Below, one piece after another: positions 1 to 64,000 of a stretch of 64,000 bases of DNA. Numbering within the stretch: position 1 is the first letter of the stretch; every line of letters begins with the position of its first letter. Below the pieces are notes generated by a model that was given only the letters and a program-made list of their open reading frames with translations, made no database searches and was not told where the DNA came from. Position numbers and translations under genes: made by a program. Origin of the DNA: Streptomyces sp. NA02950 (lineage in GTDB: Bacteria; Actinomycetota; Actinomycetes; Streptomycetales; Streptomycetaceae); contig NZ_CP054916.1 of the NCBI RefSeq assembly GCF_013364155.1, forward strand, positions 3,716,501 through 3,780,500, in the 5' to 3' direction.

Positions 1-1332
1 GATGACGCGGTCCATGGGATCGAGGCGCCGGGTCATACCGATCTTGACCATGCGTTCGCCGAACGCTCCGACGTTGGAGATGACGTAGACGTATCCGGCC
101 CGGATGTTGGCCTCGCGGGCCTCGACCGCCTCCAGTTCGGCGCCCAACTCGGCGAGTTTTCCTTCAAGTTCGGCGATGGCGGCCTCGTCGCCGGTGCCGG
201 AGCGCAGGCGGCGCAGGGCGCCCTCGTAGTGGCTGCGTTCCTTCTCCAGCCGCTGCCGCTCGCGCTCGATCTCGCGCTGCAGGCGCTCCTCCTCGCGCTG
301 CTGGGCTCGTAGCTCTCGCTGCTCCTCCCGCTCGGTCTCCTTCCTCACCAGGTAGTCCGCCGTCAGCTCCAACTCCTGGACCCGCAGCTGGTGGTAGTCA
401 TCGCCGATGCGGATCTGCATGGTGGCGCCGAGCCGGGCGATCGACTCCCGCGTCTTGCCGAGCCGGTCGATCAGCGAGTCGAGCCGGTGCGGCTTCATGC
501 CGCGCACTGCGTTGTCCGCCTCGGCGTTGTACGCGCGCAGCATCAGCTTGGAGAAGTCACGGACCATCTTGCGGCCCTTGGCAGCTGAGCCGTCCACCAT
601 CCAGTACTGGTTCCCGAGCACTGCCCGATCGTCCCTCGCCAACTGCTTATAGCGGGCCTTGAGACTGTCGAGCCGGTCCTTGTAGGCGAGCGCGTCGGCG
701 AGCGGATGGCGGTACTCGTAAATGCCGGCCTCTTGCAGCATCCGCGTCTCATCGGTGAGCACCAGATCCCGGCGCGCGGCCGTGAGGCGCTGTTCGGCCT
801 CCGCCATCTGGCGAGCCATGTCGTCGGCTTGGCGGCGCACGTCAACCAGGGACTGCGCGGCGCTCTCGGCGGCGTGCTCTATCTTCTCGTCGAGCAGAGC
901 GTCGATCCGTCCGATCTCTTGGAGCTTCTCCTCATGCGCGCGGCGCAGTCGCTGCTGCTCGGCGGCTATCTGAGCGCTGTCGGCTCCGATGAGACGACTC
1001 AATTGCTCCGTCAGGTGACGGTTGTCTTCCTGTAGTCCGCGTACCTGTGTCTCCATCAGCGCCAGCTCGCCCGCCAGACGCGCCGCCTCGGACTCCGCTT
1101 GCCTACGGCGCCGGCCGAACAGACCCCCACCTGTGGCCGGGACCGTGGCCTGGGGACCGTAGGGGGACTGCTGAGGAACGGGTGCGCTCGGCTGCGGCAC
1201 GGCCCCTTCCGGGATCCAGATCTGCCAGCCTGGGGGTGTGGGCCATGCGGGATCCGGTTCCCAGCCCGGTGGCGGGCTCCACCCCTCCGGCGGGGCGGGC
1301 CAGGTGGGCGGCGGGTTGAACCGGTAGGTCAT
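1..1332 (-). CDS. DUF4041 / GIY-YIG-like protein, C-terminus cut by window edge
   Basis: Reading leftward from an ATG at 1332, this frame stays open to base 1, so the C-terminus is missing. The N-terminal ~45 residues are rich in Pro and Trp (repeated PPGW/PAPPEGW), a tail common in Streptomyces membrane- or phage-associated proteins. A long charged coiled coil (roughly residues 65-180 and 300-400, Glu/Arg/Gln-rich) brackets a central region typical of DUF4041 (DDRAVLGNQYWMVDGSAAKG). The last visible residues (YVYVISNVGAFGERMVKIG then MTRRLDP) are the start of a T5orf172/GIY-YIG-type nuclease domain. Such proteins are common in phages and mobile elements; a DNA-processing role is inferred, not shown. 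The start is supported by CAGGAG about 10 nt upstream. Family call fairly sure, function uncertain. Confidence 0.8.
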   Translation of the reverse strand, partial: MTYRFNPPPTWPAPPEGWSPPPGWEPDPAWPTPPGWQIWIPEGAVPQPSAPVPQQSPYGPQATVPATGGGLFGRRRRQAESEAARLAGELALMETQVRGLQEDNRHLTEQLSRLIGADSAQIAAEQQRLRRAHEEKLQEIGRIDALLDEKIEHAAESAAQSLVDVRRQADDMARQMAEAEQRLTAARRDLVLTDETRMLQEAGIYEYRHPLADALAYKDRLDSLKARYKQLARDDRAVLGNQYWMVDGSAAKGRKMVRDFSKLMLRAYNAEADNAVRGMKPHRLDSLIDRLGKTRESIARLGATMQIRIGDDYHQLRVQELELTADYLVRKETEREEQRELRAQQREEERLQREIERERQRLEKERSHYEGALRRLRSGTGDEAAIAELEGKLAELGAELEAVEAREANIRAGYVYVISNVGAFGERMVKIGMTRRLDPMDRVI

Positions 1333-1634
1333 GGGGCAACGACTCCTGTCGCGAGGGCGAGAGACGGCCGGCGTAACCCCGATGCCGTCCGGCAGCCAGC
1401 GGGCCGAGTCGAACGTACTCGGCCTTGTAGACCTTCGTCTTGCCATCTCCTGTTTTTGGCCCTCCTGGCAGCAGATCCGACGAGGTGGGTGAGCCGCAGG
1501 GAGCCGTTAGACTCCGGCCGCTGTCAGGACGGCCCTCCGCCGGTAGCGAAGTGCCCTTCGTCCTCGAGGGACCGGTCCGGTGCCCCCGGGCACGGCCGAC
1601 CGCCCCTGACGCACCGGGTGAAGGTGAAGCGAAG
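1333..1634. other. Intergenic stretch without a supported gene
   Basis: This region carries the ribosome-binding site and presumably the promoter of the leftward DUF4041 gene. Open frames crossing it on either strand have no recognisable domain and look like GC-rich shadows. Confidence 0.5.
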
Positions 1635-1799
1635 GTGGCCACCCCTCTGTCCGCGGACAAGTTCCTGTCCGTTGTCAAGAACGCACGACTTGGCATTGTC
1701 GAACACGGATCCTGGCGCACCCACAACCGCGACCAGCACGGCAACTGGGGCCCCGTGAACGGGGTGATGATCCACCACACGGGCGCGTACTCCTCCGCG
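1635..1799 (+). pseudogene. N-terminal remnant of a phage-type N-acetylmuramoyl-L-alanine amidase (endolysin)
   Basis: From a GTG at 1635 the frame reads VATPLSADKF, then VEHGSWRTHNRD, then WGPVNGVMIHHTGAYSS. This matches the start of actinophage/Streptomyces PGRP-type amidases, in which the His pair of the MIHHT motif forms part of the zinc site. After about residue 54 the frame continues without further similarity and ends at 1988, so most of the catalytic domain is lost. It is best read as a broken lysis gene left by a prophage or integrative element. It ends about 200 bp before the att-like tRNA fragment, which fits material from the edge of an integrated element. Confidence 0.65.
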
Positions 1800-1998
1800 T
1801 CTTGCGCCTCCCCCTGGCCACGCCGCGCGCCCGCGACCTGTGGCACGAGGTCGCCCCCCTGCAGTCGGCCCGGAACGGATTCAGCACACATGAGGCCGGG
1901 AAACCCTGGGAACCTGCAAGAACCACCGAGACATGTTTCTCCAGGTCAAACGCGGTCATGGTGGAGTTTCCCCAGGTCACGACCTTGATCAGAGAAAA

Positions 1999-2043
1999 CT
2001 CCTAAAGCGGGTGTCGCAGGTTCGAATCCTGCCGGGGGCACCA
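1999..2043 (+). other. attachment-site core: 3' half of tRNA-Arg(CCU)
   Basis: The sequence begins exactly at the anticodon loop (CTCCTAA, anticodon CCT), continues through the 3' side of the anticodon stem, the variable region and a perfect T-arm (GGTTCGAATCC), and ends with GGGGGCA followed by CCA. The 5' half of a tRNA is absent upstream, so this is not a functional gene. Tyrosine integrases of AICEs and phages commonly recombine at the anticodon loop and duplicate the tRNA 3' end. The adjacent integrase remnant at 2117-2440 supports calling this an att core. Confidence 0.8.
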
Positions 2044-2058
2044 GACCTGAACAGGCCG

Positions 2059-2091
2059 AACGCTCCCACGATCTTGGATCGTGGGGGCGTT
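2059..2091. terminator. hairpin terminator-like inverted repeat
   Basis: A 15-bp stem (2059-2073 with 2077-2091, one G-T wobble) encloses the 3-nt loop TTG. It lies between the tRNA 3' end and the convergent integrase stop, so it may terminate either transcript. No long T-tract follows. Confidence 0.6.
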
Positions 2092-2116
2092 GACGGCAGA
2101 AGTTGACGGCAGTTCC

Positions 2117-2440
2117 CTACTTGCGGCGCTTGAGCAGCCGATCCATGTGGCCCATCGCCTCACGCCGACTGTCGTCGTTCACGTGCGTGTAGACGTTCAT
2201 GGTGACCGCGATCTGCGAGTGACCCAGGATCTCCATCACGACGCGCGGGGCGACCCCGGCCGCGAAGAGCAACGAGGCGCATCCGTGCCGGGTGTCATGC
2301 AGGCGCACCCGCGGCAGCCCGGCGGACTCTGCGATCCGGCCGAAAGACCGGTACAGGTTGCGCGGCTCGATGGGCCGACCGCTCCGCGTGGTGAACACAT
2401 AGTCGCTGGCCCACCAGTCCGCCCAGGCGGCGTCCGCGTC
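2117..2440 (-). pseudogene. tyrosine-type site-specific integrase, C-terminal catalytic remnant
   Basis: The last ~103 codons encode the catalytic half of an AICE/phage integrase: YVFTTRSGRPIEPRNLYRSF, then VRLHDTRHGCASLL (the H-x-x-R box), VMEILGHSQIAVTMNVYTHV (the GH box and tyrosine nucleophile), ending MGHMDRLLKRRK. The open frame runs up to 2938, but residues before about 170 of that frame show no integrase core-binding domain or first catalytic Arg, so the N-terminal two thirds are missing or replaced. Its stop lies 74 bp from the tRNA-Arg fragment, the normal position of int beside att. The truncation predicts loss of recombinase activity. Confidence 0.8.
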
Positions 2441-2795
2441 GGCGACGTAGGGGGTGCGGATGCGGGCGAAGCCGGGACGTCCCTGGTGGGCCATAGAAGC
2501 CACTCCGACGTAGGCCGGGTCTTGAAGTGCGGTTGAGCTGGCGTCCGGCCAGTTCCGGATGTCCTCCCCCAGGGCGACTACGGCCGCTTCAGCGGTCTTC
2601 TGGGCGAAGGACAGGCCCACCGGGCCGGACCGCTGACGGCGGACGGTGCAGTGTCCGCCGCCCATCTGGGAGTGGTGGTGACATCTGCGTTCCGGCGGAC
2701 GGGCGCTGTCCGCCGTACAGCCACCACACCCAGGGGTGTGAGGGGCGGGAGCCGTGAGCCGACCCATGGACATCAGCTCCCGCCCGGTCTTCACC

Positions 2796-3162
2796 TCACT
2801 GGTCCGGCTCCGGGGTGAGGCCGGAGTTCTCCAGCAGGAACTTGCACGTGTAGCCCAGGCTGCGCACGTGGTCATCAGCACTGCAACCCCGAGCCGAGCC
2901 CCCGGCCCACCTTGTGCGGGATGGTGTTCAACCGGCACCGCCGGTCGTACCAGTCCACCGTGCCCCGGTCCATGCGCTCAATCCGAGCCTCAGCCAGCGG
3001 TAACAGCGTCCGGATATGTGACCGGAGTGTCTGGTGCAGCTCCACCAGTTCGCTGTACGGAGGAAGCCCCGTCCGCATCACCAAGGCGCGGTCGATCGTT
3101 GACTTGACCCCTGCGACGTCCACAGCTGCTCCAAGAGTGTTGTCGGTGCCCATGGAACGCAT
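2796..3162 (-). pseudogene. DUF6415-like small protein, single frameshift
   Basis: From the ATG at 3162 (a second at 3153) the frame gives VKSTIDRALVMRTGLPPYSE, then LRSHIRTLLPLAEARIERMD and TVDWYDRRCRLNTIPHKVGR. This resembles the DUF6415 proteins found beside integrases and regulators in Streptomyces mobile elements. The frame stops at 2875 after GSGLQC, but the next frame continues ADDHVRSLGYTCKFLLENSG to a TGA at 2796, the usual C-terminal helix of the family. One indel near 2890 therefore splits the gene. Function of the family is unknown. The ribosome-binding site is weak. The call rests on recalled family similarity. Confidence 0.55.
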
Positions 3163-3272
3163 CTTCTGATCGCTCGCCAGGACGTAGGAACCACCGCCAA
3201 ACCCCACTTTGGGACGTCCCGCGTCATGTAAATCGTCCCTAGTGCCGTCCCCGGGAACAGGGAGAGACTCGG

Positions 3273-4016
3273 ATGCCGGACGAGAGGCTACGTGCCGCCA
3301 TGGCGGCCGGTTGCTGGACGTACGCCACCCTCGCGGAGAAGGTCGAGGTGGATCCCAAGTCCGTAGAGCGGTGGGTGAACCTAGGGCGTACGCCGCGCCG
3401 GACCACGGCCATGAGGGCGGCTGAAACCCTGGGAGAAGACGTGCACGCAATATGGCCATCGCTCCGGCAATCGCGACCCGCCCGTGCGGTCAGTCCTGAA
3501 CTGGTCGCGTTGTACGACCAGCGGGCGGACGTCCCGGTGTCTGCGTTCGTGGACATACTGTCCGAGGCGCGCGAGCAGATCGACGTCCTTGTGTACGCCG
3601 CTGTCTTTCTGCACGAGGCATACCCCCGGCTCAACGACCTCTTGCAGGAGCGGGCCGCCGAAGGCTGCACGGTCCGCATCGCGATCGGGGACGCCGACAG
3701 CGAGAACGTCCGGTTGCGGGGTGAGGAAGAGAAGTTCGGCCACGGGATCGAATCCCGATGCCGACTCGCGCTCATGCACTACCGGCCCCTCGCAGGGACG
3801 CCGGGCATCGTGGTGCGGACGCATGCCACGACGCTCTACAACTCGATCTACCGCGCCGACGATCAGGTGTTGGTCAATGCCCATGTCTGGGGAGTTAACG
3901 CCTTTGCTGCCCCGGTGTGGCACCTGCGGCGGAGCGGGGTAGGCGGGATTTTCGACACCTACGCCGCCAGCTTCGACGCGGTGTGGGTGACGGCGACACC
4001 GGTAGGAGACAACTGA
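3273..4016 (+). CDS. helix-turn-helix DUF5919-type regulator
   Basis: This 247-residue protein starts with a Cro/XRE-like HTH (about residues 5-50: TYATLAEKVEVDPKSVERWV, then RRTTAMRAAETLGEDVHAIW). The rest is DUF5919-like, residues ~75-240, with IDVLVYAAVFLHEAYPRLND and TYAASFDAVW resembling a phospholipase-D-like fold without clear HKD motifs. In Streptomyces this architecture is usually encoded directly upstream of a NUDIX hydrolase, as here (stop at 4016, next ATG at 4019). NUDIX genes are recurrent accessory or regulatory genes of AICEs, so this pair probably belongs to the integrative-element scar. Both genes are intact, unlike their neighbours. DNA binding is expected; the target is unknown. 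Confidence 0.8.
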   Translation: MPDERLRAAMAAGCWTYATLAEKVEVDPKSVERWVNLGRTPRRTTAMRAAETLGEDVHAIWPSLRQSRPARAVSPELVALYDQRADVPVSAFVDILSEAREQIDVLVYAAVFLHEAYPRLNDLLQERAAEGCTVRIAIGDADSENVRLRGEEEKFGHGIESRCRLALMHYRPLAGTPGIVVRTHATTLYNSIYRADDQVLVNAHVWGVNAFAAPVWHLRRSGVGGIFDTYAASFDAVWVTATPVGDN

Positions 4017-4018
4017 CC

Positions 4019-4489
4019 ATGGCACGGACCGAGTACTACGACGACCCGGACGCACCTGAGCCGAACAGCTTGGTAGTGGCCGCGTCCGCCGTCGTCACCG
4101 ACGAGGAAGGCCGCATCCTCCTCCAGCGCCGCCGCGACAATGACCTCTGGGCACTACCAGGCGGTGGCATGGAGATGACCGACTCACTCCCGGGTACGGC
4201 GGTCCGCGAAGTCAAGGAAGAGACCGGGCTGGACGTCGAGGTCACGGGTCTCGTCGGCACGTACACAGACCCCAGGCACGTCATCGCGTACACGGACGGC
4301 GAGGTGCGCCGACAGTTCAACGTCTGCTTCACTGCCCGGGTGGTTGGTGGGGAACTCGTGATCTCGGACGAGTCCACGGAACTGCGATTTGTTCCACAGT
4401 GTGAGCTGGACAGCTTGCCCATGCACCACACACAACGTCTCCGACTCAGCCACTTTCTGGAGAACCGCGAGGGCCCGTACCTGGGTTGA
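4019..4489 (+). CDS. NUDIX hydrolase
   Basis: The 156-residue protein carries a complete NUDIX box: GGGMEMTDSLPGTAVREVKE directly followed by ETGL (GX5EX7REUXEEXGU), at about residues 45-67. The surrounding beta strands (VVAASAVVTDEEGRILLQRR; RRQFNVCFTARVVGGELVIS) are normal. The family hydrolyses nucleoside diphosphates linked to another moiety, with Mg2+ bound by the box glutamates. The ATG at 4019 is chosen because AGGAG sits about 10 nt upstream and it begins two bases after the stop of the HTH-DUF5919 gene, implying co-transcription. In AICEs such NUDIX genes sit beside the regulators of excision and transfer. The substrate cannot be read from sequence. Confidence 0.9.
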   Translation: MARTEYYDDPDAPEPNSLVVAASAVVTDEEGRILLQRRRDNDLWALPGGGMEMTDSLPGTAVREVKEETGLDVEVTGLVGTYTDPRHVIAYTDGEVRRQFNVCFTARVVGGELVISDESTELRFVPQCELDSLPMHHTQRLRLSHFLENREGPYLG

Positions 4490-4550
4490 GCAGTGACAAG
4501 GATCTCCGATCTCATTCGCGACGCGCCCCATTACGCATAGTCTGACCGAC

Positions 4551-4967
4551 ATGACAGGCACCATCGACGATGCGTTCGTCGACCTGGTCTCCTTGGTCGA
4601 CGATGCCGACACGCTGACCATACGGCTGAAGCTCCGAATCGACGGGAGTTCGATTACTGGGCGGCTCATTAGTGAGCTGGAGTTTCACCAGGGTTTCACT
4701 GAGACTGTGGCTTCCGGTAGCGCCGTACTACGGCTGACATGTGGCGGGAGTCGAACGGTTGACCCTGGAGAAGCGCGAGGAAAATGCCAGGCGACGGGCA
4801 GGTCGGCCTGACACGCCCATCCCGGACAAGCCCGTAGCCTTGCATCTGGTGGTGGAGGACGAGACGACGGAGAATTCGCCTACCGCTTCCGCTTTGATGC
4901 CATCGACGGCTGGGCATTGGCAGAGTTCAACCTGAAGGACCCAGTCGATCTAGAGAGCCGGTCGTAG
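4551..4967 (+). pseudogene. small hypothetical protein broken by several frameshifts
   Basis: The first frame reads MTGTIDDAFVDLVSLVDDAD and LKLRIDGSSITGRLISELEF and stops at 4811. Plausible continuations lie in the other frames: ADMWRESNG near 4735-4760, LTLEKREENARRRAGRPDTP and KPVALHLVVEDE from 4760 to 4866, and finally FAYRFRFDAIDGWALAEFNL to the TAG at 4967 in the original frame. The pieces join into one coherent acidic protein of ~138 residues if two or three indels are undone. I do not recognise a domain. Its state matches the decay of the integrase and DUF6415 genes. Confidence 0.5.
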
Positions 4968-5149
4968 AGCGCCTCCAACCTGCGAGAGCACGCGCCAACT
5001 GGTAGCCACAGTTGACATCGATGCTGACATCAACGAGCACCACACGCAGGCGATCAGTGCCTCACCGGGACTCGTGTTGGGGCGTTGCTAGGCCCCCCGC
5101 CAGTGCTCTGCCCGAACCTACGGATCAAGAGATCAAGGTCTGTCCAATG

Positions 5150-5337
5150 GTCATCGCCGACGGCGGATAAGGCGCCACGACGCCGCTCACCGTCGCGTTC
5201 GGGCCCGCGCTGAGCACGTCCTGGCCCGCATGAAGAACTGGAAGGTCCTCCGTGACTGCAGGCTCAACGGCGAGGGCGTGTTCTGGGCCACCCACTGCGT
5301 CGCCCACATGCACAACCTTGTCCTCAGCAGCTGTTGA
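5150..5337 (+). pseudogene. IS5-family transposase, C-terminal remnant
   Basis: VIADGG at 5150 is the DDE-domain strand before the second aspartate region. After an in-frame stop and an apparent internal deletion the frame resumes HRRVRARAEHVLARMKNWKV, then LRDCRLNGEGVFWATHCVAH and MHNLVLSS. This is the standard end of IS5-group (DDE_Tnp_4) transposases of Streptomyces, including the catalytic Glu in RAEHV. The N-terminal two thirds are absent, so it cannot transpose. It is the first of a run of IS scars ending near 11.5 kb. Confidence 0.75.
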
Positions 5338-5360
5338 GCAGACCCATAGCATCGCCTGTC

Positions 5361-5924
5361 ATGGCTACAGTGATCGTGACCGTCGGGCTGGCGTTCATCG
5401 GCTACCTGACGACCTACCTGAACGGGCTGCGTCTTGCCCAGAGACAAGCCCGGCTCACGCGCGTCAACCAGCAGCTGAGCGACTTCTACGGGCCACTGTT
5501 CGCCCTGATGGAAGCCAACAGCCGTACCTATGACACCTTCTCGGAGAAGTACGCCCGCCCCGATGGCCGCGACCCCTTCCGCCACGACACACCACCCACC
5601 GAGCATGAGCTCGCCGAGTGGCGCATCTGGGCCACCACCGTCTTCATCCCCAACATCCAAGCCATGCGCGACGTGGTGGTCACCAAGGCCGACCTCCTCA
5701 TCGAGGAGGAGATGCCCCAGGCACTCCTCCAGCTTTGTGCCCACGTCTCGGGCTACGAGATCACGGCTGCGCGCTGGGCCCAAGGCAACTATGAGCAGCA
5801 CGTGTCACTCATATCCTTCCCCGGCCGCGAGCTCAGGGAGTACATCCGTGACCGGTTCACCTGGCTCAAGAGCGAGCAGGCCCGGCTACTGGGGCACAAC
5901 CGAGCGGCTCCCGGGAACCGGTAG
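5361..5924 (+). CDS. single-pass membrane protein of unknown function
   Basis: This ~187-residue protein begins with one hydrophobic helix (VIVTVGLAFIGYLTTYLN, residues ~3-22) followed by a basic and amphipathic segment (LRLAQRQARLTRVNQQLSDF). A soluble, mainly helical domain ends near residue 187. It probably sits with the N-terminus as a membrane anchor and the remainder in the cytoplasm. Similar short anchored proteins recur across Streptomyces genomes without an assigned role. ATG at 5361 is taken as start since it places the helix at the N-terminus; an in-frame start at 5334 would add nine residues. No strong ribosome-binding site is seen. No operon partner is obvious; IS remnants flank it. 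Confidence 0.7.
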   Translation: MATVIVTVGLAFIGYLTTYLNGLRLAQRQARLTRVNQQLSDFYGPLFALMEANSRTYDTFSEKYARPDGRDPFRHDTPPTEHELAEWRIWATTVFIPNIQAMRDVVVTKADLLIEEEMPQALLQLCAHVSGYEITAARWAQGNYEQHVSLISFPGRELREYIRDRFTWLKSEQARLLGHNRAAPGNR

Positions 5925-6236
5925 GCGAGCCTCGTCGGGCGATAAGGGAAAGTCCGCCGCATTACGAGACAATATTGCGGGTGGATCGTGGTGTCCGATG
6001 AGCCGTTCGGATCGTGCTGTGGCCTCGTGGCGGACCACAAAGCGCTCAGCTGGCCGGACTGACGGCAGCTGCTGACGGCAACGGGGGCGCACATCGCCGT
6101 ATCGCCAGACTCATCCGTGCAACGCGGGCGAGCGGCGAGGTGTCGGCGGAGGGATGGGCGCATCGGCGGGACTGCATCGAAATGCCGCTCGCCGCTCTCG
6201 GCGACCGCGAGGAGGTCCTGGATGCCTCCGTCACGG
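5925..6236. other. Gap without a supported gene, between IS remnants
   Basis: Short frames here lack recognisable domains. The stretch joins the membrane-protein gene to the IS110 fragment and may contain eroded transposase N-terminal sequence, but I cannot align any piece with confidence. Confidence 0.4.
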
Positions 6237-6905
6237 GGTCCAGCTCAAGATCGCCCATGACCAGGCCGTTGAACAGCGTGCGGCGGCAATGGTCACAATC
6301 AAGGCGATCCTTATCCACGCCTCGGAGGCCCTGCGCCGGGAGACTGCCGGCAAGACACAGATCAGACTGGCGCGGCAACTGGCAGCTCTGCGTCCTCGTC
6401 GTCTGAAGGACCTGAGGACGCGCTTCGGCACACCCTGCGGACGCCCGCCAAGCGGTGGCAGTACCTGGACGCCGAGGCCAAGGAACTGACGAAGATGATC
6501 GGCGACCTGGTCCAGCAGGTCGCCCCGCAACTGCTCGAGCCCTTCGGTATCGGCGTGGACACGGCCGCGGAGGTCCTCGTCGTGACCGGCGACAACCCCG
6601 AGCGGATCAAGTCTGAGGCCGCTCTCGCCAAGCTCGCGGGCATCGCTCCCGTGCCCACCGGCTCCGGCATGACCGGCGGCAGGCATCGCATCAACCACGG
6701 AGGCCACCGCCAGCTGAACGCTGCGATCTACAGAACCGTCATCGTCCGAATGCGGTTCCACCAGCCCACGATCGACTACGTCGCCCGCCGCACAGCAGAG
6801 GGCAAGACGAAACGCGAGATCATCAGATGCCTCAAGCGCTACGTCATCCGCGAGGTCTACCACCTGCTTCAGCCGACCCCGCGGACGGCCTCCGCGGCGA
6901 GTTGA
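6237..6905 (+). pseudogene. IS110-family transposase, C-terminal remnant with frameshift
   Basis: The first part (HDQAVEQRAAAMVTIKAILI, then LARQLAALRPRRLKDL) is in one frame up to about 6405. The protein then continues in another frame as LRTPAKRWQYLDAEAKELTK and into IGVDTAAEVLVVTGDNPERI, GIAPVPTGSGMTGGRHRINH and GGHRQLNAAIYRTVIVRMRF. This is the Transposase_20 half of an IS110-family enzyme, including the serine-containing VPTGSG stretch. The N-terminal DEDD catalytic domain is missing and there is a frameshift at ~6410, so the element is dead. Confidence 0.8.
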
Positions 6906-7137
6906 CAACTATAGGAGCGTCAACGCGATGGCCGAGGCCCTGAACGGCACCTTCAAGGCCGAGCTGATCGAGTTGCAAGGCCCTTGGAGGGGTGTCGACC
7001 AGGTCGAGTGGGCGATCTTCCAGTGGGTCGCCTGGTACAACGAGGAACGGCTCCACTCCGCCCTCGACTACGTACCGCCCGCCGAGTACGAACGCGACTG
7101 GTGGCGACAACAGGAAGCCACCCCGCAGTCCGCCTGA
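6901..7137 (+). pseudogene. IS3-family transposase OrfB, C-terminal remnant
   Basis: The frame gives DNYRSVNAMAEALNGTFKAE, then LIELQGPWRGVDQVEWAIFQ and WYNEERLHSALDYVPPAEYE. This is the end of the rve integrase core of IS3-family OrfB, with the catalytic glutamate normally in the AE-x-x-NG-x-x-K-x-E segment. Everything upstream is missing and the fragment abuts the IS110 relic, showing nested insertion and deletion. Confidence 0.85.
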
Positions 7138-7571
7138 AACAAGATCGCCGGACTCTACGGAATTCGGGGCATCTCATGTCGTGTCGCAGGACGAATAACT
7201 CGGTTGCCTGCATCCGGATGTACTCGCGAAACGCCCGCCGCTCCGCGGTCAGCCCACCCCCTTGCGGACCTCATACGACTGGCCTACTGCGACAACCACA
7301 GCTCGTCGACCCCCACGACACCACGCCGGCAAGGTTTAGTAACCCGACCGACCCGAGGGCGGGGAATTATCTGGCCGTGTCACCGAGGACGTCTTCGTGG
7401 CCGTCGGCGGGGCGAACTCCTGGCCGCCTACGGGGAGAACACAACGGCCGTTGACACCCGCACGCCTTGAGTTCTCTCCGAGCTTGCTCTGAGCGCGCTC
7501 ACCGCATGATCGGTACATCGGTTGCAGCTTCTGTCTTCACTGTGGCCGAGACAGTCCCACTATGACAGTGC
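7138..7571. other. Non-coding gap before the methyltransferase gene
   Basis: No coding frame with domain similarity was found. The right part must hold the promoter of the methyltransferase gene at 7582; the left part is likely IS-derived. No clear -10/-35 pair could be picked with confidence. Confidence 0.4.
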
Positions 7572-7581
7572 GAGGAGAATC

Positions 7582-9018
7582 ATGTCTCTCACGAGCGGAC
7601 GGACTGTGGACTTCGAGAGGGCCGAGGCCCGGGCAGGCGACACTCGGGAAGTGTCGTTGTTCTGGGACCGGCATCTGCCGGACGAGGTGGTCTTCCGACC
7701 CGAGGAAGGAACGGTTCGTGTCTCCTCCCCGGACGCTTGGCTGACCGTTCCCCTCCCCGCCCAGTGCGCCTCGGAGCGAGCGGACACCGCCTCTGCGGGC
7801 ATGCCGGTCCTGACGCTGTGGGTTTCCGAGGTATGGGAGGTGTACGGTGAGGCGGCGGCTGCCGGTGTTCGTCTTCTGCCCCTCCCTCTGATCGCCTCCG
7901 GGAGGTTCCGCGCAGTCGGACCGTACGGAACGACTGTGGAGTTCGCCGAAATGAGGCCCGAGACCTTGGTCTCGCGTCTTCTCGCCAAGACCGACACGGT
8001 CACTCCCTGGGCGATCCGGGCCGCGGTGACGCTGCGACTGCCGGACCTGCTGGCGGACCGGTCGCTGTCCGCGGCGGAGGCGGCGGACCGTACGGGGACC
8101 GAACCGGATGCGCTTCACCGTCTGCTGCGGTTGTTGGCCAGGCACGGGATCCTCGCCGAAGCGGCCGACGGCGGGTTCCGCGGCACCGTACTCTCCGGTG
8201 CACTGAGGGAAGACCATGCATCGGGTCTGGTCTCTTCCCTGGACCTCGGCAGCGCTCAGGCGCGTATCGACGAGGTCTCGCGGGGCGTCATCCACTCGAT
8301 ACGCACTGGGAAGCCTGTCTACGAGCACCTTTTCGGGCTCCCGTTGTGGGAGGACTTTGCCACGGAACCCGGGCTGTCGGAGTCTTTCCAGGAGTGGATG
8401 AGCCGCAAGACGACGCTGCTGGCCTCCTCCTTCATCGAAGGCTACGACTGGAGCGGGGTGCGGCATGTGATGGACGTGGGCGGCGGACGTGGCACCCTGT
8501 TGGCCGCACTTCTGGACAGCGCTCCTTCGCTGCGTGGCATTTTGCTGGAGCTGCCCGAGACGGCGGCCGATGCGGTCGGTGAACTGTCGGCCAGCAGCGC
8601 GGCGAACCGGATCTCGGTGGTCGGCGGCAGTTTCTTCGATCCTCTTCCGGCGGGCGCCGACACCGTCCTGCTGCACAACGTCCTGGTCAACTGGGACGAC
8701 GAAGCGTCGATCCACATTCTGCGCCGGTGCGCCGAGGCGGTCGGGCCAGACGGGCGGGTGCTCATCCTGGAAGGGTTGCCCGAGGCCAACGCTGACGGAG
8801 ACAGCGAGCGAGAGGGCGGCATCCTCGACGACCAGCGGCTGCTGGCTCAGATCAACCTGCTCATGCTCATGCTCTTCGGCGGCAAGGAACGTTGTCTGAC
8901 GGAGTACGACCAATTGGCCGCAGCAGCCGGACTGGCCATCACCTCCGTCTCACCTACGTCGTCCGGTGTCTTCATCATGGAGTGTCGAGAGGTGGCAGGG
9001 AACCGCCCCACCGGATGA
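7582..9018 (+). CDS. VOC-like domain fused to SAM-dependent O-methyltransferase
   Basis: The 478-residue protein is about 130 residues longer than typical secondary-metabolite O-methyltransferases. Residues ~1-120 resemble a VOC/glyoxalase fold (PVLTLWVSEVWEVYGEAAAA, then GPYGTTVEFAE). Residues ~135-210 form the winged-helix dimerisation domain (WAIRAAVTLRLPDLLADRSL; LHRLLRLLARHGILAE). The Methyltransf_2 domain follows, with the SAM loop HVMDVGGGRGTLLAALLDS and catalytic-region HNVLVNWDDEASIHILRRC. It would methylate a phenolic hydroxyl, plausibly on the polyketide of the neighbouring cluster, though IS scars separate them. The ATG at 7582 follows GAGGAGA. The N-terminal extension is the oddity; it may bind substrate or be a non-catalytic scaffold. 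Confidence 0.85.
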   Translation: MSLTSGRTVDFERAEARAGDTREVSLFWDRHLPDEVVFRPEEGTVRVSSPDAWLTVPLPAQCASERADTASAGMPVLTLWVSEVWEVYGEAAAAGVRLLPLPLIASGRFRAVGPYGTTVEFAEMRPETLVSRLLAKTDTVTPWAIRAAVTLRLPDLLADRSLSAAEAADRTGTEPDALHRLLRLLARHGILAEAADGGFRGTVLSGALREDHASGLVSSLDLGSAQARIDEVSRGVIHSIRTGKPVYEHLFGLPLWEDFATEPGLSESFQEWMSRKTTLLASSFIEGYDWSGVRHVMDVGGGRGTLLAALLDSAPSLRGILLELPETAADAVGELSASSAANRISVVGGSFFDPLPAGADTVLLHNVLVNWDDEASIHILRRCAEAVGPDGRVLILEGLPEANADGDSEREGGILDDQRLLAQINLLMLMLFGGKERCLTEYDQLAAAAGLAITSVSPTSSGVFIMECREVAGNRPTG

Positions 9019-9053
9019 TCTGACGCTCGCGGTCGCCGGACATCGCTCAGGGT

Positions 9054-10110
9054 ATGGACACAGCGTACGAGCCCCGGGGTGAGGGCGACGCCGGAGTGGC
9101 TCGGCCTCACCTCAGCCGACCGGCCGGCGAGACGCTGCGAGCAGCCCTGGAGGAGTTGGCCGAAGCCACCCCCGCTTGGCTGGCGCCGCTGATCGTGCCG
9201 GAGTGGGCCAAGCGGTACGGACGTCGAGTGGAGATGAGCAAGCTGCCGGGCGGGAAGGCGGCCGTGACCGCCCGGGCCGCCGAGGAGTCGGCCGGGACGG
9301 GCAGAAGATCCTCACCGCCCCCTGGGCCGTCAGCGCCCCACCCTCGGATGCCGGACGCATTCACGGAAACCTGCGACGAAGAAGGCCTCGAGCTGGTGGT
9401 CCATGTCGCCACCACCATCTCCACCGTCCAGGACATCGAGCTGACCGACACCATCCACGAGGAACTCGCCGAGCAGCACATGCTGCCCCCCGAGCATGTA
9501 GTTGATTCCGCTACATCTCCCGGCACGCATCGAGCGAGTCCAGCGCGTGCACGGCATCACGCTGCTCGGCTCGGCCGTCGCCGACAACAGCAGTCAGGCC
9601 AAGGACGGTTCGGGCACCGACAGGGCGGCCTTCACCATCGACTGTGACAACGAGCAGGTGATCTGCCCACGCGGGGCCAGGAGTCTGTCCTGGACCGAAC
9701 TGAGGATGAAGGGGAACACCTATCTGCAGACCCGATTCGCCGAGATGGACTGCCGATCCTGCCCGGACCGCACACAGTGCACGTCCCCCGCGACCCGGCC
9801 GCGCTCAGTAGCAGTGCTGCCCCGGCCGCTGCATGAGATCCAGACGCGCAACCGGCTCGACCAGCAGACCGAGCAATGGCAGCGCCGTTACACGATCCGC
9901 GCCGACATCGAGGCCGCCCCCTCGCAGCATGTCCGGGCCCACGGGTTGCGACGTTCCCGCTACCGCGGCCTGGCCCGCACCCATGTCCAGCACGTCCTCA
10001 CCGCGAAATGGCCTGCAACGTCGCCCGCGTCGCCGACTGGATGTTCAGCACCCCCAGAACCCGCCGCCGCACCACACGCTTCACGCGCTGTGGGCAGCCA
10101 CCACATGACT
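9054..10110 (+). pseudogene. IS1182-family transposase, frameshifted and truncated
   Basis: Pieces in successive frames align in order with IS1182 transposases: LRAALEELAEATPAWLAPLI and VPEWAKRYGRRVEMSKLPGG near 9130-9250; ELVVHVATTISTVQDIELTD and HEELAEQHMLPPEHVVDS to ~9510. From there AAFTIDCDNEQVICPRGARS and DCRSCPDRTQCTSP, then PSQHVRAHGLRRSRYRGLAR continue to ~10000, with a last piece VARVADW in a third frame. An internal deletion near 9320 and at least two frameshifts make it non-functional. Confidence 0.8.
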
Positions 10111-10528
10111 TCGCCAACATCATCAGCCGAGTCACGGTATTGAGGCCAAGTATCCTGCATCCCACGCCACCGGTTCGTGTACTAAACGAACAGCAAGTGG
10201 GGCGGTGCCGTCGACAACCACCGCCTCCAGGTGGTCACCGAGCTGAACCGCGGCCCCGTCGCGTGGGCCCCATGTGAAGCCTGGGAAGTGAGAGGCGTTC
10301 AGCGGGCCTGACGGCGGCCGAGCCGAACGGCTCGTCGGTAGCGTTCCGGGTGACCGCAGGGCGGCTGGTCGACTACTCTCGACCGGACTCGCGGTGCCGA
10401 GGCGCTGCTGCGACCGTCTCACGGCGGACGAAGACGGGCGAGCCGACCGTTGGGCATCATCTTCGCGTACTGGAAGGTGTACCCATGGCCGGTTGTTGTC
10501 CGGTGACGGCCGTCCCCGTTGCTTCACC
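10111..10528. other. Gap downstream of the SDR gene, no supported gene
   Basis: The small frames in this interval show no domain. A short GGCCGT/CCGG-rich region at about 10490-10520 could fold downstream of the leftward SDR gene but has no T-tract, so I do not call a terminator. Confidence 0.4.
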
Positions 10529-11269
10529 TCACCACCACAGGCCCCCGCTCACCTCCAGCACATGTCCGTTGACATACCGGCTGTCCGCGCTGGCCAGGAA
10601 CACCGCCGCGTCCGCCACCTCCTCCGGCCTCCCCATACGCCCCATGGCGAGCTTGGCCTCGTAGTGGGGCCACATCTTCTCGTTGCGGGGCAGGAGGCTG
10701 CCCATGCCGGCGTCGATGAGACCTGGGGAGAGACAGTTGACGGTGATGTTGCGGGGGGCGAGTTCGGCGGCACAGACGCGGGTGAAGGCCTCGACTGCGG
10801 CCTTGGAGGAGCTGTACGCCGAGGCCCCGGGCGTCACCTGCCCGGCCAGGACGGAGGACATGGTGATGAGCCGGGCGTGTTCGCTGCGCTCCAGGTAGGG
10901 CACGGCGGCCTGGACGCAACGGAAGACGCCGGTGAGGTTGGTGTCGATCACCTCGTCCCACGCCTCCTCCGGCAGAGTGTCAGCGGAGCCCGGGCGGCTC
11001 ACCCCGGCGTTGGCCACGACGATGTCGAGGCCGCCCAGGTGAAGGTCGGCGTACTCCATGAGCGTGGCGACGGAGGCACGGTTCTGGACGTTGACCGGGT
11101 GGAAGAGGTACTTGCCCGGACCGAAGGACATCTCCCGCTGTAAGTGATCGGCGTTCCGGGCTGCCGCGACCACGTCGCAGCCCTCCCGTATGAACGCCTG
11201 GGTGATGGCCCGGCCGAGCCCCTTCGTCCCGCCGGTCACCACGGCCTTCCGGCCGGCCAGCCTCGTCAT
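10529..11269 (-). CDS. short-chain dehydrogenase/reductase (tailoring SDR)
   Basis: This 246-residue classical SDR has the nucleotide-binding motif TGGTKGLG (residues ~12-19), NAGVS, the catalytic Ser in MSSVLAGQ, and Y-x-x-x-K in SAYSSSKAAVEAF, then the usual SPGLIDAGMG loop. The absence of Asp after the second strand (AAARNADH) suggests NADP(H). The ATG at 11269 is preferred over the in-frame GTG at 11275 because GAGGGGAG lies ~10 nt before the ATG and too close to the GTG. It is read leftward like the LLM, reductase and KS genes, but an IS110 fragment separates it from them. A ketone/alcohol interconversion on the polyketide is inferred. Confidence 0.85.
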   Translation of the reverse strand: MTRLAGRKAVVTGGTKGLGRAITQAFIREGCDVVAAARNADHLQREMSFGPGKYLFHPVNVQNRASVATLMEYADLHLGGLDIVVANAGVSRPGSADTLPEEAWDEVIDTNLTGVFRCVQAAVPYLERSEHARLITMSSVLAGQVTPGASAYSSSKAAVEAFTRVCAAELAPRNITVNCLSPGLIDAGMGSLLPRNEKMWPHYEAKLAMGRMGRPEEVADAAVFLASADSRYVNGHVLEVSGGLWW

Positions 11270-11313
11270 GGGCACGCCGCTCCCCTCTTCGTCGTATCCG
11301 TTTCCGTATACCG

Positions 11314-11514
11314 GTGCGGGGCTACCAGGCTTCGTTCTGCTCGATCCAGCGCGATCCGACCTCGCGGGCCTACTGCGACCGAAAACGGGCCGAGGGCAAA
11401 CGGCACCACCAGGCCCTGATCGCCCTGGCCCGCCGCAAGATCAACGTGCTCTACGCCCTGCTCCGCGATCGCCGGCCCTTCCAGTCCCGGCCACCCCTGC
11501 GTCTTGCTGCTTGA
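11314..11514 (+). pseudogene. IS110-family transposase C-terminal tail
   Basis: The frame reads TSRAYCDRKRAEGKRHHQAL then IALARRKINVLYALLRDRRP and stops. This is the terminal segment of an IS110/IS116-type transposase (usual form SRAFYDRKRAEGKKH). No upstream catalytic part remains. It lies between the SDR and LLM genes on the opposite strand. Confidence 0.75.
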
Positions 11515-11562
11515 CAGAAGCATGAGGCAGCCTCCTGGTGAGAACTCATGAGAAATTGGTGT

Positions 11563-12618
11563 TCATACGAAACGGGGCAGTACGTGTTCCGCGAAGAGTT
11601 CGAGGGTGCGGACGGACTCCTCGAATGGCATGTTCCCGGAGACGATCTGGAGACTGATGGTGGTCTCTCCGTACAGGCCGCGGATGAGGTCCACGCGGTC
11701 CGCGACCTCCTGCGGGTCGCCAACGAGCGCCTTGTTGTCCCGGAGTTGCTTGCCGAAGTCACTACTGTTGACCCGGGCCAGAATCCGCTCATAGCCCGCG
11801 TAGTCGCTGCTGCGGTTGTGCTGCCAGGAGGATACTGCGGCGGCGAGCAGCCGGTTGGTGCGCTCCGAGTAGATCTGGCCGAAGCGATGCGCCTTGTCAC
11901 GGTCCTCGGCGAGGTAGCAGGTGTAGCTGAAGTGGATGTCCTCGTCGGTCGTCGCGAGGCCGGCCGCCGTCCGGGTGTCCCGGTAGCGGGCGAGCATCTC
12001 CTGAAGCTTCTCCTGCTTGTTGATCGACGGGACCATCATCACGCCGTACCCGGCCCTGCCCGCCGCCTCGCCGGATTCGGGGGTGATCGCCGTCGCCACC
12101 AGGACCCGGGGGTGCGGGGACTGGAACGGGCGGGGCAACAGAGTCACCGGGCCGAAGGCGTGGAAGCGCCCCTCATGGGTCGTCGCCTCCTCGGTCCACA
12201 GCCGCAGGCAGGCCGCCACGCCCTCGTTGAAGCGCGCCCGGCTCTCGTCCATCGGGATCTGATACGCCCAGAACTCCTCCGGCAGGAAGCCCCGGCCGAA
12301 GCCGACATCGAGGCGGCCGTGCGAGAGGTGGTCCAGCATGGCGAGCTTGCCGGCCAGTTTGACCGGGTGGCTGAACGCGGGCAGCACCGCGCCGGTGATC
12401 AGCCGCACCCGGCTGGTGCGGGCGGCGGCCGCCGCGAGGAAGGTGACCGGGTCGGGGCTGTAACCGCCGTAGGCCGAGAAGTAGTGCTCGACAGTCTTCA
12501 CATGGTGGTAGCCGAGTTGTTCGGCGCGCTCCGCGAGGGCCAGGCTCTCCTCGAAGAACCGGACCCCGCTTTTGTCCTCGGGGCCCACGGTGGGGAAGAG
12601 ATTGATGCCGAATTTCAC
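11563..12618 (-). CDS. LLM-class flavin-dependent monooxygenase
   Basis: The 351-residue protein is a bacterial-luciferase-like (LLM) enzyme. MKFGINLFPTVG opens the TIM barrel, followed by AERAEQLGYHHVKTVEHYFS, LITGAVLPAFSHPVKLAGKL and GRLDVGFGRGFLPEEFWAY. Such enzymes use FMNH2 and O2 for hydroxylation, Baeyer-Villiger or epoxidation steps. The GTG start at 12618 overlaps the TGA of the flavin reductase by four bases (GTGA), so the two are translationally coupled and probably form a two-component monooxygenase. It is closely related to the LLM at 17986, with the same EHYF-x-x-YGGYSPDP signature, so an ancestral duplication within the cluster is likely. The substrate is inferred to be the aromatic polyketide. 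Confidence 0.92.
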   Translation of the reverse strand: MKFGINLFPTVGPEDKSGVRFFEESLALAERAEQLGYHHVKTVEHYFSAYGGYSPDPVTFLAAAAARTSRVRLITGAVLPAFSHPVKLAGKLAMLDHLSHGRLDVGFGRGFLPEEFWAYQIPMDESRARFNEGVAACLRLWTEEATTHEGRFHAFGPVTLLPRPFQSPHPRVLVATAITPESGEAAGRAGYGVMMVPSINKQEKLQEMLARYRDTRTAAGLATTDEDIHFSYTCYLAEDRDKAHRFGQIYSERTNRLLAAAVSSWQHNRSSDYAGYERILARVNSSDFGKQLRDNKALVGDPQEVADRVDLIRGLYGETTISLQIVSGNMPFEESVRTLELFAEHVLPRFV

Positions 12619-13145
12619 AACGCGTTCCTCTCGGGAAGGAGCTTCAGGTACGAACGGCGGTGGTAGAGCAGGGCGCCCCTGTCGTGGACCTCGCCGCCGA
12701 GGACGCGGCCGAGCAGGATCCAGTGGTCCCCCGCCTCAATGCGGGACGCGGCGGCGCACTCCAGGTAGGCGACAGAGTCGGCGAACAGGATCGGCGAGCC
12801 CGCCGCCCGCGACGACGTACGATGCTGGACTCCCGCGAACTTGTCCCCGCGCTTCGTCGCGAACTGCCGGGAGACGTGCTCGGCACTCTCAGAGAGAAAG
12901 TTGACGACAAATCCGTTCGCTTGCTGGAGCGCCGGCAGGGTGCGGGAGGACTTGTCGACGCAGATCAGCAACAGCGGCGGGTCCATCGAAACGGCGCATA
13001 CGGCGTTGCTGGTCAGCCCCTTGGGGGTGCCTTGGGAGTCGGTGGTGGTGATGACGGCGACGGAGGTGGGAAGGGAGGCGAAAGCGTCGCGGAAGACAGA
13101 GGTGTCGATGGTGGTGTCGGTCATGTCCGTGGTGTCGGCGGGCAT
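12615..13145 (-). CDS. flavin reductase (FMN-binding split barrel)
   Basis: This 176-residue flavin reductase shows FASLPTSVAVITTTDSQGTP, GLTSNAVCAVSMDPPLLLIC, then NFLSESAEHVSRQFATKRGD and SVAYLECAAASRIEAGDHWI. These are the standard segments of NAD(P)H:flavin oxidoreductases that supply FMNH2 to a partner oxygenase. It overlaps the downstream LLM gene by four bases. The ATG at 13145 follows GAAGGA at suitable spacing. An in-frame ATG seven codons in is possible but lacks a better site. It may also feed the other two LLM enzymes of the cluster, as only this reductase is visible here. Confidence 0.93.
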   Translation of the reverse strand: MPADTTDMTDTTIDTSVFRDAFASLPTSVAVITTTDSQGTPKGLTSNAVCAVSMDPPLLLICVDKSSRTLPALQQANGFVVNFLSESAEHVSRQFATKRGDKFAGVQHRTSSRAAGSPILFADSVAYLECAAASRIEAGDHWILLGRVLGGEVHDRGALLYHRRSYLKLLPERNAL

Positions 13146-13172
13146 GGCGCCATCCTTCGTCCTGGTTCGGGG

Positions 13173-14273
13173 TCAACGGGCCGACGCGGTGGACGGAGCC
13201 TGGGTCCGTTCGTCCAGCACTTTTTCCAGCAGCCGGGTCGCATTGCGGTGCAGCGGGACGTCCGTGCCGGGCGGGAGAGAGCCGTGGGTACCGAGCAGCG
13301 CGGTCACCCGGGCGGTGATCAGGCAGAAGCGGAACGCCGCGAACACCTCGTAGTAGTCCAGATGCCGCAGCCGGGTGCCGGTGCGCCCCTCGTAGTGGCG
13401 GATTGTCTCCGCGCGGCCGGGCAGCCCTGCGAGCCGGGGGACGCCGATGCCCTCGCTGAGGTGCCGGTCGAGGTGGAGGAACCAGGCGACGTCGCTCTCG
13501 GGCGGGCCAGTTTCGGCCATGTCCCAGTCCAGCACCGCGGCCGGGGACAGGCCCCGGAAGATGAGATTGCCCAGCCGGGCGTCGCCCCACAGCAGCCGCG
13601 CCGGCCCGGACTCCGGCGGCTGGTGGGCGTGCAGCCAGGCCAGGGCGTGGCGGGCGGCGGGCGGTTCGTGGGGAGCGTAGAAGGTGAAGTGGCTCTCGTA
13701 GTGGTTGAGTTGTCTGAGCAGGTACGACCGAGAGCCGCCTGCGGGCAGAAAGTCCAGGCCGAGGACAGCGGCGTCCAGGGCGTGCAGCCGGGCCAGGATG
13801 TCGGTTCCGGCGAGCCAGAGGGCACGGCGCTTCGACGGGGCGAGTCCCGCGACCCAGCCCGACCGGTGGTAGGAAGGCACGTCGGCGGGGATCCGCCCGT
13901 CCACCCTCTCCATGATCATGAACGGCGCGCCGAGAACCGAGGGGTCCTCCTCGTGCCAGAGGACGGGCGGCACGGGGAGGTCCGTGTCGGCGGCCAGGAT
14001 TCGCTGGAGGCGTACCTGTGCGGCGAAGCGGCTGTCGGGGTGTACCTGGTAGCGGGTGGGCGCCATGCGCAGGATCAGCGCGTGGGTGCGCGCGGCCCCC
14101 TGGGCGTCCCACCAGGTCAGCCGGATCATCAGGGTCTCGTTGGTGAAACCGGCACCGGTCGGCACGTCCAGACCGGACACGACGACGTCGGTTGCGTCGG
14201 CGAGGCGTGCGCCGAACCAGACCGCGAGGCGTTCCGCGGTAGCCCGCGCGTCGCGGTGAAGGGGGACAGGCAA
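13173..14273 (-). CDS. aminoglycoside-phosphotransferase-fold (APH) protein
   Basis: An APH/ACAD10-like kinase fold: an N-lobe with GLDVPTGAGFTNETLMIRL and ALILRMAP, then hinge region PFMIMERVDGRIPADVP. The catalytic loop is LLWGDARLGNLIF (a Brenner HGDxxxxN variant with Trp for His) and the metal motif is AVLDWDMAETG. Substrate is unknown: it could phosphorylate a polyketide hydroxyl (self-protection or leaving group) or a CoA/acyl substrate. Recalled rishirilide/mensacarcin-type clusters also carry a phosphotransferase. The TTG at 14273, 7 nt after GAGGGAG, gives a family-length 366 residues; the frame stays open upstream to 14378, so the start is not certain. A 27-bp gap to the reductase gene supports one operon. 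Confidence 0.8.
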   Translation of the reverse strand: MPVPLHRDARATAERLAVWFGARLADATDVVVSGLDVPTGAGFTNETLMIRLTWWDAQGAARTHALILRMAPTRYQVHPDSRFAAQVRLQRILAADTDLPVPPVLWHEEDPSVLGAPFMIMERVDGRIPADVPSYHRSGWVAGLAPSKRRALWLAGTDILARLHALDAAVLGLDFLPAGGSRSYLLRQLNHYESHFTFYAPHEPPAARHALAWLHAHQPPESGPARLLWGDARLGNLIFRGLSPAAVLDWDMAETGPPESDVAWFLHLDRHLSEGIGVPRLAGLPGRAETIRHYEGRTGTRLRHLDYYEVFAAFRFCLITARVTALLGTHGSLPPGTDVPLHRNATRLLEKVLDERTQAPSTASAR

Positions 14274-14441
14274 GTGGACTCCCTCGGAGAATAGGTGGGG
14301 GGAACGACCAGGTGGTACAGGGACGCCACGTATGCGCGTACGACACCGTCGGCGCGAGTGCCGCTGTGACTCGGGCACGCAGGTCTCACGGGTCTTGCCG
14401 GTCCCGAGGACCGCGGATACCTCGTGAGTCCTGCGACCCTC

Positions 14442-15737
14442 TCAGTCCTCCGCTCTTCGCAGCACCATCGCCGCGTTGAAACCCCCGTACCCGCGTGCCA
14501 ACACCAGCGCAGTCCGCAGCGGCGCCCGCCGTGGCTGCGAGATGACCAGGTCGAGCTGATAGTGCGCCGGGACGTCGACGGTGTGCACGGTCGGCGGGAT
14601 CACGCCCTCGCGCAGCGCCATGAACGCCCAGGCAAGGTCGAGGGAGCCGCCGCCGGCGTACAGGCGTCCGGTCATGGTCTTCGGCGCGGTGACGGGTACC
14701 CCGTACGGTCCGAAGAGTGCGCGCAGGGCCTCGGCCTCGGCCCGGTCCAGTTCGGGCAGGCCTGCCGCGTCGGCGAAGACGACGTCGATGTCCGGGGCGG
14801 ACAGGCCCGCGTCGGCCAGGGCGTTCCCGGCGGCGCGGCGCAACCCTGGTTCCCCTCCGGTTCCCGCCCGGGGGTCGAAGGTGGCAGCGTATCCGCTGAT
14901 TGTGCCGTAGGGCGTGGCGCCCCGGGCGCGGGCCGCGTCGATGTCCTCCAGGATCAGCAGGGCGCCGCCCTCGCCGGGGACGTAGCCGGTGGCGTCCCGG
15001 TCGAAGGGCAGATACGCGCGCAGGGGGTCACTGCGGGTGGTGATCCGCCGCGTGGCGAGCTGGCCCGTCCAGCCCCAGGGGCACAGCGAGCCGTCCACCC
15101 CGCCGGAGACCAGGAGGGTGACGCCGGACCGCAGCTGACGGTGGGCCTGGGCCACGGCGTCGATACCGCCGGCCTGTTCGGAGACGACGACGCCGCTGGG
15201 GCCTCGCAGGCCGTGCCGGATGGAGATCTGGCCGGTGTTGACGGCGTAGAACCAGGCGAACGACTGGTAGGCGCTGACGTGAGAGCCGCCATCGCGCCAC
15301 AGGGCCTCGAGTTCGCGCTGGCCGAATTCGAAACCGCCGGCGGAACTGGCGGTGACCACCCCGGCCGCGTAGTCGGGCAGTGCCGCCGGATCCACTCCGC
15401 TGTCGGCCAGTGCCTCCTCCGCGGCGGCCAGGGCCAACCGCGTCATGTGGTCGGTCTGCGGCAGCAGCCGGCTCGGGATGCGCTCAGCGGCGTCGAAGTC
15501 CGGCACCTCCCCGGCGAGGCGGGCGGGGTAGCCGGCCGGGTCGAACCGCCGGACGGGGGCGATCCCGCTGGCGGCGCCGAGACTGGACTGCCACCATCGG
15601 GCACGGCCGAGGCCGTTGGGCGCGGCGATACCGAGACCGGTGACCACGGCTTCGGCTACGGGACGGGCGGCGGTCCGCCACGCGTCGGTCGCCGAACCCG
15701 AACGGACGGCCACGCCCCGGAAGTTGGCCGCTGGCAT
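14442..15737 (-). CDS. ketosynthase beta / chain length factor (type II PKS)
   Basis: The 431-residue thiolase-fold protein is KS-like, but the active-site Cys is replaced by Gln in VVVSEQAGGIDAV (Gln188). This is the diagnostic CLF substitution, the Gln promoting malonyl-ACP decarboxylation or chain initiation. Further KS motifs are GVVTASSAGGFEFGQRELEA, ATGYVPGEGGALLILED and the C-terminal RGYGGFNAAMVL. It pairs with KS-alpha as a heterodimer that sets chain length. Its ATG is two bases after the KS-alpha stop (TGAGCATG), so expression is coupled. About 30 extra residues precede the usual N-terminus. Chain length cannot be read reliably by eye. Confidence 0.95.
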   Translation of the reverse strand: MPAANFRGVAVRSGSATDAWRTAARPVAEAVVTGLGIAAPNGLGRARWWQSSLGAASGIAPVRRFDPAGYPARLAGEVPDFDAAERIPSRLLPQTDHMTRLALAAAEEALADSGVDPAALPDYAAGVVTASSAGGFEFGQRELEALWRDGGSHVSAYQSFAWFYAVNTGQISIRHGLRGPSGVVVSEQAGGIDAVAQAHRQLRSGVTLLVSGGVDGSLCPWGWTGQLATRRITTRSDPLRAYLPFDRDATGYVPGEGGALLILEDIDAARARGATPYGTISGYAATFDPRAGTGGEPGLRRAAGNALADAGLSAPDIDVVFADAAGLPELDRAEAEALRALFGPYGVPVTAPKTMTGRLYAGGGSLDLAWAFMALREGVIPPTVHTVDVPAHYQLDLVISQPRRAPLRTALVLARGYGGFNAAMVLRRAED

Positions 15738-15739
15738 GC

Positions 15740-17005
15740 TCACGTCGCCTCCCTGGGCCGAGCCAGGACCATCGCACTCTGGAAGCCTCCGAACCCGCTC
15801 CCCACCGTGAGGACGGTGTCGATGCGACGCTCGCGAGCCGTCAGCGGCGTGTAGTCGAGGTCGCACTCCGGATCGGGCTCGTGCAGGTTCGCCGTCGGCG
15901 GTACCAGGCCGTTCTCCATGGCCAGGACGGAGGCCGCGATCTCCAGCGAGCCGATCGCGCCGAGGGAATGGCCGATCATCGATTTGATGGAGCTGGCCGG
16001 GGTTGCGTAGGCGTGCGTGCCAAGCGCGCGTTTGAAGGCGGCGGTCTCGTGGCGGTCGTTCTGTTTGGTGCCGGAGCCGTGTGCGTTGATGTAGTCGACG
16101 GCTGTCGGGGCAGTGCGGGCCTCGTCCAGAGCCAGTCGTATCGCTTCGGCCATCTCCTTGCCGTCCGGCCGCAGCCCGGTCATGTGGTAGGCGTTGCAGC
16201 GAGAGGCGAAGCCGGTGATCTCGGCGTGGACGTGCGCGCCACGCGACAGCGCGTGCTCCAGGGACTCGATGACGAAGAAGGCGCAGCCTTCGCCCAGGAC
16301 GAAGCCGTTGCGGCTGCGGTCGAAGGGGCGGGAGGCGTGCTCGGGGTCGTCGTTGCGGGGTGACGTCGCCTTGATCGCGTCGAAGCAGGCCACGGTGATG
16401 GGCGAGATGGGTGCCTCGGTGGAGCCGGCGACCACGACGTCGGCCGAGCCTTCGCGGATCAGGGAGACGGCGTGTCCGACCGAGTCCAGGCCGGAGGTGC
16501 AGCCGGTGGAGACGACGGTGACCGGGCCCTGCGCCCCAATGTCCCAGGCGACTTCGGCGGATAGGGAGCTGGGGACCATGTAGTCGTAGAGGTGGGGGAC
16601 GGCGTAGGTGTGGTCGACGTTCCACCGCTCGCCACCGTTGCTGACCACGCAGTACTCGGTGTCGAGACTCATGGTGCAGCCCACGGCGGTGCCGAGGGTC
16701 ACTCCGGTGCGGTACGGATCCAGCCGGTCGCTCCCCAGGCCGCTCTCGGTGACCGCCTCGCGGGCGGCGACCAGGGCGAACTGGGCAGCACGGTCCATGC
16801 GTCGGACCTCTTGCGGAGTGAGTCCGTGGGCCGCCGCGTCGAAGTCGCACTCGGCCGCGATCCGGGAGCGGAAAGCCGACGCGTCGAACAGCGAGATGGT
16901 CCGGGTGGCGGTGCGCCCTTCGGAGATGAACTGCCAGAAGGACTTGGTGCCGATTCCCTGCGGGGCCACGACCCCGATGCCGGTGATCACCGCTCGGCGG
17001 TTCAT
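15740..17005 (-). CDS. ketosynthase alpha (type II PKS)
   Basis: This 421-residue beta-ketoacyl synthase begins [20 protein letters not shown] and contains the catalytic Cys169 in [20 protein letters not shown]. His309 lies in [14 protein letters not shown], and Lys341/His346 in [15 protein letters not shown], so the full Cys-His-Lys-His set is present. It condenses malonyl units on the ACP together with the CLF encoded next. The start ATG at 17005 follows AGGAGC at six bases. It is the first gene of a leftward run (KS-alpha, KS-beta, APH, flavin reductase, LLM), with 139 bp separating it from the NmrA-like gene upstream. Unusually the ACP is not next to this pair but at 25359 on the other strand. 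Confidence 0.97.
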
Positions 17006-17144
17006 CCGATGCTCCTGTAGTGAATCATGTGCATGTCGTCGCTTCCTTCTTACGGTGTGCTGGTCACCCTTCCGACTGCTGCGGCGAGTGGGGGCGAGCG
17101 TGAGGAGAGACGCTCGGGTCTGTTCTCGCACGGGCTCGGAGGGG

Positions 17145-17989
17145 TCAGCGGAAGTCGACCGCGTGGTCTACAGTCCACTGGGCGAAGGTGCGGGCGGGGG
17201 TGCCGGTGACGCGGAGCACGGTGTCCTCGACAGGGGCAGGGCGGTCCACACCGGCAGCGAGATGGGCCAGGACGGCGTCCGCGAAATCCGGTGGCACGGT
17301 GGCATGCAGTGCCCTGCGCGCCGCATCGGGCGGTACTTCCTCGTACCGTACTGACCGCCCTGCGGCCGTCCCGACGATGTGCGCCTGCTGGCGCTGGGTG
17401 AGCGACTCGGGGCCAGTGACCACGTACGTCTGGCAGTGTGACCGGAGTCGGTCACGGCCGCCAACCCCACCGCCGCCACGTCGCCCTCGTGCACGGGCGC
17501 GGTCTCGGAGCGGGCATAGGGACCGCGGACGACGCCGGTGCGGACTCGTGCGGCCCAGCGCAGCGCGCCAGTGGCCAGGCTGCCCGCGCGGACGAAGGCC
17601 CAGCGCGGGCCCGAGACTGCGACCGCCGCCTCGACCCGGGCGCGATGCGCGGCGACGGGGTTGGCGGACGGCTGCCCGTCAACGACCGACGTCGAGGACA
17701 GCACGGTCAGCTGGCCGACGCCCGCGTCCCTGGCGGTGGCGGTGAACGCCTCGATGCCGCGGGGTTCGCAGTACAGGAAGACCTTGTCGACGCCTTCCAG
17801 GGCGGGCGCGAAGGTGTTCGGCTCGGCAAGATCGAGCGGCACCACCTCCGCCTCGTCCGGCAAGCCCTTGACGGCCGCCGGGGTACGGCTGCCCGCCCTC
17901 ACCCGTTCACCGCGCTCGGTCAGTGTGCGGGCGACGTGCCGGGCGAGGGTGCCACCGGCCCCGGTGACCAGGATCCGCACCGCGCTCAC
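17145..17989 (-). pseudogene. NmrA-like NAD(P)-binding reductase with one frameshift
   Basis: From a GTG at 17989 the protein reads SAVRILVTGAGGTLARHVAR (Rossmann GxxGxxG), then VDKVFLYCEPRGIEAFTATA and TVLSSTSVVDGQPSANPVAA, an NmrA/NAD(P)H-binding SDR-like enzyme. After AAVGLAAVTDSGHTA the frame is lost near 17430. The expected continuation (YVVTGPESLTQRQQAHIVGT, then YEEVPPDAARRALHATVPPD) is in another frame and ends at 17145. The total of 845 nt fits loss of a single base. The GTG start overlaps the stop of the upstream LLM by four bases. It may be a genuine inactivation or a sequencing error, since all other genes of the run are intact. Confidence 0.75.
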
Positions 17990-19065
17990 CGGCCGCCCGC
18001 GAACGCGGGCGCGATGCGCTCGGCGAAGAGCCTGAGGCCGCGCTCGACATCCGCCCGGGGCAGGTGTCCGGAGTGTACGGACAGCCCGACCGCGATGTCG
18101 TCGCCGTACCACTCGGCGATCTCGCCGAGTTGGCCGCGGACGTCGTCCGGGGTGCCGGCGAGAACCTGGTTCTCCGTCACCCTCTCGTCGAAGGCGGCGC
18201 CGTTGCGCACCGCAGCGGCGGCCATCTGATCGTAGCCCGGGTACTGGTCGCTCTTGACGGTGGTCCAGGCGCTGACGGCGGAGGCCATCTTCTCGCTCAT
18301 CTTCCGCTCCACGTACTCGCCCTGTAGGTACGCGGCCGCCCGGTCCTCGTCGACGAAACAGGGGAAGGTGAGGTCGATGCGCTCGGTGCCGGAAGCGTGT
18401 CCGGCGTCGGCCCGGGCCCGGCGGTAGATGCTCAGGGCTTCCTGAACCTTCTCCCGGGTGGCGGCCGAGGCGATGAGCTGGAGATGACGGCCCTGCTCAC
18501 CGGCCGTGCGGCAGGAGTCGAGGTTGCCGGTGCTGGCCACGAAGACCGGGGGATGCGGCTGCTGGGCAGGCTTCGGCAGCATGGTGACTGGGCCGAACTG
18601 GTGGAACGTACCGTTCCATTTCAGGTTGTCCTCGGTCCACAGCCGGACGCATGCCTCGACGCCCTCTTCGAAGCGGGCGCGGCTCTCGTCGAGAGGGATG
18701 CCGAACGCGGCGAACTCCTCGGGCAGGAAGGCCCGGCCGAAGCCCACGTCGAGTCGGCCACCGGAGATGTTGTCCAGCATGGCCAGCTGACCGGACAGCT
18801 TGACGGCGTGAGTGAACGCGGGGATGACAGCGCCGGTCGCGATCCGCAGCCGGCTGGTGCGGGCGGCGACCGCCGCGAGGAACGTGGTCGGGTCGGGGCT
18901 GTAGCCGCCGTAGTCGAAGAAGTAGTGCTCGACCAGTTTGACCTGGAAGTAGCCGAGTTCGTCGGCGAGCTCGGCGATGTGCAGGCCGTCGTCGTAGTAC
19001 TGGGTGGGGGTGGCCTCGCCGTCCGCTCCGCCCACGGTCGGGAAGAACACGATTCCGAATTTCAT
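17986..19065 (-). CDS. LLM-class flavin-dependent monooxygenase
   Basis: This 359-residue luciferase-like enzyme (MKFGIVFFPTVGG, FQVKLVEHYFFDYGGYSPDP, IATGAVIPAFTHAVKLSGQL, GRLDVGFGRAFLPEEFAAFG) is a paralogue of the protein at 11563. It needs reduced flavin, presumably from the reductase encoded at 12615. Its ATG at 19065 has GGGAGGG about 10 nt upstream. Its stop overlaps the start of the NmrA-like reductase gene, so the two are coupled. With an ABM 23 bp upstream it belongs to the oxidative tailoring operon read leftward from 20970. Exact chemistry (hydroxylation, epoxidation or Baeyer-Villiger) is not deducible here. Confidence 0.92.
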   Translation of the reverse strand: MKFGIVFFPTVGGADGEATPTQYYDDGLHIAELADELGYFQVKLVEHYFFDYGGYSPDPTTFLAAVAARTSRLRIATGAVIPAFTHAVKLSGQLAMLDNISGGRLDVGFGRAFLPEEFAAFGIPLDESRARFEEGVEACVRLWTEDNLKWNGTFHQFGPVTMLPKPAQQPHPPVFVASTGNLDSCRTAGEQGRHLQLIASAATREKVQEALSIYRRARADAGHASGTERIDLTFPCFVDEDRAAAYLQGEYVERKMSEKMASAVSAWTTVKSDQYPGYDQMAAAAVRNGAAFDERVTENQVLAGTPDDVRGQLGEIAEWYGDDIAVGLSVHSGHLPRADVERGLRLFAERIAPAFAGGR

Positions 19066-19088
19066 GGGGTTGTTGCCCTCCCGGCGGT

Positions 19089-19394
19089 TCAGGCCGCCGA
19101 CTCGTCGCATTCCAGCTGGAGCTCGTACAGGGCCGGGCTCACCTCGGTGATGGCGAGGACCTCGGGGAAGAAGGCGGTGTGCGCATCCATCCTCATGAAC
19201 TTCCGGTACTCCTCGACGCTCTCCCAACGGGCCACGTTGAGGTAGCGGGACGGGTCGTCCTGGTCGCGGACGAAGGTGTGGTCTATGTAACCGGGATGGT
19301 CCAGGGCCAGGTCGGACACCTTGTCGAAGAGGGCCTCGAACTGCTTGGCCGTGGTGCCGGGGCGCAGCCTGAACCTGTTGATCATGACGATCAC
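19089..19394 (-). CDS. antibiotic biosynthesis monooxygenase (ABM) domain protein
   Basis: The 101-residue protein is a dimeric alpha+beta-barrel (ABM) fold: IVMINRFRLRPGTTAKQFEA, then DHPGYIDHTFVRDQDDPSRY and LNVARWESVEEYRKFM. Family members include cofactor-free anthrone/quinol oxygenases and some ring cyclases of type II pathways. The GTG at 19394 is preceded by GGAGG at about nine bases. It lies between the SRPBCC-SnoaL gene (22-bp gap) and the LLM gene (23-bp gap). An oxygenase acting on a polyketide quinol or anthrone is the likely role; a cyclase role cannot be excluded. Confidence 0.88.
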   Translation of the reverse strand: MIVMINRFRLRPGTTAKQFEALFDKVSDLALDHPGYIDHTFVRDQDDPSRYLNVARWESVEEYRKFMRMDAHTAFFPEVLAITEVSPALYELQLECDESAA

Positions 19395-19415
19395 AAGGGG
19401 GACCTCCAGTCGGTG

Positions 19416-20663
19416 TCAGCGGACGTTGTCGTGGGAGACCAGGCGGTGGCGCACCTTCAGCCCTTGGGGGGTGCGGACCAGGACGTCGTCGACGGCGGTG
19501 CTCAGATAGAGCTGGGGGGCGCCGTCCTTGGCTGTGGAGTAAATGGCCGCGTAGTAGCGGGTGGTCACGGTCTCATCGTCGTAGGACACCAAGTCCACCA
19601 TGCCCAGCCAGTGCCGGCGCTGAAGGCCCTCACCGAAGATACGGTCCAGACCGGCGCGCATCCGCTTACGGATCTGGTCGCGGCCGATCCAGGGCTCGGG
19701 CCGGGCATTCTGCACGAACCGGCCATCCTCGGTGAAGGTGTCGGCCCAGCGTTCGGCCTCGCCGGAGTCGAGCAGGTACGCCTGGCGGGCGTAGAACTGC
19801 ACCACTTCGATGTAGAGCACCGGGTCCGTGCCGCCGCCAACCTGTTCTCTGACCTGCTGGACCGCCATGGTCGCCTCCGCCCTGAGAGCTGTACGAACCT
19901 TGTCCTTGATGCCGTCGATCGAGGTGCCTTCGCTCGCGCGGGGGGCGAGGACCGCGTGTCGGCGGGCGGTCAGCCTGACGCCCGCGGTGGTGGGGGTGAG
20001 TTCGAGGACCGAGGTGCTGACGGTCAGCAACGGGTCAGCGGTGAAATGCCGTTCGGCGATCCGCCTGCCGGGGACGCCGACTCGTACGGTTGTATCGTCC
20101 GGGTCCATCCGCGAGAGACGCCCGTACAGGTCCTCGGCGGCCAGCGGCAGTTCGGCGGAACTGCCGGCCGTCACCACGAGTCCGCCGGCGAGGTGGTCCT
20201 GTTCGGCCGCATCCCGCAGATGGCCGAGTTCGAGGTCGCTGTTGCGGTCGATGAGCGCGTCCAGCCCAGCCTGGAAGGACTCGTCGATGACCTGGTAGGC
20301 GTGGGTGAGGACGATCCGGGAGCGGTCCGCGTCGAGCGGTTCGATGTGCCACTCGCCGCTCAACGCGGCCAGGGGCGCCGAAGATCTCTCCTGACGGAAC
20401 GTCATACTCCGTCGCCCTGAGTCCAGTCGGACCCGCGACACCCAGGTCTTCACCTCGCCGCTGGCTCCCTGGGGTGCGCGCCAGATCTGGAGACGAAGTT
20501 CGCCGCCGTCCGTGCCGAGGGGCTCGATGTGCACCGTCTCGGGGAAGAAACGGGGCCACTGGGCGAAGTCGCTCACGATACCGAAGACGATGTCCGCGGG
20601 GGCCCTCACGGTGACGTCGTGCTCGGCGTGATGGACCGGCCGTCCGCCCGGCTCAGCCGACAT
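19416..20663 (-). CDS. SRPBCC aromatase/cyclase-like domain fused to SnoaL/NTF2-like domain
   Basis: The 415-residue protein combines two folds. Residues ~10-145 are an SRPBCC (START-like) cyclase domain (HDVTVRAPADIVFGIVSDFA, WPRFFPETVHIEPLG, IVLTHAYQVIDESFQAGLDA). Residues ~150-265 look like a degenerate second SRPBCC module. Residues ~275-415 are an NTF2/SnoaL-like domain (VVQFYARQAYLLDSGEAERW, ADTFTEDGRFV, VTTRYYAAIYSTA) of the type found in ring-hydroxylating and cyclase auxiliaries. It resembles the ARO/CYC at 26489 in its N-terminal half, suggesting duplication followed by fusion. The ATG at 20663 overlaps the stop of the upstream ABM gene by 11 bases. A later-ring cyclisation or aromatisation role is inferred. 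Confidence 0.82.
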   Translation of the reverse strand: MSAEPGGRPVHHAEHDVTVRAPADIVFGIVSDFAQWPRFFPETVHIEPLGTDGGELRLQIWRAPQGASGEVKTWVSRVRLDSGRRSMTFRQERSSAPLAALSGEWHIEPLDADRSRIVLTHAYQVIDESFQAGLDALIDRNSDLELGHLRDAAEQDHLAGGLVVTAGSSAELPLAAEDLYGRLSRMDPDDTTVRVGVPGRRIAERHFTADPLLTVSTSVLELTPTTAGVRLTARRHAVLAPRASEGTSIDGIKDKVRTALRAEATMAVQQVREQVGGGTDPVLYIEVVQFYARQAYLLDSGEAERWADTFTEDGRFVQNARPEPWIGRDQIRKRMRAGLDRIFGEGLQRRHWLGMVDLVSYDDETVTTRYYAAIYSTAKDGAPQLYLSTAVDDVLVRTPQGLKVRHRLVSHDNVR

Positions 20664-20970
20664 GGGGGGCCGTCCGGGTGGAGTGCTTGACCGACAGGAC
20701 GGCGGTGCTGGTGTCGGCGATGTGCCGAGCGGCTGTGCCCAGCTTGCCGATGATGTCCTGGAACTGCGGCTGGGCCGCCATGTGCCGGACCGACTCGTTG
20801 TTCTCCCAGTAACTGACTGATATGTGGATGAGCGGGTCATCGAGCGCGCGTACCAGCAGGTGCTTCAGGTAGCCGGGCTGGGCACGAAAGAATTCCGCGC
20901 TCTCTTCGAAGACGTCCCGGAATCCGTCGGATTCCGATTCCAGTCGGAACTCGCTGAGCAGAACGACCAT
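20653..20970 (-). CDS. antibiotic biosynthesis monooxygenase (ABM) domain protein
   Basis: This ~105-residue ABM-fold protein (VVLLSEFRLESESDGFRDVF, FFRAQPGYLKHLLVRALDDP, ISVSYWENNESVRHM) is the first gene of the leftward tailoring operon. The ATG at 20970 follows GGGAGG by seven bases and is preferred over upstream starts that lack such a site. Its 3' end overlaps the SRPBCC-SnoaL gene. Like its two paralogues at 19089 and 21189 it may be a cofactor-independent oxygenase or cyclase for the growing aromatic core. Three divergent ABM genes around one promoter region suggest successive oxidation steps. Confidence 0.87.
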   Translation of the reverse strand: MVVLLSEFRLESESDGFRDVFEESAEFFRAQPGYLKHLLVRALDDPLIHISVSYWENNESVRHMAAQPQFQDIIGKLGTAARHIADTSTAVLSVKHSTRTAPHVG

Positions 20971-21188
20971 TTCTGAACCTCCCGGGGGGACAGAATTCGA
21001 GCGCAAGGAACACTAGAAGCCACCGCCTCGGCCCCTGCTCGGAAGCCGCTCGGAAAGCGGTCCCGAGTATTCCCGAACATGTCTCCGAGTGGCTTCCGTG
21101 CATCGATCGAGTATGAGCCGAGGAGCGGACTTCCATACTTTCACGGTGCATCACACCGAATTCACATCGCCACACAAGGACGGATGAC
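20971..21188. promoter_or_regulatory. divergent promoter region with TCAC direct repeats (candidate SARP site)
   Basis: This 218-bp interval separates the two divergent biosynthetic operons. On the plus strand TCAC occurs at 21141, 21151 and 21162, a spacing of 10 and 11 bp, i.e. one helical turn. Tandem repeats of that period are how SARP activators are known to bind. A SARP gene lies at 27687. Which operon the repeats serve is uncertain: they end only ~24 bp before the rightward ATG at 21189, and in the leftward direction an AAGTAT sequence follows them directly. Confidence 0.5.
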
Positions 21189-21503
21189 ATGGCCGCGATC
21201 TTCGCGAACCCCCTCACGCTCAAGGACCCGGAGAACCAAGAGGCCGCCAAGGACCTGGAAGACACCATCACCGAGGCCGGCGCCTTCATGCGGCGCCAGC
21301 CCGGGTTCCGCCGGTTCCGGCTGGTCCGCTCCGTTAAGAACCCGGAGTGCTATCTGATCTACGCCGAGTGGGACGACCTCCACGTGCTGGAGACAGCCAT
21401 CGCCCGGCCGGACGTACGCTCCCGGGCGGCCCACGTCCGTGAGCTGACGCAGGGCGCGCCGAAAATCTACGAGGTGGTCACCGAGGCGGAACTGCCCGCG
21501 TGA
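21189..21503 (+). CDS. antibiotic biosynthesis monooxygenase (ABM) domain protein
   Basis: A 104-residue ABM-fold protein: IFANPLTLKDPENQEAAKDL, FMRRQPGFRRFRLVRSVKNP, CYLIYAEWDDLHVLETAIAR. It is the first gene of the rightward operon. The ATG at 21189 has AAGGACGG upstream. Its stop overlaps the start of the MBL-fold gene in a GTGA sequence, so the pair is coupled, which is compatible with oxidation and cyclisation acting on the same intermediate. It differs clearly in sequence from the two ABM proteins of the leftward operon. Confidence 0.86.
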   Translation: MAAIFANPLTLKDPENQEAAKDLEDTITEAGAFMRRQPGFRRFRLVRSVKNPECYLIYAEWDDLHVLETAIARPDVRSRAAHVRELTQGAPKIYEVVTEAELPA

Positions 21504-22423
21504 CCGCGCCTGGCGTGTCCCCGCGGCCGCGGGTGACGGAGGTCGCCGACCGGGTCTTCGCCTTCGTTCAGCCCGACGGGGGCTGGTGTCTGAGCAACGC
21601 AGGCGTCGTTGTGGGCGGCGACCAGCTCTGCGTGGTCGACACGGCCGCCACCGAGGCCAGAGCCCGCGCGCTGCACAACGCGGTCGGCCGGCTGAGCGCC
21701 TTGCCGCCGCGCTTTCTCGTGAACACCCATCATCACGGGGACCACACCTTCGGCAACTTCTTCTTCACTCCCGAGGCAACCGTCGTCTCCCACGACCTCG
21801 CACGGACGGAGATGGCGGAGAAACATCTCTCACTGTGCAAGGTGTGGCCGGAGGTCGACTGGGGGCACCTCGAACTGCGCCTCCCCGACCTCACGTTCTC
21901 CGACCGGCTCACCCTCCATCTCGGGGAAGAGACCGCCGAACTGCTGTATGTGGGACCGGCGCACTCGACCAACGATGTCGTGGTCTGGCTGCCAGAGCGC
22001 ACATGCCTGTTCGCCGGAGACGTCCTGCTGTCCGGCTGTACCCCGTTCTGTCTGATGGGGTCGCTGGCGGGCAGCCTACGGGCAGTGGCCCGGTTGCGCA
22101 CCCTCGGCGCCGAGACCATTGTGTGCGGGCACGGCCCGGTGTGTGGACCCGAGGTCTTCGACGCCACCGAGCAGTATCTGCTCTGGGTACGGCGGCTGGC
22201 TCGGGAGGGCATCGCGGCTGGCCTCGATCCGCTGGCCGTGGCACGGGAGACCCCGCTCGGGGAGTACGCCGCACTCGTCGACCCGGAACGGCTGGTCGCC
22301 AATCTGCACCGCGCCTACGCGGAGGAACGCGGCGCCCGGCCCGGCGAACGCATCGCCTCGGGACCGGTATTCCGCGAGATGGCCGTCTACAACGGCGGCC
22401 GCCCACTGCGCTGCCTGGCCTGA
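21500..22423 (+). CDS. metallo-beta-lactamase-fold cyclase/thioesterase (ActIV-like)
   Basis: The 307-residue MBL protein carries the zinc motif VNTHHHGDHTFGNFFF (HxHxDH) at about residues 74-79. Further ligands lie in YVGPAHSTNDVVVWLPE and CLFAGDVLLSG and a final CGHGP. In type II clusters such as actinorhodin an MBL-fold protein (ActIV) serves as second-ring cyclase with thioesterase character, and rishirilide/mensacarcin-type clusters carry a similar gene. This is therefore likely the cyclase releasing a bicyclic or tricyclic intermediate. The GTG at 21500 overlaps the preceding stop. A detoxifying hydrolase is an alternative but less likely given the position. Confidence 0.85.
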   Translation: MTAPGVSPRPRVTEVADRVFAFVQPDGGWCLSNAGVVVGGDQLCVVDTAATEARARALHNAVGRLSALPPRFLVNTHHHGDHTFGNFFFTPEATVVSHDLARTEMAEKHLSLCKVWPEVDWGHLELRLPDLTFSDRLTLHLGEETAELLYVGPAHSTNDVVVWLPERTCLFAGDVLLSGCTPFCLMGSLAGSLRAVARLRTLGAETIVCGHGPVCGPEVFDATEQYLLWVRRLAREGIAAGLDPLAVARETPLGEYAALVDPERLVANLHRAYAEERGARPGERIASGPVFREMAVYNGGRPLRCLA

Positions 22424-22457
22424 ATCACCCCTCACCGAGCAATGAGAGGAACATGCT

Positions 22458-23462
22458 GTGAAACTGTCGGTGGTCGAGCAGGCACCCGTAGTGGAAGGAC
22501 TCACCCCGGCCCACTCGCTGCGGCACAGCATCGAACTGGCCCGCCTCGCGGACCGCCTGGGGTACGAGCGCTTCTGGGTCGCCGAACATCATGCCGAGAT
22601 CTTCAACGCCGTACCCGCTCCGGAGATCCTCATCGCCCGGATCGCGGCGGAAACATCCGGGATCCGAGTCGGCTCGGGCGGGGTGCTGCTTTCGCTGTAC
22701 AGCCCGCTTAAGGTCGCCGAGGTCTTCCGCACCCTGCACGCCCTCTATCCGGACCGGATCGACCTCGGCATCGGCCGCGCCAACCGGGTCAAGCCGCCGG
22801 CGTTCGCGGCGCTGCGGAACGACACGGCCGGCGAGGCGCCGTCCTCGGCCGACCTATGGCTACGACTGGAACGACTGCGCGCCTATCTGACCCCGGACAG
22901 CGAACTTCCGTTCCCTGTCTCTCCCCAGATGCCCGGCGGGCCGACGCTGTGGCTGCTCGGGGCGAGCGTGTCCAGCGCCGAGGCGGCGGCCCGACTCGGA
23001 CTGCCCTACGCCTACGCGCACTTCATCGCGCCCCAGTTCACCCGGGCGGCGCTGGACACCTACCGGGCCGCCTTCGTACCGAGCCCGGGAGCCCCGTCGC
23101 CCCGCCCCATCCTGTCGATGGTGGTGTGCTGCGCGGAGACCGACACTGAGGCGCAACGGGTGTACGCCAGCCATCGGTTGTTCCACCGCCGGATGTCCCA
23201 GGGGGACGTACGGCTGCTGCCGCCGGCCGATGTCGCCGTGGCGGAGATGGACCGGCCGGGCCCCGACCCGCTGGCGGAGGAGTCCTTCGAGTGGCCGCGC
23301 TATGTGGTCGGCTCAGCGGACCGGGTCCGCGACCAGCTGACCAAGATCGCCGACGTCACGGGCGCCGAGGAGCTGGGCGTCGTGTCGGTGATCCACGATC
23401 AGCGCGACCGACTGCGCTCATACCGACTGCTCGCCGAGGCGTTCGAGCTCACTCCCCGGTGA
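22458..23462 (+). CDS. LLM-class flavin-dependent oxidoreductase (MsnO8/alkanal-type)
   Basis: A 334-residue luciferase-like protein of a different subgroup from those at 11563 and 17986: MKLSVVEQAPVVEGLTPAHS, LADRLGYERFWVAEHHAEIF, PEILIARIAAETSGIRVGSG, and the substrate-binding segment GRANRVKPPAF. This LLM subgroup (MsnO8-like) is represented in mensacarcin and rishirilide pathways, a statement from memory. It uses FMNH2 and O2. The GTG at 22458 has an AGAGGAA stretch upstream. It lies 34 bp after the MBL gene in the same operon. Epoxidation or Baeyer-Villiger oxidation of the ring system is possible. Confidence 0.9.
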   Translation: MKLSVVEQAPVVEGLTPAHSLRHSIELARLADRLGYERFWVAEHHAEIFNAVPAPEILIARIAAETSGIRVGSGGVLLSLYSPLKVAEVFRTLHALYPDRIDLGIGRANRVKPPAFAALRNDTAGEAPSSADLWLRLERLRAYLTPDSELPFPVSPQMPGGPTLWLLGASVSSAEAAARLGLPYAYAHFIAPQFTRAALDTYRAAFVPSPGAPSPRPILSMVVCCAETDTEAQRVYASHRLFHRRMSQGDVRLLPPADVAVAEMDRPGPDPLAEESFEWPRYVVGSADRVRDQLTKIADVTGAEELGVVSVIHDQRDRLRSYRLLAEAFELTPR

Positions 23463-23511
23463 CCCCGCGCCCAGGGCGGAGTGCCAGGCGCTCCCAAAGA
23501 AAGGAAACTCC

Positions 23512-24483
23512 GTGCGCGTCATCCGGTACCACTCCTACGGCGGCCCCGAGGTACTGACGATCGAGGAGACCGATGTCCCCCAACCGGGACCGGCCGAGGT
23601 GCTCATCAGAGCCGAAGCGATCGGGGTGAACTTCGTCGAGACACAGCGGCGGCGCGGCTCGGCACCGTTCCCCACCCCGCTGCCCAACGCCCCGCACGGC
23701 GATGTCGTGGGCACGGTGGTGGCGGCCGGGGCCGGGGTGACCAGCGTCGGGGTCGGTGACCGGGTAGCCGCGCCCGTCGCGGGAGAGGCGTACGCCGACT
23801 ACGCCGTCACCGATGCCACCTTCCTCGCCCCTATCCCGGCCGGCCTCGGCCTCGCCGAGGCCAGCGTCCTGGCCTCGCCCGCACAGACCGCGCTGTGCAC
23901 GCTCAAGACCGGACAGATCAAGCCTGGCGACACGGTACTGGTGCACGCCGCGTCCGGCTCCATCGGACATCTGGCACTGCGACTTGCCAAGGTCCTGGGT
24001 GCGGGAAAGGTCATCGGTACGGCGGGCTCGGCGCGCAAGCTCGACTTCGCCCGCGAGTACGGAGCCGACATCGCGGTCGACTACTCGGCCCCCGGCTGGG
24101 CCGACCGGGTGCGCGCGGCAACCGACGGGTGCGGCGTCGACGTGATCATCGATAGCGTCGGCGGCGACGTCCTGCGCCAGGGCATCGGACTGCTGGCCCC
24201 CTTCGGCCGGCTGGTGTTCTACGGCGCGGCCAGCGGCGACATACCCCGGATCTCCCCGATGGAGCTGATCGGCCTCCAGTTCGTGACCGGGTCCAGCCTG
24301 TGGGCCTGGTGGCAGCACCGACCCGACGAGGTCAGGGCCGGCCTCGACCAGCTGACCGGACTGCTCGCCTCGGGCGGACTGCGCGTCTCGCTCGGCACCA
24401 CGCTGGCGCTCACCGAGGCGGCCAAAGCCCACCAGCTGATCGAGGAGCGCGGTCACATCGGGCGCGTCCTGCTCATCCCGTGA
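23512..24483 (+). CDS. quinone oxidoreductase-type MDR enzyme
   Basis: The 323-residue medium-chain dehydrogenase/reductase lacks zinc ligands and matches NADPH:quinone oxidoreductases. The N-terminal GroES-like domain (VIRYHSYGGPEVLTIEETDV) is followed by VLVHAASGSIGHLALRLAKV (nucleotide binding) and VDVIIDSVGGDVLRQGIGLL. It probably reduces a quinone or enone intermediate. The GTG at 23512 follows AAAGGAA. It is spaced 49 bp from the LLM gene and 52 bp from the next SDR, consistent with one operon. Comparable NADPH:quinone reductases accompany LLM enzymes in related anthracene-type pathways. Confidence 0.9.
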   Translation: MRVIRYHSYGGPEVLTIEETDVPQPGPAEVLIRAEAIGVNFVETQRRRGSAPFPTPLPNAPHGDVVGTVVAAGAGVTSVGVGDRVAAPVAGEAYADYAVTDATFLAPIPAGLGLAEASVLASPAQTALCTLKTGQIKPGDTVLVHAASGSIGHLALRLAKVLGAGKVIGTAGSARKLDFAREYGADIAVDYSAPGWADRVRAATDGCGVDVIIDSVGGDVLRQGIGLLAPFGRLVFYGAASGDIPRISPMELIGLQFVTGSSLWAWWQHRPDEVRAGLDQLTGLLASGGLRVSLGTTLALTEAAKAHQLIEERGHIGRVLLIP

Positions 24484-24535
24484 ACCCGGCCTCCAGCCGA
24501 CGGGCCACCGACACATGTCCGAGGAGTCCTCGCCC

Positions 24536-25318
24536 ATGGATCTGCACCTGACCGGAAAAACCGCTGTCGTGACCGGCGGCAGCCGGGGCATCGGCCTGGC
24601 CATCGCACGTGGGCTCGCCGATGAAGGCGCACGCGTGGTCTGCGCGGCCCGTACGGCCGTCCCCGCACCGAAGAACAGCGGCATCATCGCCCTGGAAGTG
24701 GACCTGTCGACCCCGGAAGGGCCGCAACAGCTGGCCGACTACGCCCTGGAACAGCTCGGTGGCATCGACGTGCTGGTCAACAACGTCGGTGGGGGCACCA
24801 TCCCCGACCAGCCCTTCCCGAAGATCGACGACGAGCTCTGGTACGACGCGCTCAAGGTCACCTTCCTGAGCACGGTACGGACGACACGGGCGACGCTGCC
24901 GAGCCTGCTGGCGCGCCGGGGCAGCATCATCCACATCGGCTCGGTCGCCGCCCACACCCCGGACACCGGGCACATGCCGTATAGCGCGGCGAAGAGCGCG
25001 GCGCGCAACTTCACCGCCGCCCTGGCGAAGCAATACGCCGGCCAGGGGCTGCGGGTCAACACCATCGCGCCCGGTGTTGTCAACACCGGGCTGTGGACCT
25101 CGCCGGACGGGGCCGGGGACAAGCTGGCGAAGGATCTGGGCATTCCGCTGGCCGAGATCATCAAGGAAATGCCGAAGCTCGCCGGAATTCCCACCGGACG
25201 GGTCACGGAGCAGGGGGAGGTCGCCGCACTCGCTCTGCTGCTCGCCTCCGACCGGGTGCCCAATGTCACCGGTGCGGAATTCATCGTCGACGGTGCCATG
25301 ACGTCCGCGCGCACCTGA
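24536..25318 (+). CDS. short-chain dehydrogenase/reductase
   Basis: A 260-residue classical SDR: TGGSRGIGLAIARGLADEGA, NNVGGG in place of NNAG, catalytic Ser in IIHIGSVAAHTPDT, Tyr and Lys in MPYSAAKSAARNF, and TIAPGVVNTGLW. The ATG at 24536 is chosen over one at 24515 because GAGGAG lies nine bases upstream of it. Positioned between the quinone reductase and the ACP, it probably reduces a specific ketone on the tailored polyketide. It is not the C9 ketoreductase, which is encoded at 25647. Confidence 0.88.
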   Translation: MDLHLTGKTAVVTGGSRGIGLAIARGLADEGARVVCAARTAVPAPKNSGIIALEVDLSTPEGPQQLADYALEQLGGIDVLVNNVGGGTIPDQPFPKIDDELWYDALKVTFLSTVRTTRATLPSLLARRGSIIHIGSVAAHTPDTGHMPYSAAKSAARNFTAALAKQYAGQGLRVNTIAPGVVNTGLWTSPDGAGDKLAKDLGIPLAEIIKEMPKLAGIPTGRVTEQGEVAALALLLASDRVPNVTGAEFIVDGAMTSART

Positions 25319-25358
25319 CAGCCGGAGCAATCGAAGAGATGGACCAGGAGGGAACAGA

Positions 25359-25628
25359 ATGAGCAAGCATGTGTTCAACATCGATGATCTGAAGGGGATT
25401 CTCCACGAAGGGGCCGGTGAACCGGAGGGCCCGGGGGTGGAGACAGCAACGATCGACCTCGAATTCGAGGAACTGGGCTACGACTCACTGGCGGTCCTGG
25501 AGACGTGCACGCGGATCGAGCGAGAGTTCGGCGTCGCTCTGGACGAGGAGGTGCTGGCTCAGGCCCGCACCCCGCGTGCGCTGGTCGATGTCGTCAACAA
25601 GCATCTGTCCGTCACCCATCTGGCATGA
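25359..25628 (+). CDS. acyl carrier protein (type II PKS)
   Basis: The 89-residue acidic protein has the phosphopantetheine site Ser43 in FEELGYDSLAVLETC and a carrier-protein helical pattern (IEREFGVALDEEVLAQ ... TPRALVDVVNKHL). It tethers the growing chain for KS-alpha/CLF. GGAGG precedes the ATG by eight bases. Unlike most type II clusters it is not adjacent to the ketosynthases, which end ~8 kb away on the opposite strand. Instead it sits between two reductases, just upstream of the KR and aromatase/cyclase. It is the only ACP gene I can see in the window. Confidence 0.95.
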   Translation: MSKHVFNIDDLKGILHEGAGEPEGPGVETATIDLEFEELGYDSLAVLETCTRIEREFGVALDEEVLAQARTPRALVDVVNKHLSVTHLA

Positions 25629-25646
25629 GCGAGCCTGGAGCACACC

Positions 25647-26432
25647 ATGGCTGATCAGGACAGGCGGGTCGCCGTCGTCACCGGGGCGACGAGCGGTATC
25701 GGGCTCGCCGTCAGCAGGAGTCTGGCGCGCGAGGGCTACCTCGTCTACCTCTGTGCCCGCACCGAGGACTCCGTGGCCACAACGGTCAAGAGCCTGCACG
25801 AGGAAGGACTGGAGGCCGACGGCAGTCCGTGCGACGTGCGGTCCGGCACGGACGTGCGCGCGTTCGTGGCGGCCGCCGTCGAGCGGTTCGGCGCGGTGGA
25901 CACGTTGGTGAACAACGCCGGACGCAGCGGTGGCGGAGTGACCGCGGCGATATCCGACGAGCTGTGGGCCGATGTGATGGACACTAATCTGCACAGCGTG
26001 TTCCGGATGTCGCGCGAGGTGCTGACTGTCGGCGGCATGCTGGACCGGGCACGGGGGCGGGTGATCAACGTCGCGTCCACAGCGGGGAAGCAAGGCGTCG
26101 TCCTCGGTGCCCCTTACTCCGCCTCCAAGCACGGCGTCGTGGGTTTCACCAAGGCGCTCGGCAACGAGCTGGCCCCCACCGGTATCACCGTCAACGCGGT
26201 CTGCCCGGGCTATGTCGAGACGCCGATGGCAGAGCGGGTCCGCCGGGGGTACGCGGAGGCGTGGAACACCTCGGAGGAGACAGTCCTGGAGAAGTTCCGG
26301 GCCAAGATCCCGTTGGGCCGCTATTCGACGCCCGAGGAGGTGGCCGGTCTGGTCACCTATCTGACCTCCGACACCGCCGCCTCGATCACGGCCCAGGCCA
26401 TCAACGTCTGTGGCGGCCTGGGCAACTTCTGA
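25647..26432 (+). CDS. C9 polyketide ketoreductase (ActIII type)
   Basis: A 261-residue SDR very close to the actinorhodin KR: VVTGATSGIGLAVSRSLARE, NNAGRSGGGVTAAISDELWA, Ser144 in NVASTAGKQG, Tyr157/Lys161 in APYSASKHGVVGFTKALGNE, CPGYVETPMAERVR. The catalytic residue numbers agree with ActIII. Where ActKR has the PGG groove motif this protein has SGG (GRSGGG), a small but possibly stereochemically relevant change. It would reduce the C9 ketone using NADPH before first-ring cyclisation. It starts 18 bp after the ACP stop with TGGAG upstream. Confidence 0.95.
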   Translation: MADQDRRVAVVTGATSGIGLAVSRSLAREGYLVYLCARTEDSVATTVKSLHEEGLEADGSPCDVRSGTDVRAFVAAAVERFGAVDTLVNNAGRSGGGVTAAISDELWADVMDTNLHSVFRMSREVLTVGGMLDRARGRVINVASTAGKQGVVLGAPYSASKHGVVGFTKALGNELAPTGITVNAVCPGYVETPMAERVRRGYAEAWNTSEETVLEKFRAKIPLGRYSTPEEVAGLVTYLTSDTAASITAQAINVCGGLGNF

Positions 26433-26488
26433 GCCGACCGCGGCGTACAGGAATGCCCTACAGGACCCCACAGGAATGGAGACGACCG

Positions 26489-27433
26489 ATGAGCGAATCG
26501 GCATCGCGCGAGGTCGAGCACGAGATCACGATCAACGCTTCGGCGCACACGGTGTACGGGCTACTCGAGGACGTGACGAGCTGGCCCCATGTCTTCCCGC
26601 CCACCATCCATGTGGAACGGCTGGAGTCTGAGGGGCGGTCGCAGCGGATACGGATCTGGGCGACCGCCCGCGGTGAGGCGAAGACCTGGACCTCCCGCAG
26701 GGCACTGGATCCGGAGGCACGGCGCATCACCTTCCGTCAGGAGTCGTCCGCGCCTCCGGTCGCCACGATGGGAGGTGCCTGGGTGATCGAGCCGTTGGCC
26801 GCGAACGCCTGCCGGGTCCGCCTGCTACACGACTACCGCTCGCTCGGGAACTCTCCCGAGGGGCTGGCCTGGATCGACAAGGCGGTCGACCACAACAGCC
26901 GTTCCGAACTGGCCGCCCTGCGCGACAGCGCGGAACGGGCCAGCCACTCCCGTGAGCTGTTCCTGACCTTCGACGACACCGTGTACATCGACGGTTCGGC
27001 CGAGGACGTCTACGACTTCCTCAATGAGGCGGACCGGTGGCGGGACCGGTTGCCGCATGTCGACCGGGTGGAGCTGCGCGAGGACCACCCCGGGTTACAG
27101 GTGCTCACCATGGATACGCTGACCAAAGATGGCTCCAGACACACCACGGAGTCGGTCCGGGTCTGCTTCCCGCACGCACGGATCGTCTACAAGCAGACCC
27201 GGGTGCCCCCGCTGATGACCGTGCACACGGGCCAGTGGGCCTTGGTCGAGGAACCCGGCGGGCTGGCCGTGATCTCGCGGCACACCGTGGTGCTCAACCC
27301 GGACACCATCCGTCAGCTGCTCGGCGAGACGGCGGTAGTGGCGGATGCCCGGAAATTCATCCGAAATGCCTTGAGCGCGAACAGTCTGGCCACGCTTGAG
27401 CATGCCAAGGAGTATGCCGAAGGCAAAGCCTGA
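26489..27433 (+). CDS. didomain aromatase/cyclase (SRPBCC, ActVII-like)
   Basis: The 314-residue protein contains two START-like SRPBCC modules. Residues ~5-145 carry EHEITINASAHTVYGLLEDV, SWPHVFPPTIHVERLE, RLLHDYRSLGNSPEGLAWID. Residues ~160-305 carry LTFDDTVYIDGSAEDVYDFL, WRDRLPHVDRVELRED, VISRHTVVLNPDTIRQLL. Didomain enzymes of this kind cyclise and aromatise the first ring of C9-reduced chains, which fits the ActIII-type KR encoded immediately upstream. It is the last gene of the rightward operon and is followed by a strong hairpin. GGAG lies before the ATG at 26489. Confidence 0.93.
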   Translation: MSESASREVEHEITINASAHTVYGLLEDVTSWPHVFPPTIHVERLESEGRSQRIRIWATARGEAKTWTSRRALDPEARRITFRQESSAPPVATMGGAWVIEPLAANACRVRLLHDYRSLGNSPEGLAWIDKAVDHNSRSELAALRDSAERASHSRELFLTFDDTVYIDGSAEDVYDFLNEADRWRDRLPHVDRVELREDHPGLQVLTMDTLTKDGSRHTTESVRVCFPHARIVYKQTRVPPLMTVHTGQWALVEEPGGLAVISRHTVVLNPDTIRQLLGETAVVADARKFIRNALSANSLATLEHAKEYAEGKA

Positions 27434-27439
27434 CGGAAG

Positions 27440-27467
27440 GCCCCGCAGCACGCACGTGTTGCGGGGC
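27440..27467 (+). terminator. rho-independent terminator of the rightward PKS operon
   Basis: GCCCCGCAGCACG (27440-27452) pairs with CGTGTTGCGGGGC (27455-27467) with one G-T wobble, forming a 13-bp GC-rich stem. It is followed by TTT and CCCCCCTTTT to about 27484. It starts six bases after the aromatase/cyclase stop codon. Confidence 0.85.
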
Positions 27468-27637
27468 ATGTTTCCCCCCTTTTGCAGCGACACCCGCCCG
27501 GTTCCCCCTACCCCGCCCCTACCGCCCCCCGACTGCCACGTGAAGCGTTGCACGGCGAATCATTCACCGTGATGACTTCAGGGGTTGGCCACTTACCAGG
27601 GCCTCCTCTAGTGTCACTGTCGAATCTTTGCTGGGGG

Positions 27638-27666
27638 TTGACAGAAAAGGCGGCGACAGGAAACTC
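27638..27666 (+). promoter_or_regulatory. candidate promoter of the SARP gene
   Basis: TTGACA at 27638-27643 is followed, after 17 bp, by AAACTC at 27661-27666, a reasonable -35/-10 pair. The SARP start at 27687 and a GAAAGGG ribosome-binding site follow. A near-palindrome (TCATTCACCGTGATGA) around 27560-27575 lies upstream and could be an operator. Confidence 0.5.
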
Positions 27667-27686
27667 GTCACCTGAAAGGGCATGCC

Positions 27687-28529
27687 ATGGTGGAAGTGAA
27701 AATACTCGGATCACTCGAAATCGTCGTTCAGGGAAACTCCATCACCCCCACCGCGCCAAAGCTACGGCAGATACTCGCCCTGCTGGCAATACACTCCAAC
27801 AGCGTAGTTACCATCACTGACTTCGTCGACGAAATATGGGGTGGCACCCCGCCTCGAAGCCTTTCCACCACCCTTCAGACCTACATTCTTCAAATCCGTA
27901 AGCTCCTTAGGGCGACAGGCAACAGAGAAGCTGGGGAGAATGAGTTATCCAGCTCGATAATCACCCACCCAGGGGGCTACCTGCTCCAGACCCCGAAGTC
28001 GACCAGGAAAGACTTCGAAGATTTCAACGAATCCGTTGGGAAAGGTCATCAGAAGATGCTATCCGGCCGCTACGGGGAAGCGGTGGATTTACTCACCGAC
28101 GCGCTCGCCCTGTGGCGCGGCTCAGCCCTGGTCGACGTCCACCGCGGCTCCCTGTTGGACAGCTACGCCGTGAAACTGGAAGAGGCGCGGTTGGTCGCGC
28201 AGATCCTGCGCGTGGACGCCTGCCTCGGACAGGGCTGCGATCTCCAGCTCCTCCCCGAACTGAATTCCCTGGCCGGGCTGCATCCGCTCAACGAGAAACT
28301 GCAGTACCAGCGGATGCTAGCACTGTACCGGTCCGGGCAGATCGCCGAATCGCTCCAGAGTTACCGGAATTTCTACGCCGCCATGATGGAGCAGGTCGGC
28401 ATCGAGCCGTCTCCCCAGCTTCGGGAGCTTCAGGAAGCCATCCTCAACTCCCTGTCGGCCCTGTCCAGGCCGTCCTCTTCCGAGGAGACACACAAGGTCA
28501 TCTCCGGGCTTCTCCGGCGCAGCCCGTAG
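27687..28529 (+). CDS. SARP-family pathway-specific activator
   Basis: The 280-residue protein has an OmpR-like winged-helix domain (VKILGSLEIVVQGNSITPTA, KLRQILALLAIHSNSVVTIT, LSTTLQTYILQIRKLL, residues ~1-100). A bacterial transcriptional activation domain follows (WRGSALVDVHRGSLLDSYAV, LHPLNEKLQYQRMLALYRSG, IEPSPQLRELQEAILN, residues ~110-255), the classic SARP layout. It presumably activates the PKS operons, perhaps through the TCAC repeats at 21141-21165. The first part of the gene is distinctly richer in A/T than its neighbours. It stands alone after the PKS terminator. Confidence 0.93.
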   Translation: MVEVKILGSLEIVVQGNSITPTAPKLRQILALLAIHSNSVVTITDFVDEIWGGTPPRSLSTTLQTYILQIRKLLRATGNREAGENELSSSIITHPGGYLLQTPKSTRKDFEDFNESVGKGHQKMLSGRYGEAVDLLTDALALWRGSALVDVHRGSLLDSYAVKLEEARLVAQILRVDACLGQGCDLQLLPELNSLAGLHPLNEKLQYQRMLALYRSGQIAESLQSYRNFYAAMMEQVGIEPSPQLRELQEAILNSLSALSRPSSSEETHKVISGLLRRSP

Positions 28530-28564
28530 CTCCCTGACGGCAGGCCACACGGGAAGAATCCCTC

Positions 28565-29520
28565 ATGGCCCCACTGGCTTGTGAGCGGGCCACCGACGTA
28601 CGGCAGATCAGACTCGACGCCGACGGCGTCATCCTGTTCGCCCGGCTGAGTGGGCCCCTCCAAGCGCCGCCCCGAACCGTCGTCGTGGCACTGCACGACG
28701 GCGGCATGAACGCTGGTTCCCTCGACGACCCTGCCCGCCCACAGCTGTGGCTGTTGTCACTGGGAGCCGCCCTCGGGCTCACCGTGCTCGCCGCGCACCG
28801 GCCCGGTTACCGGGTAGCCGCCCGGCTGTCGGCCGGCCTGAGGGTGACTGAGCAGGCCGGGCTCCTGCGAGTGGCCTTGGACGACTTCGGCGCCCGATAC
28901 GCGCACCCGCCGCAGCAGCTCACCAGCTGGATATGTCGGGATGCGGGTATACCTAGGCGATCACCCCGGTCAGGTGTCCAAGGCGCTGGAGCGCGACGGG
29001 TGCCCGAGGAGCTGGGGCCCACTGCGCCTCTACCCGCCCGGGACGTTTGGCGCCGGCTGCGGGCTCGTCGAGCCCATGCCTCGACGCCGAACGCGCGGAG
29101 CTGACCCGGTGGCCCGGGCTCTTTCCGGTCCACCGCGCCCGGCGTCGAGGCGAGTGTCAGGCACCTGGATGATGGTCGTAGCCCAGGACCGGCTCGTCCT
29201 CTCCTTGACGGGTGAGCCCGGTCTGGCCCTGGGGTCAGCGCGCCCAGTTTCCGCCGTTTGGCGTTCAGCGGTGCCGTGCATCACCACTCGGAACGGGCGC
29301 CCGTCGAGCCGTACCGATGTCGTGTCGGCCGCGGTTTCTGGGCTGCTTGAGATCGCGGCAGGCGGGTCGCCCCGCTGCCCGGCCGCGGTCGTCCTGCTGG
29401 CGGCGACCGGACGCGCGACCGTCTGTATCGGCCAGACCACCAACCACCGCGTCCAGTTGGGCACGGATCCGGGCTACCGGGGCCGCGTTGGGGCGGTGAT
29501 CACGGGATGGATCATCACAC
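28565..29520 (+). pseudogene. alpha/beta hydrolase, eroded by frameshifts
   Basis: The intact first part (TVVVALHDGGMNAGSLDDPA, VLAAHRPGYRVAARLSAGLR, VTEQAGLLRVALDDFGARY) is the start of an alpha/beta hydrolase. The sequence then changes frame repeatedly. Fragments such as WGPLRLYPPGTFGAGCGLVE, VEPMPRR and AELTRWPGLFPVHRAR are characteristic later segments, but the Ser-containing nucleophile elbow region around 28900-28960 is deleted. No complete catalytic triad remains. It lies just downstream of the SARP gene and may once have been a cluster-linked hydrolase or thioesterase. The right limit is approximate. Confidence 0.65.
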
Positions 29521-29615
29521 ACGACGGCGTGCGGACGGGCCGGTGCCCCTGGCGGCCCCGTCTCCCTGCTCGCAGCTCTGGCCGGCAGGTACCCAGGATC
29601 CTCACGGGCTGGGTG

Positions 29616-32402
29616 TCACCGGAGAATTCCATCCGGCGGAACCGGAACCGCCGTCACTAGGTCTTCCCTCCGCTTCAGGCCGAGCTTCCGGTAGATCTTC
29701 GTGAGGTGCTGCTCGACCGTGCTCACCGTGATGCAGAGCCGGGCCGCCACCTCCCGGTTGCTGTGCCCGATGCCCGCCAGCCAGGCCACCCGCCGTTCGG
29801 CGGAGCTGAGCAGGCTGGCGGTTTTGGCCGGGGGCTCGGCCGATGCGTCGGGGTCCTGCCGGAGAGCGCTCGGCGCCTCGTTGGACGATATGGCCCTCAG
29901 GAGCGGTTCGAACCTGGCGAACCTGGCCATGCTCCAGGCCCGGCGCATGAGCACGCGGGCCGCCTTTGCATGGCCGAGAGCGTACTGAGTACGCCCCAAC
30001 TCGCACAGATTGGTGGCAAGTTCGATGCGATACACGGAGCCTTCCAGCAGACCGACCGCGTCACGCAGGAGATCCGCCCGGCGCTCGACCGGACGGGTGA
30101 GCGCGAGCACCCGCAGGGCTATCGCCTTCGCCCAGACGCCGCCAGACGTGGCGACCACATCTCGCGCGGCACGTATCGCTTCCTCCTTCCGATCCAGGAG
30201 GAGATACGCGTAGGCGGCCTGGGCCCGCCAGGGGCAGGTGGCCACGGAAGGAATCACCAGGCGCTTCTCGATCTCACCGCATGCAAGAAAATCCCCCAGC
30301 GCGGAGTAGGGCATTCCGACGGCGATCCGATAGACCCCGCGAGAATGCACGTACAGGCGGCCGAACTCTGATTCGAAGAACTCTGCGGGCATGGGCCTGC
30401 GGAGCGTCGACTCCCCTTCCTCGAACTTGCCCTGTTGGACCTGGGAAAGGATCAGGACACTCAACGGAAGACCCACGTAGATCCCCCAGCTGGCAGACTG
30501 GACGAGCGCGCTGCGAGCCTCCCTCTCCGCCTTGGCCGGATGGCCGCGGGTCTGCGCGTTGACCGCCTGCAGGCAGTGAAGGATCATGCGCCGGAACGGG
30601 CTCATGCGCGCGCAGTCGTCGTCTGCCAAGCCGTCGACGCATGGTATGTCCGGCAGCGCGAGGCAGACGTGGTGCAGCAGCCTCGGCGTGAAGCACCCGA
30701 TGTCCATGGGCCAGTTCACCCACTCGGGGTCCAGGAAGTAGGAGCGGATCATCTGCTCGCTCGGTATGAACTCCGCTGACGTTCTGTCCCTGGCGGTGTC
30801 GACCACGGCCGCCGTCTCATCGCACCGCCACGGGACAGCGGGTGCGGTAGTGTGCTCCGGCCCGACCAGGGAGGGATTCGGTGCCATCGCCTGCTGGAGC
30901 GCCGCTTCCGGGCCTTCCAGCAGGCTGCGGGCCCCGCCCAGTACCGCACGGTCCGAGTCGCTCAGGAGGCCCAGGATGTAGTTGGCCTCCGCCTGGCGCC
31001 CAACCCAGGTGAGCATCGCGGAGACCGATAAGGATCCACAGCCGGACAGCCGCCCCCGACGCGCGTGAACGACCAGTTCGGGGAGGTGGCTCAAGGCCGC
31101 GTGGGCGTTTACCCGCCACTTCGCGCGGGCTGCTTCCAGCAAGGCTTCCGCTTGTTCGCCAGGTTCGCCCAGGGATATCCGCGCCAGCTCGAGACAGCCC
31201 ACCGCCTCGTGCCACTCACCCTCGGCCTGTGCGTGCCGCGCGGCCTCCCGCAGCACTGCCATCTCCCACGCCTCCGTCGCGACTCCGGCGGCGACAATGC
31301 ATTCGGCCACCTCGCGTGCGGAAGCGCCTCGTTGGTGTAACAGCCGCGCCGCCGACCGGTGGAACACCCCGCGCTCCTTGAAAGCGGGGTCCTCCAGAAT
31401 TGCGGCACGGATAGCCGGGTGCCTGAACTCACCCCCTGAGGTCAGCCCGATATTCTTGAGCAGCTCAACGGCATCGGCTGTCCCGGTCGGCTCGACCCTG
31501 CTCAGGGCGCTGAACAGGGTGACCGGCACGCCACCGCCCAGGACCGCCATGGCTCGAGCAACCCGTTCGAGATTGGCCACATGGCTGTTGCAGAGCATCA
31601 GCCGAACTGCCTCCCGGAGACCCGTTCCTCGGTACGGCACCTGCTCCGGCGAATGCTTGCGCTCTGGCAGCATCTTCATGTCGTAGGCGACGGCCGCCAG
31701 CAGCCGCGCGTTCCCCCCGGTCAGCTCCATGACTCCTTTCATGTAGGCCGCCGTGGGGCGGCTCCCCGTCGCCTGCCGGATCAACTTGGTCGCTTCGCAT
31801 GACGTGAAATGCGACAGCTCGAGCGACAGCAGAGAGGAGTTCTTCATGAGGTCAAATCGGAAGTCCCGAAGCTGCCGCGACGTGGTGGCGTAGCAGCCGG
31901 AGATAACCAGTAAGACAGGAAGCCGCCGCAGTCGGTACAGCAGAGACCGGAGCACCCACAGTGAGGGTGAGTCAGCGAGGTACACATCGTCCACGATGAG
32001 GGCCATGGGAGACGTTCCGTCGAACAGCCGGAGCGATTCCTCGATCAGTGCGTACATCCTGGACGCCAGAGACTGGCACGGCCCGCATAGCCGTGCCACC
32101 TCGACGTCACAGCAGTGCGCGGTCTCCAGCGGACCTTCCGCGTCCGCGTTCCGCACGATCTCATCGTCGCCGAACAGCTGCTTGACCAGTCCCAGTGGTA
32201 CATTCCGCTCCGTCGGTACTCCGGTGGCTTCCCGAACCGCCACTCCGACGGCACGCGCCTCCCGTGCGAACCGTTCGAGCAGAAAAGTCTTCCCCACCCC
32301 GGGCGCACCATGGATCACTGCCACCCGGCCACCGTCCCCGAGTGAAGTCCGCGTGCATTCCCAAAGGGTGGATGTCACTTCCTTCTGGCTGACCACCGAC
32401 AT
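29616..32402 (-). CDS. large ATP-binding LuxR-family (LAL-type) regulator
   Basis: This 928-residue protein has an N-terminal AAA ATPase: Walker A HGAPGVGKTFLLERFA at residues ~31-46 and Walker B PMALIVDDVYLADSPSLW. A long helical central region follows, with a C-terminal LuxR HTH (SSAERRVAWLAGIGHSNREV, ITVSTVEQHLTKIYRKLGLK). This is the LAL/MalT-like design of large activators common in Streptomyces antibiotic clusters. Being at the right flank of the PKS genes, it is probably a second pathway regulator, acting above or beside the SARP. It is read leftward, convergent with the eroded hydrolase. The ligand is unknown. Confidence 0.92.
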   Translation of the reverse strand: MSVVSQKEVTSTLWECTRTSLGDGGRVAVIHGAPGVGKTFLLERFAREARAVGVAVREATGVPTERNVPLGLVKQLFGDDEIVRNADAEGPLETAHCCDVEVARLCGPCQSLASRMYALIEESLRLFDGTSPMALIVDDVYLADSPSLWVLRSLLYRLRRLPVLLVISGCYATTSRQLRDFRFDLMKNSSLLSLELSHFTSCEATKLIRQATGSRPTAAYMKGVMELTGGNARLLAAVAYDMKMLPERKHSPEQVPYRGTGLREAVRLMLCNSHVANLERVARAMAVLGGGVPVTLFSALSRVEPTGTADAVELLKNIGLTSGGEFRHPAIRAAILEDPAFKERGVFHRSAARLLHQRGASAREVAECIVAAGVATEAWEMAVLREAARHAQAEGEWHEAVGCLELARISLGEPGEQAEALLEAARAKWRVNAHAALSHLPELVVHARRGRLSGCGSLSVSAMLTWVGRQAEANYILGLLSDSDRAVLGGARSLLEGPEAALQQAMAPNPSLVGPEHTTAPAVPWRCDETAAVVDTARDRTSAEFIPSEQMIRSYFLDPEWVNWPMDIGCFTPRLLHHVCLALPDIPCVDGLADDDCARMSPFRRMILHCLQAVNAQTRGHPAKAEREARSALVQSASWGIYVGLPLSVLILSQVQQGKFEEGESTLRRPMPAEFFESEFGRLYVHSRGVYRIAVGMPYSALGDFLACGEIEKRLVIPSVATCPWRAQAAYAYLLLDRKEEAIRAARDVVATSGGVWAKAIALRVLALTRPVERRADLLRDAVGLLEGSVYRIELATNLCELGRTQYALGHAKAARVLMRRAWSMARFARFEPLLRAISSNEAPSALRQDPDASAEPPAKTASLLSSAERRVAWLAGIGHSNREVAARLCITVSTVEQHLTKIYRKLGLKRREDLVTAVPVPPDGILR

Positions 32403-32621
32403 ACTCCGGCCTCTCCGCCAAGCCGATCAATCCGGACGTTCTGCCCAGGGCCCTTGACGCATGCCGCCGACAAACAAGGGGGTTAAGGACTCCAAGGCTG
32501 CGAGTTACAAGATCAGATAGTCCTCAGCTCCACGTAGGACAGCATCTGACGCAAAGGAAAGGGGCAGTGGCCCGCCGCCCCCCAGTGGTCGCGTCGGCGC
32601 CCCGCTCGTCGGCTGAACGCG

Positions 32622-32660
32622 CCAGGGGCGCCCGACATGGTGCTTGCCGGGCGCCTCTGG
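32622..32660 (-). terminator. hairpin terminator downstream of acetyl-CoA synthetase
   Basis: CCAGGGGCGCCCG (32622-32634) pairs with CGGGCGCCTCTGG (32648-32660) around a 13-nt loop, with one wobble. It begins 18 bases beyond the stop of the leftward acs gene. Confidence 0.7.
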
Positions 32661-32677
32661 ACCTCAGTCGTGCGATG

Positions 32678-34645
<1,968 letters not shown>

Positions 34646-35156
34646 GCCATCTCCTCTTGTCCGCTTGACGGTTCGCTCACGTTTGGCGCGGGTGGCTTCG
34701 AGCGTCGTCCGTGCGGGTGCGGGGCGCAGGATGACTGATCGTCGAGACACCTTGGCCGGGTGTCGGGCACGAATATCGTTCACGTCGAACGTTAATCGTA
34801 ACAGACTCATGTGTTGCACGCAGGCCAACGGGTCGAGAGAGCTGCCCACGACTCGAACCTGCGGCCCACGCCCGCTCCGCGTCGCTGCCCGGTGCTTCAG
34901 CGGGGTGACCGCGTCCTCCACGCGCGCTACGCACCTCGCGGCAGGAAGGTGCGGTCCACCGCTGGGTGCCGTCCCACACCATGTCTCAGGAGGCGACCGT
35001 GTCGCTGCGGCCCACCCGGCTGTTGGTGCACCCATGCACTGCCTGGTGACTGTTCGTGCGCTCGGCGGGGGCCTCGACTTCCACATCGGCGTGAACATCG
35101 TGGGAAGCCTGCTTGTCCGCTCCCGAAGCGGGCGTCGGATATTGAGGAGAGAATCG
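34646..35156. promoter_or_regulatory. divergent intergenic region between acs and ALDH genes
   Basis: This 511-bp region must contain promoters for both genes. An inverted repeat CGTTC-N5-GAACG at 34777-34791, flanked by AT-rich sequence, is a candidate operator or promoter element on the acs side. A tRNA-like T-loop (GGTTCGAGTC, minus strand, about 34850) occurs without the rest of a tRNA. No coding frame with domain similarity is seen. Confidence 0.4.
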
Positions 35157-36602
35157 ATGGGCCGTCACCGCAAGCGCTTCTACATCGGAGGGGAGTGGGT
35201 CCAGCCCTCCACCAGCCGGCTCCTGACTCCAATCAATCCGAGTACGGAGGAGGTGCTGGGCAGCGTCGCCGAAGCCATGGAGGCCGATGTCGACGCGGCG
35301 GTCCAGGCGGCACGCCGCGCCTTCGACGAGCCCGGTGGCTGGGTGAGCTGGGAGCCGGCCCGCAGGGCCGAAGTGATGGATCGCTTCGCCGAGCAGCTCG
35401 ACAAACGCGCCCAGACCATTGCCGAACTGGTCAGCAGCCAGAACGGCATGCCGATCAGCATGGCCCGGCGATTGGAGATCGGTTATCCGGCGGAGGTCGT
35501 GCGCTACTACGCCGGTCTGGCTCGAACCACACCCTTCACCGAGACGCGCACCGGGGTCCTGGGAGGTGCCATCGAAGTGCGCCGGGTGCCTGTGGGAGTA
35601 GTCGCGGCCATCGTGCCGTGGAACTATCCGCAGACGTTGTCCATGTTCAAGATCGCACCGGCGATGGCCACCGGATGCACCGTGGTCCTCAAGCCCTCGC
35701 CTGAGGCGGCGCTCGACTCGTTCCTGATCGCGGAGGCCGCGGAAGCCGCCGGCGTACCGGACGGAGTGATCAACATCGTGCCGGGCGGTCGGCAGGCGGG
35801 AGCACATCTGGTCGCCCACCGCCAAGTGGACAAGGTCGCCTTCACCGGTTCCACCGCCGCCGGGCGTATAATCGCGGAGACCTGCGGACAGTTGCTGCGA
35901 CCCGTATCCCTGGAGCTCGGTGGCAAGTCGGCCGGCATCATCCTGGACGACGTCGATCTGGATCCGGCGATGATCGGCGAGGACCTGATCGCCGCGACCC
36001 TGACAAACAACGGTCAGACGTGTTTCCTCAGCACGCGCATCCTCGCGCCCCGCAGCCGCTATGCCGAGGTGGTGGATCTTTTCACCGAGCTGCTACGCGC
36101 CCTGCCGGTGGGGAACGCTCTCGACGAGGGGACCCTCGTCGGCCCGTTGGCCACAGCTCTGCAGCGGGACCGGGTGGAGGGCTACATCGCCAAGGGGCGT
36201 GCCGAAGGGGGTCGCATCACCACCGGGGGTGGACGCCCCGCCGGTCTGGACAGGGGTTGGTTCGTGGAGCCCACGGTGTTCGCGGACGTCGACAACGACT
36301 TCGTCCTCGCCCAAGAGGAGATCTTCGGGCCGGTGCTGTGCGTGCTGCCGTACGACGGCATCGAGGACGCGGTCAGGATCGCCAACGACTCCGACTACGG
36401 ACTCGGTGGCACGGTGTGGACCTCGGATCCCGAGCGCGGGGCTGCCGTCGCGCGGCGCGTGCGCACTGGCACCATCGGGGTGAACCGTTACGCACCCGAC
36501 CCCGTCGCTCCCTTCGGCGGCGTCAAAGCCAGTGGCTTGGGCAGCGAACTCGGGCCCGAGGGCCTGACCACGTACCTGCGGCCACAGTCCCTCTACGTCT
36601 GA
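35157..36602 (+). CDS. NAD(P)-dependent aldehyde dehydrogenase
   Basis: The 481-residue ALDH shows AAIVPWNYPQTLSMFKIAPA, VAFTGSTAAGRIIAETCG (cofactor loop), catalytic Glu in SLELGGKSAGIILDDVDL and catalytic Cys in TNNGQTCFLSTRILAP, plus QEEIFGPVLCVLPYDG. It oxidises an aldehyde to the acid. Its neighbours (a TetR regulator convergent at the 3' end with a 10-bp overlap, and a copper amine oxidase 1.1 kb away) suggest it handles aldehydes released by amine oxidation. The ATG at 35157 has GAGGAGA upstream. Confidence 0.93.
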   Translation: MGRHRKRFYIGGEWVQPSTSRLLTPINPSTEEVLGSVAEAMEADVDAAVQAARRAFDEPGGWVSWEPARRAEVMDRFAEQLDKRAQTIAELVSSQNGMPISMARRLEIGYPAEVVRYYAGLARTTPFTETRTGVLGGAIEVRRVPVGVVAAIVPWNYPQTLSMFKIAPAMATGCTVVLKPSPEAALDSFLIAEAAEAAGVPDGVINIVPGGRQAGAHLVAHRQVDKVAFTGSTAAGRIIAETCGQLLRPVSLELGGKSAGIILDDVDLDPAMIGEDLIAATLTNNGQTCFLSTRILAPRSRYAEVVDLFTELLRALPVGNALDEGTLVGPLATALQRDRVEGYIAKGRAEGGRITTGGGRPAGLDRGWFVEPTVFADVDNDFVLAQEEIFGPVLCVLPYDGIEDAVRIANDSDYGLGGTVWTSDPERGAAVARRVRTGTIGVNRYAPDPVAPFGGVKASGLGSELGPEGLTTYLRPQSLYV

Positions 36603-37216
36603 TCACCGCTGCTGTCGCGAAGCCGCGGTCGTGCATAGGACTCGAGGAGCCCGTCCAGCACCCCGAGTTGATGCTCGGCCGTGGTGGTTTCCGGTGCCAG
36701 AATGGCATCGACCTGGAAGCCCAGCACGACAGCGAAGAGCGTTTCGACGATGTGCTCGTCGCACGTACGGGTGGTGATCTCACCAAGGGCTCTGGCCTGG
36801 AGCAGGCAGCTGCGCATCAGCGCGCGCCACCTGTTCATCGTGGCCTGGTACGCGCGGGACATGCGCGGGTCATACAGGGCACGGTCCCAAAAGGCGATCA
36901 CCACCCGCGCCTCCAGCAGCCGGATGCCGTCGAGCGGCATCAGCTCGTGGCAGAGGCCGCGCAGCCCGGCCATGCCACCGGTGCGGGCCACGGCCGGCTC
37001 GAAGCGTCGCTCGGTGGCGTCACAGGCGTACTGAAAGGCGGCCAGAAGGATCTCGTCCTTGTCCCGGAAGTAGGGCGCGAGTCCTCCGTTCGCGTAGCCT
37101 GCCTCGGCCGCCAGCTCCCGCATGGTCACGGCGGCGAGGCCGCGTCGGCCGATGAGCGTCCAAACCGACTCGATGATCAGACGCCGACGTGCGTCGTGAT
37201 CCACGTGCTTCGGCAT
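36593..37216 (-). CDS. TetR-family transcriptional repressor
   Basis: This 207-residue protein has an N-terminal TetR HTH (IIESVWTLIGRRGLAAVTMR, ELAAEAGYANGGLAPYFRDK, DEILLAAFQYA) followed by an all-helical ligand domain. The Gly-Gly-Leu-Ala-Pro-Tyr-Phe stretch is typical of BetI-like TetR proteins that respond to amines or aldehydes. Its stop overlaps the 3' end of the ALDH gene on the other strand. It lies upstream of, and in the same direction as, a membrane-protein gene and not directly before the amine oxidase. A role controlling ALDH or amine oxidase genes is inferred. Confidence 0.9.
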   Translation of the reverse strand: MPKHVDHDARRRLIIESVWTLIGRRGLAAVTMRELAAEAGYANGGLAPYFRDKDEILLAAFQYACDATERRFEPAVARTGGMAGLRGLCHELMPLDGIRLLEARVVIAFWDRALYDPRMSRAYQATMNRWRALMRSCLLQARALGEITTRTCDEHIVETLFAVVLGFQVDAILAPETTTAEHQLGVLDGLLESYARPRLRDSSGDQT

Positions 37217-37248
37217 GGGGTCGTTCTCCGTTCCGGCGACTTCCTCGG

Positions 37249-37758
37249 TCACACGAGCATGGCCGTCATGCTGAGGATCATGAGCGTTCCGCCCGCGTGC
37301 CGGCACGCCCGTGCCCCGCTCATCGACGGGCGTCGTATTACTGGATCTCGGGGGCGGCCCCGCAGGGAGCGGAACATGACCGCGCCGGCTCTGGCAGTGG
37401 TCCACAGAACAAGGATCAGTACCGCCGGCCCCGCGCCCGGCCTACAGGAGGTGGCCAAGACGTGTGTATGTGCTCCGTGAGGGGAGGGGCCGAGCGTCAT
37501 GAGTGCCATGAGAAGCGTCATCGCGCCCAGGTCGATCACCTCGGTCCAACCCCGGTGGTGAGCCAACGCGCAGACGGCGCTCCAGGCGCATCCGAGCGCC
37601 GTGACCCAGGCACCGGTCACCGGTCGGCCCCCCGTCATCAGGGCCATGCCGCTCAATGCCGCGAGGTGGGGCCCCCACCGGTGGACGGTCCCGGGCAGGC
37701 GGCCGGCCAGGCAGAGGAGCGCCCCCGCCAGGCCGGCCAGCGACAGCACCTCACTCAT
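37249..37758 (-). CDS. small integral membrane protein, unknown function
   Basis: The 169-residue protein has about five hydrophobic segments ([83 protein letters not shown]). Between two of them lies a His-rich loop (PSPHGAHTH) that could bind a metal. Its start overlaps the end of the copper amine oxidase gene (ATG at 37758, oxidase stop at 37751), so the two are probably co-transcribed. A link to copper delivery is a guess from this context. It loosely resembles DUF5134-type proteins, but I would not assign the family. Confidence 0.7.
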
Positions 37759-39691
37759 GGCCACCGTCGCTGCAGCAGCGCGAGGCCGCGGCGGTCCGGG
37801 GGACGTCCAGCGTGGGGTTGCGATCGAAAAAGCCGACGGGCTTCAGTTTGAAGCCGGTGTAGTCGACCGGCATGATCGGCCAGTCCTCCAGCCGGGGGGC
37901 GTGGGTGAGACCGAAGGTGTGCCAGACGACCAGGGACCGTCCGTCGATGTCCCGGTCGGCCGCGGCGTAGGCGGGCAATCCGGCACCGCCGGGGTGCTGG
38001 TTGACGAAGTCGCCGGCGGGGTACCGCTCGGCAGGGTCGTAGGCGGTCACCCACAGATGCTTCGTGGCGAAAGCGGCCCGCGAGGCGATCGATGACTCGG
38101 GATCGGCGAGCAGCGACGGCTTGCCTTCGGGATGCAGCACGTAACCGACGGGCTTGCCCAGGACGTTGAGCGAGTGAGGATTCGTGATATGCCACACCCG
38201 GTCGACCGACATGTCTGTGGTGCGCTGCGCCCCGCTCTCCCGGGTCAGGGGCGTGCGGCGGTACGTGAAGGCGTTGCCGCGGGGGTTCTCCGGTCCCATC
38301 GGGACGCGTACGACGTCGACCTCCTCGACCCGGTTGGTCGTTCCGTCGAGCGCCATGTCCAGGCGGGCGCAGAACAGGTGCTGATGATAGGGGGCCCCCA
38401 GTCCGGGGGCGATCTCGGTGGCGTAGGGATAGTCCCCTCCCGGATGCGCCGAGGTGAAGACGACGCCGGTTGCCTTGGCCTCGAATTCGACGGTGCCATC
38501 GAGGTAGAGGTACCAGAAGAAGCCGTAGTCGTAGTTGCCGATGGTGGTGAAGAAGGAGAGCACCATACGCCGCTGGCGGCGGGTCTCGTTCGATTGCGCC
38601 CACAGGTCGGTGTGCTTCCACAGGACGCCATAGTCCTCTTCGTGCAAACACACGGCGTTGGGCAGGGTGCGCGGGTGGCCCAACTCGTCGGCGATGACCG
38701 CGTCGAGGTACGTGATGTCGCCGAGACAGTCGCATCCGAGTCGCAGGGCGTTGGCCGAGCGGCCGATCAGGTACTCCCCCGTATCGAAGTAGTTCTGCCA
38801 CGAGCGCACGGGGGAGGGGTCGGCATAGGGCACGACCATCTCGGCGATCGAGGCGCGGTGGATGATCGGGCGGTTGCGGCCCTTGTCCCGGTCATGGAAG
38901 GCAAGCTGGTGCAGAACCAGGCCCTCCCGAGCGTCGAAGCCGATGCGCAGCGACCAGTTCTCCCACGTGAGGAGGTTGCCCTGGAGGGTGAAGCTGGGGC
39001 CTTCGGGCTGGGTGATCTCGATGGGTTTCTGCGTGGTGCGGGCGGAGCCGGTGACCTCGGGGTCGTCGAAGTTCCCGGAGCCGGTGGGCACCGGGACCGG
39101 GCCGAGGTCGACGACCCGGTCGACGGTGCGGTTGAGGACGTCGACGTATCCGACCAATCCGTCGACGGGACGGGCCCAGGCGTGGTCCGTGTCGTGTTCC
39201 TGGACGAAGGCCAGCCCGCGCAGGATGCGGCGCCCTGCCTCCTCCGGGTACTCATCGGCATAGACTCCGGCAGAGAGAGGGGCGACCCGCACCCGTGCCA
39301 CTTCCAGGCCCCGGCTCTTCAGTGCGGCGAGCCACCGAGCGTCCTGGGCCAGGATCTCTTCGACGAGGTCGAACTCCTCTTCCAAAACCGGAAGTTGGCC
39401 GTCCTTCGCGGCGTCCAGCGTACGGCGTGCGACGATGTCCCGCCGGCTCAGGGAGACGACGAGGTCCTGACCAGGCGCCCGGCCCGAGGTGTCGTGCAGC
39501 TGGACTCGCACCCGCCGGTCCACGGGGTCACCGTCCACACAGGCGAGCAGGACGTTTTTAGTGGGTTCTTCGAGGCCCACGTAGACGAAACGTGAGGTGT
39601 CGGACAGCACTCCGGCCCGGTCCAGCACCGAGCGGACAGCGGTGATCTCATCTGCGGTAAGAGGGGTCAAGGGGTGTACCGCGGTGGTCAT
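37751..39691 (-). CDS. copper-containing primary amine oxidase
   Basis: A 646-residue topaquinone enzyme of the tyramine/phenylethylamine oxidase type. The TPQ tyrosine is Tyr387 in [12 protein letters not shown], the copper ligands are His436 and His438 ([11 protein letters not shown]) and His597 ([14 protein letters not shown]), and the catalytic base is Asp303 in YFDTGEY. It converts R-CH2-NH2 to the aldehyde plus NH3 and H2O2. No signal peptide is visible, so it is cytoplasmic like Arthrobacter-type enzymes. An ATG preceded by GGAGGG is used as the start. The divergent AraC gene at 40163 recalls the FeaR/TynA arrangement. A second, clearly different amine oxidase is encoded at 55896. Confidence 0.94.
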
Positions 39692-39712
39692 GTGTCCCTC
39701 CAGGGGTGCTTT

Positions 39713-39728
39713 TTCTACGTCGGTAGAA
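39713..39728. promoter_or_regulatory. candidate operator upstream of amine oxidase
   Basis: TTCTACGTCGGTAGAA is a perfect 6-bp inverted repeat with a 4-bp spacer inside an A/T-rich patch. It lies 22 bp upstream of the amine oxidase start. It could bind the AraC or TetR regulator encoded nearby. Coordinates may be off by one base. Confidence 0.5.
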
Positions 39729-40162
39729 GAAAAAAAGTGGACGATCGGGGTGCTTCCTGGTCCGGAAGCACCCCTCGCGAGGACGTCGCCGCTCAGACGG
39801 AGGCAGGCACGCCTTATACGGGTCTTAGGGCCGGTTGTCGGCGGCGTCCCGTGTGGTCCGCGCCGGGTAAGGCCGAGGATGACTCCGCCGAGCGCGGGGC
39901 ACGGTGTGGGCCGGGTCCCTCGCCTCTCTCGCCGAGGGCCAGGACAGTGAAGGGCAGCCGCACCCTGGGGCGTGTCTCGCCAGCCTGGTGCTGAGTACTG
40001 TGCGCTCGTTGCGCACGAAAAAGGTGCGGTGGGGTGCACTCGAAGTCACCGTTGCATGCACGGCATCCTCCGGACAGGTGGAGTGATGCAACATTCAAGA
40101 AATTCACGGCGGGCTCACGGGAGCTATCGTCAGCGGAAGACCTCTACCGGGTGGAGCGCAGC

Positions 40163-41116
40163 ATGCGGACGATCATCACCACTGAGTCAGTGGCCCAGGC
40201 AGATCGGTTCGACCACTGGGTGTATGAGATGTCCCAGGTATTCGCCGGTCTCGACACCCGGCCCGTGTCCAAGGGCCCGTTCCAGGGGATCGCTGCGCGC
40301 GGCTCGGTCGGCTCGGTGCAACTGAACTCCATCAGCGCGGGGCCTCTGCGAGTCCGTCGCACCGCACGGCTGTGCGCCCAGTACGAGGAGGACTACTACA
40401 AGGTCGCCCTCCAGATATCGGGCACCTCGGTGGTGGAGCAGGGCGGCGCACAGACGGCGCTGGGTCCCGGGGACATCGCTATCTGCGATGCGGCGCGTCC
40501 GTATTCCTTCACGTACGTCGGCGACTTTCGCACTGTGATCCTGCTGCTCCCGCGGCCCCTGCTGCCCCTGCGCCCCGAGGCCGTGTCGGAGGTCACTGCA
40601 CATCGGATCTCAACCGACGAGGGGGTCGGCGCGGTGGTGGCCCCCTTCCTGCAGTCGCTGGGCGAGCAGGATCGCGATTTCGTGGGGCCGGCGGCCCACA
40701 GTCTCATGGACGGCACGGTGTCCCTGCTCACCGCCCTGGTCATGGAGCGCCTGGACCGGGCCGCGCCGCACGACGCGATGATGCTCCGCATCCGGGCCTA
40801 CATCGAGCACCGGCTCGCCGATCCGGAGCTCTCGCCGGACACGATCGCCGAGGCCCACGGCATCTCGCGGCGGTATCTGTTCAAGCTGTTCGCCGCCGAG
40901 GGCACAACCGTCGCCGGCTGGATCCGGACCCGACGCCTGGAGCACTGCGCCCGCGATCTGGCGAACTCAGATGCAGCCGACCAGCCCATCGGCATGGTCG
41001 CGACCCGTTGGGGACTGCTGGACCACCGGCACTTCAGCCGGGTATTCAAGTCCGTGTACGGCGAAACGCCGAGGGAGTTCCGGCGCCGGGCTTTGGTCGA
41101 CGTCACCGGAGAGTGA
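40163..41116 (+). CDS. AraC-family regulator (FeaR-like)
   Basis: The 317-residue protein has an N-terminal AraC-binding-like domain (VAQADRFDHWVYEMSQVFAG, YKVALQISGTSVVEQGGAQT, GDIAICDAARPYSFTYVGDF). A C-terminal double HTH follows (ADPELSPDTIAEAHGISRRY, LFKLFAAEGTTVAGWIRTRR, GMVATRWGLLDHRHFSRVFK). E. coli FeaR has the same layout and activates its amine oxidase and aldehyde dehydrogenase genes. This gene is divergent from a copper amine oxidase, so an equivalent role is likely. The ATG at 40163 follows GTGGAG; the frame extends upstream but without domain sequence. Confidence 0.9.
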   Translation: MRTIITTESVAQADRFDHWVYEMSQVFAGLDTRPVSKGPFQGIAARGSVGSVQLNSISAGPLRVRRTARLCAQYEEDYYKVALQISGTSVVEQGGAQTALGPGDIAICDAARPYSFTYVGDFRTVILLLPRPLLPLRPEAVSEVTAHRISTDEGVGAVVAPFLQSLGEQDRDFVGPAAHSLMDGTVSLLTALVMERLDRAAPHDAMMLRIRAYIEHRLADPELSPDTIAEAHGISRRYLFKLFAAEGTTVAGWIRTRRLEHCARDLANSDAADQPIGMVATRWGLLDHRHFSRVFKSVYGETPREFRRRALVDVTGE

Positions 41117-41423
41117 GCCCTTCGGTCACATCAGCGGACCCGCCTGGCCGTGAGTCATGCGTGCCGGGATAACGGTGCCACTGCGGCCAGGTCCCGGAGC
41201 GCGTACGGGGAGCAGCGCTGAGAACGCGTCCTGGCGGCCGTCCCCGCTGGCCCGGCGTGAGGCATGCGGACTGATGTGGTCCGCTCCGCTACACCACTTC
41301 GCGGGACTTGACCCGGCTGCGCTCTGTGCACGTTCACTCACGCCGCGGGGCAGAACCTCGTCCTTTGTACCCACTGTCACCGCAGATCAGGTCGGACACA
41401 GCTGAGTCATCCACGTTTCCCTC
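41117..41423. other. Intergenic region upstream of the catabolic operon
   Basis: No gene is supported between the AraC stop and the promoter of the ThDP-enzyme operon. The GC-rich short frames here have no domain. Confidence 0.4.
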
Positions 41424-41452
41424 TTGACGACGGCGTTCCGCCATCGCAAGCT
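41424..41452 (+). promoter_or_regulatory. candidate promoter of the catabolic operon
   Basis: TTGACG (41424-41429), a 17-bp spacer and CAAGCT (41447-41452) form a plausible sigma-70-type pair. The predicted start point falls within the operator-like repeat at 41455-41469, which would suit repression. Confidence 0.4.
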
Positions 41453-41454
41453 TA

Positions 41455-41490
41455 GTGCGATTAACGCACTTCATTGTGCACATAGCGCAC
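41455..41490. promoter_or_regulatory. two tandem 15-bp operator-like palindromes
   Basis: GTGCGATTAACGCAC (41455-41469) and GTGCACATAGCGCAC (41476-41490) are two copies of an imperfect palindrome, 21 bp apart (two helical turns) and 19 bp before the ThDP-enzyme ATG. A third version, GTGCACTATACGCAC, lies at 62337-62351 next to an IclR gene. The shared motif suggests one IclR-family regulator controls both places. Confidence 0.65.
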
Positions 41491-41508
41491 TCACTGGGAG
41501 CCCGCCCC

Positions 41509-43101
41509 ATGCCCGATCCCCTCACCGACGAGTCCACCTGCCCCACAGCGACCAGGAACGGAGCCCAGGCGCTTATCGAGACCGCCTCCGCCGGAGGCGT
41601 CGAAGTGTGCTTCGCCAACCCCGGAACGACGGAGATGCCGTTGGTGACCGCGCTCGACAAAGTGCCCGCCATCCGTCCGGTACTGGGGTTGTTCGAGGGG
41701 GTGTGCACCGGGGCGGCGGACGGCTACGCCCGCATCGCCGGCAAGCCCGCCATGACCCTTCTCCACCTGGGGCCGGGCTTCGCCAACGGCATCGCGAACC
41801 TGCACAACGCCCGGCGGGCCCACTCGCCGGTCCTCAACGTCGTGGGTGATCATGCCAGTTGGCACCTCCCCTACGACGCTCCGCTGACAAGCGACATCCA
41901 ATCGCTGGCAACCCCGGTGTCCGGCTGGGTCGGTACCGTGGAATCGGCCGCGCACACAAGCCGGGCGACCGTCGAGGCCCTCGCGGCCGCGCGGACGCCC
42001 CCCGGCTGTGGTGCCACACTGATCGTCCCGGCCGACTTCCAGCAGGAGACGTTCGGCGAGCCGCTGACCGCCGTACCGCCGCCCCCCGGTCCCGGCCGTG
42101 TTGTTCCGGCCACGGTGGATGGGATCGCCGAGAAAGTTCGCCGGAGCAAGCACACGGTGGTGCTGCTCGGGGCGGGTGGGCTGACCGAGCGGGGACAGCG
42201 TGCGGCTCAGCGAATCGCGCGAGCGACCGGCGCCACCCTGTACAGCGAGACGTTCCCGGCGGCGGCCGAGCGTGGGGGCGGCCTTCCAGACCTCGACCGG
42301 CTGCCATACTTCCCGGAAGCCGCGATCAAGGCGCTGGCCGATGCAGAAACGGTGGTGCTCGCCGGGGCCCTGGAACCGGTCGCCTACTTCGGATACTCAA
42401 ATATGCCCAGCTTGCTGGCGCCACCTGGCACGGTCCGGGTGCTCGCCGAGCCGGGTGAGGACGCCGCTCAGGCGTTGGAGGAGCTGGCCACCGCGCTCGG
42501 CGCGCCGCTCGCGTCGTCGGACCGCCGACCGGACCTGCCGGATCGTTCCTTGCCCACTGGCCGGCTCGATCCTGCCGCGATCGGCCGGATCGTCGCGACC
42601 CTGCTACCCGACAACGCGATTGTCTCCGTCGAGGGTGGCACCTGTGGCTACCCCTTCTTCACCGCCTCGGCGCACGCCGCCCGGCACACCACTTTGACGA
42701 ACACCGGCGGTGCGATCGGCCAGGGGCTGCCCGCAGCTTTGGGGGCGGCGGTCGCAGCCCCCGACCGCCGGGTGATCGCCCTGCAATCGGACGGCAGCGC
42801 CCAATACACAATCCAGGCCCTGTGGACCATGGCACGCGAGCAGGTCTCCGTGGTCACGCTCATCGCCTCCAACCGCCGGTACGGCATCCTGCGCACGGAG
42901 CTGGGTCGGCACGGCGGCAGCGCCACGGGATCCGCGTCCGCCGCCCTGACAAGCCTGGACGACCCGGCCTTGGACTGGCCGGCGCTGGCCGCGGGGTACG
43001 GAGTCCCGGCCCAGCGTGCCGAGAGCGGCATCGAACTCATCGACGCACTGACCCGGGCCCTGGTCGAGGACGGCCCCCAGCTCATCGAGATGGTCCTGTG
43101 A
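41509..43101 (+). CDS. ThDP-dependent decarboxylase/acetolactate synthase-like enzyme
   Basis: The 530-residue protein has all three ThDP-enzyme domains. The pyrimidine domain holds VCFANPGTTEMPLVTALDKV and the activating Glu in LGLFEGVCTGAADGYARIAG. The central domain holds TVVLLGAGGLTERGQRAAQR. The pyrophosphate domain holds TNTGGAIGQGLPAALGAAVA, LQSDGSAQYTIQALWTM and SNRRYGILRTELG. It resembles benzoylformate decarboxylase and acetolactate-synthase-like proteins from aromatic catabolic clusters. Decarboxylation of an aryl 2-oxo acid to an aldehyde for the next-encoded ALDH is the best guess. GGGAG precedes the ATG at 41509. A decayed copy lies at 62030-62322. Confidence 0.88.
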   Translation: MPDPLTDESTCPTATRNGAQALIETASAGGVEVCFANPGTTEMPLVTALDKVPAIRPVLGLFEGVCTGAADGYARIAGKPAMTLLHLGPGFANGIANLHNARRAHSPVLNVVGDHASWHLPYDAPLTSDIQSLATPVSGWVGTVESAAHTSRATVEALAAARTPPGCGATLIVPADFQQETFGEPLTAVPPPPGPGRVVPATVDGIAEKVRRSKHTVVLLGAGGLTERGQRAAQRIARATGATLYSETFPAAAERGGGLPDLDRLPYFPEAAIKALADAETVVLAGALEPVAYFGYSNMPSLLAPPGTVRVLAEPGEDAAQALEELATALGAPLASSDRRPDLPDRSLPTGRLDPAAIGRIVATLLPDNAIVSVEGGTCGYPFFTASAHAARHTTLTNTGGAIGQGLPAALGAAVAAPDRRVIALQSDGSAQYTIQALWTMAREQVSVVTLIASNRRYGILRTELGRHGGSATGSASAALTSLDDPALDWPALAAGYGVPAQRAESGIELIDALTRALVEDGPQLIEMVL

Positions 43102-43112
43102 AAGGAGACCCC

Positions 43113-44660
43113 GTGTCCCCCACGGTCCAGCACACACAGTCCGCGTACGACGCTCCCGGCGAGAAGGTGCGGCGTTTCCTGTCCTCACCGCGCGCAATGC
43201 TCATCGGTGGTGCCTGGGTTCCCGCTGTCTCCGGCCACGTCTTCGACTCCGTCGACCCGGCAACCGGCTCGGTCCTTACCCAGGTCCCAGACGGAGACGC
43301 CCAGGATGTCGATCGCGCCGTCACCGCCGCACGCCGCGCCTTCAACGACTCCAACTGGCGACGCATGTCCCCGATGGACCGCGGCCTGCTGCTGCATCGC
43401 ATCGCCGACCTCATCGAGGCGCATGCCGATGAGTTGGCCCTGCTGGAGGCCCGTGACAACGGCAAGCCGGTCTCCGTGGCCCGTTCCGTGGATGTCGGCA
43501 CCAGCATCAAGTTGTTCCGCTACTTCGCCGGCTGGCCCAGCAAGCTGGAGGGCAGCACCATCCCCGTCTCACCACGCGGTGGCCTGCGCGTGCTGAACTA
43601 CACCACGCACCACCCGGTCGGCGTGGTCGGCCTGATCGTGCCGTGGAACTTCCCCATGTCCATGGCCTGTTGGAAGCTGGCCCCGGCCCTCGCCGCCGGC
43701 TGCACGATTGTGCTCAAGCCCGCCGAGGAGACCCCGCTGTCCACCCTGAGGCTGGCGGAAATCCTCAGCGAGGCCGGCGTACCAGACGGAGTGGTGAACG
43801 TGGTCACCGGTCGCGGTGCGACCACCGGAGCGGTCCTGGCCTCGCACGACGGCGTCGACAAGATCGCCTTCACCGGATCCACCGAGACCGGCCGCTTGGT
43901 CGTCCGTGCCGCGGCCGGCAACCTCAAGAAGGTCTCGCTCGAGCTCGGCGGGAAGTCACCGAACATCGTGCTGCCGGACGCCGATCCGGAAGCGGTCGCC
44001 GAGGCCGCCGCCGAGGCCATCTTCTTCAACCAAGGCCAGGTGTGCACCGCGGGATCGCGGCTCTACGTCCATGACGCGCTCTACGACGAGGTACTGGACG
44101 CCGTCTCCGCCCGTGCCGAGCAAATCGTGGTCGGACCGGGCAGCGACCCGGACAGCGAAATGGGGCCCCTGGTCTCGGCGCGGCACCACGCGCGAGTCAC
44201 CGAATACGTCGAGGCCGGTCTGCGACAGGGCGCTCGGCTGACAGCTGGAGGAGGTCGGCCCGACCTGGACGCGGTCTACGCGGACGGATACTTCCTCCGG
44301 CCCACCGTCTTCGCCGACGCCGACCACGGCATGCGGATCGTGCGCGAGGAGATCTTCGGACCCGTGCTCGCCGCCATGCGCTGGAGTGATGTCGACGACC
44401 TCGTCGCCAAGGCGAACGATTCACCCTTCGGACTGTCGGCTGGCATATGGACCTCCGACCTGGGCCATGCCCACCGAATCGCCGACGAACTTCAGGCCGG
44501 CACGGTGTGGATCAACTGCTTCAACCTGACTGATCCCGCATCCCCCTTCGGTGGCTTCAAGCAGTCCGGCTGGGGGCGAGAGATGGGGCGCAAGGTGCTC
44601 GACCTCTACACCGAGGTCAAGAGCGTCTGGGTCAATCTCGACAGAGTTACCGGAGCTTAG
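43113..44660 (+). CDS. NAD(P)-dependent aldehyde dehydrogenase
   Basis: This 515-residue ALDH resembles phenylacetaldehyde/betaine-aldehyde dehydrogenases: GLIVPWNFPMSMACWKLAPA, KIAFTGSTETGRLVVRAAAG, Glu in VSLELGGKSPNIVLPDADPE, Cys in FFNQGQVCTAGSRLYVHDAL, and PFGGFKQSGWGREMGRKVLD. It begins 11 bp after the ThDP-enzyme stop with AAAGGAG, so aldehyde made by that enzyme is a natural substrate. About 25 extra residues precede the fold. A broken ALDH start at 61206 suggests the same gene pair was once present twice. Confidence 0.93.
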   Translation: MSPTVQHTQSAYDAPGEKVRRFLSSPRAMLIGGAWVPAVSGHVFDSVDPATGSVLTQVPDGDAQDVDRAVTAARRAFNDSNWRRMSPMDRGLLLHRIADLIEAHADELALLEARDNGKPVSVARSVDVGTSIKLFRYFAGWPSKLEGSTIPVSPRGGLRVLNYTTHHPVGVVGLIVPWNFPMSMACWKLAPALAAGCTIVLKPAEETPLSTLRLAEILSEAGVPDGVVNVVTGRGATTGAVLASHDGVDKIAFTGSTETGRLVVRAAAGNLKKVSLELGGKSPNIVLPDADPEAVAEAAAEAIFFNQGQVCTAGSRLYVHDALYDEVLDAVSARAEQIVVGPGSDPDSEMGPLVSARHHARVTEYVEAGLRQGARLTAGGGRPDLDAVYADGYFLRPTVFADADHGMRIVREEIFGPVLAAMRWSDVDDLVAKANDSPFGLSAGIWTSDLGHAHRIADELQAGTVWINCFNLTDPASPFGGFKQSGWGREMGRKVLDLYTEVKSVWVNLDRVTGA

Positions 44661-44670
44661 GAGCAATCGT

Positions 44671-45465
44671 ATGAACCTCGAACTCACCGGCCGGGTGGCC
44701 CTCGTCACTGGCGGCAGCCTGGGTATCGGCAAGGCCGTCGCACGCGAGCTGGCCAAGGAGGGCGCCGATGTGGTGATCACCGCCCGGCGGATGGCTCCGT
44801 TGGAAGAGGCCGCCAAGGACATCGAGGCGGAGACCGGCAAGCAAGTGCTGGCCTTGCCCTCGGACACCACCGACTCGGTGTCCGTGCGCAACATGGTGAA
44901 CCATGCCGTCGCCGCTATGGGCCGCCTCGACATCCTCGTCAACGGCGCGGCAGCTCCTTCAGGTCTGGTGCGCAACTCCGTCGAGGAGGCCGACCCCGAG
45001 CTGCTGCTCCAGGACATCAACACGAAGGTCGTGGGCTACTTCCGGTGCGTGCAGGCCGTCACACGGCACATGAAACAGAACGGCTACGGTCGGATCATCA
45101 ACATCGGCGGACTCACCGGCCGTTCCAGTCATGCCCTGTCCGGCATGCGCAACCTCGCCGTGGTTCACATGACCAAGGCCCTCTCCGACCAGCTCGGCCC
45201 GGACGGTATCACCGTCAACACGGTGCACCCTGGCGTGGTCGAGACCGAGCACATCCACGAGTTGTACGAGAAGGAGGCCGTCAAACGCGGCATCACCGCC
45301 GCCGAGGTCGAGGCCGACTACGCCGCCCGCACGCCGATCCGGCGCGTCCTGGAGGCCACCGAGATCGCCGAAATCATCTGCTTTCTCTCCTCGCCCCGGG
45401 CTGCGGCGATCACAGGGGAGTCGATCGGTATCGACGGCGGCCTGACCCGCGGCATCTTCCTCTGA
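44671..45465 (+). CDS. short-chain dehydrogenase/reductase
   Basis: The 264-residue SDR carries TGGSLGIGKAVARELAKEGA, VNGAAAPSG in place of the NNAG motif, IINIGGLTGRSSHALSGM and VNTVHPGVVETEHI. The usual catalytic Tyr-x-x-x-Lys is not evident: after GGLTGRSS the sequence reads MRNLAVVHMTKALSDQ, with Asn/His around the position expected for Tyr and a Lys four residues after HM. So it may be atypical or non-reductive. It lies in the operon between ALDH and the propeller protein. The reaction is unknown. Confidence 0.85.
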   Translation: MNLELTGRVALVTGGSLGIGKAVARELAKEGADVVITARRMAPLEEAAKDIEAETGKQVLALPSDTTDSVSVRNMVNHAVAAMGRLDILVNGAAAPSGLVRNSVEEADPELLLQDINTKVVGYFRCVQAVTRHMKQNGYGRIINIGGLTGRSSHALSGMRNLAVVHMTKALSDQLGPDGITVNTVHPGVVETEHIHELYEKEAVKRGITAAEVEADYAARTPIRRVLEATEIAEIICFLSSPRAAAITGESIGIDGGLTRGIFL

Positions 45466-45501
45466 ACCACACACCCGCTCAACCCAACAGGAGCCACATC
45501 C

Positions 45502-46524
45502 ATGGAAGGAACCATCCTCGTCGCCACCGCCGGGCAAGGGGTACTGCGCAGTTCCGATGACGGCCGCACCTGGCACCGCCTCGGGCTCGGCCAGGACATC
45601 GAGTTCGACGCTGTCGTCCGCTGCCTGGCGGTCCACCCCGGTCGGCCGAACCTCGTCTATGCGGGCGCCGACGCGGGGCTCGTCCGCAGCGTGGACGCCG
45701 GCGCGACCTGGACCCGCGTCGACTCCCCCATGAACGACCAGACGATCTGGTCCCTGGCCGTCGACCCGAACGATCCCGACTTCATCATCGCCGGCACCGG
45801 CGCACCCTCGCGGGCGGCGGTGTTCCGCACCGGTAACGGCGGCACCGACTGGAACCGACTGCCCCCGGAGATACCGGAGTTCTGCTCCGGCGTCAGCAAG
45901 CCCCGCATCCTCACCGCCACTGTCGACCGGTATGACCCCAAGAACCTGTGGTTCGGCATCGAGGAAGGTGGGTTGTGGCGCAGCGGAAACCGCGGTGACG
46001 CATGGACCCGTGTCGACGGCACACCCGCGAGCCTCCCCGACGGTGTCACCAACTCCGACATCCACTGCGTCGTCGTGCTCGAGGGCCCGCCCAAGACGAT
46101 CGTCGTCGTGGTCGTCAACGCGCTGTTCGTCAGCCAGGACGACGGCGCGACCTGGACCCGCACGGACACACGCAAGCAGTGGGGTATCTACTACACCCGC
46201 CTCGTGCAGCAGATCCCGGGCACCAACGAACTCCTACTCGGCATCGGCGATGCCACCCCCGGCACCACCACGAAGATCTTCCGTTCCACCGACCTGGCCA
46301 GGACCTGGCAAGAGTCGTCTCTCGACGTGCCCGCAAACTCCACCGTGTGGGCCTTCGGTGTCCACCCTGCCGACCCCGATCTCGCCTTCGCGGGCACCAA
46401 GTACGGGCACCTCTTCCGCTCAACCGACGCCGGTCGTACCTGGATCAAGGAATGGCGCGAGTTCAGTGAGATCACGGACGTCGCCTGGACCCCCGCCGTT
46501 GCTCCGGCCCCGGAAGGACACTGA
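45502..46524 (+). CDS. BNR/sialidase-type beta-propeller protein, no signal peptide
   Basis: A 340-residue repeat protein with recurring Asp-box units S-x-D-x-G-x-T-W: LRSSDDGRTWHRLG, VRSVDAGATWTRVD, FVSQDDGATWTRTD, FRSTDLARTWQES, LFRSTDAGRTWIKEW, plus eroded ones (FRTGNGGTDWNRLP, RSGNRGDAWTRV). This indicates a six- or seven-bladed propeller. There is no signal peptide, no Arg triad of true sialidases can be recognised, and the fold is usually extracellular, so a cytoplasmic copy inside a catabolic operon is odd. Its stop overlaps the next ATG by one base, so tight co-expression is clear. It might be a scaffold or a lactonase-like enzyme; function is not assigned. Confidence 0.8.
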   Translation: MEGTILVATAGQGVLRSSDDGRTWHRLGLGQDIEFDAVVRCLAVHPGRPNLVYAGADAGLVRSVDAGATWTRVDSPMNDQTIWSLAVDPNDPDFIIAGTGAPSRAAVFRTGNGGTDWNRLPPEIPEFCSGVSKPRILTATVDRYDPKNLWFGIEEGGLWRSGNRGDAWTRVDGTPASLPDGVTNSDIHCVVVLEGPPKTIVVVVVNALFVSQDDGATWTRTDTRKQWGIYYTRLVQQIPGTNELLLGIGDATPGTTTKIFRSTDLARTWQESSLDVPANSTVWAFGVHPADPDLAFAGTKYGHLFRSTDAGRTWIKEWREFSEITDVAWTPAVAPAPEGH

Positions 46525-47087
46525 TGAGCGCCAACCCACACGATGTCAGGGCCCAAGGTGTTGACCCGGACGAGCGGACACTGGAGGAACATCAGGAGCC
46601 GACGCCGCTCCTCGACGAAGCGTCCCGCAGCATCCACCCCCGGGTCATCCGCACCCACCTGTCGTTGTTCGTCCGTGACCCCGAGGCCTCGGCCGTCTGG
46701 TACCAGGACGTGCTCGGCATGGAAGTCACCGCGCGCGGCCCTCAGTGGGTCTTCCTGTCCTTCGGCAAGAAGCACCACGACATCGCGCTCATCCGCGCCG
46801 ACGAGGGCGCGGCATCGGGCGGGGTCGGCCTCCAGCACTACGGGCTGGAGGTCGCCGGCGACCTCGACGAGTGGCGCCGCCTGTACGGAATGCTCCTCAC
46901 CAAGGGCGTGCCCGTCGTCAAGACCACCGACCACAAGGTCGGCTTCGGCCTGTACTTCACCGACCCGGACGGCAACCGTTTCGAGTTCTTCCACGAGACC
47001 GTCACCGACGACGAGGAAGGCAAGCGGATTCTCGGCCTCTACGGAGCTCCCAGCGAACCGCTCGACGTCGAACCCCTGCAAAACTGA
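46524..47087 (+). CDS. VOC-family protein, extradiol dioxygenase-like
   Basis: The 187-residue protein contains one clear VOC unit with candidate metal ligands: His in IRTHLSLFVRDPEASAVWYQ, His in GLQHYGLEVAGDLDEWRRLY, and Glu in FTDPDGNRFEFFHETVTDDE. These are the spacings of type I extradiol dioxygenases and glyoxalase-like enzymes. In this operon, with an MhpA-like hydroxylase and an alpha/beta hydrolase encoded downstream, a ring-cleaving dioxygenase for a catechol is the attractive reading. A lyase or isomerase is possible. It is shorter than classic catechol 2,3-dioxygenases (~300 residues). Confidence 0.82.
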   Translation: MSANPHDVRAQGVDPDERTLEEHQEPTPLLDEASRSIHPRVIRTHLSLFVRDPEASAVWYQDVLGMEVTARGPQWVFLSFGKKHHDIALIRADEGAASGGVGLQHYGLEVAGDLDEWRRLYGMLLTKGVPVVKTTDHKVGFGLYFTDPDGNRFEFFHETVTDDEEGKRILGLYGAPSEPLDVEPLQN

Positions 47088-47123
47088 CCGTTTCCCGCCG
47101 CCTTCCAGCAATTGGAGCACTCC

Positions 47124-47726
47124 ATGCCCGACCCGAACTTCGCCGGATACCACATCCGCAAGTGGTACACCCAGATCGAGGACACCCTCGCCAACGAAAC
47201 CGGAACGCTCGCGGACGGTGAACCGGTTCGGAAGATCGTCATCGCCGCCGCCGTCCACAACCCGTACGCCGGCCGGTTCAGCGAGAACCTGGACTTGATC
47301 ATCGCCGACTCGCCCAAGCTCGGCGAGGAGTTCGGCCGACGGATCACCGAAGTCGCAGCGGGACGGCCGATCGAGAGCTACGGCAAGGCCTGCCTCGTCG
47401 GCACCAACGGCGAGTACGAACACGGAAACGCGTTCCTCACCGCCGTCTTCGCACACCCGGTGCGCGACGCCGTCGGCGGAGGCAAGTCCTGGGTCCCCTC
47501 AACCGGCAAGCGGGGGGCACCGGGCACGGCCATCGACGTACCACTGGCGCACAAGGATGCGCTGTACGTCCGCTCGCACTACGACACGGTCACCTTGACC
47601 TTCACGGACACCCCGGACCCGGACGAGGTCGTCGTCATTTTCGCCTTCGCCACACGTGGCCGGCTGCACGCGCGGCTGGGCGGGATCAAGGCCGACGAGA
47701 TCCAGGGGCAGGACGGGCTGCACTGA
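47124..47726 (+). CDS. amino acid synthesis family protein (DUF1185)
   Basis: The 200-residue protein matches the PF06684/DUF1185 family in composition and landmarks: GTLADGEPVRKIVIAAAVHN, LIIADSPKLGEEFGRRITEV, SYGKACLVGTNGEYEHGNAF and VPLAHKDALYVRSHYDTVTL. Despite the family name its reaction is unknown; members recur in aromatic and heterocycle catabolic clusters. It follows the VOC gene by 36 bp and precedes the hydrolase gene by one base. The ATG at 47124 is preferred over the in-frame one at 47112. Confidence 0.78.
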   Translation: MPDPNFAGYHIRKWYTQIEDTLANETGTLADGEPVRKIVIAAAVHNPYAGRFSENLDLIIADSPKLGEEFGRRITEVAAGRPIESYGKACLVGTNGEYEHGNAFLTAVFAHPVRDAVGGGKSWVPSTGKRGAPGTAIDVPLAHKDALYVRSHYDTVTLTFTDTPDPDEVVVIFAFATRGRLHARLGGIKADEIQGQDGLH

Positions 47727-47727
47727 C

Positions 47728-48594
47728 ATGACCGACGGCATCACCGGCGCCGACCGCTTCACCACGCTGAACGGTCTGCGCGCCCACTACGTCGAGTGGG
47801 GCGAACCGAGCGATCCGGCCATCGTCATGCTGCACGGCCTGCGCAGCTATGCACGTACCTTCGACTCGCTGGCCGCCCATCTGGCGAGGCGCCACCGAGT
47901 CGTGGCCCTGGACGCTCGCGGCCGCGGCGACAGCGCCTGGGACCCGAACGGGGACTACTACACCCCGGCATACGTCAGCGACCTCGAACAGTTCGCCGAC
48001 CGGCTCAGGCTGGACCGCTTCGTTCTTCTAGGTCATTCCATGGGCGGCGCCACCGCATACGTATATGCGGCCCGCCACCCCGAGCGCGTCAAGGCAGCGA
48101 TCATCGAAGACATCGGTCCGGGCTCGTCGCTCACGGGGGCCGGCGCCGAGCGCATCCGACGCGAGGTGGCCGACACTCCGAACGAGTTCCCCTCCCTGGA
48201 CGCGGCACGCGCGTACTGGCGAAGTATCCGGCCCGGCATCACCACCGAAGCACTGGAATCCCGTCTCCGCCACACTTTGCGGCCGGGCACCTACGGCCGA
48301 CAGCTCTGGAAGTTCGATATCGCCGGCATCGCCGCTGCGCGTCTCAACCGCGACCCGGCCCGCCAAGTCGACCTCTGGCCCAGCGTCGAGGCTGTGCGCT
48401 GCCCAACCTTGGTCGTCCGCGGCAGTACCTCCGACTTCCTCCCCGCCGCCACCGCCTTCGAGATGAGCGCACGCAACCCTCTCATCCAGACGGTGGAAAT
48501 CCCGGGCGCCGGCCATTACGTCCACGACGACGCGTCCGACGCCTTCCGTCACACGATCGAACTGTTCCTTGCCAGCCTGGAGACCGCCGCATGA
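47728..48594 (+). CDS. alpha/beta hydrolase
   Basis: A 288-residue hydrolase: oxyanion region VMLHGLRSYARTFDSLAAHL, nucleophile elbow VLLGHSMGGATAYVYAARHP (Ser in GHSMGG), acid in VVRGSTSDFLPAATAFEM, and His in EIPGAGHYVHDDASDAF, so the triad is complete. It could act as a meta-cleavage-product hydrolase (MhpC-like) or as an esterase/lactonase. Its stop overlaps the FAD monooxygenase start (ATGA), and hydroxylase plus hydrolase pairs are the rule in phenylpropionate-type pathways. The start is one base after the previous stop. Confidence 0.88.
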   Translation: MTDGITGADRFTTLNGLRAHYVEWGEPSDPAIVMLHGLRSYARTFDSLAAHLARRHRVVALDARGRGDSAWDPNGDYYTPAYVSDLEQFADRLRLDRFVLLGHSMGGATAYVYAARHPERVKAAIIEDIGPGSSLTGAGAERIRREVADTPNEFPSLDAARAYWRSIRPGITTEALESRLRHTLRPGTYGRQLWKFDIAGIAAARLNRDPARQVDLWPSVEAVRCPTLVVRGSTSDFLPAATAFEMSARNPLIQTVEIPGAGHYVHDDASDAFRHTIELFLASLETAA

Positions 48595-50228
48595 GCGCAT
48601 CCACCGAAATCCGCACACAGGTGGCGATCGTCGGTGCCGGACCGTGCGGCACCACAGTCGCCAACTACCTGGGGCTGTACGGGATCGAGACCCTGCTCAT
48701 CGACCGCAGCACCGACATCGTCGAATACCCCCGCGCCGTTGGCATGGACGACGAGAGCCTGCGCAGCTTCCAGGGCATCGGCCTTGCCGACGACATGCTT
48801 GCCGACATGCTCCAGAACATCCCGCTGAAGATGTTCGGGGCGGACGGCCGCTGCTTTGCCCATATCCGGCCCTCCACCCGGGAGTTCGGCTGGCCACGGC
48901 GCAACATGTTCATGCAGCAGCTCGCTGAGGGCACGTTGCGCAAAGGGCTTGAACGCTACCCGCAGGTGCGCCCACTCTATGGGCACGAACTCGTTCGGCT
49001 GGAGCAGGACGGCAACGAAGTACGCCTGCATGTCACGGGGCCCGACGGCGAGAAGGTGCTCGTCCGCGCCGAGTACGTGGTCGCCGCCGATGGGGGACGC
49101 AGTACGATCCGCACCCAGTTGGGCATCCCCTTGGTCGGCGACACCCACCCGCGCAAGTGGGTAGTGATCGAGTGCGACAACGACCCGCTGGACGCCCCCT
49201 ACACCGGTCTGCACTGCGACCCGAAACGGCCATACGTCTGTCTGGACCTGCCCTACAACCACCGCCGTTGGGAGTTCATGCTCTTCCCCGGTGAGGACGC
49301 CGAGGGCATGATCCAGCCGGACGGAGTGCGCGAGCTGCTCACCGGCCACGTGCCGGACCCGGCTGCCCTCAACATCATCCGAGCCAGGGTCTACACCCAT
49401 CACTCCCGTGTGGCGAGCCGCTTCGTGGAGGGCCGGATATGCCTCGTAGGAGACGCCGCCCATCTCATGCCGCCATGGGCCGGCCAGGGCCTTAACACCG
49501 GGATCCGCGACGCCACCAACGTGGCCTGGAAACTGGCCGCCGCGGTCACCGGACGCGCACACCCCCGAATCCTCTCCACCTACGACACCGAGCGACGCGA
49601 GCACGCCCGAGCAATGGTGGACCTGTCCGATACCTTGGGCAAGGTTCTGTCCCCGACGAACAGCTGGCTGGCGCGCACTCGCGACGCCCTGCTGCACAGC
49701 CTCACCGTCGCGCCCCCCGTACGCGACTGGCTCCTGCAGATGCGCTTCAAGCCGATGCCCCTGTACCGCCAGGGAATCGTACTGCACCACGGGCAGAAGG
49801 ACGCGCAGAAGACCTCGGTGGGACGCATGCTGATCCAGCCGAAGGTCGAGGCCGCCGACGGGCAGACCGCCCTGCTGGACGAGACGCTTGGCAAGTGGTT
49901 CGCACTCGTCGGCTACGGCACCGACCCGCTCGTCCATCTCGACCCTGGTTCCCGTGCCTTTTGGGACAGCATCGGCACGCACTACGTGAGCGTGGTGGAA
50001 TCCCGCTCCGGCCGCGCATCCGGCCAGCGTCTCGACTCCGGCACCGACACGCTGGTGGTGGAGGACATCGACGGCTCGCTCCGCGACTGGTTCGCGCAGC
50101 AGCCGGGCACGGTCGCCGTGATCCGCCCCGACCGTTACGTGGCAGCGGTGACCGAGCCCCTCGGGCTCACCTCTGCCACGGCCGACCTGGAACGGTTGCT
50201 CGCCCCCCGCATGCGAGGTGCGTCGTGA
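48591..50228 (+). CDS. MhpA-like FAD-dependent aromatic hydroxylase
   Basis: The 545-residue class A flavoprotein monooxygenase has the GxGxxG dinucleotide motif VAIVGAGPCGTTVANYLGLY, the DG motif YVVAADGGRSTIRTQLGIPL and the GD motif RICLVGDAAHLMPPWAGQGL, then NTGIRDATNVAWKLAAAVTG. It resembles 3-(3-hydroxyphenyl)propionate hydroxylase (MhpA), including the C-terminal thioredoxin-like extension. It would ortho-hydroxylate a phenolic substrate with NAD(P)H and O2, making a catechol for the VOC dioxygenase. The start overlaps the hydrolase stop by four bases, and its own stop overlaps the NIPSNAP gene (GTGA). Confidence 0.92.
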   Translation: MSASTEIRTQVAIVGAGPCGTTVANYLGLYGIETLLIDRSTDIVEYPRAVGMDDESLRSFQGIGLADDMLADMLQNIPLKMFGADGRCFAHIRPSTREFGWPRRNMFMQQLAEGTLRKGLERYPQVRPLYGHELVRLEQDGNEVRLHVTGPDGEKVLVRAEYVVAADGGRSTIRTQLGIPLVGDTHPRKWVVIECDNDPLDAPYTGLHCDPKRPYVCLDLPYNHRRWEFMLFPGEDAEGMIQPDGVRELLTGHVPDPAALNIIRARVYTHHSRVASRFVEGRICLVGDAAHLMPPWAGQGLNTGIRDATNVAWKLAAAVTGRAHPRILSTYDTERREHARAMVDLSDTLGKVLSPTNSWLARTRDALLHSLTVAPPVRDWLLQMRFKPMPLYRQGIVLHHGQKDAQKTSVGRMLIQPKVEAADGQTALLDETLGKWFALVGYGTDPLVHLDPGSRAFWDSIGTHYVSVVESRSGRASGQRLDSGTDTLVVEDIDGSLRDWFAQQPGTVAVIRPDRYVAAVTEPLGLTSATADLERLLAPRMRGAS

Positions 50229-50530
50229 TCGTCGAGGAACGCGAGTACCTGCTCAAGCCGGGCGCGACAGCCCGGTACACCCGCCTCTGGGCGCAGTTCG
50301 GCCGCGAACCGCAGACCCGCATCCTCGGTGATCTGCTCGGCTTCTACACAACGGAGACCGGCGAGCTCAACACGCTGATCTACCTCTGGCGCTACGACAG
50401 TCACGAGGACCGGGCGCGAAAACGTGCCGAACTCGCCTCCGACGCTGACTTCGCCGTTTTCCGCAGCCAGGTCAGGGACCTGCTCGTCCGCCAGTCGAGC
50501 CGCATCCTCACACCGGCACTACCGACCTGA
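50225..50530 (+). CDS. NIPSNAP-family small protein
   Basis: The 101-residue protein starts VIVEEREYLLKPGATARYTR and contains GDLLGFYTTETGELNTLIYL, WRYDSHEDRARKR, the NIPSNAP alpha/beta-barrel pattern. Such proteins occur as accessories in aromatic degradation operons; no catalytic role is established. It is the last gene of the plus-strand operon, translationally coupled to the hydroxylase through a GTGA overlap. The next genes to the right converge on it. Confidence 0.85.
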   Translation: MIVEEREYLLKPGATARYTRLWAQFGREPQTRILGDLLGFYTTETGELNTLIYLWRYDSHEDRARKRAELASDADFAVFRSQVRDLLVRQSSRILTPALPT

Positions 50531-50633
50531 ATCACCTCATTCCCCGGTCAGAGCCGTGGCCGCCGTGGTGACAGCCCCTGCGGCCACGGCGTCCAGGCAG
50601 ACTGCCATCTGACGTGGAAGAAGCCGGGAGAAT

Positions 50634-50800
50634 GACCGAGTCGATCGCGCACCGCGACCAGTCCAGCTCCCCGCGCGAGCCAAGCTCGTCCAGTACCCGA
50701 CGGTCCAGCTTCGCCCAGACCCGGGCGGCACTCCACTCGGTGAAACGTCGGTGCGCGGTCGGCCCCGACGGACCGAAGACCGGCGGCAACCGCCACCACG
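50634..50800 (-). pseudogene. IS5-family transposase, N-terminal fragment
   Basis: WWRLPPVFGPSGPTAHRRFT, then EWSAARVWAKLDRRVLDELG and DWSRCAIDSV match the helix-turn-helix N-terminal part of IS5-group transposases. Similarity ends at IDSV. The fragment is in frame with the MaoC remnant upstream, producing one chimeric open frame of 154 residues (50532-50996) that is not a real gene. It marks an insertion/deletion that removed the MaoC C-terminus. Confidence 0.75.
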
Positions 50801-50816
50801 TGCAGCCGGAGGTGGC

Positions 50817-51234
50817 GACGATGCCCTCGCCCGGCCGGGTGGCCGAAAGGCGTTTGAAGGCGATCGTGGTCTCTGCATGCAGGGTGTCCCCGACGATCAC
50901 GGGGGCGTTGAGCCCGACGTTGTCCCAGCCGAGGTTGGCGACGGCCTTCTGACTGATGGTCTTCACCGTCATTCCGCTCACGATCCCGAAGGTCACCAGG
51001 CTGGAGACGAGTGGCTTCTTGAACGGGGTACCGGACGCGTAGACGTCATCGATGTGCAGCGGATGCTGGTTGAGGCAGAGCAGTGAACTCCAGATGTCGT
51101 CCGTGGCGGTGATCGTGCGGCCGGGCTGGTGCTCAGAGACGTGGCCGACGACGTAGTCCTCATAGGACAGGCCGTCGTCCTCACGGGCGTCCAGGTTCCG
51201 GTTCGACGTAGGAGGCCGGGGCCGCGCCGGTCAT
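50817..51234 (-). pseudogene. MaoC-like dehydratase, frameshifted and truncated
   Basis: DGLSYEDYVVGHVSEHQPGR, ITATDDIWSSLLCLNQHPLH (with the hot-dog Asp/His pair region), LVTFGIVSGMTVKTISQKAV and NVGLNAPVIVGDTLHAETTI are MaoC enoyl-CoA hydratase sequence. From the ATG at 51234 the frame stops after SYVEPEPGRP, and the MaoC body continues in another frame, so one base has been gained or lost near 51195. The C-terminus is replaced by IS5 sequence. It once followed another leftward gene, since its ATG overlaps that fragment's TGA. Confidence 0.75.
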
Positions 51235-51235
51235 C

Positions 51236-51440
51236 AGATGCTCTCCTTCGTTCCGGCCAGACCGGAGAGGCATCCGCCAGCCTCCAGCTTGGCGCTGCTG
51301 CGCTGTATGGAGGACAGGACCGCCCGCACGGCGGCCACTTGAGGCGTGTCGGCAAGGCCGACGCCTCAGACCGGGCGGTCTTCCACGTGCAGCAGGGCGT
51401 AGCAGGCGTACGCGGTACCCGAGGCGGGTATCCGCGCCCC
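51236..51440 (-). pseudogene. C-terminal fragment of an unidentified protein with an in-frame stop
   Basis: The frame reads ARIPASGTAYACYALLHVED and RPV, then a TGA at ~51366, then GVGLADTPQVAAVRAVLSSI and QRSSAKLEAGGCLSG before a stop that overlaps the MaoC ATG (TGATG). The overlap implies that these two were adjacent genes of one operon. I cannot name the family. The left end of this operon is lost. Confidence 0.4.
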
Positions 51441-51454
51441 GAGCACCCCAGAAC

Positions 51455-52405
51455 TCACCGTACGACTCGCTTCTTCCAGTGGCCGTACTCGTGGAGCGGA
51501 TCTCCATTCAGGCACCAAGGCCACACCGTGGCCACTCGTCCCGTCATGCGGAACACCTTCGCAGCATCCGGGAGCCGACCCGCCTGCACCAGGGCGTAGG
51601 CCAGGGCATTGAGATCGGCCAGGGCCGCTGCATAACGCAGAAACCCGGGTTCTGTCCAACGAGCCAGGGCTTGATCCACAACTCTTGCGGCGCCGAATTG
51701 AGTCCACCAATGTCGGGTCAGCAGCGCGTTGAGGCCGCCACGCGACACATTGCGACGGTGGCACTCGATGGTCGCGACGAGCTCCACACCAGTGGCCGGC
51801 GCGTCCGCGGGCATATGCAAGCGCGAAACCTCGGCGAAGTCGAGCATCTTCGCAGAAGATCCGCACTCCTCGGGCGAGAGGTAACCGAGCATCTGCAAAT
51901 GCGCTTTGCGATTCCAGGGGTCCCTGGCTGTCGCCTCTTTCCAGATGGCGAACACGTCACGTGACTCACGGCGCAGCTGCCGCAGAATACCGAGCAAAGC
52001 TATCCAGGGGACCGGGTCATACGGCCGCAGTTCCGCAATCCGATAACAGGCGTCGATGGCGGAGCGGGCTTCCACACCGGCCGGGCCGATACGCTCGCGT
52101 GCAAGAGTCACCCACATCTGAAAGGTCAAGGCGACGGGATTGTGTGGCTGCCGAGTCACCCATGACTCCGCCAGCTGCGTATGTGCCACCACGTCAGCGA
52201 GAACCGAAATCCGATGTGTCCGCCGATCCCAGTCATTTCCTGCCTCGCTTAGGACGCGCTCGATCTGGGTCGCCCGAAAATCCACCACCGGTACACCTGG
52301 GCTGGGCGGAGATTCCAACAACCTGCGCACCTTGCCAAGCGGCTCGTCGTCGAGTTCGGGAAGCAGGCTTGGCCCGGACCTTCCCCAGCTTCCGAAGATT
52401 GCCAT
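51455..52405 (-). CDS. hypothetical helical-repeat protein
   Basis: This 316-residue protein is almost entirely helical. Stretches such as AIDACYRIAELRPYDPVPWI, ALLGILRQLRRESRDVFAIW, KEATARDPWNRKAHLQMLGY and YALVQAGRLPDAAKVFRMTG resemble TPR-like hairpins. There is no signal peptide or membrane segment. I do not recognise a named family. It is complete, with an ATG at 52405, although no strong ribosome-binding site is visible. It stands between the decayed MaoC segment and a flavoprotein gene and seems unrelated to catabolism. Confidence 0.7.
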   Translation of the reverse strand: MAIFGSWGRSGPSLLPELDDEPLGKVRRLLESPPSPGVPVVDFRATQIERVLSEAGNDWDRRTHRISVLADVVAHTQLAESWVTRQPHNPVALTFQMWVTLARERIGPAGVEARSAIDACYRIAELRPYDPVPWIALLGILRQLRRESRDVFAIWKEATARDPWNRKAHLQMLGYLSPEECGSSAKMLDFAEVSRLHMPADAPATGVELVATIECHRRNVSRGGLNALLTRHWWTQFGAARVVDQALARWTEPGFLRYAAALADLNALAYALVQAGRLPDAAKVFRMTGRVATVWPWCLNGDPLHEYGHWKKRVVR

Positions 52406-52627
52406 GGAAAGATCTTAGAGGACGGAAAATTCGGGGCGAGTTATCGGAAGTGATCGTTACTTCTTCGTAGCTGAGTGATACACAGCCCGTAGCCGCAGTC
52501 GGGCGCACGAATTCCGAGTTCCTGACCGAAAGAGCCGGGAGCGGTGTCAGCTTTGAGAACATCGAAACCGTCCCGGTCGTCCTCCCTGATCGCCCGTGCT
52601 CCGGATGGAGCGCGGTATGCCACCCGC

Positions 52628-53260
52628 TCACCCCTGGCCGGCGGCCTCCGCTCTGGCCGATACGAGCAATGTCGAGAATCGCGCCAGCCGGGCACCCTGG
52701 AAACGGGCGCAGTTCAGGGTGGTTTCGTCGGGCGGCGTCGAGGGGAATCCGGCTGGCCACGATGTCCCGTAGGGGTTTCCGCCTGCGGCATACACAATGT
52801 CATCCGTGTAGCCAAGCGGAACGATGACGGCTCCCCAGTGGTAGAAGACGTTGTTCAACGACAGGATCGTCGACTCCTGGCCTCCGTGCTGCTCAGCGGA
52901 CGACACGAAGGCCGTCACCGGCTTGTCCGCCAGTTTGCCCTCCTGCCACAGACTGCCGGCCGAGTCGATGAACTGCTTGAGCTGTGCCGCCGGTGCCCCA
53001 TAGCGCGTGGGCGTTCCGAACGCGTATCCGTCTGCCCATTCGAGATCGTCGAGCGTTGCCGCGTTGACGACAGAGTCGGTGTCCGCACGATGCTGGGCCC
53101 ATGCAGGATTGGAGACTACGGCTTCGGCGGGCGCGAGTTCGGCTACCCTTCGGAGTCGGACTTCGGCACCCGCGGATTCTGCTCCTTCCGCAACCGCCTC
53201 CGCGAGACGGTAGACAGATCCGGTAGCGCTGTAGTAGGCGACCAACACTCGTGTCGGCAT
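52628..53260 (-). CDS. WrbA/flavodoxin-type NAD(P)H:quinone oxidoreductase
   Basis: The 210-residue protein begins TRVLVAYYSATGSVYRLAEA (FMN phosphate loop), has WADGYAFGTPTRYGAPAAQL and FVSSAEQHGGQESTILSLNN. These are the WrbA signatures for FMN binding and two-electron quinone reduction. It would keep (hydro)quinones or catechols reduced. The ATG at 53260 has a perfect AAGGAG. An ALDH gene lies 56 bp upstream in the same direction, so the two are probably one unit controlled from the 54817-55041 region. Confidence 0.9.
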   Translation of the reverse strand: MPTRVLVAYYSATGSVYRLAEAVAEGAESAGAEVRLRRVAELAPAEAVVSNPAWAQHRADTDSVVNAATLDDLEWADGYAFGTPTRYGAPAAQLKQFIDSAGSLWQEGKLADKPVTAFVSSAEQHGGQESTILSLNNVFYHWGAVIVPLGYTDDIVYAAGGNPYGTSWPAGFPSTPPDETTLNCARFQGARLARFSTLLVSARAEAAGQG

Positions 53261-53316
53261 GAAAACTCCTTCTCGATGAGCACTGCTTGACAACGGGGAA
53301 GGCGTCGACTGCCCTC

Positions 53317-54816
53317 TCACCTGGGAAGCGGATACGAGAGAACAGCCGTGACCGCCTTCTCCTCGGTATTCGCTTCGATTCCCGACCAGCCCAATTCCCG
53401 GCCCTGGCCGCTGAGCTTGAAACCGCCCCATGGCAGGCGAGGGTCGAGCGGAGACCAACCATTGATCGCGACAGCACCGGCTTTCATTCGGCGTGCCACA
53501 ACATGCGCCCTGCTCACATCGCACGTCCACAGCGTGGCCGCCAGCGCATAATCGCTATCGTTCGCCAGCGCGACCGCTTCCTCGTCGGAGTCGAATGCGA
53601 TGATCGTGCCCACCGGGCCGAAGATCTCCTGGCGGGCAATCGTCATCGAATTACTGGCTTCGGCGAAGAGTGTCGGTTCGATGAAGTAACCCTTGCGCTC
53701 CGGTCGATGGCCACCCACGAGCAGGCGGGCTCCGTCGTCCAGGCCCGAAGCAATGTACCGGGACACGCGATCGACATGGCGCTCGTTGATCAAAGCGCCC
53801 ATCGTCGTGCCTTCATCGAAGGGATCCCCGAGCTTGACGTTGCGTGCCTGGTCCACCAGGAGCTCGACGAATTCGTCGTACACGGCGCGGGCGACGAGGA
53901 TCCGGCTGCCCGCTGCACACACCTCGCCCTGGTTGGCGAAGATTCCGATTCCCACCCCCCGCGCTGCCTCGTCCAGGTCGGCATCCGCATAGACGATCTG
54001 CGGACTCTTTCCGCCGAGTTCCAAAGTGGTGCGGCGGAATCCCTTGGCTGCAGCAAGGGCCACCTTGTATCCCGTTTCGGGACTTCCCGTAAAAGAGATC
54101 TTGTCTACCCCGGGGTGGTCAATGAGCAATTGGCCTGTCACCGCCCCACGCCCGGGAAGGACGCTGAATGCTCCCGCCGGAAATCCCGCCTCTTCGATGA
54201 GTGACGCAAGCAGCAGAGAAGTCAGGGGGGCGTCCTCCGGAGGCTTCAGGACGACGGCACAGCCCGCGGCAAGCGCCGGCGCGATCTTCCACGCTCCGAT
54301 CATGGTCGGTGAATTCCACGGCGTGATGGCCGCGACGACTCCGACCGGTTCGCGTACTGTGTAGCTGTGCGTGGGTCTACCCATGTAGGCGGACGTCGGG
54401 ATGGAGCGACCCTCCACCTTGTCCGCCCACCCGGCGAAGTACCGGAAGGCATGGACCGTCTGAGGCAGATCGATGGCGCGCGACTCGAAGCCGGGTTTGC
54501 CGATATCCAGCGACTCCAGCGTCGCGAACACCTCGGTCCGCTCCTCGATCAGATCGGCCAGGCGGTTCAGCATGTACCCCCTGGCGGTTCCGTCCGTCCG
54601 GCCCCACGCCCCGTCGTCGAGGGCTGACCGGGCGAAGGAGACGGCGCCATCGACATCGGCTGCCCCCGCTGCCACCACAGTGGCGAGTCGTCTTTCGGTT
54701 ACCGGGTCGATCACGTCGAACGTGTCCGCACCCCGACTGCTGTCCCATCCTCCGGCGTAGTACGGCTCGGTGGGGACCGTCCTGACCAGCTGTTCGGCCT
54801 CGCTGCGCGCTACCAT
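53317..54816 (-). CDS. NAD(P)-dependent aldehyde dehydrogenase
   Basis: A 499-residue ALDH: AAITPWNSPTMIGAWKIAPA, VDKISFTGSPETGYKVALAA, Glu in TTLELGGKSPQIVYADADLD, Cys in FANQGEVCAAGSRILVARAV, and QEIFGPVGTIIAFDSD. It is the third intact ALDH in the window and resembles aromatic/betaine aldehyde dehydrogenases. It is divergent from an IclR gene, the usual regulator-target geometry, and amine oxidase 2 lies beyond that gene. An aldehyde from the amine oxidase is a plausible substrate. No good ribosome-binding site precedes the ATG at 54816, so it may be weakly translated or leaderless. Confidence 0.92.
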   Translation of the reverse strand: MVARSEAEQLVRTVPTEPYYAGGWDSSRGADTFDVIDPVTERRLATVVAAGAADVDGAVSFARSALDDGAWGRTDGTARGYMLNRLADLIEERTEVFATLESLDIGKPGFESRAIDLPQTVHAFRYFAGWADKVEGRSIPTSAYMGRPTHSYTVREPVGVVAAITPWNSPTMIGAWKIAPALAAGCAVVLKPPEDAPLTSLLLASLIEEAGFPAGAFSVLPGRGAVTGQLLIDHPGVDKISFTGSPETGYKVALAAAKGFRRTTLELGGKSPQIVYADADLDEAARGVGIGIFANQGEVCAAGSRILVARAVYDEFVELLVDQARNVKLGDPFDEGTTMGALINERHVDRVSRYIASGLDDGARLLVGGHRPERKGYFIEPTLFAEASNSMTIARQEIFGPVGTIIAFDSDEEAVALANDSDYALAATLWTCDVSRAHVVARRMKAGAVAINGWSPLDPRLPWGGFKLSGQGRELGWSGIEANTEEKAVTAVLSYPLPR

Positions 54817-54823
54817 GTACTAT

Positions 54824-54855
54824 TACCGTTCTAGTTGGACGATATATGAACCGTA
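54824..54855. promoter_or_regulatory. candidate operator between ALDH and IclR genes
   Basis: TACCGTTC (54824-54831) and GAACCGTA (54848-54855) form an inverted repeat with one mismatch around a 16-bp A/T-rich spacer, eight bases upstream of the ALDH start. It is a possible binding site for the divergent IclR protein. Confidence 0.4.
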
Positions 54856-55041
54856 GGGTCCGGAGGGGAACCCGTCAAGGGACCCTTCGGATGCTGCAAA
54901 GCAGTCACCGTCCTCACCGTTCGCTACGGTGAGAGCGAGTCGTGAGACGACGAACCATTCATCCGGGCATACAAGCGACGGCCGGCACACACCGCCGTGG
55001 CATGATGTGTGGTGCAGAAACGTGCGAGGTGAGAGGAAAAC

Positions 55042-55767
55042 GTGGCGGTATCCGGTGGGGAAACGTCCCAGACACTCGACCGTGGCCTGACCGTGTTGTC
55101 TCTGCTCGCGCGTAGCACCAACGGTCTTACGGCAGCTGAGCTCGCCGAGGAACTGAGGACTGCACGCGCAGCGGTCTACCGCCTTCTTCGTACCCTCGAA
55201 GCTCACAACCTCGTCGGCCGCATCGACACGAGATATGTTCTCTGGTTCGGTGTAGCCGAGTTGGCGGGGCAGCTGAAGCCGCGGCTGCAGGCCACGGTGC
55301 TTCCCATTCTGCTCCGGCTCAGCGAGGTCACCAACAGTACGGCGCTCCTGAGCGTCGCTGACGGTAACCAGGCCCTGATCCTGCTGACCGCCGAACCGCC
55401 GCGGAGCACCATGCACCTGGCGATGCGGGAAGGCGCCCGGCATGCGCTGACCCTGGGTGCGGACGGGATCGCCATCCTGGCCGGGAGACCGGAGAGCGAG
55501 GAGGATCCCGAAGACGTCCGGTTGGCTCGTAGCCGCGGCTACGCCCTCAGCATCGGTTCGCTGCAGGAGGGAGCGATGGGGATCGCTGCTCCCATACGGG
55601 TGTCGGATTGGGCGACCGCAAGCCTTGGAGTGGTGCAACTCGGCGTCAGGCTCGAGGACGACCAGGTTCCCCTGGTGGTGACGGAGGCTGCCAGAGAGGC
55701 CGCGACGCGGTTGGGCGGCAAATCCGGTCCTGAAGCAGTCGCGCAGAACCAAACGCCGACTCAGTAG
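55042..55767 (+). CDS. IclR-family transcriptional regulator
   Basis: The 241-residue protein has the IclR winged helix (TLDRGLTVLSLLARSTNGLT, AAELAEELRTARAAVYRLLR, TLEAHNLVGRIDTRYVLW). An effector domain follows (TNSTALLSVADGNQALILLT, GARHALTLGADGIAILAG, AMGIAAPIRVSDWATASLGV). The effector half lacks some usual residues but is complete. It is divergent from the ALDH/WrbA unit and reads toward amine oxidase 2 (convergent). The GTG at 55042 follows AGAGGAAA. It probably controls the ALDH/quinone reductase unit. Confidence 0.9.
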   Translation: MAVSGGETSQTLDRGLTVLSLLARSTNGLTAAELAEELRTARAAVYRLLRTLEAHNLVGRIDTRYVLWFGVAELAGQLKPRLQATVLPILLRLSEVTNSTALLSVADGNQALILLTAEPPRSTMHLAMREGARHALTLGADGIAILAGRPESEEDPEDVRLARSRGYALSIGSLQEGAMGIAAPIRVSDWATASLGVVQLGVRLEDDQVPLVVTEAAREAATRLGGKSGPEAVAQNQTPTQ

Positions 55768-55895
55768 GCGTCGCGCGGCGGCGTGGTTCCGTGCCCGCAT
55801 GGTGTCCGCACCCCGCACGAGTACGGACACCGTGGCATGGAGCTCTTCCCTCGGCCGCACGTTGCGAGCCCGGCCAGGGCGCCACTGCGGGTTCA

Positions 55896-57848
55896 TCACT
55901 CGTCGCCTAGCTCGCTCTGGTGCGGCGCTGGGTGGCAGTGCATGGCGGGCCGGCCCGGCAGGGGCGGAACATCCAACGACGGATTACGGTCGAAGAAGCC
56001 CACTGGCTTGAGCGAGAATCCGACGTACTCACACGGCATGATGGGCCAGTCCTCCGGACGCGGCAGATGCGATGTTCCGAAGGTGTGCCATAGCACGATG
56101 TCCGTGTTCTCCAGATCGCGTTCCTGCTTGACCCAGTTCCCGATCCCGTCGCCAGCGTGCTGGTTCGGATAATCGCCGGCCGCGTGCAACTCGACCGGGT
56201 CATATCGCGTCACCCACAGGTGGGCCCGGGCGAACTCTGCGCGGCGCGCCAGGTCGCTTTCGGGGGCGGCGAGCAGGGTTGGGCCGACGAACGGGACAAG
56301 CTTGTAGCCGACGGGCTCGTCGAATCGGTTCCGCACGTCGGGATTGATGATCTTCCAGGTACGGGCGGTGAGCGGATCACACATTCGGCGGCCGTCACGC
56401 TCGTTGGTGATCGGAGTGCGGCGGGCGACGATCGCATTACCATACGGATTTTCGGACGAGGTGGGCAGACCCACCGCATCGATCTCGACGACCGTGTTCC
56501 GCGGCCCATCCACCTCCATGTCCAAGCGCATGTTGAACAAGTGCTGATGGTTCGGCGCATCGAGTTGTGGTGCTACGAGCGCTCCGTACTCCGGCTTCAA
56601 CCCGGGCGCGACCGCCCGTGTCTGGACGATGCCGGTCAGTTTGGCCTCGAACTGAATTGTTCCATCGAGGTAGAAGTACCAGAAGAAGCCGTATTCGTAG
56701 TTGCCGATCGTGTGGATGGAGGACACCACCAGGCGTCGGGAGCGCCTGACTTCCGCCTGCTCAACGTAGCGGAAGTCCCAGTGCTTCCAGAGGATTCCGT
56801 AGTCTTCTTCGTGCAGACAGATGGCGTTGGAGATAGTGTGCGGGGTGCCCGACTCGTCGGCGAGCACCGCATCGAGGTACCGGATCTCACCCAGGCAGTC
56901 ACATCCGAGGCTCAGAGATCCCACCGTCTTTCCCAGATTGTATTCACCCGCGTCGAACACGTTCCGGAAGTAGAAGTCGTCGCTGGTGTCGCCGTACGGC
57001 ACGACCATCTCGCTGATGCTGGCCCGGTGCACGATTGAACGGCGACGACCGCCGTCCTGGTATGAGACATCGCTGATGACGAGGCCTTCCACTACGTCCA
57101 CGTGGGCGTGCAGCCGCCATCGCTGCCATTCGATGATGTTGCCGGACACCATGAACGAAGGGCCTTCGGGTTGCGTGATCTCGATCAGGCGGAGGTCGTC
57201 CCGCAGTGGCCCGACGCTTTCCACGTCGTAGTTGCCGCTCTCTGGCGGAAGCGGTACGGGGTCCCCTTCGATGATCGTGGCGACCGAACGGGTGTCGCAG
57301 TCGATGACGAACACGAGGTTTCCGACCGGCCTCGCATAGCCGTTGTCCTCCTTGAAGTGTCGGACGTAGGCACTCGCCCGGATGACGCGTCGCCGCGCGT
57401 CCACCCCTTCAATCGGCAGGGTGCCTGTCGACCACGGGTCGAACTGCACCTGGGAAAGATCCTCGACTCCATGGCGGACCAGGGCATCGACCGCTGCGGG
57501 GTCGTTCTTCACTATCTCGTCAAGCGCGAGCAGTTCCTCGATCATGATCGCCGGCTGCACCCCGGGAACGTGTTCCCAAGAAGCCAGGGTGTTGTCACCG
57601 AGGTCCACCCGCGCCTCAAACGTGGCTCCTGCATCGCGGTCGTACACGACCAGAAAGGCCACGCGAGGAACAGGGCTCGAAGGATCGTACGCGCGCACCG
57701 CGCCCTTGTCCGGGAGGTCCAGGCGTACCAGGGGGAACCTGATCGCCCTCCGGTGGGACTGACTCGCACGAACTACGTCGACGGCCTGTTCTATCTCCTG
57801 GGCACTCAACGGATCGTACGGATGTGGCGTTGCATCCGGCGTGGTCAT
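55896..57848 (-). CDS. copper-containing primary amine oxidase (second copy)
   Basis: A 650-residue amine oxidase with all key residues: TPQ tyrosine Tyr384 in HTIGNYEYGFFW, copper ligands His434/His436 (NHQHLFNMRLD) and His594 (HTFGTSHLPRPEDW), base Asp299 in VFDAGEY. It is of the same length and fold as the enzyme at 37751 but clearly diverged, indicating a different amine preference and not a recent duplication. There is no signal peptide. GGAG precedes the ATG at 57848. A palindrome at 58004-58016 upstream may be its operator. It probably delivers aldehydes to the ALDH at 53317. Confidence 0.94.
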   Translation of the reverse strand: MTTPDATPHPYDPLSAQEIEQAVDVVRASQSHRRAIRFPLVRLDLPDKGAVRAYDPSSPVPRVAFLVVYDRDAGATFEARVDLGDNTLASWEHVPGVQPAIMIEELLALDEIVKNDPAAVDALVRHGVEDLSQVQFDPWSTGTLPIEGVDARRRVIRASAYVRHFKEDNGYARPVGNLVFVIDCDTRSVATIIEGDPVPLPPESGNYDVESVGPLRDDLRLIEITQPEGPSFMVSGNIIEWQRWRLHAHVDVVEGLVISDVSYQDGGRRRSIVHRASISEMVVPYGDTSDDFYFRNVFDAGEYNLGKTVGSLSLGCDCLGEIRYLDAVLADESGTPHTISNAICLHEEDYGILWKHWDFRYVEQAEVRRSRRLVVSSIHTIGNYEYGFFWYFYLDGTIQFEAKLTGIVQTRAVAPGLKPEYGALVAPQLDAPNHQHLFNMRLDMEVDGPRNTVVEIDAVGLPTSSENPYGNAIVARRTPITNERDGRRMCDPLTARTWKIINPDVRNRFDEPVGYKLVPFVGPTLLAAPESDLARRAEFARAHLWVTRYDPVELHAAGDYPNQHAGDGIGNWVKQERDLENTDIVLWHTFGTSHLPRPEDWPIMPCEYVGFSLKPVGFFDRNPSLDVPPLPGRPAMHCHPAPHQSELGDE

Positions 57849-58608
57849 TGCGGTTTGCTCCAGCTTGCGTGTGGCAAGGACAGATCACGAGTGGGGGGCG
57901 GCTAGCAGTGCCGAAGTGCGGTCATTTCTCTGGCACCGCCGCCACTGGGTCGGCCACCAAAATCACTGGTCGGGACAGCCCATCTCGAGCGTGTGCGATA
58001 TTCGTACATGATGTACGCTTGTTGGAAGCACATCGTGCGGGGAGGCATGTTCGGTGTCAAGCCCTCAGGAGCGAAGAAGCGAATTGCCGGACGCTCCGGT
58101 GCCAGCCTCGCCGGGGGTTGGCCCTGCTGCCCCGGGCAACCCACGGCCGCTCGACGGACCCACGTCGATCTATCAAGGGGGAGGACACCGCCGCCCTGAC
58201 CGCCGCGGACGGACTGGCGCTCACCCGGCCACCACGCAACGGCCGTGGAGACCGTTTCGGTCTCATCCCTGAGGTGGGAGCGATTCCATCGTCAAGCGGC
58301 ACCCTTCCTCTGCATTCCGGCCAGGTGCGCACGTCCAAAACCCCCGCTGTGTCGTGGGGCGTTTTTCACGGTACGCCTGCTGAGGCAGGTGCGTCCACGA
58401 TCGGTGCGGTGGCGCAACCGCGCCGATCTCCGTGGGACCACACGCAGTCAGAGCGGCCCGATGACCTGCTCCTGAGGCTGCGATGCGGGTGCGCGCCAGG
58501 TCCGCAATGTCGGCTCCGCTTGCCTCTCTCGGAGGTCAGGAGCATGCTGTAAATGGTTCCCGACCTCGGAAGTAATGGTGACTCCGCCGGATTAAGGCAC
58601 AGGTAGCG
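57849..58608. other. Long gap with palindrome and possible decayed regulator
   Basis: No intact gene is supported. GTACATGATGTAC at 58004-58016 is a palindrome about a single central G. It overlaps the end of GTGCGATATTCGTAC (57993-58007), a weak relative of the 15-bp operator motif at 41455. The sequence from about 58045 (GAKKRIAGRSGASLAGG in one frame, RGLALLPRATHGRS in another) faintly recalls the start of an IclR regulator reading rightward, now frameshifted, but I would not annotate a gene. The right part should hold the promoter of the 58609 gene. Confidence 0.4.
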
Positions 58609-61059
58609 ATGGCCCCGCCCCCAGCCACTCGCCATAGCTGGCACAACGATAACCCCGCCGGCGCCAAGCCGAGCGCGACGATAACAATCGATGCAGCCGG
58701 TGTCGTAACGGGGTGGAGTCCCGGCGCTAACCTGCTGCTAGGCCACCTTCATCAGGAGATGCTGGGTCGGCCGTTGAGTAACGTCATGGTTTCCGGAAGT
58801 GACTTCCGTTCCGCACTGCGGGACGGATGGAGCGGCGAGCTGGCCATACAGCACCGTGACGGGCGCCTTCTGAAGTTGCCTGCCGAGGTACGTGCTCTTT
58901 TCCGGCAAGGGAACAATGACTGGCTGCTCACCCTCGCGAGCGACTGGAACAACCGACAGACACCGGCGGCTGAGCTGCCCGTGCTTGAGTGGATGTTCAC
59001 CGATTCGCCGGTCGCCATTACAACCTATGACTCGGATTTGCGCTGTGTGCGACAGAACCCAGCCATGAACCGCATCGTCGGAATGTCCTCGGACGTCAGA
59101 CCGTGGCGTCAGTTCGGAGACGTTCTGACCAGCCCGGACACCGACGAGTGGGAGAGACTCCTGCGGGAAGTACTGGAGAGCGGCACCCCGACAGCCACCC
59201 TCACCATCCGCGGGCGCACGCCGACGGATCCGGACCACGGCCACGTCTTCACCGCCACGGCTTCTCCCCTGCACGACCCGACAGGGAACGTGGTGGGCGT
59301 CTGTGCCACCGTTCGGGATATCACCGACGAGCATGGCCGCCAGGAGCGGCTGGCCATCCTGAACGACGCCAGCACCCGCATCGGCAGCACACTGGATGTA
59401 CAGAGAACCGCCCAGGAACTGGCCGACGTCGTCATTCCCCGCCTCGCCGACTTCATCAGCGTGGATCTGCTCGAACCATTGCTCCGCGGCGAAGAACCCG
59501 GCCCGGTCACCCGCAGGGCCGAACTTCGCCGGATAACGCATCTGTCTGTGCGCGCGGGCACCCCGGAGGCGGCGGTCGAGGTGGGTGAGGTCGACTACCT
59601 GCCCTGGCACTCGCCTCCTGCCCGTTGCCTGGCCACAGGTCGCCCCCTGCTGCTTCGCAGCACGGACTCCCACACCTCTCACTGGTTCACCGAAGATCCA
59701 CATCGCGCCGAGAAGGCGGCCCGCTACGGATTCCACTCGTTGATGTTCATCCCTATCCAAGCCCGCGGAGTGCCCCTGGGCGTCGCGCTCTTCTGTCGGT
59801 CATGGCCTACCGAGCCGTTCGAGCAGACAGACGTGGATCTCGCAGAGGAACTGATCACACGCGCTGCGATCTCACTGGACAACGCCCGCCGCTTCACCCG
59901 CGAGCGCACCGCAGCCCTGGCGCTTCAGCGCAGCCTCCTCCCCGGACGTCTGCCCCAGCGGCCCACCTTGGAGGTTGCCAGTCGCTACCTGCCAGCTATG
60001 TCCCATTACGGGGTCGGAGGGGACTGGTTCGATGTGATACCCCTGTCGGGAGCGAGGGTCGCTCTGGTGGTGGGAGACGTGGTCGGCCACGGCATCCATG
60101 CCTCGGCCACGATGGGCCGCCTGCGTACGGCGATCCGTTCCCTGGCCGATGTGGACCTCCCCCCGGACGAACTCCTGACCCATCTGGATGATCTCGTCAC
60201 CCAACTGGGCGACGAGGAGCCCTTCGGACCCCGGCAGTCAGGTGCCTCAGACATGTGTGCCACGGCCCTTTATGCGATATACGACCCGGTCTCGGGCAAG
60301 GCCTCGCTCGCCAGCGCCGGCCATCCACCTCCAGCGGTCATGCTCCCGGGGGGCCGCGCCGAGTTCCTGGACGTCTCGCCAGGCCCGCCGCTCGGTCTGG
60401 GGTGCCTGCCGTTCGAGGTGCGCGATATTCAGCTTCCTGAAGGCAGCGAGATCGCCCTGTACACCGATGGGCTGATCAGCCACCGCAATCTGGATGCCGA
60501 CGAGAGGCTCGAGCACCTCCGGAGCTCTCTCTGCAAATCTGCCGCATCGCTGCAGGACCGCTGCGACAACGTGCTCGGCGATCTGCTGCCCGACCACCCA
60601 CCCGACGACGTCGCTCTGCTGATCGCCCGCACCCATACCCTCGGCGATGACCGGGTGGCCGTCCTGAACGTACCGGCGGACCCGGCCTTCGTCGCCCAGG
60701 CCCGGTCATGGGCGACCGACTGGCTGGGCACCTGGGGACTGGAGACATTGGGTTTCGTCACGGAGCTCGTGGTGAGCGAGCTCGTGACCAACGCCATCCG
60801 GTACGGCGCCTCGCCCATTCAGCTGCGTCTGATCAAGGACACGACCCTGATCTGCGAGGTGAGCGACGCCAGCAGCACGGCCCCGCATCTGCGCCGCGCC
60901 CGGCTCTTCGACGAAGGCGGCCGCGGCCTGCTCCTCATTGCCCAGGTGACCCAGCGATGGGGTACTCGGCACACCCGGAACGGCAAGATCATCTGGTGCG
61001 AGCAGAGCCTCGCCGCCGAGGACGAGTTCGATCTCGTCACGGCCATGTCCGCGAAATAG
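58609..61059 (+). CDS. PAS-GAF-SpoIIE phosphatase with HATPase domain
   Basis: The 816-residue multidomain protein has PAS-like regions at ~20-110 and ~125-245 (MFTDSPVAITTYDSDLRCVR, ATVRDITDEHGRQERLAILN) and a GAF domain at ~260-430. A PP2C/SpoIIE phosphatase spans ~440-660 (YGVGGDWFDVIPLSGARVAL, VVGDVVGHGIHASATMGRLR, YTDGLISHRNLDADERLEHL, with the metal-binding Asp residues). A C-terminal HATPase_c of the anti-sigma type follows (LVVSELVTNAIRYGASPIQL, DEGGRGLLLIAQVTQRWG). Such Streptomyces proteins act in anti-sigma/anti-anti-sigma partner switching. No partner gene is adjacent, so it acts at a distance. There is no transmembrane helix. Confidence 0.92.
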   Translation: MAPPPATRHSWHNDNPAGAKPSATITIDAAGVVTGWSPGANLLLGHLHQEMLGRPLSNVMVSGSDFRSALRDGWSGELAIQHRDGRLLKLPAEVRALFRQGNNDWLLTLASDWNNRQTPAAELPVLEWMFTDSPVAITTYDSDLRCVRQNPAMNRIVGMSSDVRPWRQFGDVLTSPDTDEWERLLREVLESGTPTATLTIRGRTPTDPDHGHVFTATASPLHDPTGNVVGVCATVRDITDEHGRQERLAILNDASTRIGSTLDVQRTAQELADVVIPRLADFISVDLLEPLLRGEEPGPVTRRAELRRITHLSVRAGTPEAAVEVGEVDYLPWHSPPARCLATGRPLLLRSTDSHTSHWFTEDPHRAEKAARYGFHSLMFIPIQARGVPLGVALFCRSWPTEPFEQTDVDLAEELITRAAISLDNARRFTRERTAALALQRSLLPGRLPQRPTLEVASRYLPAMSHYGVGGDWFDVIPLSGARVALVVGDVVGHGIHASATMGRLRTAIRSLADVDLPPDELLTHLDDLVTQLGDEEPFGPRQSGASDMCATALYAIYDPVSGKASLASAGHPPPAVMLPGGRAEFLDVSPGPPLGLGCLPFEVRDIQLPEGSEIALYTDGLISHRNLDADERLEHLRSSLCKSAASLQDRCDNVLGDLLPDHPPDDVALLIARTHTLGDDRVAVLNVPADPAFVAQARSWATDWLGTWGLETLGFVTELVVSELVTNAIRYGASPIQLRLIKDTTLICEVSDASSTAPHLRRARLFDEGGRGLLLIAQVTQRWGTRHTRNGKIIWCEQSLAAEDEFDLVTAMSAK

Positions 61060-61205
61060 GTGCACGAGTTCCTTCCGGGGCGTCCCGGCTGGCAGGGAAA
61101 CATGCATGCATGGCCGAACGGCTTCCCGTTTCCCCAACGGGGATCGTCCGCGGTCCGTCCGCGAAGGGTCACTGCGCACTCCACGCACCGGAAGAAAAGG
61201 ATGCA

Positions 61206-61470
61206 CATGGACGGCGGCAGCCGCGAGACCCTGTTCGGCGGCGCCCGGGTTCGCGCCAGCGCTCACCGCCTGATCACTCCGGTCAATCCCAGCAGCGGCA
61301 AGCTTCTCGGCGGCACGCCGTAGGCAACCGCGGCGGAAGCCGACGCGGCGGTCACCTCAGCCCGCCTGCCTTCGACCGGCCAGGAGGCTGGATCCGGAGC
61401 GCGCGCCGAGGTCATCGAGCGCCTGGCTGACTCCATCCACGTCCGCGCAATGACTGTGAAACGAAGGGCC
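61206..61470 (+). pseudogene. aldehyde dehydrogenase N-terminal fragment with in-frame stop
   Basis: DGGSRETLFGGARVRASAHR, LITPVNPSSGKLLGGTP, a TAG-type stop at ~61321, then ATAAEADAAVTSARLPS and ARAEVIERLADSIHVRA follow the N-terminal ALDH pattern (FIGG ... INPATG ... DVDAAV ... RAEVIERLAD). Sequence is lost after about 80 residues. With the ThDP fragment at 62030-62322 it looks like a relic of a duplicated ThDP/ALDH set. Confidence 0.7.
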
Positions 61471-61570
61471 AGACGTAGCGCCGTACGTGGCAGGGGACGT
61501 GGAAGAGGGGTGTGTCCGTGTGATCACACCCCTCTTGATCCCGTCCAATGAGCCCTGTGCTCGGGGCCGC

Positions 61571-62002
61571 TCAGTGCGTGCCGGAGCCGCCCTCGTGCAC
61601 GGTGACCGTCGGCTCGACGCCGATGGCGCCGACTGCTTCCCGCCAGGCCTCGAGCCCGACCTGGAACGCGACGACGCCCGCCTCGGGGAGGGCGATCTCG
61701 ATCGCCTCCAGGATTTCCTGAGGGGTGACCCCCAGATCGAGGGCCACTCGGATATGGCTCTGGATGTGCCCCTTGCCTGCCCTCATCACGGTGAGGCTGA
61801 GGATGAACAACAGCTCTTTGGTGCGACGGTCCAGAGCGCGGGGCGCGAGATAGGCCGCCTTGACCAGGCCGTTCGTTGCTTGCAGGACCTCGAAGTCGTG
61901 CTGTGCCATGACCTTGTGGTAATCGAGGACGTAACCCCGGTCGTGTGCCATGGCGTCGATGTATTCCTGTGCGGTTGGCGAGGAGGCCGCGTCGATCGTC
62001 AT
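61571..62002 (-). CDS. carboxymuconolactone decarboxylase-family protein (PcaC-like)
   Basis: The 143-residue protein has AAYLAPRALDRRTKELLFIL, HIQSHIRVALDLGVTPQEIL and EAIEIALPEAGVVAFQVGLE, the CMD fold. The Cys-x-x-Cys pair of AhpD-type members is absent (the segment reads KGHIQSHI), as in true 4-carboxymuconolactone decarboxylases, so a decarboxylase or ring-opening role is more likely than peroxidase. AAGGAAA precedes the ATG at 62002. It lies downstream of, and in line with, the decayed ThDP-enzyme fragment, so it is probably the one surviving gene of that damaged operon. Confidence 0.85.
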   Translation of the reverse strand: MTIDAASSPTAQEYIDAMAHDRGYVLDYHKVMAQHDFEVLQATNGLVKAAYLAPRALDRRTKELLFILSLTVMRAGKGHIQSHIRVALDLGVTPQEILEAIEIALPEAGVVAFQVGLEAWREAVGAIGVEPTVTVHEGGSGTH

Positions 62003-62029
62003 TCCGACTTTCCTTTGTGTGGGGCAGCA

Positions 62030-62322
62030 GGGCCGCAGAGCATGGCGGGGACGAGGAGGCGGTGATGAAGCAGGGTCATCGCCAGCCTGCCCGCGATACG
62101 GGCGTATCGGCCGGGAGTACTGGTGCATCCACCCTCGAAAGTCCGGGTACGGCGCGGGTGCCGTCCGAACCGGCGTGCAACACGGCGACCAGGTGCATCT
62201 CCGTGATCCTGGGATTGGCGAAGCGGATGTCCACTCCGGGGATGGGCGAGGTCTTGATCAGGACCTCGGTTCCAGCAAGGCCACCAGAGCAATTCGCCTG
62301 CCAGGCGGTTGTTTCGTGGGTC
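62030..62322 (-). pseudogene. ThDP-dependent enzyme, N-terminal remnant
   Basis: MTHETTAWQANCSGGLAGTE, VLIKTSPIPGVDIRFANPRI, TEMHLVAVLHAGSDGTRAVP in one frame, then FEGGCTSTPGRYARIAGRLA and MTLLHHRLLVPAML in another, line up with the first ~100 residues of the enzyme at 41509. The aligned landmarks are VCFANPGTTEMPLVTALDKV, FEGVCTGAADGYARIAGK and MTLLHLGP. The activating Glu survives, but at least one frameshift and loss of the remaining ~430 codons make it dead. It reads away from the palindrome at 62326-62382. Confidence 0.75.
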
Positions 62323-62325
62323 ATG

Positions 62326-62382
62326 CTTACCATGCTGTGCACTATACGCACCGGCTATGCGTATAGTGCACAGCATGGTAAG
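62326..62382. repeat. perfect 25-bp inverted repeat with 7-bp spacer (operator-like)
   Basis: Bases 62326-62350 are the exact reverse complement of 62358-62382, separated by CCGGCTA. The arms contain the operator motif GTGCACTATACGCAC (62337-62351), also found in variant form at 41455 and 41476. Because of the symmetry both divergent reading frames begin with the same peptide (MRIVHSMVS). Such long perfect symmetry exceeds a normal operator and suggests a duplicated inverted promoter segment. Confidence 0.85.
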
Positions 62383-62464
62383 CGGCGGCGCCTGCGTCAA
62401 GACCCGGGCCGGAGTAGTGCCATACGCTGAACGCGTGAGCGCATCCTGGAAGGCGGTAGGCAGC

Positions 62465-63244
62465 GTGCGGACAGAGGCCGCAGACGAATCGGAGAACGCA
62501 ACCGAGGGGTCGGCGAAGCGCCCCAGCCAACCCCCGTCGCAGACCCTGGTCCGTGGGCTTGCCGTCCTGCGTGCCGTCGCTCATCAGCCGCGGGGCCTGA
62601 CTGTGACGGAGATCGCATCCCGGACTGGACTGCACCGCACAGTGGTGCACCGTCTCGCCAACACGCTTGCTGCGGAAGGATTCGTGGCCAGGACCGCGGA
62701 CGGCGCATATGTGCCCGGAGGTGAGGTGCACGCACTCGCGGGCACCTCGCGGCCGAGCCTCTCGGAGTTCGTGCAGCCGCTTCTGCAACAGCTTGCCGAC
62801 CGGTACGGCGGCACGGCGATCCTCTTCTTCGCGGAGCCGGATAGCGTCGTCGCCGTGGCCACGGCCGTTCCGAAGGATGCCGACTACCACCTGGCCTACC
62901 GAAAGGGCAGTCGCCAGCCGCTGGACCGGGGAGCCGCCCCGCGCGCGATCCGGGCCGGCCGGGCGCCGGACGAGGACGACTCACCCGCCGTCCGCCAGGT
63001 GCGCCGACAAGGCTGGGCCATCACCCATGGTGAGGTGGAACCCGGGGCTCACGCGGTCGCGGCCCCGCTGTCCCGCGACGGCGACCTGCTGGACGCCTGC
63101 GTCATGTTCGTTTCGCACCGACGCGACCACGTCGAGGAGGCGACACGGGATGTGGTCTCCGTCGCGAAGGCGGCACGCGTATTCGCGCTCGGGATGCACG
63201 AGAGCCTGCCCATTTCTGCTCGCAGGCCGACGGATTCCGCGTAG
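62465..63244 (+). CDS. IclR-family transcriptional regulator
   Basis: This protein has an N-terminal winged helix (SQTLVRGLAVLRAVAHQPRG, LTVTEIASRTGLHRTVVHRL, ANTLAAEGFVARTADGAYVP). An IclR effector domain follows (QLADRYGGTAILFFAEPDSV, HLAYRKGSRQPLDRGAAPRA, WAITHGEVEPGAHAVAAPLS). The frame is open from the palindrome (ATG at 62357 and 62375); I prefer the GTG at 62465 because GGAAGG lies upstream and it keeps the operator outside the gene, giving 259 residues. The adjacent 15-bp motif recurs twice before the catabolic operon at 41.5 kb, so this protein is the best candidate for its regulator. Confidence 0.88.
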   Translation: MRTEAADESENATEGSAKRPSQPPSQTLVRGLAVLRAVAHQPRGLTVTEIASRTGLHRTVVHRLANTLAAEGFVARTADGAYVPGGEVHALAGTSRPSLSEFVQPLLQQLADRYGGTAILFFAEPDSVVAVATAVPKDADYHLAYRKGSRQPLDRGAAPRAIRAGRAPDEDDSPAVRQVRRQGWAITHGEVEPGAHAVAAPLSRDGDLLDACVMFVSHRRDHVEEATRDVVSVAKAARVFALGMHESLPISARRPTDSA

Positions 63245-63426
63245 CGGGGCCGTCGAGCCGGTGAGCGGACGGCAATCTTCCCCCGCCTACGGGCGCATCC
63301 CGGGAGAACATGAGTGCTCCACAGGGGCTGTTCCGTGGGGAGCGAGGTGCCCGTCGCTTACCGACGTCGCGCGTGCGGGTGCGTTGTCGATACAGCGACT
63401 GGAGGGTGTCTGGAGCGTGTAGGTAG

Positions 63427-63976
63427 ACATCCATGCCTGCGGGGCCCGCCGACCTGCGCGAGCGCAAACCGGCCCGGCGCCGACTCGAGTGGCCAGCGGC
63501 CCACCAGTCGTTTCGCCTTCGACCGCGGCGCCTCCACCCGCGCCGGCACCACCTGCATGCCGAACAAGACAGCCAACTCCTGGCAGGGCAGCGGCCCCTG
63601 CCCAAGCCGGACGCGACCCGCGAGCGCCTGCAGGATGCGCGCTGGCAGTCCACCGACAATGCCGACCAGGCCAGCCCCTCACGCCACATCGGCACCTGCG
63701 AATGTGGGCTTTGCCGCACCCGACACCGACGACGTCTCCACAGTCTGCCCCTCGGCGGCCGGCGCGGCCAGCCCAATCCCAGTCTGAGCAAAGCCCGGTC
63801 TCGTCCACCAAGGCAGGCACCTCGCCGACCCACGAGCGGGCGATGACCCACTTCTGCCAGTCCTTCTCGGCCGCGGCCAGCCCGGCCTGGATGCGGTCGG
63901 CCTCCTCACGCAGCCTGTCGACTCAACGGCGAGCGGCGAGCTCGTGGTGTTCCAGTAGTCCCACGACCGACGGCAT
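63427..63976 (-). pseudogene. transposon-associated hypothetical protein, multiply broken
   Basis: From an ATG at 63976 the frame reads MPSVVGLLEHHELAARR, a TGA, then VDRLREEADRIQAGLAAAEK and DWQKWVIARSWVGEVPALVD. Later pieces are in other frames (PMWREGLAWSALSVDCQR; CQELAVLFGMQVVPARVEAP; RSKAKRLVGR). Together they match a protein type common beside Streptomyces IS elements and having a KAKRLV signature. At least one nonsense and two frameshift changes make it inactive. Confidence 0.6.
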
Positions 63977-64000
63977 TCGCGACCTCCCCGGTAGCGACGA

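Follow-up and report, generated by a model that had tools for sequence, protein, structure and literature searches.

The window, the whole 64,000-nucleotide stretch of Streptomyces sp. NA02950 DNA that we analysed, contains nine packed genes at positions 41509–50530, all on the forward strand, as delimited by open reading frames and domain families. In order, they encode a ThDP enzyme, an aldehyde dehydrogenase (ALDH), an SDR, a beta-propeller, a VOC protein, a DUF1185 protein, an alpha/beta hydrolase (ABH), an MhpA-type hydroxylase (MHPA) and a NIPSNAP protein; the respective family matches are TPP enzyme, Aldedh, adh_short, BNR/Sortilin-type, Glyoxalase/VOC, PF06684, Abhydrolase, FAD_binding_3 and NIPSNAP. 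Read from the sequence, the successive gaps are 11 nt between ThDP and ALDH (with AAGGAG inside), 10 nt between ALDH and SDR, 36 nt between SDR and propeller, 36 nt between VOC and DUF1185, and 1 nt between DUF1185 and ABH, and overlaps occur between propeller and VOC (1 nt, TGATG), ABH and MHPA (4 nt, ATGA) and MHPA and NIPSNAP (4 nt, GTGA). Likely starts lie at 43113 (ALDH), 47124 (DUF1185), 47728 (ABH), 48591 (MHPA) and 50225 (NIPSNAP). The domain matches and junctions bear out the initial annotation, which had described these nine families as packed with several start/stop overlaps. The nine genes probably form a conserved catabolic operon, and the functional unit is larger, spanning about 37.7–57.8 kb of the window and perhaps reaching 62.0 kb.

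Conservation across two phyla

With the propeller as the sole query, we found 125 loci and kept 80 (24 actinobacterial and 56 proteobacterial) for neighbourhood counts; because many of these are close kin (Burkholderia, Streptomyces), they do not amount to 80 independent observations. Near the propeller, DUF1185 was present at 79 of the 80 loci, ABH at 78, VOC at 70, MHPA at 69, SDR at 68, ThDP at 67, NIPSNAP at 54 and the operon-type ALDH (at least 55% identity) at 24, and this clustering is far above chance. A synteny search, proposed at the outset as a check, revealed a near-constant gene order in both phyla: the ThDP–SDR–propeller–VOC–DUF1185–ABH–MHPA core was found in 61 of 69 relatives with enough flank (21/22 actinobacterial and 40/47 proteobacterial loci). 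The locus is rare within the genus (3 of 295 genomes, its own counted) and, as seen in the loci recovered, the operon is patchily spread over Actinomycetota and Pseudomonadota. Burkholderia copies are flanked by a TonB receptor and porins.

Hydroxylation would not be obligatory for the core, because two Novosphingobium stretches contained neither MHPA nor NIPSNAP and 10 of the 56 proteobacterial loci, some on short contigs, had only the propeller and DUF1185, plus ABH in nine. In Reyranella-type loci, the propeller–DUF1185–ABH trio lies without the remaining genes beside GST, cyclase-like and TctC genes. Because it occurs there without the rest, the trio would be a reusable module.

Amine genes flank the operon

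Two copper amine oxidase (CAO) genes lie on the reverse strand on either side of the operon. CAO1 (37754–39706; PF01179, 1e-152; NCBIfam PRK11504, over cut-off) and CAO2 (55896–57848; PF01179, 4e-158) both have phenylethylamine oxidase as their best PDB match (908 and 548 bits, respectively). Between CAO1 and the operon lies a forward-strand gene for a FeaR-like AraC-family regulator (40160–41116; PRK09685 FeaR, 198.4 bits, just under the cut-off of 199). Downstream are a WrbA-type NAD(P)H:quinone oxidoreductase (52628–53272, reverse; NCBIfam PRK03767, 172.9 bits, cut-off 141), a second phenylacetaldehyde-dehydrogenase-like ALDH, ALDH2 (53317–54816, reverse; StyD-Rhodo model, 700 bits, below the cut-off of 800), an IclR-family regulator (55042–55767, forward; PF09339) and, 11 kb from the operon, a CMD-family protein (61571–62011, reverse; PF02627) whose homologues directly follow the operon in relatives.

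Many of these neighbours recur. At the 24 actinobacterial loci, a copper amine oxidase of either kind was found at 18 (CAO2 at 15), ALDH2 copies (66–83% identical) at 17, or 22 if the operon ALDH is included, the IclR regulator (at least 40% identity) at 15, an amino-acid-permease-family gene at 15, the quinone reductase at 12 and the CMD homologue at 11. No amine oxidase was found at the other six, two of which (L034, L054) have short contig ends, or in the 56 proteobacterial loci with the window's CAOs as queries, and no permease-family gene was found in the window. One Herbaspirillum locus (L076) has such a permease-family gene; another (L095) combines an AraC-family gene, whose product shares 32% identity with the FeaR-like protein of the window, with a class-III aminotransferase and a StyD-like ALDH below the model cut-off. 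One Novosphingobium locus carries a GS-like gene and the other GATase and P450 genes.

The arrangement resembles the E. coli fea/tyn system (TynA–FeaB–FeaR), with CAO1 30% identical to TynA, the operon ALDH (43113–44660, forward; phenylacetaldehyde-dehydrogenase-like; StyD model, 655 bits, below the cut-off of 850) 45% identical to FeaB and the regulator 27% identical to FeaR. Unlike in fea/tyn, the amine genes of the window are linked with an operon for ring hydroxylation and, probably, ring cleavage. Given that two CAOs, FeaR- and IclR-type regulators, ALDH2 and the quinone reductase flank the operon, an arylalkylamine is the likely input. An aryl 2-oxo acid had been proposed initially from the nine genes; the amine genes outside them, together with the phenylacetaldehyde-dehydrogenase-like ALDHs, point to an arylalkylamine and not only to that acid.

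Predicted ring hydroxylation and cleavage

MHPA (48591–50228, forward) matches the FAD phenol hydroxylase model PRK06183.1-5 (760 bits, cut-off 546) and is 46.5% identical to the MhpA encoded in a Klebsiella mhp operon. The VOC protein (46524–47087, forward) has 187 amino acids and one Glyoxalase domain. His45, His85, His105, His137, Tyr144 and Glu154 are present in 75 of 75 sequences, and the extradiol motif, as generally known, occurs in 72 of the 75 and in 0 of 20,000 shuffles. From their spacing, we take His45, His105 and Glu154 to be the 2-His-1-carboxylate ligands, with His137 and Tyr144 in the second sphere. FosB/FosA rank first among its fold neighbours, and its architecture differs from the two-domain one of HpaD and catechol 2,3-dioxygenase; single-domain extradiol enzymes are known. 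The VOC protein is a probable extradiol ring-cleavage dioxygenase, its activity predicted from sequence, as the initial description of an extradiol-type protein in a catabolic set with a hydroxylase and a hydrolase had it. ABH (47728–48594, forward; PF00561) retains Ser105, Asp237 and His264 in 83 of 83 sequences; its best PDB match is 3BWX, followed by 3KXP, an alpha-(N-acetylaminomethylene)succinic acid hydrolase.

These genes share the logic of hydroxylation, extradiol cleavage and hydrolysis with the E. coli mhp operon (MhpA–MhpB–MhpC–MhpD–MhpF–MhpE): MHPA and MhpA share 43.7% identity across an alignment of 529 positions, and ABH is distantly like MhpC (24%). However, the VOC protein stands in place of a type II, MhpB-type dioxygenase (12 window proteins gave no BLAST match to MhpB at 1e-5), and MhpD, MhpE and MhpF are absent from the nine genes.

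SDR, propeller, DUF1185 and NIPSNAP proteins

The SDR (44671–45465, forward) belongs to its family (PF13561), with SGxRN in 73 of 73 sequences and invariant Gly14, Gly18 and Gly20. At the catalytic columns, set by three control SDRs, Tyr or Lys occurred in 0 of 73; YxxxK was found anywhere in only one (L109, upstream of the site), whereas all three other SDRs in the window have it. Because the Tyr–Lys pair is absent, the protein is probably not an ordinary dehydrogenase, so the family named initially holds but the classical dehydrogenase site does not. The BNR/sortilin-type propeller (45502–46524, forward; PF15902, 69 bits, cut-off 33) has an N terminus that, read by eye, is unlike a signal peptide and is apparently cytosolic, in line with the earlier call. 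Its AlphaFold2 model (mean pLDDT 92.5) has 3b7f as its best Foldseek match (TMq 0.77), with GH74 enzymes next.

The DUF1185/AA_synth protein (47124–47726, forward; PF06684, 1.9e-67) has solved relatives 2QTP and 3BYQ; across 84 sequences, 75 of its positions are conserved at 97% or more. The NIPSNAP-family protein (50225–50530, forward) matches PF07978 at 7e-22. DUF1185, the propeller and NIPSNAP had all been regarded as having no established place in such chemistry. DUF1185 nevertheless has precedents in ring-opening catabolism: the available text of one study describes HcdD of 7-hydroxycoumarin degradation as a DUF1185 protein of unknown reaction and recounts TgnF of Acinetobacter as another (PMC7913881). 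For several operon proteins, a role in such chemistry was found described nowhere in the open-licence literature searched.

A candidate lower pathway

The ThDP enzyme (41509–43101, forward), a benzoylformate-decarboxylase-like decarboxylase or lyase, has PRK07586 as its best NCBIfam model (702 bits, cut-off 363) and scores 192 against the benzoylformate decarboxylase model (cut-off 493). Glu42, His86 and His115 are present in 68 of 68 sequences. Profile searches of the host genome, rated 100% complete, found no MhpD, TIGR03220, DmpG_comm (PF07836) or HpaI and only weak, below-cut-off matches to TIGR03217, but this absence is one of homology, a divergent enzyme may be present, and controls in named genomes did not prove the searches sensitive: PF07836 matched none of 14, and TIGR03217 reached its cut-off in none of 14. 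Because these searches came back empty, the usual lower meta-cleavage route seems to be missing in the host, although other carriers do have such genes. As neither a hydratase nor an aldolase was detected in the host, the ThDP enzyme may act on the ring-fission product and need not act first.

From gene content, conservation, active-site residues, the amine-oxidase/ALDH neighbourhood and the empty lower-pathway searches, we infer every reaction, substrate and the order of the following scheme. A copper amine oxidase would convert the amine to an arylacetaldehyde-type aldehyde (a class-III aminotransferase or gamma-glutamylation may take its place in other bacteria), a phenylacetaldehyde-dehydrogenase-like ALDH would oxidise this to the acid, and MHPA would yield a catechol. 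The VOC protein would cleave the ring in extradiol fashion and ABH would split the product, perhaps aided by DUF1185 in a tautomerase-like role. The ThDP enzyme would then decarboxylate the resulting 2-oxo acid to an aldehyde, bypassing the usual hydratase and aldolase, and an ALDH would oxidise it. In the proteobacterial copies examined this last enzyme would be of SSADH type: such an ALDH exceeds the TIGR01780 cut-off at two loci (L055, L109), is annotated in Burkholderia pyrrocinia and falls below the cut-off in Novosphingobium; none was identified in the window. We regard this two-phylum operon for phenolic arylalkylamines with a non-canonical ThDP/ALDH lower route as an even bet. The hydroxylation, ring cleavage and hydrolysis of the initial annotation fit the sequence evidence; its opening ThDP decarboxylation need not come first.

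An arrangement near that initial order appears unlikely. The ThDP enzyme would turn an aryl 2-oxo acid into an aryl aldehyde for the adjacent ALDH to oxidise before hydroxylation and ring cleavage; the acid would stem either, by way of a mandelate, from a beta-hydroxylated amine (octopamine, for example) or, by way of an arylpyruvate, from an aromatic amino acid. Benzoylformate decarboxylases are indeed its closest solved structures (the best 48 of 60 PDB matches listed; best 1.7e-38), the window has two phenylacetaldehyde-dehydrogenase-like ALDHs, and the operon-type ALDH directly follows ThDP in the 23 complete-flank loci that carry it (21 actinobacterial, 2 Paraburkholderia). By contrast, in the remaining 39 proteobacterial loci that have complete flanks and a ThDP gene, the SDR follows ThDP with no such ALDH in between. 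The SDR would, moreover, have to serve as a mandelate-type dehydrogenase without Tyr–Lys, the annotated window proteins include no aminotransferase or amino-acid decarboxylase, and no host enzyme was detected that would then handle the ring-fission 2-oxo acid.

It is more doubtful still that the operon is a peripheral arylalkylamine route feeding a classical meta pathway encoded elsewhere, with propeller, DUF1185, SDR and NIPSNAP as helpers. An MhpA-like hydroxylase, an extradiol-type enzyme and a hydrolase are the usual meta-pathway trio, and most other carriers searched have some classical genes: DmpG-domain and MhpD-type genes in G396, G400 and G401, HpaI-type aldolases over cut-off in G398 and G399, and an MhpD-family match of some kind in 6 of 8. 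Against this stand the empty searches in the host and a Janthinobacterium genome (G402) with no DmpG_comm, MhpD or HpaI match.

Comparison with characterised pathways

A full-text search of the open-licence literature found no characterised pathway matching the gene set, in agreement with the initial impression. The homoprotocatechuate (hpa) pathway ends in succinate semialdehyde, and the proteobacterial operon copies examined carry an SSADH-type ALDH. The VOC protein shares the extradiol-type active site of hpa but has a single domain; in the host, the HpaD model matches it alone (29 bits, cut-off 321), and HpaI gave no match. In both the fde genes of Herbaspirillum seropedicae (FdeE/FdeC) and the ifc genes of Variovorax (IfcA/IfcB), an FAD monooxygenase is likewise accompanied by a ring-cleaving protein of glyoxalase type, and ifc also has an alpha/beta hydrolase (PMC11069340); the likeness is one of described functions. 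The available text of these sources assigns cupins to ifc (PMC11069340) and a Rieske carrier to fde (PMC8552027), and names no ThDP, DUF1185, propeller or NIPSNAP protein. For hcd of Pseudomonas mandelii 7HK4 (7-hydroxycoumarin), it describes a hydroxylase (HcdA), a dioxygenase (HcdB), a putative hydrolase (HcdC) and the DUF1185 protein HcdD, as here, but also an alcohol dehydrogenase (HcdE), a cupin (HcdF) and an FMN reductase (HcdG), with no propeller or ThDP enzyme named (PMC7913881). These pairings, HcdD and the Burkholderia neighbours (TonB receptor, porins) would suit a hydroxylase and VOC protein acting on a non-simple phenol, such as a flavonoid-like or coumarin-like ring, with the amine genes as independent neighbours, but this is very improbable given that the annotated flanking proteins include no cupin or Rieske gene, that each of seven carrier genomes has one close VOC match and others that are at most weak, and that amine-oxidase genes recur at 18 of the 24 actinobacterial loci.

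Implications

Beyond the arylalkylamine operon itself, we tentatively consider a new aromatic lower pathway, in which a dedicated set (propeller, DUF1185, hydrolase, SDR-fold protein without Tyr–Lys, ThDP decarboxylase and NIPSNAP) would process, without hydratase or aldolase, the product formed by ring fission of a catechol that derives from an arylalkylamine; the propeller and SDR-fold protein would be new catabolic enzymes or a scaffold, and propeller–DUF1185–hydrolase the reusable module. If true, this would give DUF1185 a biological context, and likewise a family of BNR propellers that are apparently cytosolic but carry glycosyl hydrolase or sialidase annotations and a branch of SDRs lacking Tyr–Lys; meta-type ring cleavage would work without the textbook hydratase and aldolase. 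Because the operon is common to Actinomycetota and Pseudomonadota, it may matter for the turnover of plant or animal aromatic amines.

Operon structure and conservation of the core

Domain and profile searches of the window proteins confirmed that the nine forward-strand open reading frames (ORFs) of the initial annotation exist at 41509–50530 and match the families named there: a ThDP decarboxylase, an ALDH, an SDR, a BNR propeller, a VOC protein, DUF1185, an alpha/beta hydrolase (ABH), an MhpA-type hydroxylase (MHPA) and NIPSNAP. The genes are indeed tightly packed with start/stop overlaps, the eight junctions running from overlaps of 4 nt to gaps of up to 36 nt, as expected if they form a single transcription unit. 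Directly after the operon, a minus-strand ORF (50532–50996) shows MaoC-like and IS4/5-type transposase (DUF4096) fragments, each scoring weakly and under the Pfam cut-offs; it may be a decayed insertion.

The propeller, the most surprising member of the operon, served as search bait; the best 120 of its 1,105 database relatives share 58–87% identity. A scan of genome contigs with the propeller yielded 125 confirmed loci, the best 80 of which were retained and compared with the nine operon proteins by tblastn. Forward-strand matches no more than 12 kb from the propeller were counted as neighbours above per-gene identity thresholds (ALDH 55%, SDR 50%, MHPA 45%, NIPSNAP 38%, others 40%). Among these best 80 of 125 loci, the propeller is accompanied by DUF1185 at 79, ABH at 78, VOC at 70, MHPA at 69, SDR at 68, ThDP at 67, NIPSNAP at 54 and an operon-type ALDH at 24. 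The initial annotation had proposed a search for conserved synteny, and when this was run on the 69 loci with complete flanks (≥5 kb upstream and ≥5.5 kb downstream; 11 of the 80 were left out because a flank was too short), ThDP, SDR, propeller, VOC, DUF1185, ABH and MHPA were found together in 61. The other eight comprise one locus without DUF1185 and ABH, one with propeller–VOC–DUF1185–ABH and six with propeller–DUF1185–ABH only. Gene order is invariant apart from NIPSNAP preceding MHPA (18 loci) and MHPA–NIPSNAP lying upstream (two mycobacterial loci). Gene calls in the relatives' loci were GC-based, with some genes missed or misplaced and antisense calls in places, and annotation of recurrent neighbour groups covers representatives.

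Several loci depart from this arrangement. At L083, L085, L092 and L096, propeller, DUF1185 and ABH occur without hydroxylase, VOC or ThDP and adjoin GST-, cyclase- (PF04199), TctC- and GntR-type gene groups, as annotated for representatives. Two propeller–VOC pairs lie about 13 kb apart in Novosphingobium (L134, L135), one of which is accompanied by DUF1185, ABH, ThDP and SDR and the other by GS-like (L134) or GATase and P450 (L135) genes. A sulfatase-family gene follows MHPA at L057, L061 and L072 (Achromobacter, Pigmentiphaga and a related MAG); annotated for L072 and L057 and under specific NCBIfam cut-offs, it may hint at sulfated substrates in these carriers.

Predicted ring hydroxylation and cleavage

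By sequence, MHPA is an MhpA-family hydroxylase (43.7% identity to E. coli MhpA). The VOC protein probably has the predicted dioxygenase activity: His45, His105, Glu154, His85, His137 and Tyr144 are all present in 75 of 75 sequences, with a spacing like that of homoprotocatechuate 2,3-dioxygenase, and the extradiol motif occurs in 72 of the 75 versus 0 of 20,000 shuffles. Its AlphaFold model (pLDDT 79.8, low confidence at the N terminus) retrieves FosB/FosA at the top of the Foldseek list and homoprotocatechuate dioxygenase from rank 10, with glyoxalases mixed in, so the fold alone is not decisive. The ABH catalytic triad is invariant (83 of 83 sequences). Conservation counts for VOC, ABH, SDR and DUF1185 rest on matches with identity of 38% or more and query coverage of 60% or more, in sets that include the window itself, up to four plasmid loci and many close relatives.

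Members with atypical features

In all 73 SDR sequences, neither Tyr nor Lys stands at the catalytic Tyr/Lys columns, as defined by three other SDRs of the window; SGxRN occupies the catalytic site in every one, where about three residues appear to be missing, and YxxxK occurs elsewhere in a single sequence. The test pattern recognises 3 of 3 control SDRs (a narrower pattern, 1 of 3). A residue displaced from elsewhere could still restore the function of the site.

The closest Foldseek neighbour of the confidently predicted propeller model (pLDDT 92.5) is 3b7f, a putative BNR glycosyl hydrolase, followed by GH74 enzymes. We rejected a glycosyl hydrolase or sialidase assignment made from the label alone; the likeness to GH74/BNR proteins is one of fold.

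Conservation reaches 97% or above at 75 positions of DUF1185. PMC2954203 places conserved Glu90, His93 and Arg176 of DUF1185 structures at the C-terminal dimer interface; these may correspond to Glu101, His104 and Arg188 here. Across other Actinomycetota the family was found in 23 of 396 genomes, the host's own included (21 above cut-off), and in short stretches around those loci the other operon genes are missing save three isolated matches, so DUF1185 alone is not diagnostic. Three other actinobacterial genomes carry tandem DUF1185 genes (L003/L024, L006/L025, L017/L026).

Accessory genes and a probable amine link

The functional unit exceeds the reported operon coordinates. In the window, a copper amine oxidase (CAO1) and a FeaR-like regulator lie upstream of the operon, and a WrbA-type quinone reductase, a second phenylacetaldehyde-dehydrogenase-like ALDH (ALDH2), an IclR regulator and another copper amine oxidase (CAO2) lie downstream, with a CMD protein farther away. 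Phenylethylamine oxidase is the nearest solved structure for both CAO1 and CAO2. A copper amine oxidase is present at 18 of the 24 actinobacterial loci (CAO1 and CAO2 rows united). Other genes that recur across these 24 are ALDH2-type (17 loci), IclR (15), amino-acid permease (15), quinone reductase (12), CMD (11) and DSBA-like (10); neither the permease nor the DSBA-like gene turned up in the window. Window CAO queries found no copper amine oxidase at the 56 proteobacterial loci. Annotated representatives from Herbaspirillum carry an amino-acid permease, an AraC regulator, a class-III aminotransferase and a StyD-like ALDH (under cut-off), and an SSADH-type ALDH scores above the TIGR01780 cut-off at the proteobacterial representatives L055 and L109 and is annotated in the Burkholderia pyrrocinia copy. 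One Novosphingobium locus has a GS-like gene and another GATase and P450 genes; the SSADH-like ALDH at L134 is under cut-off. Chiefly because differing amine-deaminating chemistries accompany one core, there is a circumstantial case for an amine as the pathway input.

Beside CAO1 (32678–37405) are an acyl-CoA-synthetase-like ORF, a third ALDH (ALDH3) and a TetR regulator; ALDH3 and TetR homologues (at least 40% identity) each occur at 1 of the 24 actinobacterial loci. Farther off (about 10500–28500), ORFs resembling oxidoreductases, a ketosynthase, SDRs, an acyl carrier protein and a SARP-type regulator look, from ORF starts, like a type II polyketide cluster.

The lower pathway and the proposed role of the ThDP enzyme

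In the best-supported scheme, an amine would be deaminated to an aldehyde and oxidised to an acid, which would undergo hydroxylation, extradiol cleavage and hydrolysis, before the ThDP enzyme decarboxylates the ring-fission 2-oxo acid and ALDH oxidises the aldehyde, bypassing hydratase and aldolase. The scheme is least secure in its substrate and in this final ThDP/ALDH step. The main rival has the ThDP enzyme acting first, on an aryl 2-oxo acid, and sequence does not distinguish the two. We rejected the NCBI label of ordinary acetolactate synthase: no central TPP_enzyme_M domain was found, and the nearest solved relatives are benzoylformate decarboxylases.

In the host genome, whose completeness is rated at 100%, no match was found to E. 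coli MhpD, TIGR03220, the DmpG communication domain or HpaI, and TIGR03217 gave weak matches under cut-off only, likewise in all 14 control genomes. A Janthinobacterium carrier (G402) had none for the DmpG communication domain, MhpD or HpaI. This absence is not general, because other carriers have such matches: to the DmpG domain in G396, G400 and G401, to HpaI above cut-off in G398 and G399, and to the MhpD family in some form in 6 of 8 genomes searched. The 14 control genomes fall short of proving search sensitivity, because PF07836 matched none, TIGR03217 exceeded its cut-off in none and E. coli too fell under it, yet K-12 holds mhpD and mhpE; TIGR03220 matched Caulobacter only. The same MhpD and PF07836 searches found homologues in other carriers, which are the better control.

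Relation to known systems and distribution

The gene set partly resembles mhp, fea/tyn, hpa, fde/ifc and hcd. It misses at least one defining feature each of mhp and hpa, and membership of fde/ifc was provisionally set aside because the annotated neighbours include neither a cupin nor a Rieske gene. The initial view that the set fits no characterised pathway stands within the open-licence literature searched; passages of PMC4440368, PMC11303751 and PMC13181038 name no matching gene set.

Among four plasmid records examined, the cluster copy is annotated only in Burkholderia pyrrocinia, the Variovorax and Novosphingobium records being unannotated. A search of the genus at 1e-60 found the operon in 3 of 295 genomes, one of them the host's, and tblastn identities across phyla are 58–73% for VOC and 59–78% for DUF1185. 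This combination of rarity and high identity between phyla suggests that the operon may have spread horizontally.
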